Shown here piece after piece: positions 1-56,545 of a DNA stretch of 56,545 nucleotides. Every line of letters begins with the position of its first letter. Position 1 is the first letter of the stretch. Origin of the DNA: Anaerolineaceae bacterium (lineage in GTDB: Bacteria > Chloroflexota > Anaerolineae > Anaerolineales > Anaerolineaceae). The notes under the pieces are model-generated. The model saw only the letters and a list, made by a program, of their open reading frames with translations, was not told the DNA's origin and ran no database searches. The translations under genes were made by a program, and so were the position numbers. The stretch spans positions 1 through 56,545 of the forward strand of contig PWSY01000174.1 in assembly GCA_003563055.1 (NCBI GenBank), written 5' to 3'.

Positions 1-205
1 ACCAACCTGTCTCCTCAGGCGCTTTGTTGCCATGATTGGCAATAACCTGCGTTCCCTGGGTACACTTTGTGTAAAACCAAAAACAGATTGTCATGGCTTC
101 CAGCTCAGGAATCTGTAGATCTGTCGTAAACGAGAATTGATCCAGCCTGCCAATATCGCTTAACGTCAACTGGCAAAGCATATCACCATTAGGACTTTCT
201 TTCAT
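1..205 (-). CDS. LamG/concanavalin A-like domain protein, N-terminal part, cut by window edge
   Basis: An open frame runs from ATG at 205 off the left edge (68 codons visible, no stop). A strong ribosome binding site (GGAGGTA, 5 nt before the ATG) supports the start. The segment MTICFWFYTK followed by GTQVIANHGN and GW resembles the opening beta-strands of LamG-like jelly-roll domains, where a Phe/Ile-rich strand with a central Trp is followed by a 'GTQ-hydrophobic-hydrophobic-x-x-G' turn. No signal peptide is visible. It is the last visible member of the minus-strand catabolic cluster, 124 bp after the Gfo/Idh gene. Such domains occur in glycan-binding proteins and as modules on sialidases or other hydrolases. 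The catalytic part, if any, is outside the window, so the function is unknown. Confidence 0.5.
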   Translation of the reverse strand, partial: MKESPNGDMLCQLTLSDIGRLDQFSFTTDLQIPELEAMTICFWFYTKCTQGTQVIANHGNKAPEETGW

Positions 206-329
206 AAAACTACCTCCATGAGTAATTCCAAGATAAAGGCATATAGGAAAAACCAATAACACCATCTGAATAGCTTACTAAATAGGATGGAAACTTACTT
301 TTCAATCTAATAAACCAGATCGTTTACTC

Positions 330-1322
330 TTAAAGGCGAATTTCTTTTTTCTCGCGAGCTGATTCCTCAGCAGCAAAGATAACGGCCATGATGTGCCTGG
401 CATATTCACCTGTGATGGGTGGTTGATCACCTGTTTCAATGGCAGATATAAACGAACGCCATTCTTCAACCATGGCTGTTTCCATCCAATTATCTGCATT
501 AATCTCCGTATCGCAAAGGATATGCTGCCAGGTTTCATCTTTAGCGATTGAAATGCCCGTCATTTTATCGATCCGCATCAAGCCTTCAGAACACACAATC
601 TCTGTACCAAAGGATGGTGCACCTGTTTTATATCCAACTGTGGCAGCGGTACCTGCGGAGCCATTTTCAAACCTTAACAGCGCCATTCCGTGGTCATCCG
701 CATTCTGATCATGAAAACCCGTGGCAAGGTGAGCGCAAATACTCTTCACACGGCTTTCCATCAACCAGACCATTCGGTCAATATTATGCACACCGATGGT
801 CATCCACATGCCGCCCCCTGTCCTCCGATCGAGATGCCATTCCCGCCGATTGGGCGCCCACCAGCGTTTTAGGGTGCGATCCGTGATGAGCAGTGGCCTC
901 CCCAGTTCACCGCCCTGTAAAATTTCTTTGATCTTCTGGTATACCGGCACAAAATGATTAGTGTGGCCAGCCATAAAGGTCACCTGGTTCTCATCAACGA
1001 CCTGCAGGATTTGGTCACATTCTTCTAAAGTGGGGGCGATCGGTTTCTCGAGTAAGATATGCTTGCCCCATTTGGCGGCCTCAATCACAATGTCAGTATG
1101 GAGATGATGTGGCGTGGCAATGGCAACAGCATCAACATCTGGGTCACCGATTAAATCCTGATAGCGGGTATAAGCTTTTCCGCCATATTTATTTACAAAG
1201 GCTTCCAGCGCCTCCGGGTTGGTCCTGCTGGATGCAACCAGCCTGACATTTGATAATGAACCGATTGCATCAGCATGTTTTTCTCCCCAGTGCCCTGCGC
1301 CTATTATGCCTACACGTATCAT
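330..1322 (-). CDS. Gfo/Idh/MocA family oxidoreductase
   Basis: A 330-residue protein of typical length for NAD(P)-dependent sugar dehydrogenases or oxidoreductases of the Gfo/Idh/MocA family. The N-terminal Rossmann fold shows GAGHWG at residues 8-13, and the family signature EKP is at 92-94, followed by a C-terminal alpha/beta substrate domain. It is expected to be a soluble cytoplasmic enzyme that oxidises, reduces or epimerises a sugar, sugar acid or inositol through the bound nicotinamide cofactor. The start is supported by AAGAGGTG four bases before the ATG. It follows the RraA-like gene by 45 bp in a same-strand run with sulfatases and sialate enzymes, so a sugar derived from the imported glycan is the likely substrate. 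Substrate specificity cannot be read from the sequence. Confidence 0.88.
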   Translation of the reverse strand: MIRVGIIGAGHWGEKHADAIGSLSNVRLVASSRTNPEALEAFVNKYGGKAYTRYQDLIGDPDVDAVAIATPHHLHTDIVIEAAKWGKHILLEKPIAPTLEECDQILQVVDENQVTFMAGHTNHFVPVYQKIKEILQGGELGRPLLITDRTLKRWWAPNRREWHLDRRTGGGMWMTIGVHNIDRMVWLMESRVKSICAHLATGFHDQNADDHGMALLRFENGSAGTAATVGYKTGAPSFGTEIVCSEGLMRIDKMTGISIAKDETWQHILCDTEINADNWMETAMVEEWRSFISAIETGDQPPITGEYARHIMAVIFAAEESAREKKEIRL

Positions 1323-1367
1323 TTTTCACCTCTTGATTAATTTTATCGGTTACGGTTTAGATCATGT

Positions 1368-2114
1368 TTAAGTCTGATCAACAAATTTTTCCTTAAGGTT
1401 AGCTTTGAAACGACGATCGGCTTCTTCCAGGTTGTCCAGGATCTGCTCAGGTAACAACCCACTGGCATTCACAGCGGCATTAATGGATGTGCTGCATTCA
1501 TTGCTATCCATAAACCGTGCAGCCTCCAATAAATCTGTCGTGGCATCCTCATCCGGTATGACAAGAAAACCATGTTTATCTGCATGGATTAGCTGACCTG
1601 GTGTGATGCGTCTGCCAAATACCTCTACTGGACAATTCCAACGCACAGGGTAACTGTGGGCGTGACCCACACACATCCCTCTTGCAATCGCTTTGAACCC
1701 TGAGTGGATCATCTCATCCAAATCGCGAATGGCCCCATCGGTGATCGTCCCAACACAGCCCAATGCCCGATGAACAGCGCTGTTGACCTCACCCCAAAAA
1801 GCACCAAAGACATCGGGTTTGTCCAGGTCCTGAACAACCACAATCTTGGGACCTTTCACTGAGGCAATATAACGGCGATAATCACCCCAGGCATCAGGCA
1901 GGTTCAACTTATGCTGTGGGTTACTTGGCTCGCACACAACCGTTACTGCATAACCCACCATCGGGCCCATTTGAGGCATAAAGTCAATGATTGTTTCCAG
2001 GTTAAATCCATCGTGTGCAGAATCATGCGATGTGATCTGTTCCCACCCGTTGTAAATTGTGGGTGTGTTCCAACGTTTCATCTCAAGTAAATGCACATGT
2101 GTTAGCTTATTCAT
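1368..2114 (-). CDS. RraA-like family protein (possible 2-oxoacid aldolase)
   Basis: A 248-residue protein with the RraA/HMG-aldolase fold signature: GTITDGAIRD, matching the family G-x-x-x-D-G-x-x-R-D motif, then ITPGQLIHADKHGFLVIP, matching the PGD-x4-D-x-DG-x-VIP motif with Gln for the first Asp and Lys-His for Asp-x. Some relatives are metal-dependent 4-hydroxy-4-methyl-2-oxoglutarate or oxaloacetate aldolases/decarboxylases; others, such as RraA itself, inhibit RNase E. In this catabolic setting an enzyme acting on a 2-oxoacid is more likely than an RNase regulator. The protein is longer than RraA (about 160 residues), with roughly 70 extra N-terminal residues. It lies between a sulfatase gene and a Gfo/Idh gene, all on the same strand. 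Confidence 0.75.
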   Translation of the reverse strand: MNKLTHVHLLEMKRWNTPTIYNGWEQITSHDSAHDGFNLETIIDFMPQMGPMVGYAVTVVCEPSNPQHKLNLPDAWGDYRRYIASVKGPKIVVVQDLDKPDVFGAFWGEVNSAVHRALGCVGTITDGAIRDLDEMIHSGFKAIARGMCVGHAHSYPVRWNCPVEVFGRRITPGQLIHADKHGFLVIPDEDATTDLLEAARFMDSNECSTSINAAVNASGLLPEQILDNLEEADRRFKANLKEKFVDQT

Positions 2115-2174
2115 GAGCCTTCTTTCCCGTGTGTCATTCGTATCTATTCCACAAACTATTTTCGTTTCAATCTT

Positions 2175-3545
2175 TTATGAATTTTTTTGATATTTATTTT
2201 TAATAACGGCTGCATAAACATCTTCTGACATCAGAAGCTCATTTTCCAGCCCAATGAAAGGATCTTCCGTAGCTGTCAAATGTGCATCCAACATACAACG
2301 CAGCTCTACTATAGTTTTCTTATATTCTGGATTCTCAACCAGGTTATTCATCTCGCCTGGATCATTAACCAAATCATACAACTCTTCAAAAACTCTTCTA
2401 GGTGAATAGTAAAGGTTGACGGCTTGATTATTTCTAAAACTGGCCTGGCTCATCTCTATCTCGGTAAGAACGAAATCATAGATACATTTTCTTAAGCCAT
2501 TTCGAATGTATTTATAACGTTGAGACCTCACCATTCTGGCCGGATCAAAATATTGTGTGTAATTCTTCTCGGCAAACAGATAATCTCGCCCCAGTGCTGA
2601 TTCATCTTCAATACACTTTGCAAAGCTTTCTCCTTCAACAACCTCCGGCAGAGGCAGATCAAGCCATTCCAATATCGTCGGCACCACATCAACATGGCTG
2701 GTCAGTGCTGTTATATTGAGCCCTTCAGGTAAAACATTTGGCCATCGCATAAGGAAGGCGACCTTGGTACCGCCATCGTATAATGTGGCTTTTGAATGCA
2801 TGAAGGATGCCCCATGATCTGTGGTGAAAATCACCAGTGTATTTTCTTGTAAACCAACTTCTTCCAGTGTTGCCAGGATTTTACCCACCATCGAATCTAC
2901 CAAATTAACAGCGCCATAAAAATCGGCAAGCTCCTCGCGTTGCTCTGGAATATCAGCCAGGTAAGGGCGAACTTCAACTTGATCTGCATTATGTCGTTGG
3001 TACACTTGACGCTTAAAATGAGAAGGAGGTTCGCCAAGCATTGATGGATCAAAACCCTGGCTGGCAATCCCGATTCTGTGCGGATCAAAGAAGCCAACAC
3101 TGGCCATGAATGGTCGTGTACTATCTTTTCTTTCTTTCAACCATGCATTGAAAACAGGGGTGATTTCATCACAATAGTAAGGGCTTTCACCATACACTTC
3201 ACCATAACCCAGTTGAAAGGGGTCCCAATGTTCATGCTGCAAGCCAAATAATGCCGTCTGATAGCCCTCAGCCTTCAAAAGAGTGGGTAAAGCCGGCGTT
3301 TTTTCCACATTCAAGGCCCATCCCCGGGGTACCAAGCCCATCAGCCCATGGGTATGGGGATAACAGCCTGTCCACAAGGAGCCCCGGCTTGGACAGCAAA
3401 TCGTACCTGTCGAGAAATGGTTTTGTAAAACAACGCCTTCCTGTGCCATTTGATCTAAATTTGGGGTCAACACGGGTGATCCGTAACATCCTAAATAATC
3501 GCCTAAATCATGGCTGTGAATGATGAGAATATTCGGCTTGCTCAT
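2175..3545 (-). CDS. type I sulfatase, SHD subgroup
   Basis: A 456-residue sulfatase of the alkaline-phosphatase superfamily. The formylglycine motif C-x-P-x-R is present as C50-C-P-S-R54, followed by GSLWTG; C50 is the residue expected to be converted to formylglycine. The C-terminal metal-site motif TTDHG is present. Unusually, the N-terminal metal motif, usually Asp-Asp or Asp-Gln, reads SHD, with His at the usual first-Asp position; I recall other sulfatases with a similar Ser-His-Asp motif. There is no signal peptide (the sequence begins MSKPNILIIHSHD), so the enzyme is predicted cytoplasmic. An AGGAG sequence 10 nt upstream supports the start. It is separated by 57 bp from the NanE-ROK gene. 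Substrate is unknown; sulfated hexosamine or N-sulfo sugars are possible. Confidence 0.9.
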   Translation of the reverse strand: MSKPNILIIHSHDLGDYLGCYGSPVLTPNLDQMAQEGVVLQNHFSTGTICCPSRGSLWTGCYPHTHGLMGLVPRGWALNVEKTPALPTLLKAEGYQTALFGLQHEHWDPFQLGYGEVYGESPYYCDEITPVFNAWLKERKDSTRPFMASVGFFDPHRIGIASQGFDPSMLGEPPSHFKRQVYQRHNADQVEVRPYLADIPEQREELADFYGAVNLVDSMVGKILATLEEVGLQENTLVIFTTDHGASFMHSKATLYDGGTKVAFLMRWPNVLPEGLNITALTSHVDVVPTILEWLDLPLPEVVEGESFAKCIEDESALGRDYLFAEKNYTQYFDPARMVRSQRYKYIRNGLRKCIYDFVLTEIEMSQASFRNNQAVNLYYSPRRVFEELYDLVNDPGEMNNLVENPEYKKTIVELRCMLDAHLTATEDPFIGLENELLMSEDVYAAVIKNKYQKNS

Positions 3546-3602
3546 TTGTTAATTACTCCTGATTTCTCAGATGATTTATCTTAAAAAATGGATGTGCAGG
3601 AT

Positions 3603-5195
3603 TCATCCTAATAATCGTAGGCGAACATAAAGTGAAGCTCCAATCAGCTGGGCCTGATTGCCCAATTTTGCAAGCATGATCGGTGTTTTTGCAACCGAGG
3701 CATGGCCAAATTGTTCTAGGCTTTTTCGGGCGCTGTCCAGTAACAGGTCGCCTAATTGCGCTACACTACCGCCAACGACAACACAATCGGCATCATAAAC
3801 ATGCAGTGCATGGGACAATCCCAAACCCAGGTAAGTACCCATCTCTTGGACAACCGACATAGCAGTATCATCACCATCGTGGGCTAGCTTAGATACCTGT
3901 TCCCCGCTATCAAGGACCGTCGTTTTATTGGATAATCGATTGTATGCGCGCACAAGACCCGGCCCGCTCACCATTTCTTCAAGTGGGACATAATCGCCGC
4001 TCTTTGATGTGATCTTTATCTGACCAATACTGCCTGCCAGCCCGTTCGCCCCATGCTGAAGTTGCCCGTCAATGACCAGTCCACCGCCCAGGCCAGTGCC
4101 AATGACAACACACAACATTGAGGTTTTTCCCTGTCCCGCCCCATAAGATGCTTCGGCAAGTGAAGCCGCATGACCATCATTAACCACTGCAACAGGGAGA
4201 CCAAAATGGTCCCGGAGGACAGATTTTAAAGGTGTTCCAATCCAGTTTGGGATCATATCCGTTCCACCAACCAGCTCACCTGAAGCACTTACCTGACCAC
4301 CTGTAGAAATACCCATCGCCCTGGGTGAGAGGTGTGGGATATCATCCAGGAATTGTTCCATTTTGAGAACAATTTGAGATAAGATCTGTTTTCCACCTTC
4401 ATTAACTGGCGTTTTTATCCGGCCCTTTTTCAACACCTTCCCGTGTGGGTCTACCACACCGAAGGAGATCTTGGTTCCGCCAATATCGATTACTGCCACA
4501 TGCTCGATTCCAACTTTCGGTTTCAGCGCTGACACAAAACGTTCGGTGATCAAGTGCGGACGGGTGATCATTGATCCCACAACCACTGCATAGGCACCAG
4601 CCACCAGGGCAGCTCGCGCCTCCTCCGGTGTGCTGATCCCGCCTTCAGCGATGATGGGCACATCCAGCTGAGAGGCTAGTTCTGCGACCAGGGCAAGATT
4701 GGGCATGGGCTGGCCTTCACTTGCTGCTGTATAACCGGATAGAGTCGTACCAATCAGGTCTGCCCCAAAAGCGACCGCCTGGAGACCTTCCTCCAGGGTG
4801 GCGATATCAGCCATAATGGGCAGTTTATATTTTGATTTTATTTTTTGAATTAATTCCTTCAAGGGCAGGCTTCCAGGCCGGGGACGGCTTGTTGCATCCA
4901 GGGCGATAATATCCGCCCCAGCCCTGATCACTTGTTCTGCATCTTCAAAGGTTGGCGTGATGTAAACCTCAAAACCCGGATAAGCTTTTTTAAAAATGCC
5001 GATGATTGGCTGATCAATAGCCTGACGCATGGCTCGAATGTTTTCAGGTTTACTGGCTCGAATCCCCGCTGCACCACCCATGAGCGCCGTTTTTGCCAGT
5101 GCAACCAGGTGTTCAGGCTTATTTAGCGGGAAACCCGCTTCAGCCTGGCAGGAAACAATCAATTGCCCTGACAGCGCTTCCAGCAATTTATTCAT
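3603..5195 (-). CDS. fused ManNAc-6-P 2-epimerase (NanE) / ROK-family ManNAc kinase
   Basis: A 530-residue two-domain protein. Residues 1-226 are a TIM-barrel NanE domain (GIRASKPENIRAMR, GIFKKAYPGFEVYITPT, ALDATSRPRP, MADIATLEEG, AEGGISTPEEA). Residues 232-530 are a ROK kinase, with phosphate loop DIGGTKISFGVVD and catalytic region VVNDGHAASLAEA. Together they would phosphorylate ManNAc and epimerise ManNAc-6-P to GlcNAc-6-P, the two steps after sialate lyase. The ROK zinc motif (Cys-x-Cys-x-x-x-x-Cys type) is missing: the region after GANGLAGSIGQ has no cysteines. I chose the ATG at 5195, 10 nt past the stop of the upstream lyase gene; an earlier in-frame start would overlap that gene by 29 bp. 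The order lyase then epimerase-kinase supports one sialate pathway. Confidence 0.9.
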   Translation of the reverse strand: MNKLLEALSGQLIVSCQAEAGFPLNKPEHLVALAKTALMGGAAGIRASKPENIRAMRQAIDQPIIGIFKKAYPGFEVYITPTFEDAEQVIRAGADIIALDATSRPRPGSLPLKELIQKIKSKYKLPIMADIATLEEGLQAVAFGADLIGTTLSGYTAASEGQPMPNLALVAELASQLDVPIIAEGGISTPEEARAALVAGAYAVVVGSMITRPHLITERFVSALKPKVGIEHVAVIDIGGTKISFGVVDPHGKVLKKGRIKTPVNEGGKQILSQIVLKMEQFLDDIPHLSPRAMGISTGGQVSASGELVGGTDMIPNWIGTPLKSVLRDHFGLPVAVVNDGHAASLAEASYGAGQGKTSMLCVVIGTGLGGGLVIDGQLQHGANGLAGSIGQIKITSKSGDYVPLEEMVSGPGLVRAYNRLSNKTTVLDSGEQVSKLAHDGDDTAMSVVQEMGTYLGLGLSHALHVYDADCVVVGGSVAQLGDLLLDSARKSLEQFGHASVAKTPIMLAKLGNQAQLIGASLYVRLRLLG

Positions 5196-5205
5196 TTCAA
5201 GCCCT

Positions 5206-6138
5206 TCACACCCGTCCCCACTCAAAGAACCCAATTGCTTCCATCTGCTGCTTTAATAGCTTTACCTGGGTTGGCGTGAGATTAAGCTGCGGTAGGCGAA
5301 TGGGTCCACAATCCAACGCAATCAAACCCATCATAGCCTTCAAGGCCCCTGAAAAGGTTTCCGTCGAACCAACTGTTTCGAGCAATCCCACCAGATCTAC
5401 CGAAAGGCTTTGCAGTCGCCTGGCTTCAGCAATCTCACCCGCTTGAAATGTTTCAAGTATCCGTTTGTAAAGGGGGGCAGCAAAATTAAACGTGCTACCA
5501 ACGGCACCATGTGCGCCGGCTACCAGTCCACTCAACAGCATCTCATCGGAGCCAAAAAGCATGTTAAACCGGCCATCCTCCACATCGAGACAAGCCTGGA
5601 ACTCAAAGATCTTAAAGTCACTGTACTTGATCCCCACCATTGATGGCAGTCGTTCTGTACTTTGGCTTAAAAATTCCACAGCATTAATATTCAAAGAGGT
5701 CAAACGTGGGATATGATAATAATAAAATGGTAAATCCGGTGCTCCGACAACAATTTCTTCAAGGCAATCAAATAAGACCTTTAACGATTGCACCTTAAAA
5801 TAGGTCGGTGGGATGGAAGAAATGGCATTCGCACCGCTCTTTTGAGCATGTTTTGCCAGCAAAAAAGCCTGCCTGATGCTATTGTGCCCAACCTGCACAA
5901 TCACCGGAATCCGGCCATTAACAGCCTCAATATAAGCTTCTGTCACAGCCTTCCGTTCGTCTGTAGAGAGTGAAGGCCCTTCACCCGTACTGCCACAAAC
6001 ATAGATTGCATTTACGCCATCGTCCAACAGGTGTTCTACAATGGGCTTAACTTTCTTCAGGTTAATTTCACCCTCTTGATCCATCGGTGTAAAAACCGCA
6101 GGGACAAGACCTTCAATCCAAAATCCACCTTTATGCAT
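5206..6138 (-). CDS. nanA: N-acetylneuraminate lyase (DapA superfamily)
   Basis: A 310-residue class I aldolase expected to split N-acetylneuraminate into ManNAc and pyruvate in the cytoplasm. The carboxylate-binding GSTGEG is at 49-54. The catalytic tyrosine is Y141 in YYYHIP, and the Schiff-base lysine is K171 in GIKYSD. The YYYHIP and GIKYSD versions, together with LFGSDE and GAVGSTFN, resemble sialate lyases, especially the animal NPL-like branch, more than DapA itself. The ATG at 6138 is preceded by AGGAG with 5 nt spacing; the GTG two codons earlier lacks a site. It lies directly upstream of the NanE-kinase fusion, giving the expected order for sialic acid catabolism. The gene name is used for function, not close orthology to the E. 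coli enzyme. Confidence 0.88.
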   Translation of the reverse strand: MHKGGFWIEGLVPAVFTPMDQEGEINLKKVKPIVEHLLDDGVNAIYVCGSTGEGPSLSTDERKAVTEAYIEAVNGRIPVIVQVGHNSIRQAFLLAKHAQKSGANAISSIPPTYFKVQSLKVLFDCLEEIVVGAPDLPFYYYHIPRLTSLNINAVEFLSQSTERLPSMVGIKYSDFKIFEFQACLDVEDGRFNMLFGSDEMLLSGLVAGAHGAVGSTFNFAAPLYKRILETFQAGEIAEARRLQSLSVDLVGLLETVGSTETFSGALKAMMGLIALDCGPIRLPQLNLTPTQVKLLKQQMEAIGFFEWGRV

Positions 6139-6182
6139 GGTCACTCCTATAACTCAATAATATCCTTATTTTAAAATCAAGG

Positions 6183-7220
6183 TTAATAAACTTCATCTTC
6201 TGGCCCCTCCTTTTTCACCATTTCATTCCGAGTCAGGGACCCATCAGACACAAATAACTCTGGGATCTGTTTGATTGCAATTGGCCTCAGACGCTCGGCC
6301 TCCTTCGGGTCGATGGACCGATAGGGCCATCTTAAGCGCGTACCGATATCTGACCAGCCACCAATCGCAGCCAACAACTTATCTGCTGCTGTATTGGTAA
6401 ATCCCTGTTCAACAATGAAAGGCTCAATATTTTCAGCCATAAATTGTCGAATACGCACCTCAATGGACAGTGCTGCGTCTAAATCAGTTTTCATCAATTC
6501 CACCCAGCATTGTGCCCCAACAGGACTCAGCGCGGCGACATTGGAGAAAGAGCCTGCCGCACCCTGGCTAATACCCGTTGCCAGGTGATGACCGGGAACA
6601 AATAACGCCAGGTTCTGGCAATGTTCGCGCATCTCCGCATACCATTGGCTGTCACCATCTGCCAGCTTCACCCCAACCAGCTGCGGCACGTCATTCTGTA
6701 ATCGACCCAATGCTTGCGGGTCGAGTTGTTTTTTTGCATGGGGCGGGTTGTACAGAATCAGCCCAACCGGGTCAGCAGCAGCCGCCATACACCGCAGAAA
6801 AACAAGCACTTCGTCATAGCTTGGGGGGAACCAGTCTGGCAAGATCACCTGGAAAGCCAGTGGGTTATAATCCCGGCTGCGTTGGATGCGCTCCAGAGAA
6901 ACTTGGGCGCTCATATGGCTGGCGCCGATAATAAATGGCTGACCAGCCGCATGACAACGCTCGGCAACCATTTTCTGAATGCGGTCAAATTCAAGTTCGC
7001 TTTGGGCATAAAACTCACCGGCACTGCCGTTGGTATATATGCCGTCAACCCCGGCACCCACAAGCGTATCAATTTGAGCCGCCAGTTTAGTAAAATCGAT
7101 TTGTTCATCCGCCCCTATGGGCAGCATTACAGAGGGCCAGTTTCCCTTGAGCAACGACTCTGAACAAAGGCCGCCGCCCAACCCGACTATTCTTTTACTG
7201 CGCTGCTCAATAGGTGCCAT
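6183..7220 (-). CDS. DapA-superfamily aldolase/dehydratase, second paralogue
   Basis: A 345-residue protein of the dihydrodipicolinate synthase/N-acetylneuraminate lyase superfamily. Visible signatures are NGSAGEFYAQS (a variant of the GTTGE carboxylate loop), the catalytic Tyr in LILYNPPHAKK, and the Schiff-base Lys in VGVKLADGD. It is clearly different from the neighbouring sialate lyase (6138-5206) and carries about 25 extra residues at the N-terminus. It may act on another pyruvate-yielding acid such as a 2-keto-3-deoxy sugar acid. The ATG at 7220 lies inside the end of the UroD-family gene (14-bp overlap), suggesting translational coupling. The exact substrate cannot be inferred. Confidence 0.82.
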   Translation of the reverse strand: MAPIEQRSKRIVGLGGGLCSESLLKGNWPSVMLPIGADEQIDFTKLAAQIDTLVGAGVDGIYTNGSAGEFYAQSELEFDRIQKMVAERCHAAGQPFIIGASHMSAQVSLERIQRSRDYNPLAFQVILPDWFPPSYDEVLVFLRCMAAAADPVGLILYNPPHAKKQLDPQALGRLQNDVPQLVGVKLADGDSQWYAEMREHCQNLALFVPGHHLATGISQGAAGSFSNVAALSPVGAQCWVELMKTDLDAALSIEVRIRQFMAENIEPFIVEQGFTNTAADKLLAAIGGWSDIGTRLRWPYRSIDPKEAERLRPIAIKQIPELFVSDGSLTRNEMVKKEGPEDEVY

Positions 7221-8301
7221 AGGTCACGCCTGCTTCATACATTGCTATAATATTTTCAATCGGCACATCACCCTGTAAAATTGGATGGCCCGGAGAGAGA
7301 ATATAGCCCCCGCCAACACCCAATGTTGTAATCACCCGCTTCACTTCGTTGAGGACCGCTTCTCGCCCCTGGTGAGGCAGTATCTCCTGTGTGCTGACGC
7401 CCCCAGAAAAGCAAAGTTGGTTGCCAAATTCTCGTTTCAAAGCATCATGCGCCATTTCAGGTACCTCTGGCTGGACGGGGTCAAGAATATCAACACCCCA
7501 AGCGATCAAATCGGGAATTACCTTGCGTACATTACCATCCGTGTGAAATAATAACTTTACATCATACTGGTGGGCGAGGTCAGCAAATTGCTTGACCCAT
7601 TTCCCAATGAAATGTGAAATCATTTTCGGGCTGATCATCAACCCTTGCTCCGTTCCAATATCATCTGCCAGCCGAAGGATATCGATCAGGTCACCGACTT
7701 CCTCAAGTACACAGCGTGTATAATCAAAATAAAAGCCGGAAATTTTATCAAAAAGGAACGAAATGAATTCAGGTTCCGTAGCCATTTCAATCAGGATCGT
7801 GCTTAATCCCCTGAAAAGGGTCGCATGCTGGAAAACAGAAGGCCCAGTAAAAGCGATTGCAAACTCATTCGCCCAGACTTGTAAATCCTTGCGGAGATTA
7901 GAAAAATCAAACCACTCTACCTGTGGCCAGCGATAAGCCTTTAGTTCGTCAAGCGAAGTCAACGCCGCCAGGGGGGGTGATCCCATGGAGTAGGTCTTGC
8001 CAAAACTTGTTTCCGTGATCACCTCATGGTAATCAAACATAGGAAACAGATTACCGCACCAATCGGAAGGAATATTCAAATCAGGCGGACCAACAAATTG
8101 AGGCCCAACGGCACCCTGGTAATCAATGCCCCGGGTATCAAAAATATCAATCTGCATTATTTTAAGTAATTCACGATCTGTTTGCACACCAAAATGCTTT
8201 TTTAATCTTTTAACCACCCAGGTGTTTGCAGACATCATCATCGGCACCCGATCGGGTTCCTGGTGGTTCAGGGCCCTTCGCAGCCTTTCTCGTGAAACCA
8301 T
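7207..8301 (-). CDS. uroporphyrinogen decarboxylase (UroD) family protein
   Basis: A 364-residue protein with UroD/methyltransferase family features: N-terminal RERLRRALNHQEPDRVPM, then FHTDGNVRKVIPDL, GVDILDPVQPE, and the C-terminal SGGVSTQEILP and GGGYILSPGHPI. Members outside haem biosynthesis include corrinoid-dependent methyltransferases, and many uncharacterised ones are encoded beside glycan-degradation genes. No other haem gene is nearby, so a haem role is unlikely. A methyl-transfer or sugar-acid role is possible but is only inference. The ATG at 8301 overlaps the stop of a small upstream ORF (TGATG), and the 3' end overlaps the next gene, so translation appears coupled on both sides. 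Confidence 0.8.
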   Translation of the reverse strand: MVSRERLRRALNHQEPDRVPMMMSANTWVVKRLKKHFGVQTDRELLKIMQIDIFDTRGIDYQGAVGPQFVGPPDLNIPSDWCGNLFPMFDYHEVITETSFGKTYSMGSPPLAALTSLDELKAYRWPQVEWFDFSNLRKDLQVWANEFAIAFTGPSVFQHATLFRGLSTILIEMATEPEFISFLFDKISGFYFDYTRCVLEEVGDLIDILRLADDIGTEQGLMISPKMISHFIGKWVKQFADLAHQYDVKLLFHTDGNVRKVIPDLIAWGVDILDPVQPEVPEMAHDALKREFGNQLCFSGGVSTQEILPHQGREAVLNEVKRVITTLGVGGGYILSPGHPILQGDVPIENIIAMYEAGVTYGTY

Positions 8302-8408
8302 CACTTGCTCCCCACGATGCTTAACCGGTCATTATTTCGAAGTGCCACATCATCCTTGGTCAATGCGTACATCCATTCTTCACCTGACTGATTTACCCGA
8401 TTATTCAT
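8301..8408 (-). CDS. possible 35-residue protein between sulfatase and UroD-family genes
   Basis: An ATG at 8408 opens a 35-codon frame that fills the gap between the sulfatase stop (8424) and the UroD-family start (8301). Its stop codon overlaps that start in the sequence TGATG, and a GTGGAG lies about 9 nt before its ATG. The product begins MNNRVNQSGEEWMYALTKDD and ends RLSIVGSK; it is hydrophilic with no membrane segment or known motif. The exact fit suggests a translated leader or small protein. A chance ORF in a 122-bp gap is also possible. No function is proposed. Confidence 0.35.
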   Translation of the reverse strand: MNNRVNQSGEEWMYALTKDDVALRNNDRLSIVGSK

Positions 8409-8423
8409 GAGAACAAGCTCCAC

Positions 8424-9902
8424 TCACCTGATATTGGAAGAAACATCAATCTGCCCAGAAAGGTCTTCCCACTTCCCAAACAGCTTGGAAATATAGTCCC
8501 GTACCGGGTCATGAACCCTTTTCGAAACAGCGATCAACCGATCACGCAACACAGAGACCTTGTTTTGGACTTCTGGGTGATCTAACAAGTTATCCATTTC
8601 CATAGGGTCTTTGATGAGGTTATAAACTTCATCTTCGTCAACAGGTGTAAAAATATATTTCCAACCATCATCCGTTATGAGAGCTCGTTGTGTGTGTAAA
8701 CAGCGCAGGCCGTGAAACTCAAGGTAGATATCGTCACGGCCTTTAGCTGAAGGATCGTTTAAATAGGGCAATAACGACTGACTTTGTATATTCTCACCTG
8801 GTGATTGTTCTAATAGCTCAAATATCGTGGGCATTATATCCATGTTATAAACCAATTGGTCTAAAACAAGCTCAGTCGCGTCCTGTCCGGGCAGGCGAAC
8901 AATCAGGGGCACCCGATGGGCCTCTTCATACATCAACCCTTTATCATGTTGTCCGCCATGACTGCCCAGCATATCACCGTGATCACTGGTAACAATCACC
9001 ACTGTATCATCTGCCAGCCCCAATTCATCCAGATGGTTTAACAAGCGACCGATCTGATCATCCACCAGCGATGTAAAATCGTAAGCCAGGCCGACAATTT
9101 CCTGCCAGGATTCCCAATCTTCAGGCAGCGCGCTGAAGAAGTCACGTCTGACACGTTCCACACTGCGGGGTTTTTGGCTAAAATCATCGGAAAAATTCTC
9201 CCACGCTGGAATATCCTCGCGTTTGTGGCGCCCCACATATTCCGGAGATGGCAGGTAAGGGCCATGCGGTCCCCAAAACTGGCAGGTTAAGAAAAAAGGT
9301 TGCTGCGAATCCCGGTAGGTCCTGGCAAAATCATCCAGCAAATCGAGGGTCGCATTTGCCAGGTAATAAGTGGGGGTTGATTCAAGCGGGCCATTCCACT
9401 GCCCGGCGACCAATGTCTGATTATCGGGGTTGGCATAGATTGGCTCTTTAATGGCCCCATACCGCAAACCATTTTCTGCCAGGTATTGTTGAAATTCTGA
9501 TGTCTCTCGCAGGTTACCATAACCGGGCAGGCTCATCCCTTCAAAACCATAATCTCCCGGGCCTTTTCCAGTGCCAACATGCCATTTACCAGTGTATCCT
9601 GTCCGATAACCCATGTCCTGAAGGCGGTAATGCAGTAAGTCCTGGGGATTGGGCAGCTCAGCAGCCAGATAATGGTACATATCACAGTTCGTGCCCATCC
9701 CGTGGCGGAAGGCATATTGACCCGTAAACATTGACGCACGCGCAGGGGTGCACAGGCTGCAGGGTGTATAGGCCCGTGTAAAACGAGCCCCCTGAGACGC
9801 CAGCTGATCAAGATGTGGCGTTTGACACAGCGTGCGGTTTTCAATTCCCAGTGAATCCGCTCGCATCTGGTCCACCCCGATCCAAAGAATATTAGGTTTC
9901 AA
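8424..9902 (-). CDS. type I sulfatase
   Basis: A 492-residue sulfatase. The formylglycine motif is C51-T-P-A-R55, followed by ASMFTGQY. The N-terminal metal motif is VDQMRADSLG, and the C-terminal one is TSDHGDMLGSHGGQHDKG. It is predicted to hydrolyse sulfate esters once its cysteine is matured by a formylglycine-generating or anaerobic sulfatase-maturing enzyme, neither of which is in this window. There is no signal peptide: the protein starts MKPNILWIGVDQ, so it should be cytoplasmic. Translation begins at a TTG (9902), made convincing by a very strong AAAGGAGG with 6 nt spacing. It is the last of four consecutive sulfatase genes. Natural substrate is unknown. Confidence 0.92.
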   Translation of the reverse strand: MKPNILWIGVDQMRADSLGIENRTLCQTPHLDQLASQGARFTRAYTPCSLCTPARASMFTGQYAFRHGMGTNCDMYHYLAAELPNPQDLLHYRLQDMGYRTGYTGKWHVGTGKGPGDYGFEGMSLPGYGNLRETSEFQQYLAENGLRYGAIKEPIYANPDNQTLVAGQWNGPLESTPTYYLANATLDLLDDFARTYRDSQQPFFLTCQFWGPHGPYLPSPEYVGRHKREDIPAWENFSDDFSQKPRSVERVRRDFFSALPEDWESWQEIVGLAYDFTSLVDDQIGRLLNHLDELGLADDTVVIVTSDHGDMLGSHGGQHDKGLMYEEAHRVPLIVRLPGQDATELVLDQLVYNMDIMPTIFELLEQSPGENIQSQSLLPYLNDPSAKGRDDIYLEFHGLRCLHTQRALITDDGWKYIFTPVDEDEVYNLIKDPMEMDNLLDHPEVQNKVSVLRDRLIAVSKRVHDPVRDYISKLFGKWEDLSGQIDVSSNIR

Positions 9903-9935
9903 AATATGCCTCCTTTGCCATCCTGCCTAATGCTT

Positions 9936-11426
9936 TCATGCCATTCCCACTTCTTTTTCGAAATCAGACAGCAGTTTATCCTGGGTGTCTGCCATCCACT
10001 GATGCATGCGTTTTCTCAGTCTTTCCCTGACCGCATCAAAATCTTCTAAGTCAATCACATTATTCAGTTCATAAGGATCCGTGACCAAATCGTACAGCTC
10101 ATCCATGTCTCCCTGATTCCAGACATACTTGTAAAGATTGTCCGTAACCAAGCGCCACTCAACGGTTTGATGCCAGTCGCCTAAGGGTTTATGCTCAGAA
10201 AACCGATAGGGGTCATCCTCACCCAGAGTACCGTCGGTAAAAGCTGCACAAAGCGCTCTGCCCACCATGTCTTCCGGAGGTTCCTTGCCCACCAGGGAGA
10301 GAATTGTGGGTGCAATATCAATCAATGAGACATTGGCTTCGCTGCGGATCCCAGGCAGGATGGTCCCAGGCAACCGCATCACCATGGGCACCCGTAACCC
10401 CTCTTCATATGGCATCATTTTTTGCCATAAGCCCTGGCTGCCCATTTGTTCGCCATGATCTGATATAAAGATAACCAGCGTTTCATCCAGAATGGCCGCT
10501 TCTTCCAACGCCTGAAGCATCCTGCCAACCTGGTCATCAATCATCGTGCAGTAACCCCAATAAACCGCGACGGATTTTTTCCAGGCATCCCAATCCTCCC
10601 CGTGATCCAGAAATAACTGCCTGTAAAAAGATGTCCGATTGGCCCCGGGCTTACCAGTCTGCGGCCCAAAGTTTGGGGGCATTTCAACCTCTTCAAGGTC
10701 ATACATACTGTAATAAGGCTCGGGAATTAAGAAAGGCGGATGTGGCCCAAACCATCCGGTTACCATAAAAAACGGTTGATCCTTTGGTCGCTCTTTTAGC
10801 TGCTGCAATGATTTGTCAGTCACCCAGGCGTCATAGGTGTATTGTGGATCAAGCATCTGTCTCTTCGGTTTGGGGATGGACATTGAAGGTGTGCGATGGG
10901 TACGGACATCAGGGTCTGCAACTGGCCAGCCATCTGGCAATCCCTGCTCTTCGCACCAGACAGAATAATCATAGGACCCCTGGCCTTCGGCCATATCGAA
11001 CCAGCGGTCAATCACACGTTCACCTTTGTTTGCGACTTCACCGCCATGCACCTCATCCAAACCAAGATCTTTTTCACGACCCTGGAATGCTTTTGGCTGC
11101 TTTTCTGGTTCAAGATGCCACTTGCCGCTGTAAGCAGTGTGATAGCCTTTTTCTCTTAATGTATCTGTAAGCACAGGGGGCTCTCTCAAGGTGCCGTTAT
11201 TGGTCAGCATGCCCAGTTGATGCGGGTATTTGCCAGTAAAGACCGAAGCACGCGAGGGCATACACAGGGGGCTGGAACACAGGGCGCGATCAAATGAAAT
11301 CCCTTCTCGGGCCAACCGATCGATATTTGGGGTGCGGCAGGGCGTTTCCCCCATGAAGCCCAGCGTATCCGTCCGCTGTTGGTCAGAAATCATCAAGAGG
11401 ATATTCGGTGTTTTCTTCCTACGCAT
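9936..11426 (-). CDS. type I sulfatase
   Basis: A 496-residue sulfatase with formylglycine motif C55-M-P-S-R59, followed by ASVFTGKYPHQ. The N-terminal metal site is ISDQQRTDTLGFMG, and the C-terminal site is ISDHGEQMGSQGLWQK. The product starts MRRKKTPNILLMISDQQ with no export signal, so it should act in the cytoplasm. An AGGAAGG upstream of the ATG supports the start. It lies 33 bp upstream of the 8424-9902 sulfatase. The 45-bp gap to the preceding sulfatase contains a short inverted repeat (GCTGGC at 11450-11455 with GCCAGC at 11464-11469) without a T tract, so it is more likely an mRNA-processing or stability element than a terminator. Sequence differences among the sulfatases suggest different sulfate positions or sugars. 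Confidence 0.92.
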   Translation of the reverse strand: MRRKKTPNILLMISDQQRTDTLGFMGETPCRTPNIDRLAREGISFDRALCSSPLCMPSRASVFTGKYPHQLGMLTNNGTLREPPVLTDTLREKGYHTAYSGKWHLEPEKQPKAFQGREKDLGLDEVHGGEVANKGERVIDRWFDMAEGQGSYDYSVWCEEQGLPDGWPVADPDVRTHRTPSMSIPKPKRQMLDPQYTYDAWVTDKSLQQLKERPKDQPFFMVTGWFGPHPPFLIPEPYYSMYDLEEVEMPPNFGPQTGKPGANRTSFYRQLFLDHGEDWDAWKKSVAVYWGYCTMIDDQVGRMLQALEEAAILDETLVIFISDHGEQMGSQGLWQKMMPYEEGLRVPMVMRLPGTILPGIRSEANVSLIDIAPTILSLVGKEPPEDMVGRALCAAFTDGTLGEDDPYRFSEHKPLGDWHQTVEWRLVTDNLYKYVWNQGDMDELYDLVTDPYELNNVIDLEDFDAVRERLRKRMHQWMADTQDKLLSDFEKEVGMA

Positions 11427-11471
11427 ACTGTTTACCTTCCTAAGTTAAGGCTGGCAAAATTCCGCCAGCTC

Positions 11472-12908
11472 TCAAATATGGGTGTCATGGCTTAGATATG
11501 TTAATGGGTCAAGCGTCCGTCCATCCTGATCATACCTGTGTCGCCAGCTGCCTTCGTCAAATAGCGTAACCGGGCGCCGAGCATAGGCCACTCTGGATAA
11601 AAGTTCCCGTAATAAACGCTGCGTAACATCTGCATATTTTGGATCATTAATCAGGTTATTCATTTCCCAGGGATCATTGATCTGGTCATAAAGCTCATCC
11701 GGCCGATCGCCAGCATTGGCAATGTAGCGCCATTCTTTCATGGCCAGGGCTTTGCTGTAGGCATTCTCGGTCAGGGCACTCTCTCTCATCGGCTGTGGGT
11801 CATCCGTCAGCAATGGAAACATACTCAACCCCTGCAAATGATCAGGTTTGGGAAGGCCAGCCAGGTCACATAAAGTTGGGAACAAGTCGACCGATTCAAC
11901 CATCTCCTCTGAGACCCTGCCTGAGGGCACATCGCCAGGAAAACTTAACAGCATCGGGATGCGGGTGATCGCCCGGCTGCTGATCCCACCGATTTTGCTC
12001 CACAAGCCGTGCTCACCTGCATAATCGCCGTGATCTGCTGAGAAGACGATAATGGTGTCTTCCAAAAGACCCTGGTTCTCCAATTCGTCCAGAATCAGCC
12101 CAATCCCATAATCCACCTGGCCCACCAAGCCCATGTATGCAGCAACCATCTTTTCTACATCCTCTCTATCTGGCGCTCTCTCATGGTGGGGCACTTTTCG
12201 AATACGATCGGGCTGCCTAGCAATCGCTTCCGGAGAGGCGGAAGGCGGGAGGTCAAAGTTGCCCGGCGGGTACATCGATGCAAAGGGTTCAGAAGCCGTC
12301 AAAGGGCTGTGCGGCCTGGAGAAACTCACCCAGGCAAACCATGGCGCAGATGGATTCCCACGATCGGATGGCTCACCTTGATTGTTAATGAATCGAATCG
12401 TCTGTTTGGCCGTCACGACTTCGCAGGAATGTTCCAGCGGCACGGCTGACGTCTGTCCGTCCCGCCAACCGGTAAACCGCCGATTATCATTAATCTCATA
12501 CAGTCCTGCACCTTCAAGGTATTTTGGATACTCAATAAATTCATCGTAAATAAACTGGCAATCGCGTTCAATCCAGTAGCGAGGTGTATGTAATTTACCC
12601 AGGGCTCCGGTGCGATAGCCAGCTTCCCGGAAAAAACGAAACATGCTGGTCAAGCGCTGATCAGGTTCCCTGCCATAAAGCCCATAATAGCCATGGGTAG
12701 ACGCATACAACCCGGAAAGATGACACATTCTGCTTGGTGTGCAGATCGGGTTTTGGGCATAAGCATTCTCAAAACGCACACCGCTTTCCGCAATTCGATC
12801 AAGGTTGGGGGTGGCAACATCAGGATGCCCGGCGCAAGAGAGAAAGCGGGCATTAAACTGGTCACTGAACAGGAAAAGGATATTCGGACGGTTATTGCTC
12901 TCAGCCAT
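11472..12908 (-). CDS. type I sulfatase
   Basis: A 478-residue sulfatase with formylglycine motif C56-T-P-S-R60, followed by MCHLSGLY. The N-terminal metal motif is FSDQFNARFLSCAG, and the C-terminal site is SADHGDYAGEHGLWSK. The start used here is the ATG at 12908, which overlaps the stop of the upstream sulfatase (ATGGCTGA) and follows a purine-rich GAGGAAGAAGAAA. A longer in-frame start at 12965 would add 19 basic residues inside the upstream gene and is unlikely. There is no signal peptide (MAESNNRPNILFLFSDQF). The tight overlap indicates translational coupling with the upstream sulfatase. The conserved AWVSFSRPHSPL segment belongs to the substrate-pocket side of the domain. Substrate is unknown. 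Confidence 0.92.
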   Translation of the reverse strand: MAESNNRPNILFLFSDQFNARFLSCAGHPDVATPNLDRIAESGVRFENAYAQNPICTPSRMCHLSGLYASTHGYYGLYGREPDQRLTSMFRFFREAGYRTGALGKLHTPRYWIERDCQFIYDEFIEYPKYLEGAGLYEINDNRRFTGWRDGQTSAVPLEHSCEVVTAKQTIRFINNQGEPSDRGNPSAPWFAWVSFSRPHSPLTASEPFASMYPPGNFDLPPSASPEAIARQPDRIRKVPHHERAPDREDVEKMVAAYMGLVGQVDYGIGLILDELENQGLLEDTIIVFSADHGDYAGEHGLWSKIGGISSRAITRIPMLLSFPGDVPSGRVSEEMVESVDLFPTLCDLAGLPKPDHLQGLSMFPLLTDDPQPMRESALTENAYSKALAMKEWRYIANAGDRPDELYDQINDPWEMNNLINDPKYADVTQRLLRELLSRVAYARRPVTLFDEGSWRHRYDQDGRTLDPLTYLSHDTHI

Positions 12909-14607
12909 TTTCTTCTTCCTCTTTTCTCTGAGAACGATCAGCCAGCATGCGTTCCACTTCTTCATCTGGAATATTTAATCGCGTCTGCCAGGCTTCAATA
13001 TCAAGATCCCGCAAATTCACAATCGGTTCATCCTTAACAGCCATCAAAATTTCACTGACCAGGTCATTCATTTGCGCTTTTTCTTCTTCATTCACAATTC
13101 GCAGTGGAAAGCGCGGAAAAGCCTCATTGCGCTGTGGGTTGGGCTGGTATGCCGGGCCGACAAAAAAATCCGTCTCACCAACATACCCTTCCAGACCATA
13201 AGCCTTTTCATAGGCCATCAATTTATCCCGCATTTCCTTCCGGATATTGAGCAGACGATCATCAGGATCCTCATGCAGTAAATTGGTTGTCTCAGAGGGA
13301 TCTTTTTGCATATCAAATAATTGTTCAAAACCACCCCCATAATAATAGTTATATTTATACGCCTGATTACGAATGCTGATCCAACGGCGATTGTTTTCAG
13401 CATATTCAACATACTGCCATGAGCGATCCTTTTTGGGGTTCTCAGCAAACAAGGATTCCCCTGGTAGCTGATAACCACCAGGATAGTCAATTTTGGCGAC
13501 ATCTAACACGGTGGGCAGAATATCATTTAAATCCACAAAATCATCCACAACACTGCCAGGCGCTACATTGCCCGGGCTGCGAATAATGAAAGGAATGCGG
13601 GCACAAACATCGTAGGGATTCCATTTCTGATACAGGCCATAATCCCCCAAAAACTCACCATGATCAGATGTGAAAATGATCATGGTGTTTTTCAATTGAC
13701 CCAGTTCTTCTAGCGTATCCAGAACGCGGCCGATTTGTTCATCGACCATACTGATGCTGGCATAATAAACTTCACGCATTCTGCGTAACACTCTTTCATT
13801 CGGAATGTCGCCCAACATCGCATTTTCTTTGGTTAATGGCGCTAATGGGGTTTGCGAAACATGCGGTTCTGGCAGGTCAGCGTCGGCATATAAATCAGCA
13901 AAACGGTCTACCACATCAAATGGGGGGTGCGGGGCTATCCAGCTTGACCACAAGAAAAACGGCTGTCGGCCGCGGTTACTGCGCAAGTACGCAATTGTCC
14001 GATCTGCCACCCATTTTGTGCCGTGATGCGCTTCTGGAATGATAGACCGCTGCGGCAGCATATACAAAAGGTTGCGCACGCCGTGGATATTTTGTACATG
14101 CCCATACCCCACATCTTTTAAGTACAGCGCATATTCATCCTCTTCCCGAGTGAAGGGGATTTCTTCCATCAATTCCAAATTTAGTAAACCATTATGCCGG
14201 CGAGGGGGTAAAAAATGCATCTTACCGATGGCACGGGCGTCATAGCCATGATCGGAGAGAAGGCGCGGCAGTGTCGGTAAATGGGCGTTGGCTTTTGGAT
14301 GGTGGATATTATCCGGGTAGCCGTGATGCCGGGGAGTCAAGCCCGTGAGCAGGTTATGGCGCGCCGGCAGGCAAATCGGCACAGGGGTATAGGCATGACT
14401 GTATAAACAGCCCTCATTAACCAACCGATCCAGGTGGGGTGTGTGCATAAACCCATAACCAGCCGCACAGATCGTGTCAAAGCGTTGCTGATCGGTCATC
14501 ATCAACAGGATATTGGGCCGTTTTTCTGTTTCTCCCACATGAAATTTATGGGCCCTGGTTTGATGATCCTTTATTGTAAAACCATTTAATGTTTTATTAT
14601 CTGTCAT
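12901..14607 (-). CDS. type I sulfatase, first of four in the operon
   Basis: A sulfatase of 568 residues from the ATG at 14607; a TTG at 14643 would add 12 residues, and neither start has a clear ribosome binding site. The formylglycine motif is C79-L-P-A-R83, followed by HNLLTGLTPRHHG. The N-terminal metal site is MTDQQRFDTICAAG, and the C-terminal one is TSDHGEFLGDYGLYQK. About 25 residues of unrelated sequence precede KRPNILLMMTDQQ, but they are polar and not a signal peptide. The C-terminal tail, about 80 residues past the usual end and rich in Glu/Arg, is longer than in the neighbours. It is the gene immediately after the ABC importer genes, with a gap of about 70 bp and no promoter evident. 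Confidence 0.9.
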   Translation of the reverse strand: MTDNKTLNGFTIKDHQTRAHKFHVGETEKRPNILLMMTDQQRFDTICAAGYGFMHTPHLDRLVNEGCLYSHAYTPVPICLPARHNLLTGLTPRHHGYPDNIHHPKANAHLPTLPRLLSDHGYDARAIGKMHFLPPRRHNGLLNLELMEEIPFTREEDEYALYLKDVGYGHVQNIHGVRNLLYMLPQRSIIPEAHHGTKWVADRTIAYLRSNRGRQPFFLWSSWIAPHPPFDVVDRFADLYADADLPEPHVSQTPLAPLTKENAMLGDIPNERVLRRMREVYYASISMVDEQIGRVLDTLEELGQLKNTMIIFTSDHGEFLGDYGLYQKWNPYDVCARIPFIIRSPGNVAPGSVVDDFVDLNDILPTVLDVAKIDYPGGYQLPGESLFAENPKKDRSWQYVEYAENNRRWISIRNQAYKYNYYYGGGFEQLFDMQKDPSETTNLLHEDPDDRLLNIRKEMRDKLMAYEKAYGLEGYVGETDFFVGPAYQPNPQRNEAFPRFPLRIVNEEEKAQMNDLVSEILMAVKDEPIVNLRDLDIEAWQTRLNIPDEEVERMLADRSQRKEEEENG

Positions 14608-14676
14608 CAAGGAGAAAACCCTTCTATTAATTTCACCAGCCAAACATATACAGACTGGTTGATAAGTCAGTGACGA

Positions 14677-15696
14677 TTATTCAGAACTTGTCGGCGTATT
14701 CTTGGTCGTTACCAGGTGGCAGGCAACTTCATGGTCTTCTTCGCACAGTTCCAGTGGGGGTTCTTCTTGAAAACAAACATCGACTGCCACCGGGCAGCGG
14801 GTATTGAAATTGCAGCCTTTGGGCGGGTTAGACGGGCTGGGAACAGTTCCCTCAAGGATTGTGCGATCACGCCTGGCTTCCAACGAGGGGTCCGGGATCG
14901 GCACAGCCGACAGGAGAGACTGGGTATAGGGGTGTTTTGGGTTGCGATAAAGCGACCGGCTGCTCGTGATCTCCACAATTTTCCCCAGGTACATCACTGC
15001 AACCCGGTCACTGATATGCCGAACCATACTGAGATCATGTGCAATAAACAGGTATGTCAGCCCCAATGAATTCTGCAATTGTTTCAATAAATTCACCACC
15101 TGGGCTTGAATGGAAACATCCAATGCGGAGATGGGCTCATCACAAACAATAAACTCCGGCTCCATTGCCAGGGCTCTGGCAATACCAATCCTCTGACGTT
15201 GACCCCCCGAAAACTCATGGGGGTAGCGCCGTGCATAACCGGGGTTCAAGCCCGTCATGCTGAGCAGTTCTTCTACACGCGCTCTTCGCTGGTTGCGTGG
15301 GACAATGCCATGATACACCATCGCTTCGCTAATGATGTTCTCCACTGTCATGCGTGGGTTTAGCGAGGAATAAGGATCTTGAAAAATAATTTGAAGCTTG
15401 GTACGCATCTGGCGCATTTCTTTAGGCGACAAATCTTCTAAATTGACCCCGCTATAAAAGACTTCACCACCCGTTGGTTGATACAGGTGCAGCAGCGTTC
15501 TGCCAGTGGTTGTTTTCCCACAACCACTCTCGCCAACCAGCCCTAAGGTTTCACCGCGTTTGATCTTAAAGCTGACGCTATCCACAGCCTTAACGTCCCC
15601 CACCCGCCTTTGAACAATCAAACCCTTTGTGATAGGGAAGTATTTGCGTAAATTTCGAACTTCGATTAATAATTCGTTTGTGTCTGACCTGATCAC
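14677..15696 (-). CDS. oligopeptide/dipeptide-type ABC transporter ATP-binding protein (OppF/DppF-like)
   Basis: A 339-residue ATPase subunit. Walker A is GESGCGKTT, the signature is SGGQRQR, Walker B is FIVCDEP, and the H-loop is IAHDLS. The C-terminal oligopeptide-transport domain carries [15 protein letters not shown], the cysteine-rich tail typical of this subfamily. It pairs with the second ATPase to power import through the two permeases. The GTG at 15696 is chosen because GAGGT precedes it by 7 nt; an upstream in-frame start at 15738 lies inside the neighbouring gene. The genes for both ATPases overlap closely. This transporter family carries peptides but also oligosaccharides and other polar molecules, so peptide specificity should not be assumed here. 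Confidence 0.93.
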
Positions 15697-15713
15697 CAAT
15701 GCAACCTCTATTT

Positions 15714-16685
15714 TTAAAGTCGGTCTTTTTCCCAACAAGCTGAGTAGTGGTCTTTTTCAACCTCCTCAAGCATCGGGTTCTCTTCCAGGCATTTTTCCAC
15801 CTGGTATGAACAACGCTCGGCAAACGGGCACCCTTTTGGCAAATCGAGCTGATTGGGGGGCTGTCCTGGGATGGTTTCAAGCTCTGCCGAGGTCTCCTCA
15901 TCCAGGCGTGGCAATGATGCCAGCAGTCCCCGTGTATAAGGATGTTTGGGATGGCTGTAGAGCTTTTCAACGGGTGCCTTTTCGACGATATAACCGGCAT
16001 ACATCACCTTGACTCGCTCCACCAATCGGGCGACCACCCCCAGATCATGTGTGATCCAAATCACTGCCATCCCCAAATCCTTTTGTAAACTCTTCACCAA
16101 CTCGGTGACCTGCGCCTGGATGGTGACATCCAGGGCAGTGGTTGGTTCATCTGCAATCAACAGGCTGGGGCTGCAAGACAGGGCCATGGCAATCATCGCA
16201 CGCTGACGCATACCGCCTGAAAATTCATAAGGATAACGGTCCAGGCATGCCTTCGGATCCGGTATGCCCACCAGATCCAACAGCTCAATCACCCTTTTTT
16301 TCGCCATCTCATTGCTGAGCTGCAAATGCTCTTCCATTGTTTCGGTTAACTGTCGCCCAATCGTCAGAACCGGGTTAAGGGAGGTCATCGGATCCTGAAA
16401 GATCATGGCAATCTCTTTGCCGCGGATGTTACGCATCTGATCTTCTTTCAAAGACAACAAATCCTTACCCTTGAATAAGATTTTGCCTGATTCAATTTTT
16501 CCCGGGGGTTGCGGAATGATGCGCAGGATCGAGCGCATGCTGACGCTCTTACCGCAGCCGCTTTCCCCGACCAGGCCCACCAGCTCACCTTCTTCAATCA
16601 AGAAATCAATCCCATTAACAGCCTGGACGACTCCCGCTTTGAGATGAAAAGTTGTTGTTAAGTCAGTTACCTCTAATAATGCCAT
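15714..16685 (-). CDS. oligopeptide/dipeptide-type ABC transporter ATP-binding protein (OppD/DppD-like)
   Basis: A 323-residue ATPase. Walker A is [11 protein letters not shown], the signature is SGGMRQR, Walker B is LLIADEP, and the H-loop is ITHDLG. The C-terminal extension contains [15 protein letters not shown], the cysteine cluster common to DppD/OppD subunits. The likely start is the ATG at 16685 (MALLEVTDL), which lies just past the stop of the upstream permease gene; the longer frame to 16733 would overlap that gene. It acts on the cytoplasmic face of the membrane with the partner ATPase at 14677-15696. Confidence 0.93.
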
Positions 16686-16701
16686 CAATAGATCTCGCTT
16701 A

Positions 16702-17610
16702 TCAATTAAATAATTGCTGTGGATCAAATGCATCGCGTAGGCCGTCTCCGATAAAATTGATGCACAGGATTGTCGTCAGGGTAAAGGCTGCTGAAGGCAT
16801 CCAGATCCAGGGCTGGTTTTGGAGGATGATCAAATTGCGCGCATTTTCCATCATGTTTCCCCAGGTGGGCGTCGGCAAGGGTACCCCAATCCCTAAAAAG
16901 CTCAAACCGGCTTCTGACAGGATAGCGGCACTCACTGCGAAGGTGATATTCGCCATCAGCGGTGCCAGGGTATTGGGCAAAATATGACGGGTAATGATCA
17001 TTCTATCCGGTAAACCCAGGGCATGGGTTGCGTGGACAAACTCATAATTTTTCAAAGACAGAAATTGTCCCCTGACCAACCGGGTGGTTGCCGGCCAGCG
17101 AAGACCGCCAATAATCAAGATGACATTCATCAAACCCGGGCCAACAAAGGCAGCCACCGTCATCATGATGATCAGGGGCGGAAAGGTCATCATCACATCT
17201 GTGATTCTTGAAACAACCATATCCGGTATTTTCCCAAAATAGCCCGCAATGGCCCCTAAAATAATCCCTAACCCAATCGAAATGGCCGCCGCTGCCATAC
17301 CAACCATCAGCGAAATTCGCCCGGCATAGAGCGTCCGTGTGAAAATATCCCGTCCCAACGTATCGGTACCAAAAATATACGCCCCTCCGGGTGCCTGGTT
17401 CCTAACCGCCAGATCCATGCCAATCGGGTCGTACGATGTAAATAGCGGCGCGCCGAAACACAGCACAAAAATCGCTACCAGCACAAAGGCCGAAACGACC
17501 GCCAGTCTGTGCTGTAAAAATCGGCGCAGGGCCAGTTTCAGGGGGGATTCAATTTTTTTATCCTGATAGGTTGTTAATTGTTTGGTCTCGGTTGATGTTT
17601 TCATAGTCAT
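16702..17610 (-). CDS. oligopeptide-type ABC transporter permease (OppC/DppC-like)
   Basis: A 302-residue inner-membrane permease. The N-terminal cytoplasmic segment is followed by a first membrane helix (LAVVSAFVLVAIFVLCFG), the conserved FGTDTLGRDIFTRTLYAGR loop, and a block of helices with the EAA-type coupling motif region HATHALGLPDRMIITRHILP. It ends FIGDGLRDAFDPQ, as is usual in this subfamily. Its ATG shares one base with the TAA stop of the preceding permease (TAATG). It forms the channel with the 17610-18569 protein. Confidence 0.93.
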   Translation of the reverse strand: MTMKTSTETKQLTTYQDKKIESPLKLALRRFLQHRLAVVSAFVLVAIFVLCFGAPLFTSYDPIGMDLAVRNQAPGGAYIFGTDTLGRDIFTRTLYAGRISLMVGMAAAAISIGLGIILGAIAGYFGKIPDMVVSRITDVMMTFPPLIIMMTVAAFVGPGLMNVILIIGGLRWPATTRLVRGQFLSLKNYEFVHATHALGLPDRMIITRHILPNTLAPLMANITFAVSAAILSEAGLSFLGIGVPLPTPTWGNMMENARNLIILQNQPWIWMPSAAFTLTTILCINFIGDGLRDAFDPQQLFN

Positions 17611-18569
17611 TATTCGTATCGCACCCGGGGGTCAATCAGGGCGTAGGTGATATCGGTAATCAAATTGGCAAAGAGAACAAAGGCAGCAATTACCAGGTTA
17701 GCCCCCATGATGATCGGGTAGTCACGCGAGATCACAGCCCGGTAATACAAACGACCCATGCCGGGCCAACCAAAAATGGTCTCAATGAACACTGCGCCAG
17801 CCACAAATTGCGATATGGTCAGCCCAATCATGGTGACGACAGGGATCAAAGCATTCCGCAGTGCATGGCGGGCAACAACGATTCGACGTCGCATCCCCTT
17901 GGCTGTGGCTGTAACAACATAATCTGCATTGAGCACCTCAAGCATGCTAAAGCGCTGATAGCGCATAAATTGTGCACCATGCATGATGGCAAGGATTGAT
18001 GCTGGCAGGACGAGATGATGTAGCAAATTCGCAAATGTGTTCACCATTGGCGTTCGCATCCCCCCGGCAGGCACCCACCGCAGACGCACCGCAAAAACAT
18101 ACATCCCGATGATGCCTGATATAAAGGCCGGCATGGACAGGCCGATAAACGACAAGCCGGTCAGGAAAAAATCTGCCAGCGAATACTGCTTCAAAGCCGT
18201 GAAAACACCCAGCGGGATGCCCAAGATGACGGCCACCAGCAACCCAGCCCCCATCAAAACACCCGAGTTTTTCAACCGCTCCCATAAGAGTTCACCAACG
18301 GGATAACCTTCTACAAAACTGAAACCAAAATTACCTTGCAGAACATTGCCCATCCATTTTAAATAGCGGATGGGGGGCGGGTCATTCAACCCCAATCTTT
18401 CACGTAATGCGATGATATCCGCTTCAGTCATGTAGGCGATGGTTTCTTCACTCATGAAATAATCAGCCATATCGCCCGGGGTGATCTCGATCATCACAAA
18501 CACCAAAATCGTAATCACGATCAAGATTGGGATATTGATCAGGAGCCTGCGAAGGATGTATCTGCCCAT
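17610..18569 (-). CDS. oligopeptide-type ABC transporter permease (OppB/DppB-like)
   Basis: A 319-residue permease starting MGRYILRRLLINIPILIVI, the typical OppB N-terminal membrane helix. The long periplasmic/external loop before the second helix and the coupling segment ATAKGMRRRIVVARHALRNA are characteristic. It ends ALIDPRVRYE, as in most family members. It is separated by 119 bp from the binding-protein gene. That gap contains a perfect 13-bp hairpin (18643-18672), which may let the binding protein be made in excess over the permeases. Confidence 0.93.
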   Translation of the reverse strand: MGRYILRRLLINIPILIVITILVFVMIEITPGDMADYFMSEETIAYMTEADIIALRERLGLNDPPPIRYLKWMGNVLQGNFGFSFVEGYPVGELLWERLKNSGVLMGAGLLVAVILGIPLGVFTALKQYSLADFFLTGLSFIGLSMPAFISGIIGMYVFAVRLRWVPAGGMRTPMVNTFANLLHHLVLPASILAIMHGAQFMRYQRFSMLEVLNADYVVTATAKGMRRRIVVARHALRNALIPVVTMIGLTISQFVAGAVFIETIFGWPGMGRLYYRAVISRDYPIIMGANLVIAAFVLFANLITDITYALIDPRVRYE

Positions 18570-18642
18570 GAATGTATTCTTTCGCTAAAAATTATGATAA
18601 TCTGATAATAAATAATAAATCGTTATTGTGCTACCATTTGAT

Positions 18643-18672
18643 ATTAGAGGGCAGGGTTTCCTGCCCTCTAAT
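18643..18672 (-). promoter_or_regulatory. intercistronic hairpin between binding-protein and permease genes
   Basis: A perfect 13-bp inverted repeat (stem 18643-18655 with 18660-18672, loop of four bases) lies 16 bp past the binding-protein stop. The stem is GC-rich in the middle (GAGGGCAGG). No run of T follows on the minus strand, so it is a poor rho-independent terminator; an mRNA 3'-protecting or partial attenuation element, as known for other binding-protein operons, fits better. Confidence 0.6.
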
Positions 18673-18688
18673 TATGATTCTCATTAAC

Positions 18689-20458
18689 TTACTCGGTCAT
18701 TTCCCAGAGATGGGCATTGTTACGATAGGGGCCGCCACCGCCAGCCGGCTGCCACCAGAAGTTAGCAACATTTTCGCTGGCTGCACCATACCGGTTCCCA
18801 ATCCACATTTGCAGATCAGGCAGGGTTTGGTTGTGAAGCAGGCAGAAATCACGGGCTGCCTGGAAGTATTCCTCCGTTGTGGGAGCCTGGTTGATGTTCG
18901 CAATTGCATCCTCAAGGCCAGCCTCTGCCATATCAAATCCCATGAAGTCGCCACCCTGGCCGCCAGCATTGGTCCAGCCGCGTTCCAGCTCAAAAGCAAA
19001 CACGGGGTTGGCAGCACCGCGGTAGTTGAAGGTCCAGCCGCCATCAGGTGAATAGGCATCGCGGAAGCTGGGCACGTCAATAAAGCGGAAGGTCATGGTG
19101 ATGCCGATATCGGAAAGGTAAGCCTGCACTGCCTGTAAAGCAGAGTTATGATGCAGGTTGTCGTACCCTGAATGGCCAACCCACTCCATGACAATATCCG
19201 AGGGGTCCACACCTGCTTCTGCCAATAAGGCCTGGGCTTGCGCAGGATCATACTCAAACCAATCCACATCAGGGTGCCACAGGTCTTCAGTCACCATCGG
19301 GCATGGCAGCACGACATGGGTGCCGTCGAGCACCTGCTCGACAATCGCCTGACGATCAATCGCATACAAAATGGCCTGGCGTACTTTAATATCCTGCCAG
19401 TATTCCGGCACCTCATTATAGTGAATGTGCGTGTAAACAACCACACCAGAGCTGTTAAAGTAAATGTTGAATTCATCACCTAAAAGGTCCAGGTCAGTTG
19501 GCTCAACATAGGTGAAATCAATTTCTCCAGCCTGCAGAGCAAGCAAAGCGCTGCTGAGCTCGCCGCCAAACAGGCGAATGATGATTCGGTCCAGTTTCGG
19601 GCGGCCCAGGAAATAATATTCATTAGGCTCCAAGGCCAAATAATTGTCGCGTTCCCATTCGGCCACCACGAAAGCACCTGAGCCGACCTGTTTATCAGGA
19701 TTCCGCCACCAGTCAGTGGTCATGATATCGGCAGGCGAGAAATCAATCGCGTGCTCGGGCAAAATATAGGTGCGGAATTGGGTCGCAAAGTGGCGTGGGC
19801 TGGGCGCGGCCAGGGTGTATTGAATTGTAAAATCATCAATAACCTGCACAGCTTCAAGCTCATCCATTTCACCGTTGATCCGCTCTTCGTAACCAAGCAC
19901 CTGGTCAAATGCCAGGGCGCGGTGAATGATCCGGTCAGGGGCATAGTCGGGATCGGTGACGAAATCAGCCGTGAACTTCCAATCATGGGCTGTCAGTTGC
20001 TCACCGTCACTCCACATGATATCATCGCGTAAAGTGTAGGTCCAAACCGTGAAATCCTCATTAGGTTCCCAAGACTCCAGCGCAAAAGGAACAATTTCGG
20101 ACAGGTCTTCACTGAAGATCGTTGGGGTGACATACAAAGTGGCATGCATATCATGGCCAGCTGCGCCGGTCCAGGGCCGCGCCACTTCTTCCTCACCACC
20201 GCCTGGGCCTGTGGTGAAAGCACCTGTTAACACCTGTTCCACTGCGGGTTCTTCAACGACAGGTTCCTCGACCTCAGGTTCCTCGACCTCAGGTTCCTCG
20301 ACCTCAGGTTCCTCGACGACAGGCTCCTCAACAACGGGTTCTTCAACAACGGGTTCTTCAACAACCGGTTCTTCGACAACCGGTTCGGGTGCACAGGCAA
20401 CCATTACCATACTGAAAACAATCAGCATGCTAATTATCAATAGTATTCTTTTCTTCAT
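18689..20458 (-). CDS. extracellular solute-binding lipoprotein, family 5 (SBP_bac_5)
   Basis: A 589-residue lipoprotein that should capture the ABC substrate outside the membrane. The signal peptide has a basic start (MKKR), a hydrophobic core and lipobox VMVAC, so C22 is lipidated. Residues 27-71 are nine tandem five-residue units (VVEEP or EVEEP), an acidic proline-rich linker. The remaining sequence is a family 5 binding domain with EPNEDFTVWTYTLRDDIMWSDG, typical of peptide/oligosaccharide binding proteins. SD AAGGAG lies 9 nt before the ATG. It is the first transport gene after the GntR regulator. The natural ligand is unknown; the surrounding sulfatases and sialate enzymes favour a sulfated oligosaccharide over a peptide, as inference. 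Confidence 0.92.
   Translation of the reverse strand: MKKRILLIISMLIVFSMVMVACAPEPVVEEPVVEEPVVEEPVVEEPVVEEPEVEEPEVEEPEVEEPVVEEPAVEQVLTGAFTTGPGGGEEEVARPWTGAAGHDMHATLYVTPTIFSEDLSEIVPFALESWEPNEDFTVWTYTLRDDIMWSDGEQLTAHDWKFTADFVTDPDYAPDRIIHRALAFDQVLGYEERINGEMDELEAVQVIDDFTIQYTLAAPSPRHFATQFRTYILPEHAIDFSPADIMTTDWWRNPDKQVGSGAFVVAEWERDNYLALEPNEYYFLGRPKLDRIIIRLFGGELSSALLALQAGEIDFTYVEPTDLDLLGDEFNIYFNSSGVVVYTHIHYNEVPEYWQDIKVRQAILYAIDRQAIVEQVLDGTHVVLPCPMVTEDLWHPDVDWFEYDPAQAQALLAEAGVDPSDIVMEWVGHSGYDNLHHNSALQAVQAYLSDIGITMTFRFIDVPSFRDAYSPDGGWTFNYRGAANPVFAFELERGWTNAGGQGGDFMGFDMAEAGLEDAIANINQAPTTEEYFQAARDFCLLHNQTLPDLQMWIGNRYGAASENVANFWWQPAGGGGPYRNNAHLWEMTE
20246..20380 (-). repeat. 15-bp tandem repeat coding for (V/E)VEEP linker
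   Basis: Nine in-frame 15-bp units encode VVEEP (units 1-5 and 9) or EVEEP (units 6-8) just after the lipidated cysteine of the binding protein. Units 6-8 are nearly identical to each other at DNA level, suggesting recent copy-number change. It is a flexible spacer between membrane anchor and binding domain. Confidence 0.9.
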
Positions 20459-20529
20459 TTGTTATTTCTCCTTAATGTAACGAGACGAATTGATGGTCAA
20501 ATTTTTCAATCAATTTGATTTTTACCAGA

Positions 20530-21273
20530 TCACATCACCTCCTTAGATTGTCTATAACTGGAACTCGCCTCTGGTTTTTTTTGAGCAACAATTCTATTTA
20601 TGCGCTCCATAAAACCAACAAATTGGGCTAGCAACGTTTTCCGGGCAAGGTCAGCATTCCGTTTTTTAACTGCATCAAAAATGAGCAGGTGTTCACTTAG
20701 CACTTCCTGTGGGCTGGATGCTTGCAATAGTTCTGTTTCTTCATAATTCTCGAAAGCCAACCAGAAAACTTTGAAAAGTTTAACCAGGGTTTCATTGTCA
20801 ATTACATCCAGGATCAATTTATGGAAAGCTTCATCGTACGCAACCCATGGCTGGTTTTCCGCAATCGCTTGTTCCCAATCTTGCATCAATGTTTCCATGC
20901 CGTTTATCTGCTCATCAGAAATTAATTTGATCACATCCCCAATTACCGATATTTCTAACCAAACCCTAATTTGATACAACTCAAAAATTGTTTTCGGGTT
21001 GATCCGAACACCATAGCTGAGCGTCTGAAGCACAGCGTCAAAATTCCATTCCCGCACATAAAGTCCATCCCCTTGACGGGCTTCGATGATACCCAGGGAC
21101 TGTAAGGCCTTTACTGCTTCACGGACGGGGCTTCGACTGACGCCCAACAACTCAGCCAATTGACCCTCGGAGGGCAAAGGGTCACCAGCTTTGAGTTTAT
21201 TTATAACGATATAATCTTGAATATAATTGGTGACCGATTCGCTTAGGGCAGGTGAGCGCAGGCTTATGTTCAT
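20530..21273 (-). CDS. GntR family transcriptional regulator, FCD (FadR) type
   Basis: A 247-residue regulator. The N-terminal winged helix-turn-helix (about residues 12-75) shows KLKAGDPLPSEGQLAELLG followed by SRSPVREAVKAL and RQGDGLYV. The C-terminal FCD domain (about 95-230) has DEAFHKLILDV and EHLLIFDAVKKRNADLA, giving Asp and two His of the usual metal/ligand site; the third expected His position near LLAQF is not His. Such regulators usually bind a sugar acid or other carboxylate and release DNA. It is transcribed from a near-consensus promoter (21323-21351) with a candidate operator just past the -10. It heads the minus-strand operon and faces the divergent aldolase gene, so it probably controls both. 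Confidence 0.9.
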   Translation of the reverse strand: MNISLRSPALSESVTNYIQDYIVINKLKAGDPLPSEGQLAELLGVSRSPVREAVKALQSLGIIEARQGDGLYVREWNFDAVLQTLSYGVRINPKTIFELYQIRVWLEISVIGDVIKLISDEQINGMETLMQDWEQAIAENQPWVAYDEAFHKLILDVIDNETLVKLFKVFWLAFENYEETELLQASSPQEVLSEHLLIFDAVKKRNADLARKTLLAQFVGFMERINRIVAQKKPEASSSYRQSKEVM

Positions 21274-21296
21274 TAGGAGTGAAGTCCTGATTATAA

Positions 21297-21309
21297 GATA
21301 TATGATATG
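21297..21309. promoter_or_regulatory. candidate regulator operator, copy A
   Basis: GATATATGATATG lies between the -10 of the regulator promoter and the regulator start, where binding would repress transcription. It differs by one base from copy B at 21572-21584. The surrounding sequence is AT-rich, so the match is suggestive only. Confidence 0.45.
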
Positions 21310-21322
21310 TTATATAATATCT

Positions 21323-21351
21323 AGTATAATGTAGTTTATCATCCCTGTCAA
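21323..21351 (-). promoter_or_regulatory. sigma-70 promoter of the regulator/transporter operon
   Basis: On the minus strand a consensus -35 TTGACA (21351-21346) is separated by exactly 17 bp from -10 TATACT (21328-21323). The regulator ATG is 50 bp downstream of the -10. No other promoter of this quality is visible upstream of the transport genes. Confidence 0.8.
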
Positions 21352-21560
21352 GGCATTCTTAAGTTTTTATTAAGGCGTCTTTAACAGGACAGGATTTCTT
21401 GCAAAAATATCTTATCCGAGGAGAAATTAACCCTGCATTGTTCAAAAGAAATGGTCAGACATCCTCAGCAGCAATACCAGCCATATCTGAGTCTGTCCCA
21501 ATGCCCGTTATCGCCACCTATTCACGGGCAAAAAATACTGCACCTTTTACAGTATTGTGA

Positions 21561-21589
21561 TTGTGTTATTTGATATCTGATATGATAAT
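21561..21589 (+). promoter_or_regulatory. candidate plus-strand promoter with operator copy B
   Basis: TTGTGT (21561-21566) and GATAAT (21584-21589) are separated by 17 bp. The operator-like motif GATATCTGATATG (21572-21584) fills the spacer, so a bound regulator would block polymerase. The -35 is weak (three of six consensus bases). Transcription would give a 5' leader of roughly 240 nt before the aldolase gene. Confidence 0.45.
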
Positions 21590-21705
21590 AAGCGTTTATG
21601 AGATGTTTTAATTTTTATCATGCTTCTTATTGAGAAAAAGTCACTCAATCAATTATTATAATCACCTTTCGTAACCACTCAGGCAAGCCCTGCTGCTGAA
21701 GGTTG

Positions 21706-21743
21706 GGGGTTTGGTGTGGCGGTGAAGCCACCACATAAACCCC
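21706..21743 (+). other. hairpin in the leader of the aldolase operon
   Basis: GGGGTTT (21706-21712) pairs with AAACCCC (21737-21743), and inside it GTGTGGC pairs imperfectly with GCCACCAC around a short loop. No T tract follows, so it is not a simple terminator. It could be a structured leader or a chance palindrome. Confidence 0.35.
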
Positions 21744-21838
21744 TCAAATTCCCTTGTAAACTGAGTCGTTACCATTTTTCTCAAATAAAAGGCAAGCGAA
21801 CAAACCCTAATTAACCAGCCAGAAGAAAGGGATATTTA

Positions 21839-22627
21839 ATGGAAAATAACAGACTTCGAGAATTAATTAATACAGACAAGCCCAGCATCGGTATTCGCCT
21901 TGAAGGACAATGGCCAACGATGGTTGAAATCATTGGTGCTACTGGATTATTTGATTATGTGGAGATTTTGGCTGAATATGCCCCCTATTCACTGTTTTCT
22001 TTGGATAATATCGGACGAGCTATCCAGCTTTTCCCTCATATGTCCGGTATGATCAAAATTCAGCAGGAATCTCGCACCCACCTGGCATCACGTGCGACCA
22101 GTTCAGGCATCCAAAACGTTCTCTTCAGCGACATTCGCACTGTCGAAGAGGCCCAAGATTGCGTTAAAGCTGTCCGGGCTGAAACACCTGCCACAAAGGG
22201 CTTACATGGTGCCAGACACGGTCGTGATGTGGGTGTGTTTCTGGAAGCTGGCTCACCCGCATTTGTGCAAGCTTTAGAAGACACCGTGATCGCCTTCATG
22301 ATTGAGAAAAAACAAGCTGTTGAAAACCTTGAAGACATCTTATCCGTTGAGGGGGTTGACATGGTTCAATTTGGGCCTGGCGATTATTCGATGAGTATGG
22401 GGCTGCTGAAAAATGACCCGGCTATTGCAGAGGTTCAAAAGCAAACCATAAAAACAGCCCTAAAATTAGGCCTGGCACCAAGAGTGGAAATCGACCATCC
22501 TCAGGAAGCAGAGGAATACCTCGAGATGGGCGTTAAACATTTCAGCCTGGGAACCGATGTCACGATTATCTATCATTGGTGTAAAGAAAATGGCGTATGC
22601 CTAAAAGATATGATGAAAAGTGGATAA
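21839..22627 (+). CDS. HpcH/HpaI-type aldolase family protein, divergent active site
   Basis: A 262-residue protein of the HpcH/HpaI aldolase/citrate lyase family, which cleaves 2-keto-3-deoxy acids to pyruvate plus an aldehyde with a divalent metal. Metal ligands are visible as E156 in MIEKKQAVENL and D182 in FGPGDYS. The usual catalytic EH-A-P motif reads EYAPYS: the His is Tyr47. The substrate Arg in the following strand appears to be Lys (MIKIQQ). The reaction may therefore differ from a classical aldolase. It is the first gene of the plus-strand unit, with only 10 bp to the sulfatase ATG, and is preceded by AAGAAAGGG. Confidence 0.78.
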   Translation: MENNRLRELINTDKPSIGIRLEGQWPTMVEIIGATGLFDYVEILAEYAPYSLFSLDNIGRAIQLFPHMSGMIKIQQESRTHLASRATSSGIQNVLFSDIRTVEEAQDCVKAVRAETPATKGLHGARHGRDVGVFLEAGSPAFVQALEDTVIAFMIEKKQAVENLEDILSVEGVDMVQFGPGDYSMSMGLLKNDPAIAEVQKQTIKTALKLGLAPRVEIDHPQEAEEYLEMGVKHFSLGTDVTIIYHWCKENGVCLKDMMKSG

Positions 22628-22637
22628 AGGACAGAAT

Positions 22638-24149
22638 ATGACTGCCTCAAAAGAGACTACGTCCCAACCCAATATATTGTGGATCTGCACGGATGAGCAA
22701 CGTTTGGATACATTGGGGTGTTATGGTAATCCTTTTGTTTTGACTCCTCATATCGATCAATTAGCCTTGAGCGGGGTGCGCTTCAATCACGCTTATGTTC
22801 AATGCCCGGTCTGCACCCCAAGCAGAAGTTCCTTCCTCACCGGCCGTTATACGCGCACAACTCGTAATCGGCAAAATGGCCAAGCGATTGACGCGAGTGA
22901 GATCCTCATACCCAAAATTTTTCGAGATCATGGCTACTACACCGGACTGGTTGGAAAATTACACCTCTCACCTTGCTCTCCTGATGTTTCTCCTTTTGGA
23001 GAACCCCGCACTGATGATGGTTATGTCGAATTTCACTGGTCCAATTCACCAAACCCAAAGTGGCCGAATAATGAATATTCACAGTGGCTAATGCGTAAAG
23101 GAAAACAATTTCAAACAAAACCATATAATGGGTCAAAATATGTGCATCAAGGGATGAGCCCAGAATATCATCAAACCAGGTGGGTTGCAGATACTGCAAT
23201 CCGGTTTATTGAGACAACGGCCCATTTCAACCACCCCTGGTTTTTATCTGTCAATCCTACCGACCCCCACTTTCCGCTTGACCCCCCAATCGAGTACCTT
23301 GAACGTTATTTAGATATACTTGAAGACATTCCCCTTCCGAAATATGTTTCTGGCGAATTAGAAAACAAACCCAATGTGCAAAAAGCAGATCATATTGCCG
23401 CCACCAACCAACCAGGACGTTTTTCCTATGGAGACATGACCGATTTTGACCAGCAAATGATTCGGGCTGCTTATTGGGCCATGGTCGATCAGATTGATGT
23501 TCAAATTGGACGGATCATCGATATGCTCCATCAAACCGGTCAGTATGACAACACGATCATTATTTTTATGTCTGACCACGGTGATATGCTTGGTGACCAT
23601 GGCATTCACCTAAAGGGTCCCTATTTTTATGACCCCTTGATTCGTGTCCCTTTGATCATTTCCGGGCCTGGTGTCATAGCTAATAAACAACGTCAAGCCT
23701 TAATCGAATTAGTGGATCTGGCTCCCACGTTGCTGGAAGCATCAGGGATGCCCTTCTATCCTGGCATGCAAGGAAAGTCTTTTTTGAGCCTCTTAACCGA
23801 GGACAACCAGACGGATCATCACCGGGAAGATATATACGCTGAATCCTATAATGCTTCCTGGAGAACCTGGGACCGGAAACCACGGGAAAAAATCGAAAAA
23901 TATGAACAAAAAGAAGATCTAATCTCACAACCCTTTACAACCATGCTGCGCACCAATCACCACAAACTGGTTGTGTATCATGGTGAGGAAATGGGTGAGC
24001 TGTATGACCTTCAAACAGACCCTAATGAAACAACGAACCTGTGGTCAGATCAGGAATATAAAAATTTAAAAATGCAACTACTTTTACGAATGTGTGATCG
24101 GATGGCCTGGACATCTGACCCACTGCCAGAACGAATATCACCATTTTAA
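22638..24149 (+). CDS. type I sulfatase of the divergent operon
   Basis: A 503-residue sulfatase with formylglycine motif C59-T-P-S-R63, followed by SSFLTGRYTRTTRNRQNG. The N-terminal metal site is TDEQRLDTLGCYGN, and the C-terminal one is MSDHGDMLGDHGIHLKG. The start at 22638 is supported by AAAGGA with 6-nt spacing; an earlier GTG at 22620 lies inside the aldolase gene. It lacks a signal peptide (MTASKETTSQPNILWICTDE), matching the other five. It is co-transcribed with the aldolase and the FAD-dependent oxidoreductase and probably removes sulfate before or after oxidation of the same substrate. Confidence 0.93.
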   Translation: MTASKETTSQPNILWICTDEQRLDTLGCYGNPFVLTPHIDQLALSGVRFNHAYVQCPVCTPSRSSFLTGRYTRTTRNRQNGQAIDASEILIPKIFRDHGYYTGLVGKLHLSPCSPDVSPFGEPRTDDGYVEFHWSNSPNPKWPNNEYSQWLMRKGKQFQTKPYNGSKYVHQGMSPEYHQTRWVADTAIRFIETTAHFNHPWFLSVNPTDPHFPLDPPIEYLERYLDILEDIPLPKYVSGELENKPNVQKADHIAATNQPGRFSYGDMTDFDQQMIRAAYWAMVDQIDVQIGRIIDMLHQTGQYDNTIIIFMSDHGDMLGDHGIHLKGPYFYDPLIRVPLIISGPGVIANKQRQALIELVDLAPTLLEASGMPFYPGMQGKSFLSLLTEDNQTDHHREDIYAESYNASWRTWDRKPREKIEKYEQKEDLISQPFTTMLRTNHHKLVVYHGEEMGELYDLQTDPNETTNLWSDQEYKNLKMQLLLRMCDRMAWTSDPLPERISPF

Positions 24150-24170
24150 ACCTATAGATTGGAGATGAAG

Positions 24171-25559
24171 ATGAAAGAAAAATTTTACGCCGAGGCCCCT
24201 GTTATCGATGACGTTGATGTCCTGGTTTGTGGAGGCGGTCCGGCTGGCATCTCCGCAGCAATAGCTGCAGCACGTCAGGGAGCCAAAACAATGTTGGTCG
24301 AAGCACAAGGGAACCTGGGAGGAATGGCCACCAGTGGCTTAATTGGTTTATTAATGGGAAGCTGGTCTCGAGACGGCGCATACCCAGTCATATCTGGGAT
24401 CTTTGATGAAATCGTGAATAAGCTGGCTGCTGAGAATGCTGCCCTGCCAGCCTCTCAAGATGCCCCCTTGGGGACTCGGTATGCCGGTTACGCACCCTGG
24501 CATGGCCGCACGGTCCCAATCGAGTTTGAGCCAGCCAAACGCCTATTTGACGCCATGGTGATCGAATCTGGCGTCAGGCTGCGCTATTTTACCCATACCG
24601 TGGCACCAAAGGTTGAGAATAATGAGATCAAAGGCGTCTTTGTCCACTCGAAAAATGGGGTTGAATTTATCCAAACAAAAACCATTGTGGACGCAACCGG
24701 GGATGCAGATATCGCTGCACAGGCAGGGTGTCCAATGCTATTGGGCTTAGAGGAGGAAGGGCACAAAGGATGGATGCCGCCTGCCAGTCTTGCTTATATC
24801 ATGGAAGATGTCGATTACCAAGCCTTCAAAGCCTACTGCCAGGCGGGTGATTATCGTTTCAGAGACCTGATCAATCAGTTGCGAGAGAAAAACGAATGGC
24901 CCTACGGCAATGTGTTTATCGGATTTGAAATGTTAACCCCCACCCGATTCTTTATCAAAGTTGAACCATCCTTGGAAGAATTTAATGGCTTGGATACCGA
25001 CGAACTGACAGATGGCATGATAAAAGGCCGCGAGAAAGTTCATGATCAGGTTGCCATCCTGAAGAGACATTTTCCCGGATTTAAGAAAGCTCGCCTTGTT
25101 CAAACAGCGCCGGTAATGGGTGTGCGAACAACAAGGCGGATCGTAGGACAGTACAAAGTTTCCGTTGAGGATATAAGAAGTGGCACTAATTTTCCGGACA
25201 AAATAGCCCTTAGTGGCTATCACTGGGATATGGCCACCCCAGGAGACAAAGAACAACGCATGCTCAACAAGGTGGAACATGCCAAACCTTATGCCGAAAT
25301 CCCCTATCGCTGCCTGGTACCGCACACCATCACAAATCTGATTGCGGCAGGCCGCAGCATCTCGGTTGATTGGGATGTGATGGGAATTTTTCGGATAATG
25401 CCCGCTTGTTTTGCCATGGGTGAAGCAGCTGGCACGGCTGCAGCCATGGCTGTATCCCAAGGGGCAGCTTTTATTGAACTGGATATTCAAGCTTTACAAA
25501 GAGAGCTCCTTCAAAACGGGGCCATTCTCTTCCCGGAACAGGATACAACGCAAGAATAA
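24171..25559 (+). CDS. FAD-dependent oxidoreductase (FAD_oxidored family)
   Basis: A 462-residue flavoprotein. The FAD-binding Rossmann motif is DVLVCGGGPAGISAAIAAAR, followed by the acidic strand end MLVEAQGNLGGMAT. A second FAD segment is ATGDADIAAQAG, and the C-terminal FAD/substrate region is IAAGRSISVDWDVMG. PF12831-type members are often encoded beside glycoside hydrolases and sulfatases, with unknown reactions. The ATG at 24171 is chosen because GGAG sits 6 nt before it; in-frame starts at 24159 (TTG) and 24165 would overlap that site. It ends the plus-strand unit. Substrate is not identifiable. Confidence 0.85.
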   Translation: MKEKFYAEAPVIDDVDVLVCGGGPAGISAAIAAARQGAKTMLVEAQGNLGGMATSGLIGLLMGSWSRDGAYPVISGIFDEIVNKLAAENAALPASQDAPLGTRYAGYAPWHGRTVPIEFEPAKRLFDAMVIESGVRLRYFTHTVAPKVENNEIKGVFVHSKNGVEFIQTKTIVDATGDADIAAQAGCPMLLGLEEEGHKGWMPPASLAYIMEDVDYQAFKAYCQAGDYRFRDLINQLREKNEWPYGNVFIGFEMLTPTRFFIKVEPSLEEFNGLDTDELTDGMIKGREKVHDQVAILKRHFPGFKKARLVQTAPVMGVRTTRRIVGQYKVSVEDIRSGTNFPDKIALSGYHWDMATPGDKEQRMLNKVEHAKPYAEIPYRCLVPHTITNLIAAGRSISVDWDVMGIFRIMPACFAMGEAAGTAAAMAVSQGAAFIELDIQALQRELLQNGAILFPEQDTTQE

Positions 25560-25780
25560 ATGACGTTACCATTATAACCAAAGCTTGTTTATGTTAAGGA
25601 AATTTAGGTTGTGGAAGTGGGAAGACATTTATAAATTTATGCTAGGCAACTGGATCTGATCATTCATTTCCCCAACCTGAAGGCCAAAAGTTAGCTGCCT
25701 TGTTGGATTAATCACCCTTTATTAAATGAAGAATTAGACACTATCAATCCGTCATTATGAAAGAAACCCAGCCATAGTAA
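25560..25780. other. non-coding spacer, no feature recognised
   Basis: This stretch after the FAD-dependent oxidoreductase has no ORF with recognisable homology, no clear hairpin with a T tract and no strong promoter. It abuts the aminotransferase remnant that begins just beyond it. Confidence 0.5.
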
Positions 25781-25960
25781 TTAATCAGATAGAAATAAAA
25801 TAATCGTGTTTCCATCAACATCTCAAACCCTAACACCCTGTCCAAGGCTCCAAACGATTGGAGTCTGATCCTTGGAGCATAGAGGTTCACATTCATCAGC
25901 CAGCTTAATATATTCTTCAGACTTTGGCCCTGGGACTTTTCTTAATGGCAATTTTTTCAT
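25781..25960 (-). pseudogene. remnant of class-III (PLP-dependent) aminotransferase, N-terminal end only
   Basis: An ATG at 25960, with AGGAAG upstream, starts 45 codons reading MKKLPLRKVPGPKSEEYIKL and ending PIVWSLGQGVRV before TGA (25825-25823). In class-III aminotransferases the next residues are typically W-D-V-D-G-N-x-Y-I-D; here the TGA replaces the expected TGG and the same frame continues DVDGNTIILF, then stops. Nothing of the PLP-binding domain remains. It lies downstream of the KDG kinase gene on the same strand, so it was probably the last gene of that operon before truncation. Confidence 0.7.
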
Positions 25961-25998
25961 ATCACTTCCTTATATATGGATTTACGTAATCCAATCAA

Positions 25999-27048
25999 TT
26001 AGCGTTGAACACGTCCAGAAACATCACCTTTGAGTAAATTTTCAATTTCCTTGACTTTAACTCGGTTAAAATCACCGGAAATGGCGTGCTTGAGACAAGA
26101 TGCTGCAGCAGCAAAATTTAAGGCTTTTTCGTCATCCATTTCATTGATCAGACCATAGATCAAGCCACCTGCGAAGGCATCCCCACCGCCAACCCGATCC
26201 AAAATATTGTAGATTTCGTACCGTCGGCTGACGATAAAATCGCTTCCATTATATAAACACGCTGCCCAACCATTATGATCAGCGCTGTAAGATTCGCGGA
26301 GTGTGATCGCCTGTTTCTTTAAGTTGGGGAACACTTCAAACACTTTTTTTGCGAGAGCTTCATAGTGACCAAGATCAAGTTCTCCTGATTGAACCTGAAT
26401 GTCGGTTTTTTTACTGCTTTCAACGGTGATTCCCAGAGATTTTTGACAATCTTCCTCGTTGGCAATCCCTATATCAACATAGGTCACAATCTCCCGCATT
26501 ATTTTCTCAGCAGGTTGGCCCCACTTCCACAACTTTCCACGATAGTTATAATCACATGATATTGTGATCCCCATCGCTTTGGCTTGTTTGACGGCTTCGA
26601 GGGTTAATTCAGCCGCACTTTCACTAATTGCAGGAGTAATTCCGGTGACATGGAACCAATTTCGGTCTGCGAAAATATTCTCCCAATCAAAGGTGCCGCT
26701 CTTTGCTGTTGCGATTGATGATCCTGCCCGATCGTAGACAACAATGGATGGACGCTGGTTTGTACCAGCTTCAAGAAAATACCCCCCCACACGATCACCC
26801 GTGCGTGCGATTAAGGATGTATCTACACCGTGATAATTTAACTCGGCAATGCAGGCATCACCGATAGCATTGGCAGGGAGTGCAGTAACAAAGGCAGCCT
26901 CAAGACCATAATTGGCAAGTGATACTGCCACATTCGCCTCGCCACCACCAAAGGTGGCTTCAAACCTTGGGGTTTGGAAAAAGCGCTCAAAACCTGGCGA
27001 TTTCAGGCGGAGCATGATTTCACCAAAAGTAATAATCCGTTTGTTCAT
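25999..27048 (-). CDS. kdgK: 2-keto-3-deoxygluconate kinase (PfkB family)
   Basis: A 349-residue PfkB-family sugar kinase. N-terminal [15 protein letters not shown] is followed by [16 protein letters not shown], the first family signature; the catalytic signature [16 protein letters not shown] is near residues 290-305. [23 protein letters not shown] is split here as [11 protein letters not shown] and [11 protein letters not shown], the pattern typical of KDG kinases. It would phosphorylate 2-keto-3-deoxygluconate to KDPG, which the adjacent aldolase then splits. Both are on the same strand, separated by 84 bp. KDG arises from uronic acids or related sugar acids, so this pair would serve glycan-derived uronates. 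Confidence 0.88.
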
Positions 27049-27132
27049 ATATGACCTGCTCTCTCACTCTTCATTTCCTGGCAAAGCAGAGAACTAAAGA
27101 AACTACCCGTTCGACTACGAGTTCTTTGTACA

Positions 27133-27804
27133 TTATTCTCGAGCGATTTTTATCCAGGACAACACTGACGCCGTTAATTCAGTGATCAAATCAAATTTTC
27201 CTTCACTGATCCATTTCTTTTTAAATAAATCCGATCCCATACCAACCGCACTGACACCGGCATTAAACCACGCTTGAATATTCTCCTGGGTCGCTTTTAC
27301 ACCACCCGTCGGCATGATGCGTGTCCACGGCGTTGGCCCCAGGATTGCTTTAACAAATCCTGGCCCACCGACAGCCTCACCTGGGAAGATTTTAATAATC
27401 TCGACACCCAATTCTTCTGCAAATGAAATTTCACTGGCTGTACCACATCCAGGGATATAAGCCACTTTTCGGCGGTTGCAGATTTTCGCTACTTCTGGGT
27501 TCAATACCGATCCGACAATAAAATTCGCTCCACTTGAGATGTACAGAGACGCTGTACCCGGATCAAGAACGGAGCCAATACCAACAATCAAGGAGGGGTA
27601 TTTTTCTGCAAAATATTCCACCAGTTGAGGAAACAACAAAAACGCGTTATCACCACGATTGGTGAATTCAAAAACTCGTGCACCCCCATCGACAGCTGCA
27701 CTGACGGCTTGTTTTACAACATCAATGTCGGAATTATAGTATAAGGGTACAAAACCGCTTTCGATTATTGTATTCAATACTGTCAAACGAGCAAAACGGG
27801 CCAT
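27133..27804 (-). CDS. eda: KDPG / 4-hydroxy-2-oxoglutarate aldolase (Eda family)
   Basis: A 223-residue class I aldolase. The catalytic Glu is E46 in VFEFTNRG and the Schiff-base Lys is K138 in EIIKIFPG. Surrounding motifs GIGSVLDPG, FIVGSVLNPEV, YIPGCGTASE and MPTGGV are all typical of Eda. It would cleave KDPG to pyruvate and glyceraldehyde 3-phosphate in the cytoplasm. The start is supported by AAAGGAAGAG just before the ATG. It lies 45 bp downstream of the M20 peptidase remnant and upstream of kdgK, giving the expected kinase-aldolase pair. Confidence 0.9.
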   Translation of the reverse strand: MARFARLTVLNTIIESGFVPLYYNSDIDVVKQAVSAAVDGGARVFEFTNRGDNAFLLFPQLVEYFAEKYPSLIVGIGSVLDPGTASLYISSGANFIVGSVLNPEVAKICNRRKVAYIPGCGTASEISFAEELGVEIIKIFPGEAVGGPGFVKAILGPTPWTRIMPTGGVKATQENIQAWFNAGVSAVGMGSDLFKKKWISEGKFDLITELTASVLSWIKIARE

Positions 27805-27849
27805 ATCTCTTCCTTTTCTCTATCTATCCAACATTCTAAATGTTCACAA

Positions 27850-28128
27850 TCACTGATAGGCTATGAAAAATTCAACAAGTACGGATGCAGCCTTCATCAT
27901 CTCATCAATATCCATATGTTCTTTTTCAGAATGACAAACCGACGAGCGACCTTTTCCAAAAACAACTTTTGGAATTCCGGCGATATTTGCATATTGCCAT
28001 GCATCACAGGCTGCAACCATTGCATCTACTTTTCCAGGCAGGCCGTGCTTATACAAGGTATCTTTCAATGTAATGACCAATGGGTGATTTACATCCAACA
28101 TATTGCCAACATTATTGGGTTTTAGCTT
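27850..28128 (-). pseudogene. C-terminal remnant of an M20-family peptidase/deacylase
   Basis: The frame reads KLKPNNVGNMLDVNHPLVIT, then KVDAMVAACDAWQYANIAGI, PKVVFGKGRSSVCHSEKEHM and DIDEMMKAASVLVEFF. This matches the C-terminal part of M20 enzymes (ArgE/DapE type), where the conserved pattern is D-a-x..iP-t-v-x-f-G-p-G..a-H-s-x-x-E-x-x-x-x-x-e-l. The metal-binding His in VCHSEKEHM is kept. The N-terminal three quarters are absent: homology stops at a TAG (28131-28129), next to the IS30 remnant. A short protein from the internal ATG at 28101 would not be functional. Confidence 0.7.
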
Positions 28129-28129
28129 C

Positions 28130-29170
28130 TAGAATTTAATGCACCGATGATTTTTGAAGTATACCACGGGCAGATTAAACATTAGGTACTACACAATTCC
28201 GATTCTGGTAATCTAGCAAAGTTGACCAAACAATATGTCTTAGTCAGCCAACTCTCTGAAATCAGTATCTTCAGGGATATTCTTTCGGAATAATTCATAT
28301 GTGTTAAAATATGCTTCTGTTCCCCAAGCAGTCTAAGTATGAGCAAAAGAACAATCCGCTGTTTAGGCCTCAGAAAATTCAACAATACCAGTGTACTTTT
28401 TGCCATTACTCAAGTTATTGGTATGAACAGGAGAATCTTCGAACAACTCAATGCTGGTGCCTGAGAAAGATTTTTTGGTTTGCTTCTCAACCAGACCCAT
28501 ACAAAAGAACCTTTCTTTCCTAACTACCAGGTTAAGAATTGCACCTTCGATCCCTTTACCAATAATCATGTCAGTTTCCAAATCTTCAACTCGTTCTATT
28601 CTCTCCATGATCTCTGAGCGTTTTTCAATGCGCACCAGACATGGTGTTTTGCCTAGATTATCACCTTTTGCACCTCGTTTTCAATACTTATTCGTGCAGA
28701 GAGGGTGTTTGTAAAATTGACCTCCTTGCTTTTTGCCTTCACTAATCTACTGTTAAATCCAATCATGATTAACCTGGAAGCCATATTTCTTTAAAACTAA
28801 TAGCATGGTTTATTCTAGGTTAAAGTATGTTCGCAAACATCTGTCAATGATCAACCAGTCTTACAGTGTAATCCTCCTTCAGGCATTATTCTTTATCAAT
28901 TCGGTCATTCTTTGGATTTGCATAGTGCGATAGCCTCACTTTTCGGTGTTTCAGTTCAACTTCATCTGATGGCTGATTTATGAAAACAAATTTTTTTCTG
29001 TTTGAGTTTGATTGACCCCTTTTTCATAATCTGATAAATGAGGTATCTTTGTTTATAGGCAAGTTGCAAGCAACACATGAGTGCGTCTTCTAGTGTGGTG
29101 GCGGAAAGAGCCTTATTACGCTTCAACTTACCTATCTCTTAACACATATGTTGCACTTACGAGTTAAATC
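28130..29170 (-). mobile_element. decayed IS30-family insertion sequence
   Basis: The region looks non-coding but contains all segments of an IS30 transposase in order on the minus strand (see the separate pseudogene entry). The right flank (29148-29170) carries TTGCACTTACGAGTTAAATCC on the plus strand, similar to IS30 inverted-repeat ends. The left flank near 28130-28145 has GAATTTAATGCACC, which fits the inverted copy with an internal deletion of about eight bases. Target-site duplications were not recognised. The element sits against the truncated M20 gene, so its insertion or later deletion probably destroyed that gene. Confidence 0.65.
28140..29065 (-). pseudogene. IS30-family transposase, multiple frameshifts and stops
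   Basis: Translated minus-strand segments, in order: QLAYKQRYLIYQIMKKG and HKSAIR (helix-turn-helix with the 'HKSTISR' motif); GYRTMQIQRMTELIKNNA (the 'GYR-KQAQRM' linker); VNHDWI-stop-Q, then EGKKQGGQFYKHP (the 'SHEWIYQYI..KKQGG-LYKHLR' motif); VRIEKRSEIMERIERVEDLE; TDMIIGKGIEGAILNLVVRK (the first catalytic Asp region, 'GDTIIGKGHKGAL'); then NLSNGKKYTG, where the second catalytic Asp ('FDNGKEF') is Ser. The C-terminal part continues in another frame as YFNTYELFRKNIPEDTDFRE. Stops and frame changes are scattered throughout, so the copy is dead. Confidence 0.75.
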
Positions 29171-29333
29171 CAAACTATACAATATCACATAATGATAATC
29201 TTTTATAGAACACCTCTCATCTCCGACCATAAAATGGCTATTTCCGACACATCCTGCCTTTCTTCCTGCCGCCGAACCCAATCAGGTGACTGGAATAAAG
29301 TCTCCCCACCATCTTCTGACATCATGGGTAGTT

Positions 29334-31601
29334 ATGAAAAATAACAGAGAAAAACCACACAGCCAGAAAAACAATACCACATTAACCAAATCTGAAAAGA
29401 TAGAAAAACTCCCCTGGACCATCGCCTACGTTGCCACCAATTCCATAGCTGTCCACTTAACCTTCATCGGATCAATTTTTATCCTCTATCTCAATGAATT
29501 GGGGATCAACAAAGGCTTGCTGGGGGTTATTCTTTCCTTGCTTCCCTTTATCAATATCCTTTCGATTTTTGTAGCGCCCAAGATTAATGAATTCGGCGTT
29601 CGCAAAGTATTTATCATCAGCTTTACAATTCGCTATTTAATTTGGCTGCCAATCATCTTTTCGCCATGGGTCAGAAATCAGTATGGGGAAAATGCAATGG
29701 TCTTGCTTTTAATTTCGATTGTGATCATCTTCGCATTTTTCAGGATGGTTAACCTGGTGGCAATCCTTCCTTGGAAGCAGGAAATCATTCCTGAATCCAT
29801 TCGCGGGATCGTGTCTGCAAAACAAATGGTCTTTGCAAATATCGCAAACATCGTTACCGTCACATTAGCGGCTATTTACATCGAACATTCCCAGGGCATC
29901 AGGCCGTTTAATGTCTTGTTTGTTTTAGGTGTCATCATTGGCTTAATTGCCGCTTGGGAAGCGTCTCACTTCCCTGGCGGTGCTCCCAAAAGAAGGGATA
30001 AGTTAAAAGATTCGATCCTACACCAAATCTTTTCACCTCTTAAAGATCATGATTTTCGCAAATATATGCATGGCACAGGATGGATCATTCTGGCCGAATC
30101 ACTTTTTCCCTATGTCGTGCTCTACATGCGTGAAGGCATTGGACTCAGCGCAGGCAATGTTGTTCTGCTTCAAACCGGGTCATTAGTCGGTGGTGCTGTA
30201 ACCAGTTATCTTTGGGGTTGGGCGGCAGACCGTTTTGGCAGCAAACCCATTCTGCATGTCAATACGGTTTTATTCGCGATATTGCCTATCCTCTGGTTTG
30301 TGATGCCATACCAATCCCCTCTCAGCGTAACTATCGCCATGGCTATAGCTTTTTTGCAGGGAGCAGCCCAAATGGGAAGATTCATTGGAAATTCCCGTCT
30401 ACTGTATAATCGGATCGTCCCAATTAAATCATCTGCGGCTTACATGGCTTTATATAATGCCTGGTTGGGTCTCATTATGGGTGGGAGCCAATTATTGGGC
30501 GGTGCACTATTGAACGCTATTTCAGACTTATCCGGTTCCTTGTGGCGTTTCCCTATTAATGAGTATAGCGTTTTATTCGGCTTTATTTTTCTATTTTCCA
30601 TTTTAGGCATCATCGTAACAACCTTTATAGAAACGAAAGATGAAATTAGCATGGGGGAATTTGTAGGCATGTTTTTTAGAGGCAACCCATTGTTGGCATT
30701 TGAAACCCTGATCAGTTTTCAACGCCCAAAAACAGAACGCGACACCATCAGCCTCACTGAACGAATAGGTCGCGCCCAATCTGACCTGACCATTGATGAA
30801 TTACAGTCCAGCCTGAATGATCCCAGATTTTATGTTAGGTACGAGGCATTAATATCCATTGCCAGGCATCATCCACATCCCCAATTAACCAAATCACTCA
30901 TCAATATCCTGAATGGAAAAGATCCAGCGTTGAGTGTCATCAGCGCCTGGGCTTTGGGCCGCATAGATGATCCAACTGCCCATTATGCACTTAGAAACGC
31001 ATTGATATCATCAGAGTTTCGATCAGTAAAAGCACACTGTGCAAGGTCACTGGGTGCATTAGGAGATGTCCAATCGATACCAATATTGATCAATTTATTT
31101 AACCAGGAAACGGACCGAGGCTTATTACAATCCTACGCTGTTGCGCTTGGCCATCTTGGTGTGAGTAGTGTATTTGATGATATTGTTAAATTATTGCTTT
31201 ACAAAACAAACAATCAAGATCAGCTAGAACTGGCCCTGACATTGGGCAGGTTGATGGGTGATGAAGATGACTTTATATTGGTCAATCGTCAATTACAGGA
31301 AGATTTCTTCACCAATACCGCCCAATTCCTTCATTCATTTCGTTCTTCATCAGTATTAGCACTTAACCCCAATATATTGAAAATTTGTGAAACCGCCTTT
31401 GCAAATAAAAACCTAAAAAAAGCAGTCGAAGAATTATCAAAGCTGTCCTTGCAGGCGACTCAAGATTTGAGATCAAACCATATCCATCGTTTGGTTAAGG
31501 AGTTCTCAAACTATTTACTCACAATAAAATATGTACGCAAAGATTTGATACTTTTATTGATCTTCATTCTCTATGCGTTAAATGAGCGGAAAATAGACTA
31601 A
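29334..31601 (+). CDS. MFS transporter fused to HEAT-repeat domain
   Basis: A 755-residue protein. About residues 25-445 form a major facilitator superfamily transporter with about 12 hydrophobic segments; the cytoplasmic motif between helices 8 and 9 reads WGWAADRFGSKPILHV, close to the family G-x-x-x-D-R-x-G-R. About residues 490-680 are tandem HEAT-like repeats: PRFYVRYEALISIARHH, then PALSVISAWALGRIDD, SVKAHCARSLGALGD and GLLQSYAVALGHLGV. A final hydrophobic stretch (LILLLIFILYAL) is near the C-terminus. The start used is ATG 29334; a GTG at 29286 would add 16 residues, and neither has a convincing site. The HEAT domain is predicted cytoplasmic and could bind a partner protein. Substrate unknown. 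Confidence 0.82.
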   Translation: MKNNREKPHSQKNNTTLTKSEKIEKLPWTIAYVATNSIAVHLTFIGSIFILYLNELGINKGLLGVILSLLPFINILSIFVAPKINEFGVRKVFIISFTIRYLIWLPIIFSPWVRNQYGENAMVLLLISIVIIFAFFRMVNLVAILPWKQEIIPESIRGIVSAKQMVFANIANIVTVTLAAIYIEHSQGIRPFNVLFVLGVIIGLIAAWEASHFPGGAPKRRDKLKDSILHQIFSPLKDHDFRKYMHGTGWIILAESLFPYVVLYMREGIGLSAGNVVLLQTGSLVGGAVTSYLWGWAADRFGSKPILHVNTVLFAILPILWFVMPYQSPLSVTIAMAIAFLQGAAQMGRFIGNSRLLYNRIVPIKSSAAYMALYNAWLGLIMGGSQLLGGALLNAISDLSGSLWRFPINEYSVLFGFIFLFSILGIIVTTFIETKDEISMGEFVGMFFRGNPLLAFETLISFQRPKTERDTISLTERIGRAQSDLTIDELQSSLNDPRFYVRYEALISIARHHPHPQLTKSLINILNGKDPALSVISAWALGRIDDPTAHYALRNALISSEFRSVKAHCARSLGALGDVQSIPILINLFNQETDRGLLQSYAVALGHLGVSSVFDDIVKLLLYKTNNQDQLELALTLGRLMGDEDDFILVNRQLQEDFFTNTAQFLHSFRSSSVLALNPNILKICETAFANKNLKKAVEELSKLSLQATQDLRSNHIHRLVKEFSNYLLTIKYVRKDLILLLIFILYALNERKID

Positions 31602-31765
31602 TCCATAAAAAATGCACCTTCAATCCCACCAGGCTTATCATCTGCTGCCACTAAATAATCGGATACTTGCCAGATGCTGTATAATTATTAATTAGACCAT
31701 GAAGTAAGTCGGGCCGTATTTTTATCACACTTCTTTATTAAATTCACACCTTCTGAAAGGATAAT

Positions 31766-32974
31766 ATGCAAAACGAATTCCCTGAAGGGCCACCAGGAAT
31801 TCACCCGCCTACTGCCGGACTGGCCAGGATGTTTAGATATAAAAATATCTTGAACCCGATCACTGGTAAGCCCTTTTCAGAAGCTTTCCTGCTTGGCGTG
31901 GGCGGTGGTCTCGATGCAGCTTATATTCTCTTTCAATTCAAACACCTGCCCCACCCGATTCTGGTACTGGGATTCCGTAATCAGTGGAATCAAACAGAAT
32001 TTTTTCTCGAGAATTTAACCAGCCGACTTAATATGGTGGTTCAGTTCAATACATTTGACGATGATCGCAGCGCAGAAAAGGCGTTGCAGGAAACGATCAA
32101 AAAAGGGAATCCTCCCATCGTTTGGGTTGACAAGGCCTGCCTCCCCTATCATCAGTTCCCTTCGACAATGCAAGGTTTAACTAACCACCAGGTTGTGGTC
32201 TATGGACGAGATGCCAAATTATGGCGCCTCTACCTGGATGATATGAGTTCTCAACCACTTGAGATTCGTGAAAAAGCCTTTACCAAAGCCAGAGCCAATC
32301 TGAGCCAGAATAATTATCTGAGCATGGTTTTAGACCGTGCTGATAGCCTGCACGAACGAGATCTTCAAAAAGCCATCATTGAGGGCGTTCAAGAATGTAC
32401 TGTCCGATTAACACGCCCCATAAAAACGATTGGAATAAGCAACCTGACGAACTGGGCAGAAAAAATGATCGATCATCACAATCGACAAGGCTGGCCACAA
32501 GTTTTCAGAGATCGGAAAGGGTTGTTCCCCGCTTTGATAGCAATATATGAATCCATCAAACTGAACGGGACCGGGGGGTTTGCATTGCGCAAGCTCTATT
32601 CAGATTTCCTTCAAGAAGCAGCCGAAATCATCAACAACCCCGCATTGAATGCCGTCGCTGGCCAATATTTACAACTTTCCAATCACTGGTCAGGCCTGGC
32701 TGATAACGCACTTCCCTCAAAAATTCCAGTGTTCGATCGAGCAAAAAACCTGCTCAATAAAAAATATAAAGTTTATCGTGAAGGTGACCTGAAAAGTTAT
32801 CATGACACCACCAAAGACCTGGACGAGCTGAAAGCCAAAATCGCACCAGGGTTTCCATTGGATAATGAACAGGTCAATCAACTTTTTACCCGATTATCAG
32901 GTCAGGTAAAATTAATTGCAGAATTGGAAATGAGTGCTGCTCTGCGCCTTCGAGATTTAAGCCGGCGATGGTAA
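31766..32974 (+). CDS. BtrH N-terminal domain / DUF4872 protein
   Basis: A 402-residue protein. The N-terminal half matches the BtrH_N family: an initial GIHPPTAGLARMF, then FSEAFLLGVGGGLDAAYIL, PPIVWVDKACLPYH, and NHQVVVYGRD followed by LYLDDMSSQPLEI. The C-terminal half fits DUF4872-like helical sequence. BtrH itself transfers an acyl group from a carrier protein to an aminoglycoside; most relatives are uncharacterised. In BtrH-like proteins the opening motif is usually His-Cys; here it is His-Pro, so the nucleophile is missing. AAGGA precedes the ATG. It is 165 bp from the MFS-HEAT gene and 31 bp from the epimerase-like gene. Function unknown. Confidence 0.7.
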   Translation: MQNEFPEGPPGIHPPTAGLARMFRYKNILNPITGKPFSEAFLLGVGGGLDAAYILFQFKHLPHPILVLGFRNQWNQTEFFLENLTSRLNMVVQFNTFDDDRSAEKALQETIKKGNPPIVWVDKACLPYHQFPSTMQGLTNHQVVVYGRDAKLWRLYLDDMSSQPLEIREKAFTKARANLSQNNYLSMVLDRADSLHERDLQKAIIEGVQECTVRLTRPIKTIGISNLTNWAEKMIDHHNRQGWPQVFRDRKGLFPALIAIYESIKLNGTGGFALRKLYSDFLQEAAEIINNPALNAVAGQYLQLSNHWSGLADNALPSKIPVFDRAKNLLNKKYKVYREGDLKSYHDTTKDLDELKAKIAPGFPLDNEQVNQLFTRLSGQVKLIAELEMSAALRLRDLSRRW

Positions 32975-33011
32975 CCGTTTAATATTTAGTTTATTAACAC
33001 AAGAGGTGCGT

Positions 33012-34016
33012 ATGAATATATTGATCTTAGGCGGTAAAAGATTCCTGGGCATTGCCCTGGTTGACGCCATTCTTCAAGCAGGACACACACCAACGCTCTT
33101 CAACCGGGGCCTCACAAAACCAGACCTGTTTCCTATGATTGAAAACCTGGTTGGAGATAGGAATGGTGATCTTCGGGCCTTGCGGGGAAAAGAATGGGAT
33201 GCAGTCATTGATACAAGTGGGTATATACCCCGAATTGTCAAACAGACAGCGGAATTTCTCTCTGATAAATGTGAGATTTACACATTTATTTCAACAATAT
33301 CTGTCTACAGTGATTATAATTCTCCGGATATCACAGAAAGTTATCCCCTGGCGCAGCTTGAAGACCCCTCCAATGAGGATTACTCTGGTGATGCCCATGG
33401 CCCATTAAAAGCCCTGTGCGAGTATGAAATACAACAAGCCTTTGATGGCAAAGTCTTTGTGGTCAGGCCAGGTTTGATCGTCGGCCCTAACGATCCAACC
33501 GACCGATTCACTTATTGGCCCTGGCGGGTCTCTTTAGGTGGAAAAGTTTTAGCGCCGACACCCCCTAGTTCGAATTTACAGTTCATTGACGTGCGAGATT
33601 TAGCTGAATTCATCGTGATGATGATAGAGAATAAAAGTGAGGGGGTTTATAACCTCACTGGGCCAAGAAAACCAGCAACCTTCGGCTCGTTGCTCGTCTC
33701 TTGCCGCGAGGTTTCACTTTCTAACGCCAGCTTTGTATGGGTGGATGAATATTTTTTGCTCAATGAAGGCGTCGTCCCATTTACCGATCTACCGCTTTGG
33801 GTTCCCACTTCAGATCCTGCTTTGACAGGTTTATATAACATCAATATTACCAAAGCCATCAAAGCAGGCTTAACCTTCCGCCCGCTGTCAAAAACTGTGG
33901 CCGACACACTGACATGGCTCAAAACCCAGCCAGAACGCAAGAAAATGAAAGTGGGCATGGACATTGCCAGGGAGACAGAACTTTTACTGAAATATCAGAA
34001 GCAAAAAGAAAAATAA
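33012..34016 (+). CDS. NAD-dependent epimerase/dehydratase family protein
   Basis: A 334-residue atypical short-chain dehydrogenase/reductase. The N-terminal nucleotide motif is ILGGKRFLG, and the Rossmann strand ending ISTISVYSD, with the Tyr after Ser, is followed by GPLKALCEYEI, giving the S..YxxxK-like catalytic arrangement in modified form (the Tyr of the usual YxxxK is not present; GPLKALCE is the equivalent segment). The protein resembles CSP41/isoflavone-reductase-like members. The ATG at 33012 is chosen because AGAGG precedes it by 5 nt; a GTG two codons earlier would overlap the site. Nothing in the context indicates the substrate. Confidence 0.8.
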   Translation: MNILILGGKRFLGIALVDAILQAGHTPTLFNRGLTKPDLFPMIENLVGDRNGDLRALRGKEWDAVIDTSGYIPRIVKQTAEFLSDKCEIYTFISTISVYSDYNSPDITESYPLAQLEDPSNEDYSGDAHGPLKALCEYEIQQAFDGKVFVVRPGLIVGPNDPTDRFTYWPWRVSLGGKVLAPTPPSSNLQFIDVRDLAEFIVMMIENKSEGVYNLTGPRKPATFGSLLVSCREVSLSNASFVWVDEYFLLNEGVVPFTDLPLWVPTSDPALTGLYNINITKAIKAGLTFRPLSKTVADTLTWLKTQPERKKMKVGMDIARETELLLKYQKQKEK

Positions 34017-34045
34017 CCGGTTATCTTCAGTAGAATATACCTGGA

Positions 34046-34561
34046 TTATTCATAAGTTTCCCAATGGACGCGTTCAGGATCATACTGTGTACGGGCAGGT
34101 TTTTCCTGTGCCGGATAACCCACATAGATAATGTTTAGTGGTTTGACATGGTCAGGTAATTTCAATAACTTAGTAATACGTTTTGTAAAAATATGGACAG
34201 GGTGGACACCTAACCAGACAGTCCCCAAGCCCAACCCCACCGCAGCCAGTAAAATGTTTTCTGTGGCGGCACAGCAGTCCTGAACCCAGAACTTCCCGGC
34301 CATAGGGTGTTTAAAAAAAGAGGTGTTACCACACACTGCAATAGCAGCAGGCGCATTGAATTTGCCAAACATCAAAGTTGAACGAATGGCATCCATCATC
34401 TCAGTTTCAGTGATGACAACGAATTCCCAGGGTTTTATGTTCATAGCTGAAGGTGCAGCCATGGCAGCTTTTAATAATGTTTCCAGTTTTTCCCTCTCAA
34501 CTGGTTTGTCTTCGTATTTCCGAATACTACGACGTGCATAAATAGTTTCAATAATGGTCAT
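34046..34561 (-). CDS. nitroreductase family protein
   Basis: A 171-residue FMN-dependent nitroreductase-fold protein. N-terminal IYARRSIRKYEDKPVERE and PSAMNIKPWEFVVI form the FMN-phosphate site typical of this family. GLGLGTVWLGVHP is the conserved C-terminal FMN loop. The ATG at 34561 follows AAAGGA with 5-nt spacing; a longer frame to 34633 includes remnants of the neighbouring hydrolase. Such enzymes reduce nitro groups, quinones or flavins with NAD(P)H. It stands alone, 3' of the hydrolase remnant. Confidence 0.88.
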   Translation of the reverse strand: MTIIETIYARRSIRKYEDKPVEREKLETLLKAAMAAPSAMNIKPWEFVVITETEMMDAIRSTLMFGKFNAPAAIAVCGNTSFFKHPMAGKFWVQDCCAATENILLAAVGLGLGTVWLGVHPVHIFTKRITKLLKLPDHVKPLNIIYVGYPAQEKPARTQYDPERVHWETYE

Positions 34562-34629
34562 CTTTTTCCTTTCGCCAATGCTGTTTTCACATCTATCATC
34601 AACATATACCTTGCGTTTGAAATCGTCAA

Positions 34630-34875
34630 TCATTCACCCAATTCTAGCTTGTCTGCAAGCGCTCGTGATTTATCCAGCGGAATGATCTGGTCCGCATTAC
34701 CTGCCGTAATAAGCGCTGACACCAGTATTTTCTCGAATAGCGCCGTTTGGTCTGGACTTTCTGCCATCCCAGACAAAGCCCCTATGATACCATTAATCGG
34801 TGTGTTGATAATCATGCTGTAAGGCCTCTTAATAACTGCCCTATCCAAAGACAATCTCGGCCCCAATGATTCCAT
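34630..34875 (-). pseudogene. internal remnant of an alpha/beta hydrolase
   Basis: The 81-residue frame reads SMIINTPINGIIGALSGMAE, PDQTALFEKI, then LITAGNADQIIPLDKSRALA. In alpha/beta hydrolases this is the end of the cap region and the strand bearing the catalytic Asp ('P-x-L-v-i-x-G-x-x-D-x-i-x-P'). The N-terminal half with the nucleophile, and the C-terminal strand with the catalytic His, are absent, although ISNARYMLMI appears in another frame just downstream. It is too short and incomplete to be an enzyme. Confidence 0.6.
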
Positions 34876-34928
34876 CAGGGTTATTCAGTTTATTTTCGCT
34901 TTCATCTTAATACGCTTTCTCTATGATT

Positions 34929-36437
34929 TTATTTCCCGTCAGTAGAGGTATAACAGAGCCACTCACGAATAAAGGCTTTTGCTTCTTCACGTGTCTGAAC
35001 ATCGCCACTGGCTTGTGCTTCTGCCAGACTATCCAATAAATACCCAATTTGCTTGCCTGGTTTCAGCCCAAATTCAACTTGAAGATCATGGCCATCCATT
35101 ATGAGCTTAGGCGAAACGACGGTCTCTTTGTGATCCCACCAGGCAGATAATAATCTCTTGGAAACAGCCAGAGTTTGATGCCATTTGGTCAGGTCAAGTG
35201 CTGGGTCACCGGCAGCCAATAAACCCGCCAACGAAAACACAACAATCGCCACTCCCACTTCACCAGCACTCTTAAAAAAACGATAGATGGTGCGCCGGGT
35301 GGGCAACGCATCAGCGGTTAATATCGAGCGCGCCGCCGCATGATCACGCACCATTTTTCGAATCCAATCGCATTCAGCGTTGCTCAATTTTAGCTTTCTC
35401 GCGATTTCCCAGGCTGTCTCGGCAACACTCGCTTCATCTTCGCAGGTGCTGCCAGGCTCACAAACACCTGGTTTAATGCATGTCAAATTCCCAAGGTCAT
35501 GAAGCAACGTCGCCAGAAACGATAAGCCTTGCTTTGTGCGTCCGGGTGTAACTTCATCCTTGAAGTAAGCACTTATTTTGTGCGCGTATGGCCCCAGAAC
35601 CTCCCCAGCCATGACCAACATCCTGGTCGGGTGAATGGGTAGATTCAACGGCTGAATAAACAACATCAATAAATGATGAATTTCTTCAACAACGGCAATT
35701 GAGTGTCCTGAGCATGAAAACCTATGTGGATCAGAATCAGGTCTCTTGGTCTGTTCTAAAAGATGGGGGATGAGTGCCTTAAATACATTGAAACGCACAC
35801 AATCCCTGAGTCCATCAGCCGGGACAGGTCCTGCAAGTATACGAAAAAACTCATCTCGCTGTCGTTCATAGGAGGTGCCAGGCAGGTGTTTTGCAGCTTC
35901 ACGCATCAACGTACCTGATCCTGGAAAGAAATCAAATCCAAACTGCTTTGAAAGACGTACACCCCGCAACACTCGCACAGGGTCCTCCATCAAGGATCTG
36001 GGACCGCATGTGCGGATCAAACCAGCTTTTAAATCACCCTGTCCATTTAGAGGGTCAATGACTGCCGTCACATCCAATATCGATACAGCCATGGCATTGA
36101 TTGTGAAATCCCTGTGGTTCAAGTCTTCAATCAGGTTTTCACCGGTAAATTGAACAAAATCCAAGGGAAAAAAAACACCATTAGGGTCATGGTAAGTGAT
36201 ACGGGCGGTATGACGATCATCGTCAAGCACAAAGAAACCCGCTTTTAATTGCCTGGCCAAATGCTTCGCTACAGGGGTTGGGTCTTCAGCCATCACGAAA
36301 TCTAAATCATGTAAATCAAGTCCTAATAGGGCGTCCCTGACAGCGCCACCCACAATGTAAAGCTCCCCCACTGAGCCAACCTCATCTCGTATGAGGGCCA
36401 GTAATGAGTAAATCTCTGAATTAAACCTCAGCCTCAT
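34929..36437 (-). CDS. tRNA nucleotidyltransferase / poly(A) polymerase family protein
   Basis: A 502-residue class II nucleotidyltransferase. The motif GGAVRDALLG at 30-39, followed by D44-L-D46, forms the metal-binding site. NHRDFTINAMAV is the conserved RD motif, DPVRVLRGVRLSKQFGF the nucleotide-recognition region, and an HD domain is present (LATLLHDLGN). The protein repairs or adds the 3' CCA end of tRNA; whether it adds CCA, CC or A alone cannot be told. The ATG at 36437 overlaps the hpt gene by 17 bp. A longer in-frame start at 36557 would encode a hydrophobic stretch inside hpt and was rejected. Confidence 0.87.
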   Translation of the reverse strand: MRLRFNSEIYSLLALIRDEVGSVGELYIVGGAVRDALLGLDLHDLDFVMAEDPTPVAKHLARQLKAGFFVLDDDRHTARITYHDPNGVFFPLDFVQFTGENLIEDLNHRDFTINAMAVSILDVTAVIDPLNGQGDLKAGLIRTCGPRSLMEDPVRVLRGVRLSKQFGFDFFPGSGTLMREAAKHLPGTSYERQRDEFFRILAGPVPADGLRDCVRFNVFKALIPHLLEQTKRPDSDPHRFSCSGHSIAVVEEIHHLLMLFIQPLNLPIHPTRMLVMAGEVLGPYAHKISAYFKDEVTPGRTKQGLSFLATLLHDLGNLTCIKPGVCEPGSTCEDEASVAETAWEIARKLKLSNAECDWIRKMVRDHAAARSILTADALPTRRTIYRFFKSAGEVGVAIVVFSLAGLLAAGDPALDLTKWHQTLAVSKRLLSAWWDHKETVVSPKLIMDGHDLQVEFGLKPGKQIGYLLDSLAEAQASGDVQTREEAKAFIREWLCYTSTDGK

Positions 36438-36978
36438 ATTTTTCCAGGTCCACCACACCGATAAAAGGCAGGTTGCGATAATACTCATCCATATCCAGCC
36501 CATAACCAAACACAAATCGATCTGGAATGACAAACCCGCAATATTTAATGGGAACATTCACCTCACGGCGAGACGCTTTATCCAATAACGTACATACCTC
36601 CAGGCTGGCCGGGTTTCGGGTACGCAGCATTTCAATCACGGAAGCAATTGTGTTTCCACTGTCAATAATATCCTCAACAATTAGCACATGCCGATCTGCA
36701 ATGCTGGTCGTCAGGTCTAATGTGATGCGTACATGGCCATTTGAGCTTCGAGTGCCAACACCATAAGAGGCTACGCCCATAAAGTCAATTGCTACCGGGG
36801 GTTTAATATGGCGGATGAGGTCCGTCAGGAACATCACCCCTCCCCTGAGGATGCAAATGGCCAATATTATCCTGCCTGCGTAATCTCGGCTGATCTCTTC
36901 GCCCAGCGCTTGGACACGTGTTTTGAGTTCCTCTTCGGGAATTAATATTTCTGATAAAAATGAATGGTAATCTTGCAT
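36421..36978 (-). CDS. hpt: hypoxanthine phosphoribosyltransferase
   Basis: A 185-residue purine salvage enzyme that converts hypoxanthine or guanine plus PRPP to IMP or GMP. The PRPP-binding motif is VLIVEDIIDSGNT. Other conserved elements are ILRGGVMFLTDLIR, DFMGVASYG and VIPDRFVFGYGLDMDEYYRN. It lies 15 bp downstream of tdk and overlaps the CCA-type gene, forming a small nucleotide and tRNA metabolism block. The length is normal for the family. Confidence 0.95.
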   Translation of the reverse strand: MQDYHSFLSEILIPEEELKTRVQALGEEISRDYAGRIILAICILRGGVMFLTDLIRHIKPPVAIDFMGVASYGVGTRSSNGHVRITLDLTTSIADRHVLIVEDIIDSGNTIASVIEMLRTRNPASLEVCTLLDKASRREVNVPIKYCGFVIPDRFVFGYGLDMDEYYRNLPFIGVVDLEKYEAEV

Positions 36979-36993
36979 AGGCCTCCCAACCCC

Positions 36994-37566
36994 TTAATCC
37001 TTTGGCACCTGGTGGTGTTCTCGACAGCGGGCTTCATATAATTCTTGTGCACCAACCACCACTATCGGCTCATTATAGTGTGCCGGCGCACCATTAACCA
37101 GGCGTTGAGTCCGACTGGCAAGGTCCCCACAAACCATACAGATAGCGTGTAATTTTTCAACGCGCTCAGCACGTGCCATAAGTTGCGGCATGCAACCAAA
37201 GGGTTCCCCGCGAAAATCGGTGTCCAGCCCGGTCACAATCACCCGCAGACCACGTTCTGCTAACTGTTCCACCACATCGATAATTTCATCAGAAAAGAAT
37301 TGCACCTCATCCACCCCAACAACCGTCGCATCCGGAGATAATGTTTCCAGGATTTCATGTGGTTCTTCAACAGGATTGGCATCCACATCGATCCCGGAAT
37401 GTGAGGTTACTTTTTCATGATTATAACGATGATCAATCATTGGTTTAAAAACCTGTACTTCCTGTTTGGCAATTCTCGCCCTGCGCAAGCGGCGGATCAA
37501 CTCTTCTGTTTTCCCACAAAACATCGAGCCGCAAATGACTTCTACTGAACCTACAACATGCTTCAT
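36994..37566 (-). CDS. tdk: thymidine kinase
   Basis: A 190-residue type II (TK1-like) thymidine kinase. Walker A is GSMFCGKT (residues 13-20), followed by [13 protein letters not shown]. Walker B and the catalytic Glu are in [21 protein letters not shown] is the conserved thymidine site. Zinc-binding cysteines are in CMVCG and near the C-terminal RCREHH. The ATG at 37566 is chosen because AGGAG precedes it by 6 nt; the TTG two codons earlier lies in the spacer. It follows a terminator (37588-37624), so it needs its own promoter, which I did not identify. Confidence 0.95.
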
Positions 37567-37587
37567 AGTCAACTCCTGAGATAAGTA

Positions 37588-37624
37588 ATAAAAAAACAGG
37601 CAGAAAATAAACGTTCTGCCTGTT
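37588..37624 (-). terminator. rho-independent terminator downstream of the L31 gene
   Basis: A perfect 11-bp stem AACAGGCAGAA/TTCTGCCTGTT (37595-37605 with 37614-37624) and an 8-nt loop are followed on the minus strand by a run of T (37596-37590). It lies 35 bp after the L31 stop and should end the rplU-rpmA-rpmE transcript. Confidence 0.88.
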
Positions 37625-37658
37625 AAGTTTACCGGATTTTTAGATTTAGAAAATTAAA

Positions 37659-38138
37659 TTAGACGGTGATTTCTTCCGCAGCTTCAGGAAGTTTATAGCC
37701 CTGTTGGCGTAATGCCTTTTTAAGATCAATCAATGATTTACGGCCAAAACCGCTGACATCCAACATCGCCTGCTCGCCGCCTTCAAGCCGTTCAAGCACA
37801 TCGCCGACCGTATTCAGGCCAGCTTCTTGAAGAACATTGTCAACGCGGGTACCCAAATTGAGCTCTTCAATAGGTCGATCCAGGGAGGTCTTCCCTTCTT
37901 CCTTGGCCTGCTTATCTTCCAGATATTCCTGGCGTGCTTGCAGGCGTTTATAGAAGCGGTCAACCTGACCCTCACGGTCAAGAATTCGCTGCTGCTGACC
38001 GGTGTAGAAAGGGTGACAATTTGAACAAACCTCGGTGCGGATCTCACTTCTTGTGGAACCTGTTTTCCAGGTTGCCCCACAGGAGCCACAAATCACCGTT
38101 GCTTCGGGATGATATTCAGGGTGAATTTCTTTTCTCAT
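37659..38138 (-). CDS. rpmE: 50S ribosomal protein L31 fused to RNA-polymerase alpha-CTD-like domain
   Basis: A 159-residue protein. Residues 1-70 are ribosomal protein L31: MRKEIHPEYH start and zinc-type cysteines C17, C20, C38 and C41, with CHPFYTGQQ. About residues 84-151 are an alpha-CTD-like helix-hairpin-helix domain: SLDRPIEELNLGTRVDNVLQ, GLNTVGDVLERL, GFGRKSLIDLKKAL. R98 and N101 align with E. coli alpha R265 and N268, and G132 and K134 align with G296 and K298, the DNA-contacting residues. A charged linker (about 70-84) joins them. Plain L31 is only about 70 residues. It follows rpmA by 36 bp and ends at a terminator. Confidence 0.88.
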   Translation of the reverse strand: MRKEIHPEYHPEATVICGSCGATWKTGSTRSEIRTEVCSNCHPFYTGQQQRILDREGQVDRFYKRLQARQEYLEDKQAKEEGKTSLDRPIEELNLGTRVDNVLQEAGLNTVGDVLERLEGGEQAMLDVSGFGRKSLIDLKKALRQQGYKLPEAAEEITV

Positions 38139-38174
38139 AATTTCGTTTCAGTCCTTAATAAAGGTGAAAAAGCA

Positions 38175-38441
38175 TTACTCATTTTCTGGAATGGTAACGA
38201 CATGCACCTTTTTACGTCCTTTAGCCATCGTTTCAAAATGCACGAGGCCTTCGGTGGTTGCAAAAATGGTGTGGTCTTTGCCCATACCAACGTTCCAGCC
38301 AGGATGAATCTTTGTCCCGCGCTGACGGACAAGGATATTGCCGCTGATGACATATTCACCACCAAATTTCTTGATGCCCAATCGTTTGGCTTTACTGTCA
38401 CGGCCGTTACGTGAAGCGCCGCCGCCTTTTTTGTGTGCCAT
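38175..38441 (-). CDS. rpmA: 50S ribosomal protein L27
   Basis: An 88-residue L27 starting [16 protein letters not shown], with no Firmicutes-type cleavable N-terminal extension. Conserved segments [13 protein letters not shown] and [14 protein letters not shown] are present. Its ATG shares one base with the rplU stop (TAATG), giving coupled synthesis with L21. Confidence 0.97.
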
Positions 38442-38764
38442 TATTCTTGCTCCATTTCTATAGAATCAACCAGCAAGCGAGTGTATTGCTGTCGATGTCC
38501 AGATTTTACCCGATAACGCTGCCTCGGACGATACTTGAAAACCAAAATTTTGCGACCCTTGAAGTGATCAACCACTGTTGTTTGTACCGTTGCACCTTCG
38601 ATGGTCGGCGTGCCGATGGTAACTTTTCCATCATCTACGGATAATAAAATATTTTCCAGGGTTAAGCTTTCGCCAACCTCGTTTGGCAAACGATCAACTT
38701 CGAGGATGTCGCCTTCAGCCGCCCGATATTGCTTACCGCCTTGTTCAACAATTACAAATTTCAT
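38441..38764 (-). CDS. rplU: 50S ribosomal protein L21
   Basis: A 107-residue L21 starting [19 protein letters not shown], with the family's C-terminal [16 protein letters not shown] region. The ATG at 38764 is chosen because [13 protein letters not shown] is the family N-terminus and GGAG lies 8 nt upstream; the longer frame to 38785 adds seven residues unlike the family. It is transcribed from the promoter at 38884-38912 with a leader of about 110 nt that begins with a hairpin. Confidence 0.97.
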
Positions 38765-38847
38765 TGCCTCTGCTCCAATCTTCACTTAGCCAATCTCGCT
38801 CGCGTATTACCGCCAGGGATCGGGAAAGTTGGATTTACATAATTTTA

Positions 38848-38872
38848 CCCCAGCAAATACATCCTGCCGGGG
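38848..38872 (-). promoter_or_regulatory. hairpin at 5' end of rplU leader
   Basis: On the minus strand CCCC-G-GCA at the predicted start of the transcript pairs with TGC-T-GGGG (38848-38855 with 38865-38872) around a 9-nt loop. It starts about five bases after the predicted transcription start. A ribosomal-protein autoregulatory leader is one possibility; 5' mRNA protection is another. I could not match it to a known leader family. Confidence 0.45.
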
Positions 38873-38883
38873 CAAGGTACATT

Positions 38884-38912
38884 ATTATAATGGCAAAAAT
38901 AGTGAAAGTCAA
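38884..38912 (-). promoter_or_regulatory. sigma-70 promoter of rplU-rpmA-rpmE
   Basis: On the minus strand -35 TTGACT (38912-38907) and a perfect -10 TATAAT (38889-38884) are separated by exactly 17 bp. It is 120 bp upstream of the rplU ATG. Confidence 0.88.
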
Positions 38913-38951
38913 CCAGGATTTTCAGTAAATGGGGCCATTTGCTTTCCTGCT

Positions 38952-38990
38952 AGGGTTCCAAATAACCCTCACATTTTAAGGACCTTAAAA
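38952..38990. promoter_or_regulatory. two adjacent inverted repeats between divergent promoters
   Basis: AGGGTT (38952-38957) is inverted as AACCCT (38964-38969). Five bases later TTTTAAGG (38974-38981) is inverted as CCTTAAAA (38983-38990) around a single A, a perfect 17-bp palindrome. They lie between the rplU and mraZ promoters and could bind a dimeric regulator. No T tract of terminator type accompanies them on either strand. Confidence 0.4.
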
Positions 38991-39070
38991 GGATTTATCT
39001 GAACAAGAAAATGAAAACACCAGAGTGGACAAATCAAATCAAATTACCCATAATTCCTCCCTTTTTTCAC

Positions 39071-39099
39071 TTGATTTTAAACCATGTTTACGCTATACT
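39071..39099 (+). promoter_or_regulatory. sigma-70 promoter of the dcw cluster (mraZ)
   Basis: TTGATT (39071-39076) and TATACT (39094-39099) are separated by exactly 17 bp, upstream of the MraZ boxes. No comparable promoter is seen inside the cluster. Confidence 0.85.
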
Positions 39100-39110
39100 A
39101 GGTTACAATA

Positions 39111-39146
39111 GTGGTAGAAAGTGGAGAATAGTGGGTTGAAGTGGAG
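39111..39146 (+). promoter_or_regulatory. MraZ box array (four GTGG repeats)
   Basis: GTGG occurs at 39111, 39121, 39131 and 39141, exactly 10 bp apart, each followed by a purine-rich spacer (GTGGTAGAAA, GTGGAGAATA, GTGGGTTGAA, GTGGAG). Direct repeats of this type with one helical turn spacing are the known binding site of the MraZ ring in the mraZ promoter region. Placement just past the -10 fits autorepression. Confidence 0.85.
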
Positions 39147-39164
39147 CGCCGGTTAAACCGGCGC
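39146..39164 (+). promoter_or_regulatory. GC-rich hairpin in mraZ leader
   Basis: A perfect palindrome with 9-bp arms (GCGCCGGTT / AACCGGCGC) around one A immediately follows the fourth MraZ box. As RNA it gives a 7-bp GC stem with a UUAAA loop, 12 nt before the AGGAG of mraZ. It has no T tract, so it is not a terminator. Confidence 0.6.
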
Positions 39165-39192
39165 GCTGTTGATTTTAGGAGTAACAGAACAA

Positions 39193-39633
39193 ATGTTCCT
39201 TGGGCAGTACGAGCACACCATCGATGAAAAAGGACGGATCACCATCCCTTCTGAATATCGTGACGTGTTGGGTGATTTAGTGTACCTCACACGGGGCTTT
39301 GATGGCAATCTGGTGGCTTTCCCAAGTGAGCTCTTCAACATGCTATCAACTCGAATTGAAACGATCAATTTCCTGGATATGAACAGCCGTATCCTGCGCA
39401 GGCTCATCTTTTCAAATGCTAAAGGTCTCAAATTTGATAATGCCGGCCGCATCCTCATCCCTGCATTCCTAAGAAATGCAGCAAACCTCAATGACATTGC
39501 AATTATTGCTGGCAATAGTGAATATTTTGAGATATGGTCACCCGAGAATTGGCAATCACAAGAACTTACATACAGTGACATCCAGGCAAATGAAAAACGG
39601 TTTAGTGCCCTCGATTTATCAACCCTACCATGA
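39193..39633 (+). CDS. mraZ: transcriptional regulator MraZ
   Basis: A 146-residue MraZ of normal length with two AbrB-like halves. N-terminal MFLGQYEHTIDEKGRITIPS and the second copy LKFDNAGRILIPAFLRNAA carry the 'D-x-K/A-G-R-x-x-I-P' repeats that bind DNA. It probably represses the dcw promoter via the boxes at 39111-39146. ATG 39193 matches the family N-terminus; AGGAG lies 11 nt upstream. A TTG eight codons earlier was rejected. Its stop overlaps the rsmH start (ATGA). Confidence 0.96.
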   Translation: MFLGQYEHTIDEKGRITIPSEYRDVLGDLVYLTRGFDGNLVAFPSELFNMLSTRIETINFLDMNSRILRRLIFSNAKGLKFDNAGRILIPAFLRNAANLNDIAIIAGNSEYFEIWSPENWQSQELTYSDIQANEKRFSALDLSTLP

Positions 39634-40595
39634 ACGCCCCAAAAAATGGCAGGGATTCTAATCACAATGATGGTGGTCCTTTGGTCCACCAACCTGTTCT
39701 TTACCATGAAGTCTTAAATGCTCTTGAGCCAAAATCAGGCCAGTTCTACCTGGATGGTACGCTCGGTGCAGGCGGGCATGCGGAAGGCATAATAAAGCTC
39801 TCAGCTCCTCATGGCAGGTTGCTCGGGCTTGACCTCGACCCGGCGGCGTTGACTATTGCCCGCCAGCGCCTACATGCTCACAAAGAACGCTTGATCATTC
39901 GACAGTCCTCATTCCACCAGGCACCCAAGATACTGGATGAAATTGGTTGGCATGCTGTACATGGCATCCTCCTGGACCTTGGTGTCTCGTCCATGCAAAT
40001 CGATCACCCGGAACGCGGATTCTCATTTATGGCAAATGGGCCCCTGGATATGCGGTTCAATCAGGAAATGACAGTCCGTGCAGCTGACCTGGTTAATTTC
40101 TTAAGCGAAACAGAGCTCGCCAGCATCATCTGGAAATATGGAGAGGAACGTCATGCGCGTCGGATTGCCCGGGCAATTATCGCAGCAAGGCCCCTGGACT
40201 CCACCCATACCCTGGCAAAAGTGATCACAGGTGCTGTTCCAGGATACGCCGCTAAAATCCATCCTGCGACACGCACCTTTCAGGCGCTGCGGATTGCGAC
40301 CAATAAAGAGCTTGAGACCATATCTGCAGCCTTACCCGGTTTGATTAATTGTCTGGCTCCAAATGGAAAGATTGCTGTAATCAGTTTCCACTCATTGGAA
40401 GACCGAATTGTTAAACAAGTTTTTAGAAGAGAAAGCAAAGATTGCTTATGCCCACCTCGACAGCCTATATGCACTTGTGATCACACAGCAACCGTCAATG
40501 TGCTCACCAAAAAGCCTCTCAGGCCGAGCAGTCAAGAAGTCGATCGAAACCCTCGATCACGCAGTGCAAAACTAAGGATCGCTGAAAAATTATAA
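39630..40595 (+). CDS. rsmH: 16S rRNA (cytosine1402-N4)-methyltransferase
   Basis: A 321-residue RsmH (MraW) that methylates C1402 of 16S rRNA using S-adenosylmethionine. The start region HQPVLYHEVLNAL is followed by the SAM-binding DGTLGAGGHAEGI, then GLDLDPAAL, ILLDLGVSSMQIDHPERGFS and the C-terminal ISFHSLEDRIVKQVFR. About 15 polar residues precede the conserved part. The ATG overlaps the mraZ stop by 4 bp. Confidence 0.96.
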   Translation: MNAPKNGRDSNHNDGGPLVHQPVLYHEVLNALEPKSGQFYLDGTLGAGGHAEGIIKLSAPHGRLLGLDLDPAALTIARQRLHAHKERLIIRQSSFHQAPKILDEIGWHAVHGILLDLGVSSMQIDHPERGFSFMANGPLDMRFNQEMTVRAADLVNFLSETELASIIWKYGEERHARRIARAIIAARPLDSTHTLAKVITGAVPGYAAKIHPATRTFQALRIATNKELETISAALPGLINCLAPNGKIAVISFHSLEDRIVKQVFRRESKDCLCPPRQPICTCDHTATVNVLTKKPLRPSSQEVDRNPRSRSAKLRIAEKL

Positions 40596-40622
40596 AGGCA
40601 TGAATATTGCAGGACCCTTAAT

Positions 40623-41108
40623 ATGAAGACTCGACTTATACAAGCCTATAAACAAGCCCCCTGGCGAATCCAGCTTCAATGGATTGGTTTATTCTTGCTG
40701 GGGGTAATTTTAATTGCATCAGTCACCGGAGTCTATTTAAATATCAGTGCTCAGGCAGCAGCTTCAGGTCGACAAATCCAGTCCCTTGAGAGAAGAATCA
40801 ACAACATCAATAACGAGATCACACAATTGACCACTGACCTTGCCTATACAAGGTCTACCAAAAACATGATGGCCAGGGCAGAAGAACTTGGCTTTACCTT
40901 GTTAAACCCCCACGAAGCCCTGTATCTCGAAATCCCCGGGTACAAACCAAAAGAAGACCTGATGCTGGCACCACCCAGAGAAAACTTGATTTCAGAATCC
41001 CTGATTGTTCGATCATCCTATCGGACCTCTATTTGGGATTGGATCTTGGCTCAAATTCAGGCGCCGCTTATCACACCAGCACAGATCGAGGAGGAAACAA
41101 CCCCATGA
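40623..41108 (+). CDS. ftsL: FtsL-like division protein
   Basis: A 161-residue bitopic protein in the ftsL position between rsmH and the PBP gene. A short basic N-terminus is followed by a membrane helix at about residues 20-40 (WIGLFLLGVILIASVTGVYL), then a predicted coiled coil at about 44-78 (SGRQIQSLERRINNINNEIT). Sequence conservation of FtsL is low, so the call rests on topology and position. It should bridge FtsQ-type proteins and the FtsW/PBP synthase. Its stop overlaps the PBP start (ATGA). Confidence 0.8.
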   Translation: MKTRLIQAYKQAPWRIQLQWIGLFLLGVILIASVTGVYLNISAQAAASGRQIQSLERRINNINNEITQLTTDLAYTRSTKNMMARAEELGFTLLNPHEALYLEIPGYKPKEDLMLAPPRENLISESLIVRSSYRTSIWDWILAQIQAPLITPAQIEEETTP

Positions 41109-42889
41109 AACCTCCTTTTTACCCCCGCTATATCATCATTGGCTTGGCCTGCCTCATCTTTGGCGCAGCAGTTGCATTCCAGATGGTTCGCATCAATTAC
41201 ACACCTTTTGCCATGGAATTGATTGCCAAATCGGAAGATTATCAAGGCGTCAGGAAAACCATCTATCCGCCACGCGGGACAATTTATGACCGATCCGGGA
41301 ATATTCTTGCCACCAATCAAATCGGCTATGAAGTTGGAATTGACCTAAAGTTCGTGACGGACCCGGAGTCAATCGCTTTTGCTGCTGCCTCAATCCTTGA
41401 TGACCAGGATTATGTCAATGTGCTGGAAATGGCCAGCACCGAAAGGCAATTTGAAGAAAACAGATATTTTGTCCTCTCAAGCTATGTGAGCAGGGAAAAG
41501 ATCGATGAATTAACCCTTCTTCGAGAGAATTATGCCCAGCGACGACAGGAATCAAAGTCAAGCAAACCAAGCCTGGCAGGTCTTGTTTGGACTCCAATGC
41601 AATTACGGTTTTATCCAGAGGGGACTCTGGCAGGAAATGTCCTCGGTTTCTATAATTACTTCTCACGTGAGACAGCCCAGGGCGTGTTTGGGGTAGAAGA
41701 AGCCTATAATCGCCTGCTCACAGGGAAACCTGAAAAGGTCTTTATGCCTAACGATCCCTACCTGGTCGAAGCACTGCCAGAGATCGACCCTGGTGCCAGC
41801 CTGATTTTGACCATCGATCGTGAAATTCAATACATGCTGGAAAAAACCCTGACTGAGGCTATCAATTGGTCTGGCGCAGAAGGTGGCACGATCATTGTTT
41901 CCGATCCAACCACCGGAGAAGTTCTTGGGATGGCCAGCACGCCTTATTTTGATCCGAATAATTATTGGGAATATCAAGAAACTTTCCCGGGCATCACCCC
42001 CTATAATCGAGCTGTCGGCACTGCCTACGAACCTGGTTCAGTGTTCAAAGTCATCACCATGGCTGCCGCCTTAGATAGCGGGGTTGTCAACCTTGACACG
42101 ATATATAATGACACCACAGGTGTTTACTGGGTTGCCAATACCTGGCCAATTTATAACTGGAATTTTGGCGCTTGGGGACAGCACGACATGACCGGATGCA
42201 TGAGACATTCCTTAAATGTATGTCTGGCTTATATTGCGCTTGAACGGTTGGAAGCAGACCTGTTCTACCAATATCTTCAGGCTTTTGGGTTCGGCAGAAG
42301 TACTGGCGTCGATCTGGCAAGTGAAGCAAACTATCCCTTGCGCCTACCTGAAAATAACCAGTGGTCAGTCATTGACCTGGCGACCAACTCCTTTGGACAG
42401 GGCATTGCAGTCACGCCTATCCAAATGGTTGCAGCCATTTCAGCGATAGCCAATGATGGCAGGATGATGGCACCCCATGTCGTTCGCAGTGTGATAGACA
42501 GAGGTCAACAATATAACATCACACCCCAGGTCATCAATAGCCCAATTTCTGAAGAAACTGCCAGATCATTGACCCAAATGCTAACCACCACATTAAAAGA
42601 AGAAGCCTCCCTGGCCCTGGTTGATGGATACGATATTGCAGGGAAAACCGGTACTGGTGAAATACCGACCCAGTTTGGATACACAAGTGGACTCACCAAT
42701 GCCTCTTTCGTTGGCTGGGGTCCCTCAAATGACCCACAGTTTGTCGTCTATGTTTGGCTCGAAAAGCCGACTATCTCCCAGTGGGGATCAGAAGTGGCCG
42801 CACCCGTATTTCGGGATGTGGTCGAACAACTGGTCGTATTAATGAAAATTCCACCGGATAATGCCCGATTGCAAATATTTGGCGATTAA
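41105..42889 (+). CDS. ftsI: division-type penicillin-binding protein 2 (FtsI/SpoVD-like transpeptidase)
   Basis: A 594-residue class B PBP. It has an N-terminal membrane anchor (YIIIGLACLIFGAAVAF), then the dimerisation region (RGTIYDRSGNILATN). The transpeptidase motifs are S312-V-F-K (nucleophile Ser), S369-L-N and K514-T-G. It crosslinks septal peptidoglycan with FtsW. No PASTA domain is present. The ATG at 41105 overlaps the ftsL stop, and GGAGG lies upstream; the longer frame from 41033 is antisense to nothing but lies wholly in ftsL and was rejected. The next gene is murF, not murE. Confidence 0.94.
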   Translation: MKPPFYPRYIIIGLACLIFGAAVAFQMVRINYTPFAMELIAKSEDYQGVRKTIYPPRGTIYDRSGNILATNQIGYEVGIDLKFVTDPESIAFAAASILDDQDYVNVLEMASTERQFEENRYFVLSSYVSREKIDELTLLRENYAQRRQESKSSKPSLAGLVWTPMQLRFYPEGTLAGNVLGFYNYFSRETAQGVFGVEEAYNRLLTGKPEKVFMPNDPYLVEALPEIDPGASLILTIDREIQYMLEKTLTEAINWSGAEGGTIIVSDPTTGEVLGMASTPYFDPNNYWEYQETFPGITPYNRAVGTAYEPGSVFKVITMAAALDSGVVNLDTIYNDTTGVYWVANTWPIYNWNFGAWGQHDMTGCMRHSLNVCLAYIALERLEADLFYQYLQAFGFGRSTGVDLASEANYPLRLPENNQWSVIDLATNSFGQGIAVTPIQMVAAISAIANDGRMMAPHVVRSVIDRGQQYNITPQVINSPISEETARSLTQMLTTTLKEEASLALVDGYDIAGKTGTGEIPTQFGYTSGLTNASFVGWGPSNDPQFVVYVWLEKPTISQWGSEVAAPVFRDVVEQLVVLMKIPPDNARLQIFGD

Positions 42890-42902
42890 ATAAGGAAAAC
42901 CT

Positions 42903-44330
42903 GTGATTTACCTGAATGACATCATTTCTGCCCTGACCGATCATGAAATACCATCACTGGATGTGCGCATCAGTGATGTGGTGATCGATTCACGCCAGGC
43001 CGTCGAAGGCAGCCTGTTCATTGCACTGCCCGGAGAACGGGTTGACGGACACCATTATCTGCAGGCCGCCTTCGACAACGGTGCTATCCTTGCTTTAATC
43101 GACCAGGAAGTGGAACCTGATCTCCACATCCTGGACCTTCGCCCAGGGTACTTTGATCCAGGAAATCTAAAACCATCTCTCCCGTTGTGTTTAAAGGTGG
43201 ATGATACCCTTTTAGCCCTGCAAACCATCGCAGAATACCAGCGTATGAAACATCCCCTTCGAACAATCGGGATCACTGGCAGTGTTGGCAAAACCTCCAC
43301 CAAAGAATTAACGGCATCGCTCCTCTCTCAAAAATTCAGTGTATTAAAAAATCCCGGAAACAGGAATAATGAAATTGGCCTTCCCCTCACTTTGCTTGAA
43401 CTTGAAACACACCATCAGTACGCCGTGCTTGAAATGGGTTTTTATGTTCCAGGTGAAATTCAGACCTTATGCGACATCGCCCTACCGCATATTGGTGTGG
43501 TGACAAATATCGGCACCGTCCACGCAGAACGTGCCGGCTCACAGGAAATAATAGCAAAAGGGAAAGCTGAACTGGTTGAATCTTTACCACCTGAACCAAA
43601 TGGTGTCGCAATCTTGAATTTCGATGATCACTGGGTACGGTGGATGGCAGGAAAAACCCGGGCCAGGACCTTTAGCTATGGGATTATTGAGGAAGCCGAT
43701 TTGACGGCTAGCGAAATTACAACACATGGCCTGGAAGGGGTCTCCTGCACACTGAACTATAAAGACCACAGTCATCAGATATCCTCTCCGTTATTAGGAG
43801 AATTTTCTGTTTACACAATCCTGGCTGCAACTGCAGTCAGTCTGGCTGAAGGCCTTGACTGGGAAACGATTAAAACCGGCCTTAGAAAAAGCCATTTTGA
43901 CCTGCGATTGCATCACTTTACCCTGGATAATGAAATCACTGTCCTGGATGACTCTTATAATGCTTCTCCTGAATCTACCATTGCGGCCCTGAAACTCTTG
44001 TCAGGGTTAAAAGGTCGTCGAGTTGCCATTCTGGGTGATATGCTTGAATTAGGCCCCTATGAACATTCTGAACATTATTCAGTGGGAACATTCACTGTCA
44101 GCGCTGCTGATGTTTTAATTCTGGTCGGTGACCGTTCAAAAACGATTCGCGACGCCGCCATCGAAAAAGGCTTTTCAACAGATGACATTCATTGGTTCCC
44201 GGACTCATATCAAGCAGCCAAAACGATAACCTGCATCATTGAAAATGGCGATGTTGTCCTGATTAAAGGCTCAAACAGCATGCGCATGGATAGAATAATT
44301 ATCGCTCTGAAGGAGCTTGCATCATGTTAA
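42903..44330 (+). CDS. murF: UDP-MurNAc-tripeptide--D-Ala-D-Ala ligase
   Basis: A 475-residue Mur ligase. The ATP-binding P-loop is GITGSVGKTSTKE, with conserved NRNNEIGLPLTLLEL (the MurF-type segment that follows it), EMGFYVPGEI, TNIGTVHAERAGS, and DDSYNASPES. It adds D-Ala-D-Ala to the UDP-MurNAc-tripeptide in the cytoplasm. A GTG start at 42903 is supported by AAGGA six bases upstream. Its stop overlaps mraY (ATGTTAA). MurF normally follows MurE in such clusters; MurE is missing here. Confidence 0.94.
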   Translation: MIYLNDIISALTDHEIPSLDVRISDVVIDSRQAVEGSLFIALPGERVDGHHYLQAAFDNGAILALIDQEVEPDLHILDLRPGYFDPGNLKPSLPLCLKVDDTLLALQTIAEYQRMKHPLRTIGITGSVGKTSTKELTASLLSQKFSVLKNPGNRNNEIGLPLTLLELETHHQYAVLEMGFYVPGEIQTLCDIALPHIGVVTNIGTVHAERAGSQEIIAKGKAELVESLPPEPNGVAILNFDDHWVRWMAGKTRARTFSYGIIEEADLTASEITTHGLEGVSCTLNYKDHSHQISSPLLGEFSVYTILAATAVSLAEGLDWETIKTGLRKSHFDLRLHHFTLDNEITVLDDSYNASPESTIAALKLLSGLKGRRVAILGDMLELGPYEHSEHYSVGTFTVSAADVLILVGDRSKTIRDAAIEKGFSTDDIHWFPDSYQAAKTITCIIENGDVVLIKGSNSMRMDRIIIALKELASC

Positions 44331-45319
44331 ACACCTCTGTTGCCATTGCCCTCAGCGGTCTTAGTTTTATGATGACCATCATCTGGGGTGAGCCGTTAAT
44401 TCGCCTGCTCAAAGCCTGGCGCATTGGAAAGGTCGTCAGCGAGGATGGGCCAGACAAACATACCATCAAGACCGGCACACCCACGATGGGCGGCTTTATG
44501 ATCTTGATCCCTGTCACAGTATTGACAATCTTATTCAACGCGGTATCGATTTTTGGTTTCAACCTGCTTGGCAGATCCATATTATTACCATTGTTCACAA
44601 TGTGGGCATACGCTGTATTGGGAATGATTGACGACTGGGAAGGCATTAGAGGCCCACGCCGGGGCCTGGGGATGCGAGCCCGGGTGAAATTTGGCATCCA
44701 GGTGATCTTCGCCCTTGCTATTGCTTTTGCGCTTCGCGACATCTTGGATGTCCCCCAGCTCATCTGGTTCACAGCGGATGAACCTCTTGGTCTGGGTGCC
44801 CTGTATATTCCCATCGCTGTTTTCATCATTGTGGGCATGTCAAACGCAATCAACTTCACCGATGGCCTGGATGGGTTGGCTGGGCTTATTTCAGCCACCG
44901 CTTTTGCCGCATATGGTTTTGTGGCCATAATCCAGGGGCAAGTTTTTCTAGCCAGATTCTGTTTTTCATTGGTCGGTGCTCTTTTTGGCTTCCTGTGGTT
45001 CAATGTGCATCCAGCAAAATTATTTATGGGTGATACCGGTTCCCTGGCACTGGGTGCCACATTGGGTGTGATCGCTCTGATGACCGGCCAATGGTTGATC
45101 ATTCCGATTATGGCTGTCATCCCGGTCAGTGAAGCGTTAAGTGTGATCATCCAGGTCCTGTACTTTAAAGCCACAGACGGTGAAAGATTCTTCAGAATGG
45201 CGCCGTTGCACCACCATTTCGAGTTGCTAGGATGGAGCGAAACACAGGTCGTCCAACGTTTCTGGTTGATCAGCCTAGTATTCACAATGCTGGGTGTTGC
45301 ACTGGTTTTAGCGGAGTAA
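44324..45319 (+). CDS. mraY: phospho-MurNAc-pentapeptide transferase
   Basis: A 331-residue integral membrane enzyme that makes lipid I. Conserved HTIKTGTPTMGGFMIL, the NFTDGLDGLAG motif and MGDTGSLALG are present, together with HHHFELLGWSE at the C-terminal cytoplasmic loop. About ten hydrophobic segments are visible. It overlaps the end of murF by 7 bp. A long antisense frame across this gene is a codon-bias shadow. Confidence 0.97.
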   Translation: MLNTSVAIALSGLSFMMTIIWGEPLIRLLKAWRIGKVVSEDGPDKHTIKTGTPTMGGFMILIPVTVLTILFNAVSIFGFNLLGRSILLPLFTMWAYAVLGMIDDWEGIRGPRRGLGMRARVKFGIQVIFALAIAFALRDILDVPQLIWFTADEPLGLGALYIPIAVFIIVGMSNAINFTDGLDGLAGLISATAFAAYGFVAIIQGQVFLARFCFSLVGALFGFLWFNVHPAKLFMGDTGSLALGATLGVIALMTGQWLIIPIMAVIPVSEALSVIIQVLYFKATDGERFFRMAPLHHHFELLGWSETQVVQRFWLISLVFTMLGVALVLAE

Positions 45320-45322
45320 TAC

Positions 45323-46714
45323 ATGATCAATTGGCAGAGTAAAAAGATCGTGATGATTGGAGCAGCCCGACAGGGTGTGGCGCTTTCGCGCTATCTTACA
45401 GAAAAAGGCGCTGCTGTCCTCCTGAATGATGCCCGTTCTGACGAACAACTTCTGACCGCGCGTGATGAGCTACAAGACCTGCCAATAACCTGGGTCACCG
45501 GGTCACACCCAACCGAAATACTCAAAGATGCTGACCTTGTTTGCCTGTCCGGTGGCATCCCACTTGACCTTCCCATTGTCCAGGAAGCCGTACGACGCAA
45601 TATACCACTTTCCAATGACTCACAAATTTTTCTTGAAGCGGTGCCCTGCCCGGTCATCGGTATCACCGGATCGTCAGGCAAGACCACAACAACTGCCCTG
45701 GTTGGTGAAATTGCCCATCAGCACTTCGCTGGTAGAAAACCCAATAATCGTGTTTGGGTAGGTGGCAATATCGGAAATCCTCTCATTGCCAATATAAACC
45801 AGATGCAACCGGAAGATATTGCGGTTATGGAGCTCTCAAGTTTTCAGTTGGAAATCATGTCAAGTTCGCCGCATATCTCGGCTGTGCTTAACCTGACACC
45901 GAACCATTTAGACCGACATAAAACCATGTCTAAATATATTTCAGCAAAATCTAATATCCTGACCCATCAAACACCAGGAGACATAGCTGTTTTAAATCGG
46001 GATGACCCACTGGTGCGCAATCTTTTTTCAGAGGTCAAGGGTAGACGCCTCACCTTCGGTCTGAACCAACCATTTAACAAGCAAGATTCAACCTACGTAA
46101 AACGGGGCAAACTATTCCTGATGGCCAGTGGTCAAGTCGCCAAAATTATCAGCACAGACCTGATCAACCTGCGGGGAACGCATAACCTCTATAATGTTTT
46201 GGCTGCCATTGCCATCGCGGCATCTGCCGCCTTTTCTCTCCAGGCAATTTATGACGGCATTGTGTCCTTTAAAGGCGTGCCGCACCGGCTGGAATTCGTC
46301 CGTGAATGGGGCGGTACGAACTGGTATAACGATTCAATCGCAACGACACCCGAACGCACCATCGCAGCACTCGAATCATTTGATGAGCCTATTGTCCTGC
46401 TGGCTGGCGGAAGGGACAAAAACTTGCCCTGGGATTCACTGGCCGCATTGATCCGTCAAAAAGTCGATCACCTGGTCCTTTTCGGCGAAGCTGCCGATCT
46501 GATCCGGGAAGCTATTGGTGCGGTTAACACTGGCATGCTTCCTGATACGATGGACCACTGCAAAGGTTTAAGAGAAGCCGTTAAAACTGCGGCTTTACGG
46601 GCAGCGCCTGGTGACGTGGTACTCCTCTCTCCTGGCGGCAATAGCTTTGATGAATTTGATGATTTTGAACAACGCGGAAACCATTTTAAACAATGGGTGA
46701 AGGAGCTTTCATGA
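45323..46714 (+). CDS. murD: UDP-MurNAc-L-Ala--D-Glu ligase
   Basis: A 463-residue Mur ligase. Its P-loop is GITGSSGKTTTTAL. ELSSFQLE is the MurD-typical motif, TPNHLDRHKTMSKYISAK the Mg/ATP region and YNDSIATTPERTIAAL the C-terminal domain signature. It adds D-Glu to UDP-MurNAc-L-Ala. The ATG follows mraY by 3 bp with GGAG inside the mraY end. Its stop overlaps ftsW. Confidence 0.96.
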   Translation: MINWQSKKIVMIGAARQGVALSRYLTEKGAAVLLNDARSDEQLLTARDELQDLPITWVTGSHPTEILKDADLVCLSGGIPLDLPIVQEAVRRNIPLSNDSQIFLEAVPCPVIGITGSSGKTTTTALVGEIAHQHFAGRKPNNRVWVGGNIGNPLIANINQMQPEDIAVMELSSFQLEIMSSSPHISAVLNLTPNHLDRHKTMSKYISAKSNILTHQTPGDIAVLNRDDPLVRNLFSEVKGRRLTFGLNQPFNKQDSTYVKRGKLFLMASGQVAKIISTDLINLRGTHNLYNVLAAIAIAASAAFSLQAIYDGIVSFKGVPHRLEFVREWGGTNWYNDSIATTPERTIAALESFDEPIVLLAGGRDKNLPWDSLAALIRQKVDHLVLFGEAADLIREAIGAVNTGMLPDTMDHCKGLREAVKTAALRAAPGDVVLLSPGGNSFDEFDDFEQRGNHFKQWVKELS

Positions 46715-47922
46715 CCACAACAACCCGTAATGCCAGAAAAACACAAGCTTTGCGGTTGCCATTTGACGTGCCTATGCTGATCATTGTGATTGTTTTGCTT
46801 GTTTTCGGCCTTCTTATGGTCTACTCCGCCAGCTGGGATTTCTCGATTTTAATGGGTGAAGGCCCCACTTACATCTTCAGTCGGCAAATCATTTGGATAA
46901 TACTCGGGATCACATTTGCTGTTTTGGCTAATTTCATTGACTATCACCTTTATCAAAAAATCCTTGTGCCGATGTGGTGTGGCACACTCTTGTTATTGCT
47001 GGGCGTATTGATCATAAACGATCTGAGGGGTATACAGGCCACCCGCATGCTTCTGGGCGGCTCCATTCAACCTTCTGAATTAGCAAAAGCTGTCATCATC
47101 ATCTATTTGTCCTTTTGGCTCTACCGGCGAGCAGACTCGCTCAACGATGTCCAGATTGCTTATATCCCCCTGATCATCATCCTGGGGATCACCTTTAGTT
47201 TTATCATGATGCAGCCTGACCTCAGCGCTGCGATAACTGTCCTTGCCCTGGGGGTTTTATTATTTTTCCTGGCCGGCGGTGATTGGAAGATCATTCTGCT
47301 GGTATTCGTCCTCGCAATAATGGTTGGTTTACCCATGATGTACATCTACCCAACCGGAAGAGCTCGCATTAATTCGTATTTAACTGCACTGAATAACCCT
47401 TTGGAAGGCAGCTATCACATCCAACGCAGTTTAGAAGCGGTGATAAAAGGTGGCTGGTTCGGTGTTGGTATTGGGCAGGCAGACACAAAATTCACCGGCC
47501 TGCCCCTAGCGCCAACAGATAGTATCTTTGCAGTCATCGTCGAAGAAACTGGCATCATCGGTGGTTCCTTTACGATTGTTATGTTCTTATTGCTTGTTTG
47601 GCGTGGGCTTGTAATCGCCAAAAACGCGCCCGACCAGTTAGGTTCACTGCTTGCGTTTGGTTTATCTGTCTGGATTGGGCTAGAAGCCCTGATGAATATG
47701 GCGACAATGGTTGGCCTGATACCCTTTACAGGCAATGCGCTGCCCTTTATCAGTGCGGGCGGCTCAAGCATGGTGGTAACCCTCACATCCATTGGCATTA
47801 TTATGAACATATCCAGAATATCGATGAAACAGGAATCTTCAGAAAGGAGTCCTCACAGTGCGGTTGTTAATCTGCGCAGGCGGGACGGGCGGAGGCGTGT
47901 ACCCCGCCATGACCGTGCTTAA
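46711..47922 (+). CDS. ftsW: septal peptidoglycan polymerase FtsW
   Basis: A 403-residue SEDS-family glycosyltransferase with about ten membrane helices. Signatures include GLLMVYSASW, QPSELAKAVIIIYL in form (IQPSELAKA), MMQPDLSAA, ALNNPLEGSYHIQRSLEA, GIGQADTKFTGLPLAPTDSI split as GIGQADTKF and LPLAPTDSIFAVI, EETG and PFISAGGSSM. It polymerises lipid II at the septum with the PBP. ATG 46711 overlaps the murD stop (ATGA) and has AAGGAG five bases upstream. The 3' end extends 65 bp into murG and codes for an Arg-rich tail. Confidence 0.95.
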   Translation: MTTTTRNARKTQALRLPFDVPMLIIVIVLLVFGLLMVYSASWDFSILMGEGPTYIFSRQIIWIILGITFAVLANFIDYHLYQKILVPMWCGTLLLLLGVLIINDLRGIQATRMLLGGSIQPSELAKAVIIIYLSFWLYRRADSLNDVQIAYIPLIIILGITFSFIMMQPDLSAAITVLALGVLLFFLAGGDWKIILLVFVLAIMVGLPMMYIYPTGRARINSYLTALNNPLEGSYHIQRSLEAVIKGGWFGVGIGQADTKFTGLPLAPTDSIFAVIVEETGIIGGSFTIVMFLLLVWRGLVIAKNAPDQLGSLLAFGLSVWIGLEALMNMATMVGLIPFTGNALPFISAGGSSMVVTLTSIGIIMNISRISMKQESSERSPHSAVVNLRRRDGRRRVPRHDRA

Positions 47923-48961
47923 CGCCTTAGGGCTTGATCATCAATCGGTCCTCTGGGTTGGCAGTCGTGATGGCATGGAGGAGGCTTTGGTAACCAGACA
48001 AGAGATCCCATTTAAATCAATACCTGCAGCCGGTGTGCATGGCGTTGGACTGTTTAAGCTGCCTGGAAACATCTGGCGTTTGTTGTGCGGCGTGCTCGCC
48101 TCACGAAATATTTTACGCCTATTTAAACCCGATATACTTTTATTTACAGGCGGTTATGTCGCTGTCCCCATGGCGGTTGCAGCCATTCATAAACCCGCTT
48201 TATTATTTGTGCCAGATATCGAACCTGGCTTAGCGCTTAAGGCCATTGCCCGTTTTGCAGACCGGGTTGCATTGACAACCAGTACATCAGGTGAATACTT
48301 CTCTGATAAATCGAAGTTAGCCGTCACAGGTTACCCCATCCGGCCAGGCCTCAAGGAGTGGTCTCGCGAAAAAGCATTAGCTTACTTTGGGTTTGATCCT
48401 TCATTGCCCACCCTGACAGTATCAGGCGGGAGCAAAGGCGCCCGATCCATTAATTATGCACTATTAAAAATCTTGCCCCAACTCCTAAAAGAAATGCAGG
48501 TAATCCATCTGGCAGGGCACCTGGACTGGGAACATATTGATGCTCATGCCCAATCACTTCCCTCAAGATTATCAAAGCGTTACCAGGCTTTCCCATATCT
48601 ACACGAAATGGGGGCGGCCCTGGCAGCCGCTGATTTGATCCTCTCTAGGGCAGGTGCTTCCATTTTAGGTGAATACCCACTTTTTGGTTTACCCGCTATC
48701 TTGGTCCCCTACCCCCATGCCTGGCGATATCAAAAAGTAAATGCCAGTTACCTCGCAGACCGTGGGGCTGCAGTAATTATCCAGGACGAAAACCTCGAAA
48801 ATGAGTTGTTAAAACAGGTCATGAGCCTGATCAATGACCATGATTCCTTATCTCGAATGAGTCAAGCGATGACATCTCTTTCCACACCCAATGCTGCAGA
48901 AAAAATTGCCGATATGATTAGCGCTATGGCTGGACAGCCACATGGAGGCAAGCCAGCGTGA
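47858..48961 (+). CDS. murG: MurG-family GlcNAc transferase, divergent signatures
   Basis: A 367-residue GT28 protein in the murG position; it should add GlcNAc to lipid I at the inner membrane face. N-terminal CAGGTGGGVYPAM corresponds to the usual GGTGGHI-x-P-A, with Gly for the conserved His. The lipid-binding/second loop reads FVPDIEPGLAL instead of the usual HEQN-containing segment. The third G-loop VSGGSKGARSIN and SRAGAS-ILGEY are kept, but the nucleotide motif near PYPHAWRYQKVNA has YQ instead of HQ. A GTG start with GGAG eight bases upstream lies inside ftsW. The position and overall length favour MurG; the changed residues make biochemical confirmation desirable. Confidence 0.85.
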   Translation: MRLLICAGGTGGGVYPAMTVLNALGLDHQSVLWVGSRDGMEEALVTRQEIPFKSIPAAGVHGVGLFKLPGNIWRLLCGVLASRNILRLFKPDILLFTGGYVAVPMAVAAIHKPALLFVPDIEPGLALKAIARFADRVALTTSTSGEYFSDKSKLAVTGYPIRPGLKEWSREKALAYFGFDPSLPTLTVSGGSKGARSINYALLKILPQLLKEMQVIHLAGHLDWEHIDAHAQSLPSRLSKRYQAFPYLHEMGAALAAADLILSRAGASILGEYPLFGLPAILVPYPHAWRYQKVNASYLADRGAAVIIQDENLENELLKQVMSLINDHDSLSRMSQAMTSLSTPNAAEKIADMISAMAGQPHGGKPA

Positions 48962-49488
48962 TAAGCCTATCTGTCCTTTTCTGGATGTTTGTCATTCTAT
49001 TTGCCCTGATCGGCGCTACAAGGGGGTGGGCAAAGGAAATATTGGTGACATCAGGTGTTATTCTGGCCATTTTTTTAATCAAATCCCAGGAAATCTTGTT
49101 GCCCCTAACCCAAAACACCATCACACCTCGATCTTCTTTTTGGGTGCAAATCGCAATCCTGGGTGTGATCACTTTTTTGGGGTACCAGGTGCCCAAAATG
49201 TCTCGTAGATTCAACAACAGGAATTTCATTCGGGGTATATTCGAAAACGTCATATTGGGATTTTTTCTTGGTGCCCTGAACGGTTACTTGCTCTTTGGCA
49301 CAGCCTGGTATTTTGTGATGGAAGCAGGATATCCCTTTGATTGGATATCTGCACCTGATCAGGGTTCAGACATTGGGCAAAATGTAATGGATTTACTTGA
49401 GATTCTTCCTCCCCAATGGCTTCAAACACCAGCGATCTACATCGCAGCGGCTGTTGCATTGGTATTTATTTTGGTGGTGTTCATTTGA
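48958..49488 (+). CDS. CvpA-like integral membrane protein
   Basis: A 176-residue protein with four likely membrane segments: ISLSVLFWMFVILFALIGA, IAILGVITFLGYQV, VILGFFLGALNGYLLFGTA and YIAAAVALVFILVVFI. The arrangement, with RGWAKEI after the first helix and FFLGALNGYLL later, resembles CvpA family proteins ('G-x-x-R-G-x..E', 'G-x-x-x-G-x-x-x-G'). It begins at a GTG overlapping the murG stop (GTGA) and ends overlapping murC (TGATG), so it is translated as part of the cluster. A role in the cell envelope is likely, but specific function is unknown. Confidence 0.6.
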   Translation: MISLSVLFWMFVILFALIGATRGWAKEILVTSGVILAIFLIKSQEILLPLTQNTITPRSSFWVQIAILGVITFLGYQVPKMSRRFNNRNFIRGIFENVILGFFLGALNGYLLFGTAWYFVMEAGYPFDWISAPDQGSDIGQNVMDLLEILPPQWLQTPAIYIAAAVALVFILVVFI

Positions 49489-50879
49489 TGAAACACATTC
49501 ACTTAATCGGGATAGGTGGCACAGGTCTGTCTGCTATTGCCCGAGTCCTGCTCGAAAAAGGTTACACGGTCAGCGGCTCAGATCGTACCGCTTCACCCCT
49601 GTTCCGGGCGATCACAAGTACTGGCGCGCAGACCTTTATTGGTCATGCTCCTGAGCAGATCAAAGGGGCTGATATCGTCATTCGATCATCCGCAATCTCG
49701 GAGGAAAACCCGGAGGTAATGGCTGCCAAATCTGAGGGGGTTCCGGTCCTGAAGCGGGCCGAGTTCCTGCAAGAACTGACCAAAGGCAAAGACACCATCG
49801 CAATCTCTGGCAGCCACGGCAAAACCACTACGACCGCCATGCTGGCCTGGATTTTGGATCAGTTAGGCACAGACCCCAGTTTTATCGCAGGTGGGGTTGT
49901 GAACCAATTAAAGTGCAATGCCAGGGCGGGTACTGGCCCATATTTTGTCATTGAAGCAGATGAATATGACAATATGTTTTTAGGTCTTTCTCCACAAGTC
50001 GCCATTATTACAAATATCGAGCACGATCACCAGGATTGTTTTCCCACAAAAGCGGACTACCGGGCAGCCTTTATAGCCTTCCTTGAACGGATTCAAAAAG
50101 ACGGCATTGGATTATTATGCCTGGATAATCCCGAGACCAATGCTCTCTACAAAAGAATGAGACAACTTCCTACACATGTTTTGGGTTACGGAACCAATCC
50201 AATCGCAGATTATATAGCAGATGAAATTAAAGTGTCACCTGCCACAACCCAGTTTGACTTGCTGCGCAAACAACGAACCGGCAAGATCACCAACATGGGC
50301 CATATCAATTTAAAAATCCCGGGGCACCACAATGTTTTAAATGCCATCGCCGCGTTATCCACTATTCACCAGCTCGGTCTTTGTCTGCCCCATGCCATCA
50401 AAGCTTTGGGCCAATTTTCAGGTGTTGGTCGTCGGTTTGAGATCCTGGGCAAGGTCAATGGTGTAACCATCATCGACGATTACGGACATCATCCTACAGA
50501 AATCGCTGCAACCCTCAAGGCAGCCACAGCTCACTTTCCAGGCCAAAATATTTGGGCCATCTGGCAACCCCATACCTTCTCCCGGACCCAATCTTTAGAA
50601 AAGGGGTTTATCCAAGCACTCAATCTGGCCGACAGGGTTGTTGTGTTGAAAATCTATGCAGCCAGGGAAATTAATCCTGGCTATTCCTCTTCAATAATAG
50701 CAGAGAAATTGTCGCAACAAAAAGCAATCTACAGGGAAGATTTTTCATCAGCCACTCACTATCTACTGGACAACCTGACCCATAATGATGTAGCCATCAT
50801 TTTTTCTGCTGGTGACGCAACATGCATCAGCCAATCATTGTTAAATGGTTTATTGCAACGAGAAAAGGATTCTGAATAA
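49488..50879 (+). CDS. murC: UDP-MurNAc--L-Ala ligase
   Basis: A 463-residue Mur ligase. HLIGIGGTGLSAIARVL is the MurC N-terminal nucleotide fold, the P-loop is SGSHGKTTTTAML, EADEYDNMF the substrate motif, and DDYGHHPTEI the C-terminal catalytic segment. It adds L-Ala to UDP-MurNAc, the first peptide step. ATG 49488 overlaps the preceding stop (TGATG) and fits the family N-terminus; the frame from 49416 lies in the upstream gene. Confidence 0.96.
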   Translation: MKHIHLIGIGGTGLSAIARVLLEKGYTVSGSDRTASPLFRAITSTGAQTFIGHAPEQIKGADIVIRSSAISEENPEVMAAKSEGVPVLKRAEFLQELTKGKDTIAISGSHGKTTTTAMLAWILDQLGTDPSFIAGGVVNQLKCNARAGTGPYFVIEADEYDNMFLGLSPQVAIITNIEHDHQDCFPTKADYRAAFIAFLERIQKDGIGLLCLDNPETNALYKRMRQLPTHVLGYGTNPIADYIADEIKVSPATTQFDLLRKQRTGKITNMGHINLKIPGHHNVLNAIAALSTIHQLGLCLPHAIKALGQFSGVGRRFEILGKVNGVTIIDDYGHHPTEIAATLKAATAHFPGQNIWAIWQPHTFSRTQSLEKGFIQALNLADRVVVLKIYAAREINPGYSSSIIAEKLSQQKAIYREDFSSATHYLLDNLTHNDVAIIFSAGDATCISQSLLNGLLQREKDSE

Positions 50880-50891
50880 TCAAAGGGCATC

Positions 50892-51812
50892 ATGGCGCAC
50901 ATACCACTGGATGAACTCAAAAAGAAATTCGGGCCCCAACTGCATGAAAATGTCAGTATGGCCAACTATACGACCGCCCGTGCAGGCGGACCGGTGCCCG
51001 CGATGATATCCATCCATACCCCTGATGAACTGAGTAAATCCGTCAGGACTCTTTGGGATCTATCAATTCCTTTCATCATTCTCGGGAGTGGTTCCAATAT
51101 TCTCGTCAGTGATAAAGGCATTGATGCGATTGTCTTACACAACAGGGCCCATAACCTGAAAATTGACACCAAATCCAATTCGCCCCGTATATATGCTGAA
51201 TCTGGTGCCATTCTGTCAACTTTAGCCCGCCAATCCGCACTTCGTGGGCTGAGCGGAATGGAATGGGCTGCGACGGTTCCGGGAACTGTGGGTGGTGCTG
51301 TGTATGGCAATGCTGGTGCACATAACAGCGACATGAAAGCCTCTCTTGTTTTGGCAAAGATCTTGCACAAAAATAAAGGTATCGAAGACTGGACAGTGGA
51401 AAACCTTGATTACCAATATCGCAGCAGCATCCTTAAAAGGAATCATCTGCCAGTGGTGATCATTTCTGCCGTCTTCAAAGTTATCAGAACAAGTCGTGAA
51501 GAAGCCTGGGAGCGGATAAAAACATTCCAATCGCATCGAAAAGAAACCCAACCCCCAGGGGCTTCGATGGGCTCAATATTCAAGAACCCGCCCGATGACT
51601 ACGCAGGACGACTGATAGAAGCTGCTGGCTTAAAAGGACGGCGTATTGGACGGGCGATGATCAGCCCTATCCACGCAAATTTCATCATTAACCTGGAAGG
51701 AGCAAAAGCTCAGGAGATCAGAGATTTGATGAAGATCGCCCAGGATACAGTCGAAGAGAAATTCGGGATCATTTTGGAACCTGAAATCGAATTGATAGGT
51801 GACTTTAAATAA
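50892..51812 (+). CDS. murB: UDP-N-acetylenolpyruvoylglucosamine reductase
   Basis: A 306-residue FAD-dependent reductase that makes UDP-MurNAc. The FAD site shows TTARAGGP, GSGSNILVSD and GMEWAATVPGTVGGAVYGNAG. YRSSILKRN, PPGASMGSIFKNP and GRAMISPIHANFIIN are the catalytic/substrate elements. The Ser before IFKNP is the proton donor position. Its stop shares one base with the ddl ATG (TAATG). Confidence 0.96.
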   Translation: MAHIPLDELKKKFGPQLHENVSMANYTTARAGGPVPAMISIHTPDELSKSVRTLWDLSIPFIILGSGSNILVSDKGIDAIVLHNRAHNLKIDTKSNSPRIYAESGAILSTLARQSALRGLSGMEWAATVPGTVGGAVYGNAGAHNSDMKASLVLAKILHKNKGIEDWTVENLDYQYRSSILKRNHLPVVIISAVFKVIRTSREEAWERIKTFQSHRKETQPPGASMGSIFKNPPDDYAGRLIEAAGLKGRRIGRAMISPIHANFIINLEGAKAQEIRDLMKIAQDTVEEKFGIILEPEIELIGDFK

Positions 51813-52924
51813 TGGATGGCAAATTGATACTTGGCGTTATCTATGGGGGACGGTCTGGTGAGCATGATGTCTCATTGATGTCTGCGCGTTCGGTTTTATC
51901 CGTAATTGACCGAAACAAATATGATGTCATTGAGATTGGGATCACACGACAGGGTCAATGGTGCATCGGAGAAGATCTCATCTCTAAATTAGAGAATGAA
52001 AACTGCCAGGGACTGACACCTGCTTTTTTCCTGCCCGTACCACAATTTCCTGGCGTTTACACAAAAAATCATGGCCAGATGACCCTCCATTCACCTCTCG
52101 ATGTGATCTTTCCCGTCTTGCACGGCACCTACAGCGAAGACGGTACGCTGCAAGGCTTATTCGAGCTGGCTGATGTCGCATACGTTGGTGCAGGCGTGTT
52201 GGGTTCAGCCGTTTGTATGGATAAAGGCTTATTCAAAGATGTGATGTTGGCTAACAACATTCCCACTCTGCCTCATGTGGTCTTTACCAGGAACCAGCTT
52301 GAAAGTGACATGGAAAGTTGTTTAAAGTTTGCTGAGTCCATTGCAAGTTATCCCCTGTTCACCAAACCTGCCAACCTAGGCTCGTCAGTAGGAATCAGCA
52401 AATGCACCAACCGCAGTGACCTGATGGAAGGCTTGATGTACGCAGCCCTTTATGACCGGCGGATTGTGGTGGAAGAGGGGGTCCAAAATGCGCGGGAAAT
52501 TGAGGTTAGTGTATTAGGAAATGAAGACCCCACAGCCTCCTTACCAGGCGAAATTGTTCCTAAGGATATTTTTTATACTTATGCAGAAAAATACATCAAT
52601 GATACCGCTGACCTCCTGGTACCAGCTGATTTATCTGAAGAAGTGGTGTCACAGGTGCAATCATTGGCCATCAAAGCGTATAAAGCCACTGATTGTGCTG
52701 GTATGGGAAGGGTTGATTTCCTGGTCGATCGTTATTCTGGAGCACTCTACCTCAATGAGATTAATACTATTCCAGGTTTCACAAAGATCAGCATGTATCC
52801 CAAGTTATGGGAAGCAACTGGTTTGCCTTACGCAAACCTCATTGAAAAACTAATCGATTTAGCGTTGGACAGAAAAGCGCAACGTGATAAGACAGAAAGA
52901 GAGTTTCGAGGTCGGGATGCCTAA
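51812..52924 (+). CDS. ddl: D-alanine--D-alanine ligase
   Basis: A 370-residue ATP-grasp ligase. GGRSGEHDVSLMSA is the N-terminal motif, HGTYSEDGTLQG and VCMDKGLFKDVM follow, TKPANLGSSVGISK is the ATP-grasp loop and GRVDFLVDR with LNEINTIPGFT the metal site. It supplies D-Ala-D-Ala for the neighbouring murF product. Ends with a polar tail and overlaps ftsQ by 8 bp (ATGCCTAA). Confidence 0.96.
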   Translation: MDGKLILGVIYGGRSGEHDVSLMSARSVLSVIDRNKYDVIEIGITRQGQWCIGEDLISKLENENCQGLTPAFFLPVPQFPGVYTKNHGQMTLHSPLDVIFPVLHGTYSEDGTLQGLFELADVAYVGAGVLGSAVCMDKGLFKDVMLANNIPTLPHVVFTRNQLESDMESCLKFAESIASYPLFTKPANLGSSVGISKCTNRSDLMEGLMYAALYDRRIVVEEGVQNAREIEVSVLGNEDPTASLPGEIVPKDIFYTYAEKYINDTADLLVPADLSEEVVSQVQSLAIKAYKATDCAGMGRVDFLVDRYSGALYLNEINTIPGFTKISMYPKLWEATGLPYANLIEKLIDLALDRKAQRDKTEREFRGRDA

Positions 52925-53927
52925 ACGTCAATTGGACGATTTGAGTCGGGCAGAAAAGATTCGTGCTCGAAGAAAGCAGAGCCGCAAGGGAACCCCAAAA
53001 GTACCCTTTGAAGGCAATGCCAGCCGCAAACAACCCAGAAACAAGGCCCCTGTCACCCGAAGACAGGTGTCACACGTGCCATCGCGCACTCACAAAGGGC
53101 AAAAGGCACAAACCCCGCTGCGAAGAAAATGGTCAAAATTACAACTGTCTGGAATGCCCCGGTTCCAGTTGGGTTGGCGCATCATCTCAGGCGCGATTTT
53201 CCTGTTTTCTCTGATGGTTGTAATCAGCTTATCAGGCCTCAACGCTTTCACTATCAGCACGATTAACCTGGTCGGCGCGCAACGATTAACTGCCGAGACC
53301 ATCATTTCACAATTGGACATCGTTGGTTCATCCATTATCAGTGTGCAACCTGAAGTAATTGAAGCAAACCTCACTAGTCGTTTTCCTGAACTGAGAAGTG
53401 CCAGTGTCGTTATTGGACTGCCCGCATCAATAACCATCCAAATAGAAGAACGACAACCAGAGGTACTTTGGAATCAACATGAAACCACCCTTTGGATTGA
53501 CGCCGAAGGGGTGATGTTCCCGATCAGAGGAGAAGCAGATCCAACAGTCTCCGTGATTGCCAATAGTGAACCGCCGGCGGCTTCATCCAATTTAACAATG
53601 GCCCCAGATGGGAATCAACAACCGGATGATTTTCCCATCCCAGGAGAAACCATCTTTCCACAGACAACACCTGAGTTCGTACAGGGAATCCTCGCGCTGG
53701 CACACTATATTCCTGATGGCAGTCAACTGCAATACGACCCACGTTTCGGCTTGGGTTGGCAAGACCCGCATGGATGGCTGGTCTATTTTGGCGGGGACAC
53801 CAATCACATTGACATAAAGCTGGCTGAATATCAAAGGATAATAATGACCTTGCAGGAAGAAAATATTACACCCTCACTGATCAGCCTTGAATTTCTGCAC
53901 GCACCCTTTTATCGACTGGAGCAATGA
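52917..53927 (+). CDS. ftsQ: FtsQ/DivIB-type division protein
   Basis: A 336-residue bitopic protein. The N-terminal 85 residues are highly basic (RAEKIRARRKQSRKG, and more). One membrane helix is at about 88-108 (WRIISGAIFLFSLMVVISLS), followed by a POTRA domain from about 112 (FTISTINLVGAQRLTAETII), a beta domain and a C-terminal segment containing a Pro-rich insertion (about 200-250). It links early and late divisome components. The ATG at 52917 lies in the end of ddl and has GAGGT four bases upstream. Stop overlaps ftsA (ATGA). Confidence 0.87.
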   Translation: MPKRQLDDLSRAEKIRARRKQSRKGTPKVPFEGNASRKQPRNKAPVTRRQVSHVPSRTHKGQKAQTPLRRKWSKLQLSGMPRFQLGWRIISGAIFLFSLMVVISLSGLNAFTISTINLVGAQRLTAETIISQLDIVGSSIISVQPEVIEANLTSRFPELRSASVVIGLPASITIQIEERQPEVLWNQHETTLWIDAEGVMFPIRGEADPTVSVIANSEPPAASSNLTMAPDGNQQPDDFPIPGETIFPQTTPEFVQGILALAHYIPDGSQLQYDPRFGLGWQDPHGWLVYFGGDTNHIDIKLAEYQRIIMTLQEENITPSLISLEFLHAPFYRLEQ

Positions 53928-55159
53928 GTATGGATGAACCCATCATAGTTGGTATAGATATCGGAACCAGTAAAATTTGCACACTGGTCGCTAGAGTAGA
54001 AGATGGCAGAAATTTACGCATCCTTGGGGTTGGTATTGAACCTTCACAGGGTTTGCGTAAAGGCACAGTGGTTGATATCAATGCTGCGGCCAACGTAGTT
54101 TCTCGTTCTGTTGAAAAAGCTGAACGCACGTCAGGGTTCGAGATCAATGCGGCACTGGTCAGTCTGGCTGGTTCGCATGTCTCTTCAATCAATAGTCGTG
54201 GTGTTGTCGGGATAACCAGTGGCATTGTTGACTTTGATGATATCGATCGGGCTCTGGATGCCGCACAGGCTGTGGCCATTCCGCATAATCGAGAGATAAT
54301 CCATGTAATTCAACGGGGGTTCATTATTGATGGCCAGGATGGTATCCGCGTTCCTGTTGGCATGCATGGGTATCGTCTGGAAGTGGAAGCCCACATCATC
54401 ACAGCTGCTGCTTCAACCGTCGAAAACTTGCGCCAATGTGTAGGTGCTTCTGGTATTGAAGTCTCACAGTTCGTATTAAACCCCCTTGCATCTGGGGAAG
54501 CAGTTCTCTCAGAAACCGAACGCCAGATGGGTGTGGCTGTTGTGGATATCGGCGGCGGGACAACGGATATGGCGATCTATATTGATGGGGATGTCTGGCA
54601 TACAATGGTTTTGGCAGTCGGGGGTAACCATGTAACTTCCGATATTGCACATGGCCTTCGACTACCCATATCACAGGCAGAAGAGGTGAAACTTAAGTTC
54701 GGGCATGCATTACGATCGGGCGTTAACCCAGAAGAACAATTCACTGTTCGGAGTTTTGGTGGTGATTCACCCACACGCATTAAACGCATTGAGCTGGCGA
54801 ACATTATTGAAGCACGCATGGAAGAAATCTACCAGCTTGTGCTGCAAGAAATACGTCGTTCTGGTTATGATGGCCTTTTACCAGCTGGTGTTGTTCTCAC
54901 AGGCGGATCAAACCTGATCGCCGGGAACCGTCAACTTGCATCACAGGTAATGGGTGTTCCCGCCCGTGTTGCCAAACCCCAAAACCTGATTGGTCTGGTA
55001 GACCAGCTTGATTCACCCGCTTTTTCAACCAGCATCGGCTTACTGGAATGGGCTTTATTAATTAGTGAAACCAGTCATTATATTGACCGGCAAGGACCAA
55101 AGCAAGTGCAGAATTGGTCCGAACAACTCAAAGATTTACTCAAGCGCCTGCTGCCTTGA
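53924..55159 (+). CDS. ftsA: cell division protein FtsA
   Basis: A 411-residue actin-like protein. Phosphate-1 loop VGIDIGTSKICTLVARV, phosphate-2 VVDIGGGTTDMAIY, and adenosine motif VVLTGGSNLIAG are visible. The SHS2/1C-type region carries GSHVSSINSRGVVG. The C-terminal amphipathic helix WSEQLKDLLKRLLP is the membrane-targeting segment that tethers FtsZ. ATG 53924 overlaps the ftsQ stop; another in-frame ATG is at 53930. Confidence 0.96.
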   Translation: MSMDEPIIVGIDIGTSKICTLVARVEDGRNLRILGVGIEPSQGLRKGTVVDINAAANVVSRSVEKAERTSGFEINAALVSLAGSHVSSINSRGVVGITSGIVDFDDIDRALDAAQAVAIPHNREIIHVIQRGFIIDGQDGIRVPVGMHGYRLEVEAHIITAAASTVENLRQCVGASGIEVSQFVLNPLASGEAVLSETERQMGVAVVDIGGGTTDMAIYIDGDVWHTMVLAVGGNHVTSDIAHGLRLPISQAEEVKLKFGHALRSGVNPEEQFTVRSFGGDSPTRIKRIELANIIEARMEEIYQLVLQEIRRSGYDGLLPAGVVLTGGSNLIAGNRQLASQVMGVPARVAKPQNLIGLVDQLDSPAFSTSIGLLEWALLISETSHYIDRQGPKQVQNWSEQLKDLLKRLLP

Positions 55160-55210
55160 GGGAATCAGCATCAATGATTATCAAATATTTATCAAGAAGA
55201 GGAGTTAATC

Positions 55211-56368
55211 ATGGAACATAATCTAAGACCCGAGTCATTTGCAAGAATCAAAGTGGTAGGGATTGGTGGTGGCGGCTGCAATGCCGTCAACAGGATGATC
55301 GATGAAGGATTGACCGGCATCGAATTCATCGGTGTCAACACCGATGCCCAGGCACTGCAGTTCTCAGACGCAAAGGTACGCGTACGGATTGGAGAAAAAT
55401 CCACACGCGGGCTAGGCGCTGGCGGCGACCCACGCATAGGCCGAGTGGCAGCCGAAGAATCTGCAGAAGAAATTTATGAAGTCCTCAAAGGCAGCGACAT
55501 GGTCTTCGTCACTGCCGGTCTCGGCGGTGGCACCGGCACTGGAGCAGCACCGGTTGTCGCTCAAATTGCCAAGGAAATTGGTGCCTTAACCATCGGTGTG
55601 GTTACTCGACCATTTACTTTTGAAGGTACACATCGGTTGAAATCTGCTGAAGAAGGCACCAAAAACCTCAAAGAGCATGCGGATACACTCATCATCATTC
55701 CTAATGACCGTTTGCTCCAAATTGTTGACAAACGCTCCGGTTTACAGGATGCTTTCAAGGTGGCGGATGACGTTCTGCGACAGGGTATCCAGGGAATCTC
55801 AGAATTGATCACCGTGCCGGGACTCATCAACCTGGACTTCGCCGATGTCCGCACGATCATGTCTGAGGGCGGAGCTGCCCTAATGGCTGTTGGTCAGGCA
55901 AGTGGCGAAGACCGGGCTGTCAAGGCCGCTGAACAAGCCATCTCCAACCAGCTGTTAGACGTGACCATTGATGGCGCACGAGGCATTCTCTTCAATGTGA
56001 CAGGTGGAGAGAGCTTAAAACTCTTTGAAGTCAATCAGGCTGCGGCAATCATCAAGGAAACCGCCCACCCGGATGTGAACTTAATTTTTGGAGCTGTAAT
56101 TGATGAGAGTATGGGTGAGAACTTGCGCATTACGGTTATCGCCACTGGATTTGAAGGACAGAGCATCAGTTCGCAAATAAAAAGGGCTGAATCACAACAG
56201 GGTAAGTATGCAAAACAAAAACCACTTCCCTCGATGATGGATAAGGAATTCGACAAAGAGGAAGACGCTGAACACGCACAGGCATCCAATCGCTATGAGT
56301 TCCCAACCAGGATCAATACAGATGATCTTGACATTCCTTCATTTCTGCGAAATCGCAATCAAAACTGA
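55211..56368 (+). CDS. ftsZ: cell division protein FtsZ
   Basis: A 385-residue tubulin-like GTPase. The GTP-binding signature GGGTGTG is at residues 105-111 in [14 protein letters not shown]; the T7 loop is in [12 protein letters not shown]. The variable linker (about 315-365) is followed by [12 protein letters not shown] near the C-terminus, the conserved FtsA/EzrA-type binding peptide. AGAGGAG lies just upstream of the ATG, and the 51-bp gap from ftsA suggests FtsZ is made more strongly. It is the last gene of the cluster in the window. Confidence 0.97.
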
Positions 56369-56545
56369 ACGGACGCATTTTGACCTTTTAACATCATAAT
56401 GCTCCTCTCACATTTGATGCTGAAATTAGCAGCTGAATAGGGCGCCATGGCACTGGTAACCTTGGAACACGCCCATTTATAAACCCATATACCGGGTAAG
56501 ATAACTCCTCACCCCTAAATATTGGTTTTTGTGGAAAACACAGGT
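56369..56545. other. sequence after ftsZ, no feature recognised
   Basis: No ORF with recognisable homology starts here and no strong hairpin with a T tract follows ftsZ. The next gene, if any, lies beyond the window. Confidence 0.5.

Follow-up and report, generated by a model that had tools for sequence, protein, structure and literature searches.

The rpmE gene of this Anaerolineaceae bacterium encodes a fusion protein, in which ribosomal protein bL31 is followed by a second domain predicted to have the fold of the C-terminal domain (CTD) of the RNA polymerase alpha subunit. In L31 proteins of the class Anaerolineae, the conserved part of this domain appears from the alignments to have shifted to a basic last helix; the changed sequence suggests that the domain serves the ribosome rather than promoter DNA. 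We give about an even chance to the reading that it is a recruited alpha-CTD, kept under purifying selection, which binds the 30S head or ribosomal RNA.

The gene lies at positions 37659..38138 of the minus strand of the window, i.e. the whole 56,545-nucleotide stretch of DNA that was analysed, starts with ATG and specifies 159 aa and a stop, with 0 internal stops. The original prediction, made from the sequence alone, had described it as L31 joined to an alpha-CTD-like domain, and domain searches bear this out: both Pfam families exceed their curated cut-offs, Ribosomal_L31 (PF01197) with 91 bits over aa 1-66 (E 5.5e-26; cut-off 27) and RNA_pol_A_CTD (PF03118) with 48.3 bits over aa 79-144 (E 8.3e-13; cut-off 23.8). 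Phmmer searches of the PDB agree, as the N-terminal half finds bL31 chains and the C-terminal half RNA polymerase alpha chains. The bL31 domain (aa 1-66, 37941..38138) contains the zinc-ribbon cysteines C17, C20, C38 and C41, invariant in an alignment of 26 fusions (A1). It is followed, on the same strand, by a linker (aa 67-83, 37890..37940) and by the alpha-CTD-like domain (aa 84-151, 37686..37889), the last helix of which (aa 133-146, 37701..37742) bears a basic patch of K140, K141 and R144 at alpha positions 304, 305 and 308. Two NCBIfam models score above cut-off, both of them L31 models (NF000612, 86.2 bits against a cut-off of 70, and TIGR00105), so that automatic annotation would be expected to label the fusion bL31; the NCBIfam models of RNA polymerase alpha match the CTD part, below their whole-protein cut-offs.

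Upstream of the fused gene lie rpmA (bL27; 38175..38441, Pfam 128.6 bits) and rplU (bL21; 38441..38785, 117.6 bits), and downstream a thymidine kinase gene that is kept in relatives (tdk; 36994..37572, 182.9 bits), all on the minus strand. Among 66 named fusion loci, 59 of 65 testable ones have L27 upstream and 57 of 61 have tdk downstream. The same gene order occurs at 14 plain-L31 loci (L27 upstream 11/12, tdk downstream 11/14). Since the order L27-L31-tdk is common to both kinds of locus, this is the native rpmE in fused form, and no other L31 gene turned up in the incomplete genome. An extra paralogue standing beside a normal L31 was considered and rejected: the assembly (75.5% complete) holds one L31, which is the fusion, and 20 genomes of the same order have exactly one L31 match each. 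Nor did the polymerase give up its CTD to L31, as rpoA still has one. Two alpha-CTD matches were found in the assembly, the fusion and a 340-aa open frame on contig C83 that was taken as rpoA, and among ten genomes of the order there are two such matches in nine and three in one.

Judging from profile matches, the class also contains repeated or otherwise placed alpha-CTDs. A long open frame (L196, G013:C19; 652 aa within its fragment) has at least two alpha-CTD matches, the genome G087 has nine PF03118 matches, and in the genomes G009, G032, G045 and G187 CTD matches lie within open frames of 684-1477 aa. Elsewhere in the window, positions 2175-24149 look by eye, from the translations, like a cluster for the use of sulfated glycans, with six sulfatase-like open frames (2175-3545, 8424-9902, 9936-11426, 11472-12965, 12901-14643 and 22620-24149) and, amid them, an oligopeptide-type ABC transporter (14677-20458). 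Also by eye, a 543-aa open frame of the minus strand (3603-5234) resembles a NanE-like ManNAc-6-phosphate epimerase joined to a ROK-type kinase, and a 771-aa open frame of the plus strand (29286-31601) has an MFS-type membrane half followed by HEAT-like repeats.

For structure prediction two alignments were made from the 66 named fusion loci, A2 with 43 of them and A3 with 34, each together with the window protein; 14 of 80 loci were left out of both. With the window protein and 43 relatives, AlphaFold2 predicted, with moderate confidence (mean pLDDT 76.1), a single long helix at aa 55-83, which runs on from the end of L31 through the linker, and five short alpha-CTD helices at aa 90-146; as the pTM is 0.41, the placement of the L31 half relative to the CTD half is not fixed by the model, which counts against our main reading. 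The ten best VIA-align rows are all RNA polymerase entries (E. coli, Synechococcus, Streptomyces, B. subtilis and tobacco plastid), with Z 9.9-10.5 and an rmsd of 0.9-2.0 A over 57-69 residues, led by E. coli alpha (Z 10.5, 1.6 A over 65 residues). Listed rows from other proteins are N-terminal parts of Dmc1/RAD51 (Z 8.1-9.0). The top Foldseek ranks are ribosome chains matched by the N-terminal half; its nine matches with E <0.001 are all ribosome entries, and the best alpha CTD reached an E of only 2.8e-3, with a probability of 1.00. Structure prediction, proposed at the outset as a check, thus assigns the C-terminal half to the alpha-CTD fold. The fold also appears in the model of a divergent relative, L114 (mean pLDDT 80.9; best Z 10.1, against RNA polymerase alpha chains), even though its PF03118 score of 14.2 bits, like that of L099 (18.2), is below the cut-off of 23.8. 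By eye, L114 has Q and E at positions 265 and 268, so its DNA contacts seem mostly gone while the predicted fold is retained.

The taxonomic spread, which had likewise been proposed as a check, agrees with a genuine fusion. A search of 396 class genomes with the A1 profile found it in at least 149, from 20 families, and in every one of the 37 that belong to its own order; in the class search 149 of the best 150 matches reach model position 135 or beyond and were counted as fusions. Other families of Anaerolineae have a plain L31 with a tail instead of the CTD, and among 30 class loci, which are those of the best-scoring L31s and not a random draw, the CTD is present in 5 and absent in 25. When the single protein was searched against a phylum sample of 400 genomes, 40 of the matches listed extend to residue 146 or further, all within the class (36 in the own order and 4 in others), and outside the class none of the matches listed goes past residue 103. 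In a collection of 84,980 species, the best 80 of 574 relatives all carry titles of Chloroflexota groups. Most of the query is matched in 66 of these 80 (down to L129), and the named fusion records belong to Anaerolineaceae, Pelolinea, Leptolinea, Mesolinea, Thermoflexales, Promineifilum and 'Ardenticatenia'; five Caldilineaceae and one Chloroflexaceae MAG among the 80 have a plain L31. An artefact of assembly or reading frame is out, because full-length fusions recur across many separate genomes, including the single-contig G253, G027 and G213. A mobile origin was also rejected on plasmid evidence, as tblastn against 72,556 plasmid records gave 48 records with a match and none covering 80% of the query.

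As a separate observation, fused L31s without most or all of the zinc cysteines, in which the alpha-CTD is kept, occur in family f37 and in Promineifilum (L126, L207-L213 and L232). They have WSGTHPF, WSGSHPF or WSGNHPF at the second CxxC, and the matching f37 genomes have one L31 match each.

The CTD probably joined L31 once, early within the class. In a tree of the first 60 L31 CTDs (thinned at 75% identity), 37 rpoA CTDs (thinned at 85%) and the reference, the L31 and rpoA CTDs fall on opposite sides of one branch (SH-aLRT 81; 68 columns), with the f18/f43/f47 type on long inner branches. This tree fits a single origin from an alpha-CTD and is no proof of it; the 68 columns, and the deciding branch of 81 only, count against our main reading.

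No characterised example had been known to the original prediction, and we found no description of an L31-alpha-CTD fusion in the open-access literature searched. With bL31 of the zinc type (rpmE; PF01197, NF000612/TIGR00105) the protein shares the full core, the cysteine pairs and the L21-L27-L31 locus, but the solved bL31 chains that it matched align no further than the beginning of the linker, whereas the fusion has a second folded domain. That domain resembles the CTD of RNA polymerase alpha (PF03118) in its fold, hairpin, several contact residues and nearest solved structures. It differs in that its N-side partner is L31, not the alpha NTD, in a three-residue insertion after position 284, and in that L31 CTDs do not conserve N268, S299 and E302 and mostly have a basic 304/305/308 patch.

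To our knowledge, ribosomal proteins rarely gain folded domains that have a known job elsewhere. The bL21 of alphaproteobacteria carries a helix-hairpin-helix (HhH)-like extension, and is thus alike in combining a ribosomal protein with such a domain and unlike in both the protein and the HhH type. A plain-L31 relative in another Chloroflexota genome (L139:3001-3963, plus strand; 321 aa) also consists of L31 and a distant C-terminal HhH-type domain (HHH_5, 25.0 bits; cut-off 27), but with a long Pro/Ala/Glu-rich spacer between them, and RNA_pol_A_CTD gave no match in this protein at E 0.1. Its tail would at best be a separate event, possibly a second independent addition of HhH to L31. The fusion described here is a lineage-specific domain addition to a ribosomal protein, unusual in the polymerase origin of the added part.

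When the window protein is mapped on E. coli alpha, R98, N101, G132, K134, S135 and D138 correspond to R265, N268, G296, K298, S299 and E302, which we take to be the UP-element contact set of alpha. The four residues named by the original prediction (R265, N268, G296 and K298) are therefore in place, and at these the window copy looks promoter-competent. The prediction's wider reading of the C-terminal half as a DNA-contact surface is not supported as a general one, for across the family selection seems not to have kept the four residues. In a comparison of both CTD groups on one profile alignment from the same class, all four residues are found in 86 of 86 distinct rpoA CTDs and in 28 of 138 distinct L31 CTDs (the window's genus among them), fractions which are not class averages since the sampling is weighted to the window's order. 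Duplicates had been merged before counting (167 L31 CTDs to 138 and 71 rpoA CTDs to 69), and three aligned rows were dropped, i.e. two from the multi-CTD protein L196 and the reference. The first 69 distinct rpoA CTDs are the better-scoring rows, which could overstate conservation; control rpoA CTDs from 17 further genomes of our choosing (ten poor scorers, the lowest, G116, not being among them, and seven of the own order) have the four residues in 17/17, the six-residue set in 16/17 and the basic patch in 0/17. Position by position, the 138 L31 CTDs have R265 in 121, G296 in 134, K298 in 105 and S299 in 73, and 92 have D in place of E302.

These counts bear on the possibility that the domain is a functional alpha-CTD, through which the ribosome would attach to DNA, activators or RNA polymerase and so tether transcription to translation. 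The alpha-CTD fold, the presence of equivalents of R265, N268, G296, K298 and S299 in the window protein and the 28 L31 CTDs that retain the first four would all fit it, but N268 is kept in 39 of the 138 and lost in 99, with D (27) or E (24) in 51 and K in 18, and the full six-residue set occurs in one L31 CTD of 138 against 85 of 86 rpoA CTDs. Even L066, a close relative that shares 78% identity with the window protein, carries K where alpha has N268. Ribosomal protein L2 has been reported to bind RNA polymerase alpha (cited in PMC10931766); on the other hand, the C-terminus of bL31 faces uS13, uS14, uS19 and helix 42 according to PMC7530986, and in one coupled complex, described in PMC12820379, it is NusG that reaches uS10. 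We consider such a tether unlikely. A transcription link is possible, at the same low probability, and would be best placed in the lineages that keep R265, N268, G296 and K298. Slightly less probable still is a division of roles, in which these lineages, among them the window's genus, would use the domain for a NusG-independent link between translation and transcription and the others would have turned it to rRNA.

What most L31 CTDs share instead is the basic last helix. Positions 304, 305 and 308 are all basic in 124 of the 138 L31 CTDs and in 0 of the 86 rpoA CTDs, and the mean net charge of the helix is +3.63 over all 138 L31 CTDs as against -0.93 over 69 of the rpoA CTDs. After thinning to at most 70% identity the picture is the same (N268 in 20 and K304 in 65 of 71 L31 CTDs). 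The patch is absent in 14 of the 138. Thirteen of these belong to f18, f43, f47, f27 or the like-typed named record L127, and one is a row cut by a contig end (L203, retained in the count with a gap at 304, 305 and 308). Having no basic patch, the f18/f43/f47/f27 type cannot act through it, and several patch-less L31 CTDs, whose last helix is close to neutral or negatively charged, would need another contact, which speaks against the main reading, namely binding to the 30S head or rRNA. So does the fact that a basic helix could equally bind the backbone of DNA, and the 28 L31 CTDs with R265, N268, G296 and K298, including those of the window's genus, leave further room for DNA binding.

Selection on the two halves was compared between the window protein and six relatives. 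For the CTD, dS was computable in four of six comparisons, which give a dN/dS of 0.05-0.07; for the L31 core the ratio is 0.03-0.07 in five, dS being near saturation in both cases; dN in the CTD is about 1.6 to 2.7 times that of the core (six comparisons), and in the pair L036/L037 the CTD has a dS of 0.34 and a dN of 0. The low dN/dS in both halves points to purifying selection on L31 core and CTD alike, weaker on the CTD, and this faster evolution of the CTD is another point against the main reading. It would suit better a tolerated add-on, in which the CTD would amount to a folded form of a dispensable, long and variable L31 tail: 39 plain L31s have tails after the core (median 52 residues, many of them charged), and the 25 of 30 best-scoring class loci without a CTD fit as well. 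A dispensable tail, however, would hardly be expected to show such a low dN/dS, to occur in every one of the 37 order genomes searched, to keep a basic patch in 124 of 138 cases or to retain its predicted fold in a member as divergent as L114, and we regard this explanation as improbable, on a par with the tether.

The position of bL31 on the ribosome suggests where the added domain would act. In other bacteria, as described in PMC7530986, the N-terminus of bL31 is anchored at 5S rRNA and uL5, while the C-terminus, past a flexible linker, reaches uS13, uS14, uS19 and 16S helix 42; PMC10931766 also mentions that it lies at the 30S head and takes part in association. Loss of the last residues of bL31 impairs subunit association (PMC9966373 and PMC7530986), and these residues matter for 100S formation (PMC7530986). 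In the fusion, the N-terminal zinc domain would anchor on the central protuberance of the 50S subunit as usual and the C-terminal helix would extend to these partners at the 30S head, so that the extra CTD would be kept on the ribosome at that site. There, the basic last helix and the helix-hairpin-helix (GxG) loop may grip ribosomal RNA or a head protein, with the GxG hairpin, from what is expected of the fold, facing phosphate groups. Its most likely role would be to strengthen or tune the subunit bridges B1b/B1c in head movement, subunit association or dimer formation. The simplest reading is that the domain binds rRNA or a head protein, which we think is about as likely to be right as wrong.

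Alpha-CTDs bind proteins besides DNA, and the domain might therefore recruit a partner to the 30S head through its protein-binding faces, whether a factor acting in translation or hibernation or one of the partners of RNA polymerase alpha, for instance an activator or a sigma factor. The structural matches include structures that contain Spx, CAP and sigma region 4, but the positions 285-288, presumably the face that meets CAP, are mostly G at 285, mostly D or E at 286 and variable at 287 and 288 in L31 CTDs, which names or excludes no partner. The importance of the last residues of bL31 for 100S formation (PMC7530986) would also be in keeping with such recruitment, which we nevertheless hold to be quite improbable. 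Feedback is given the same small chance: free fused L31 would bind DNA or the L21-L27-L31 message through its CTD and repress its own synthesis. The fusion does belong to the L21-L27-L31 gene group, and L31 feedback exists elsewhere, since E. coli bL31 represses its own rpmE mRNA; the repressing part, however, is the disordered N-terminus and not the C-terminus (both from PMC10931766), and the DNA-contact residues are not conserved family-wide.

A piece of the transcription machinery has been taken up permanently into L31 across much of the class; if the main reading, that the domain binds rRNA or a protein of the 30S head, is right, it sits at an intersubunit bridge. The contrast with rpoA of the same class makes a testable prediction of how a DNA-binding domain changes when its partner changes. 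For genome annotation, the case warns against inferring promoter binding from an alpha-CTD match alone when it lies outside rpoA.
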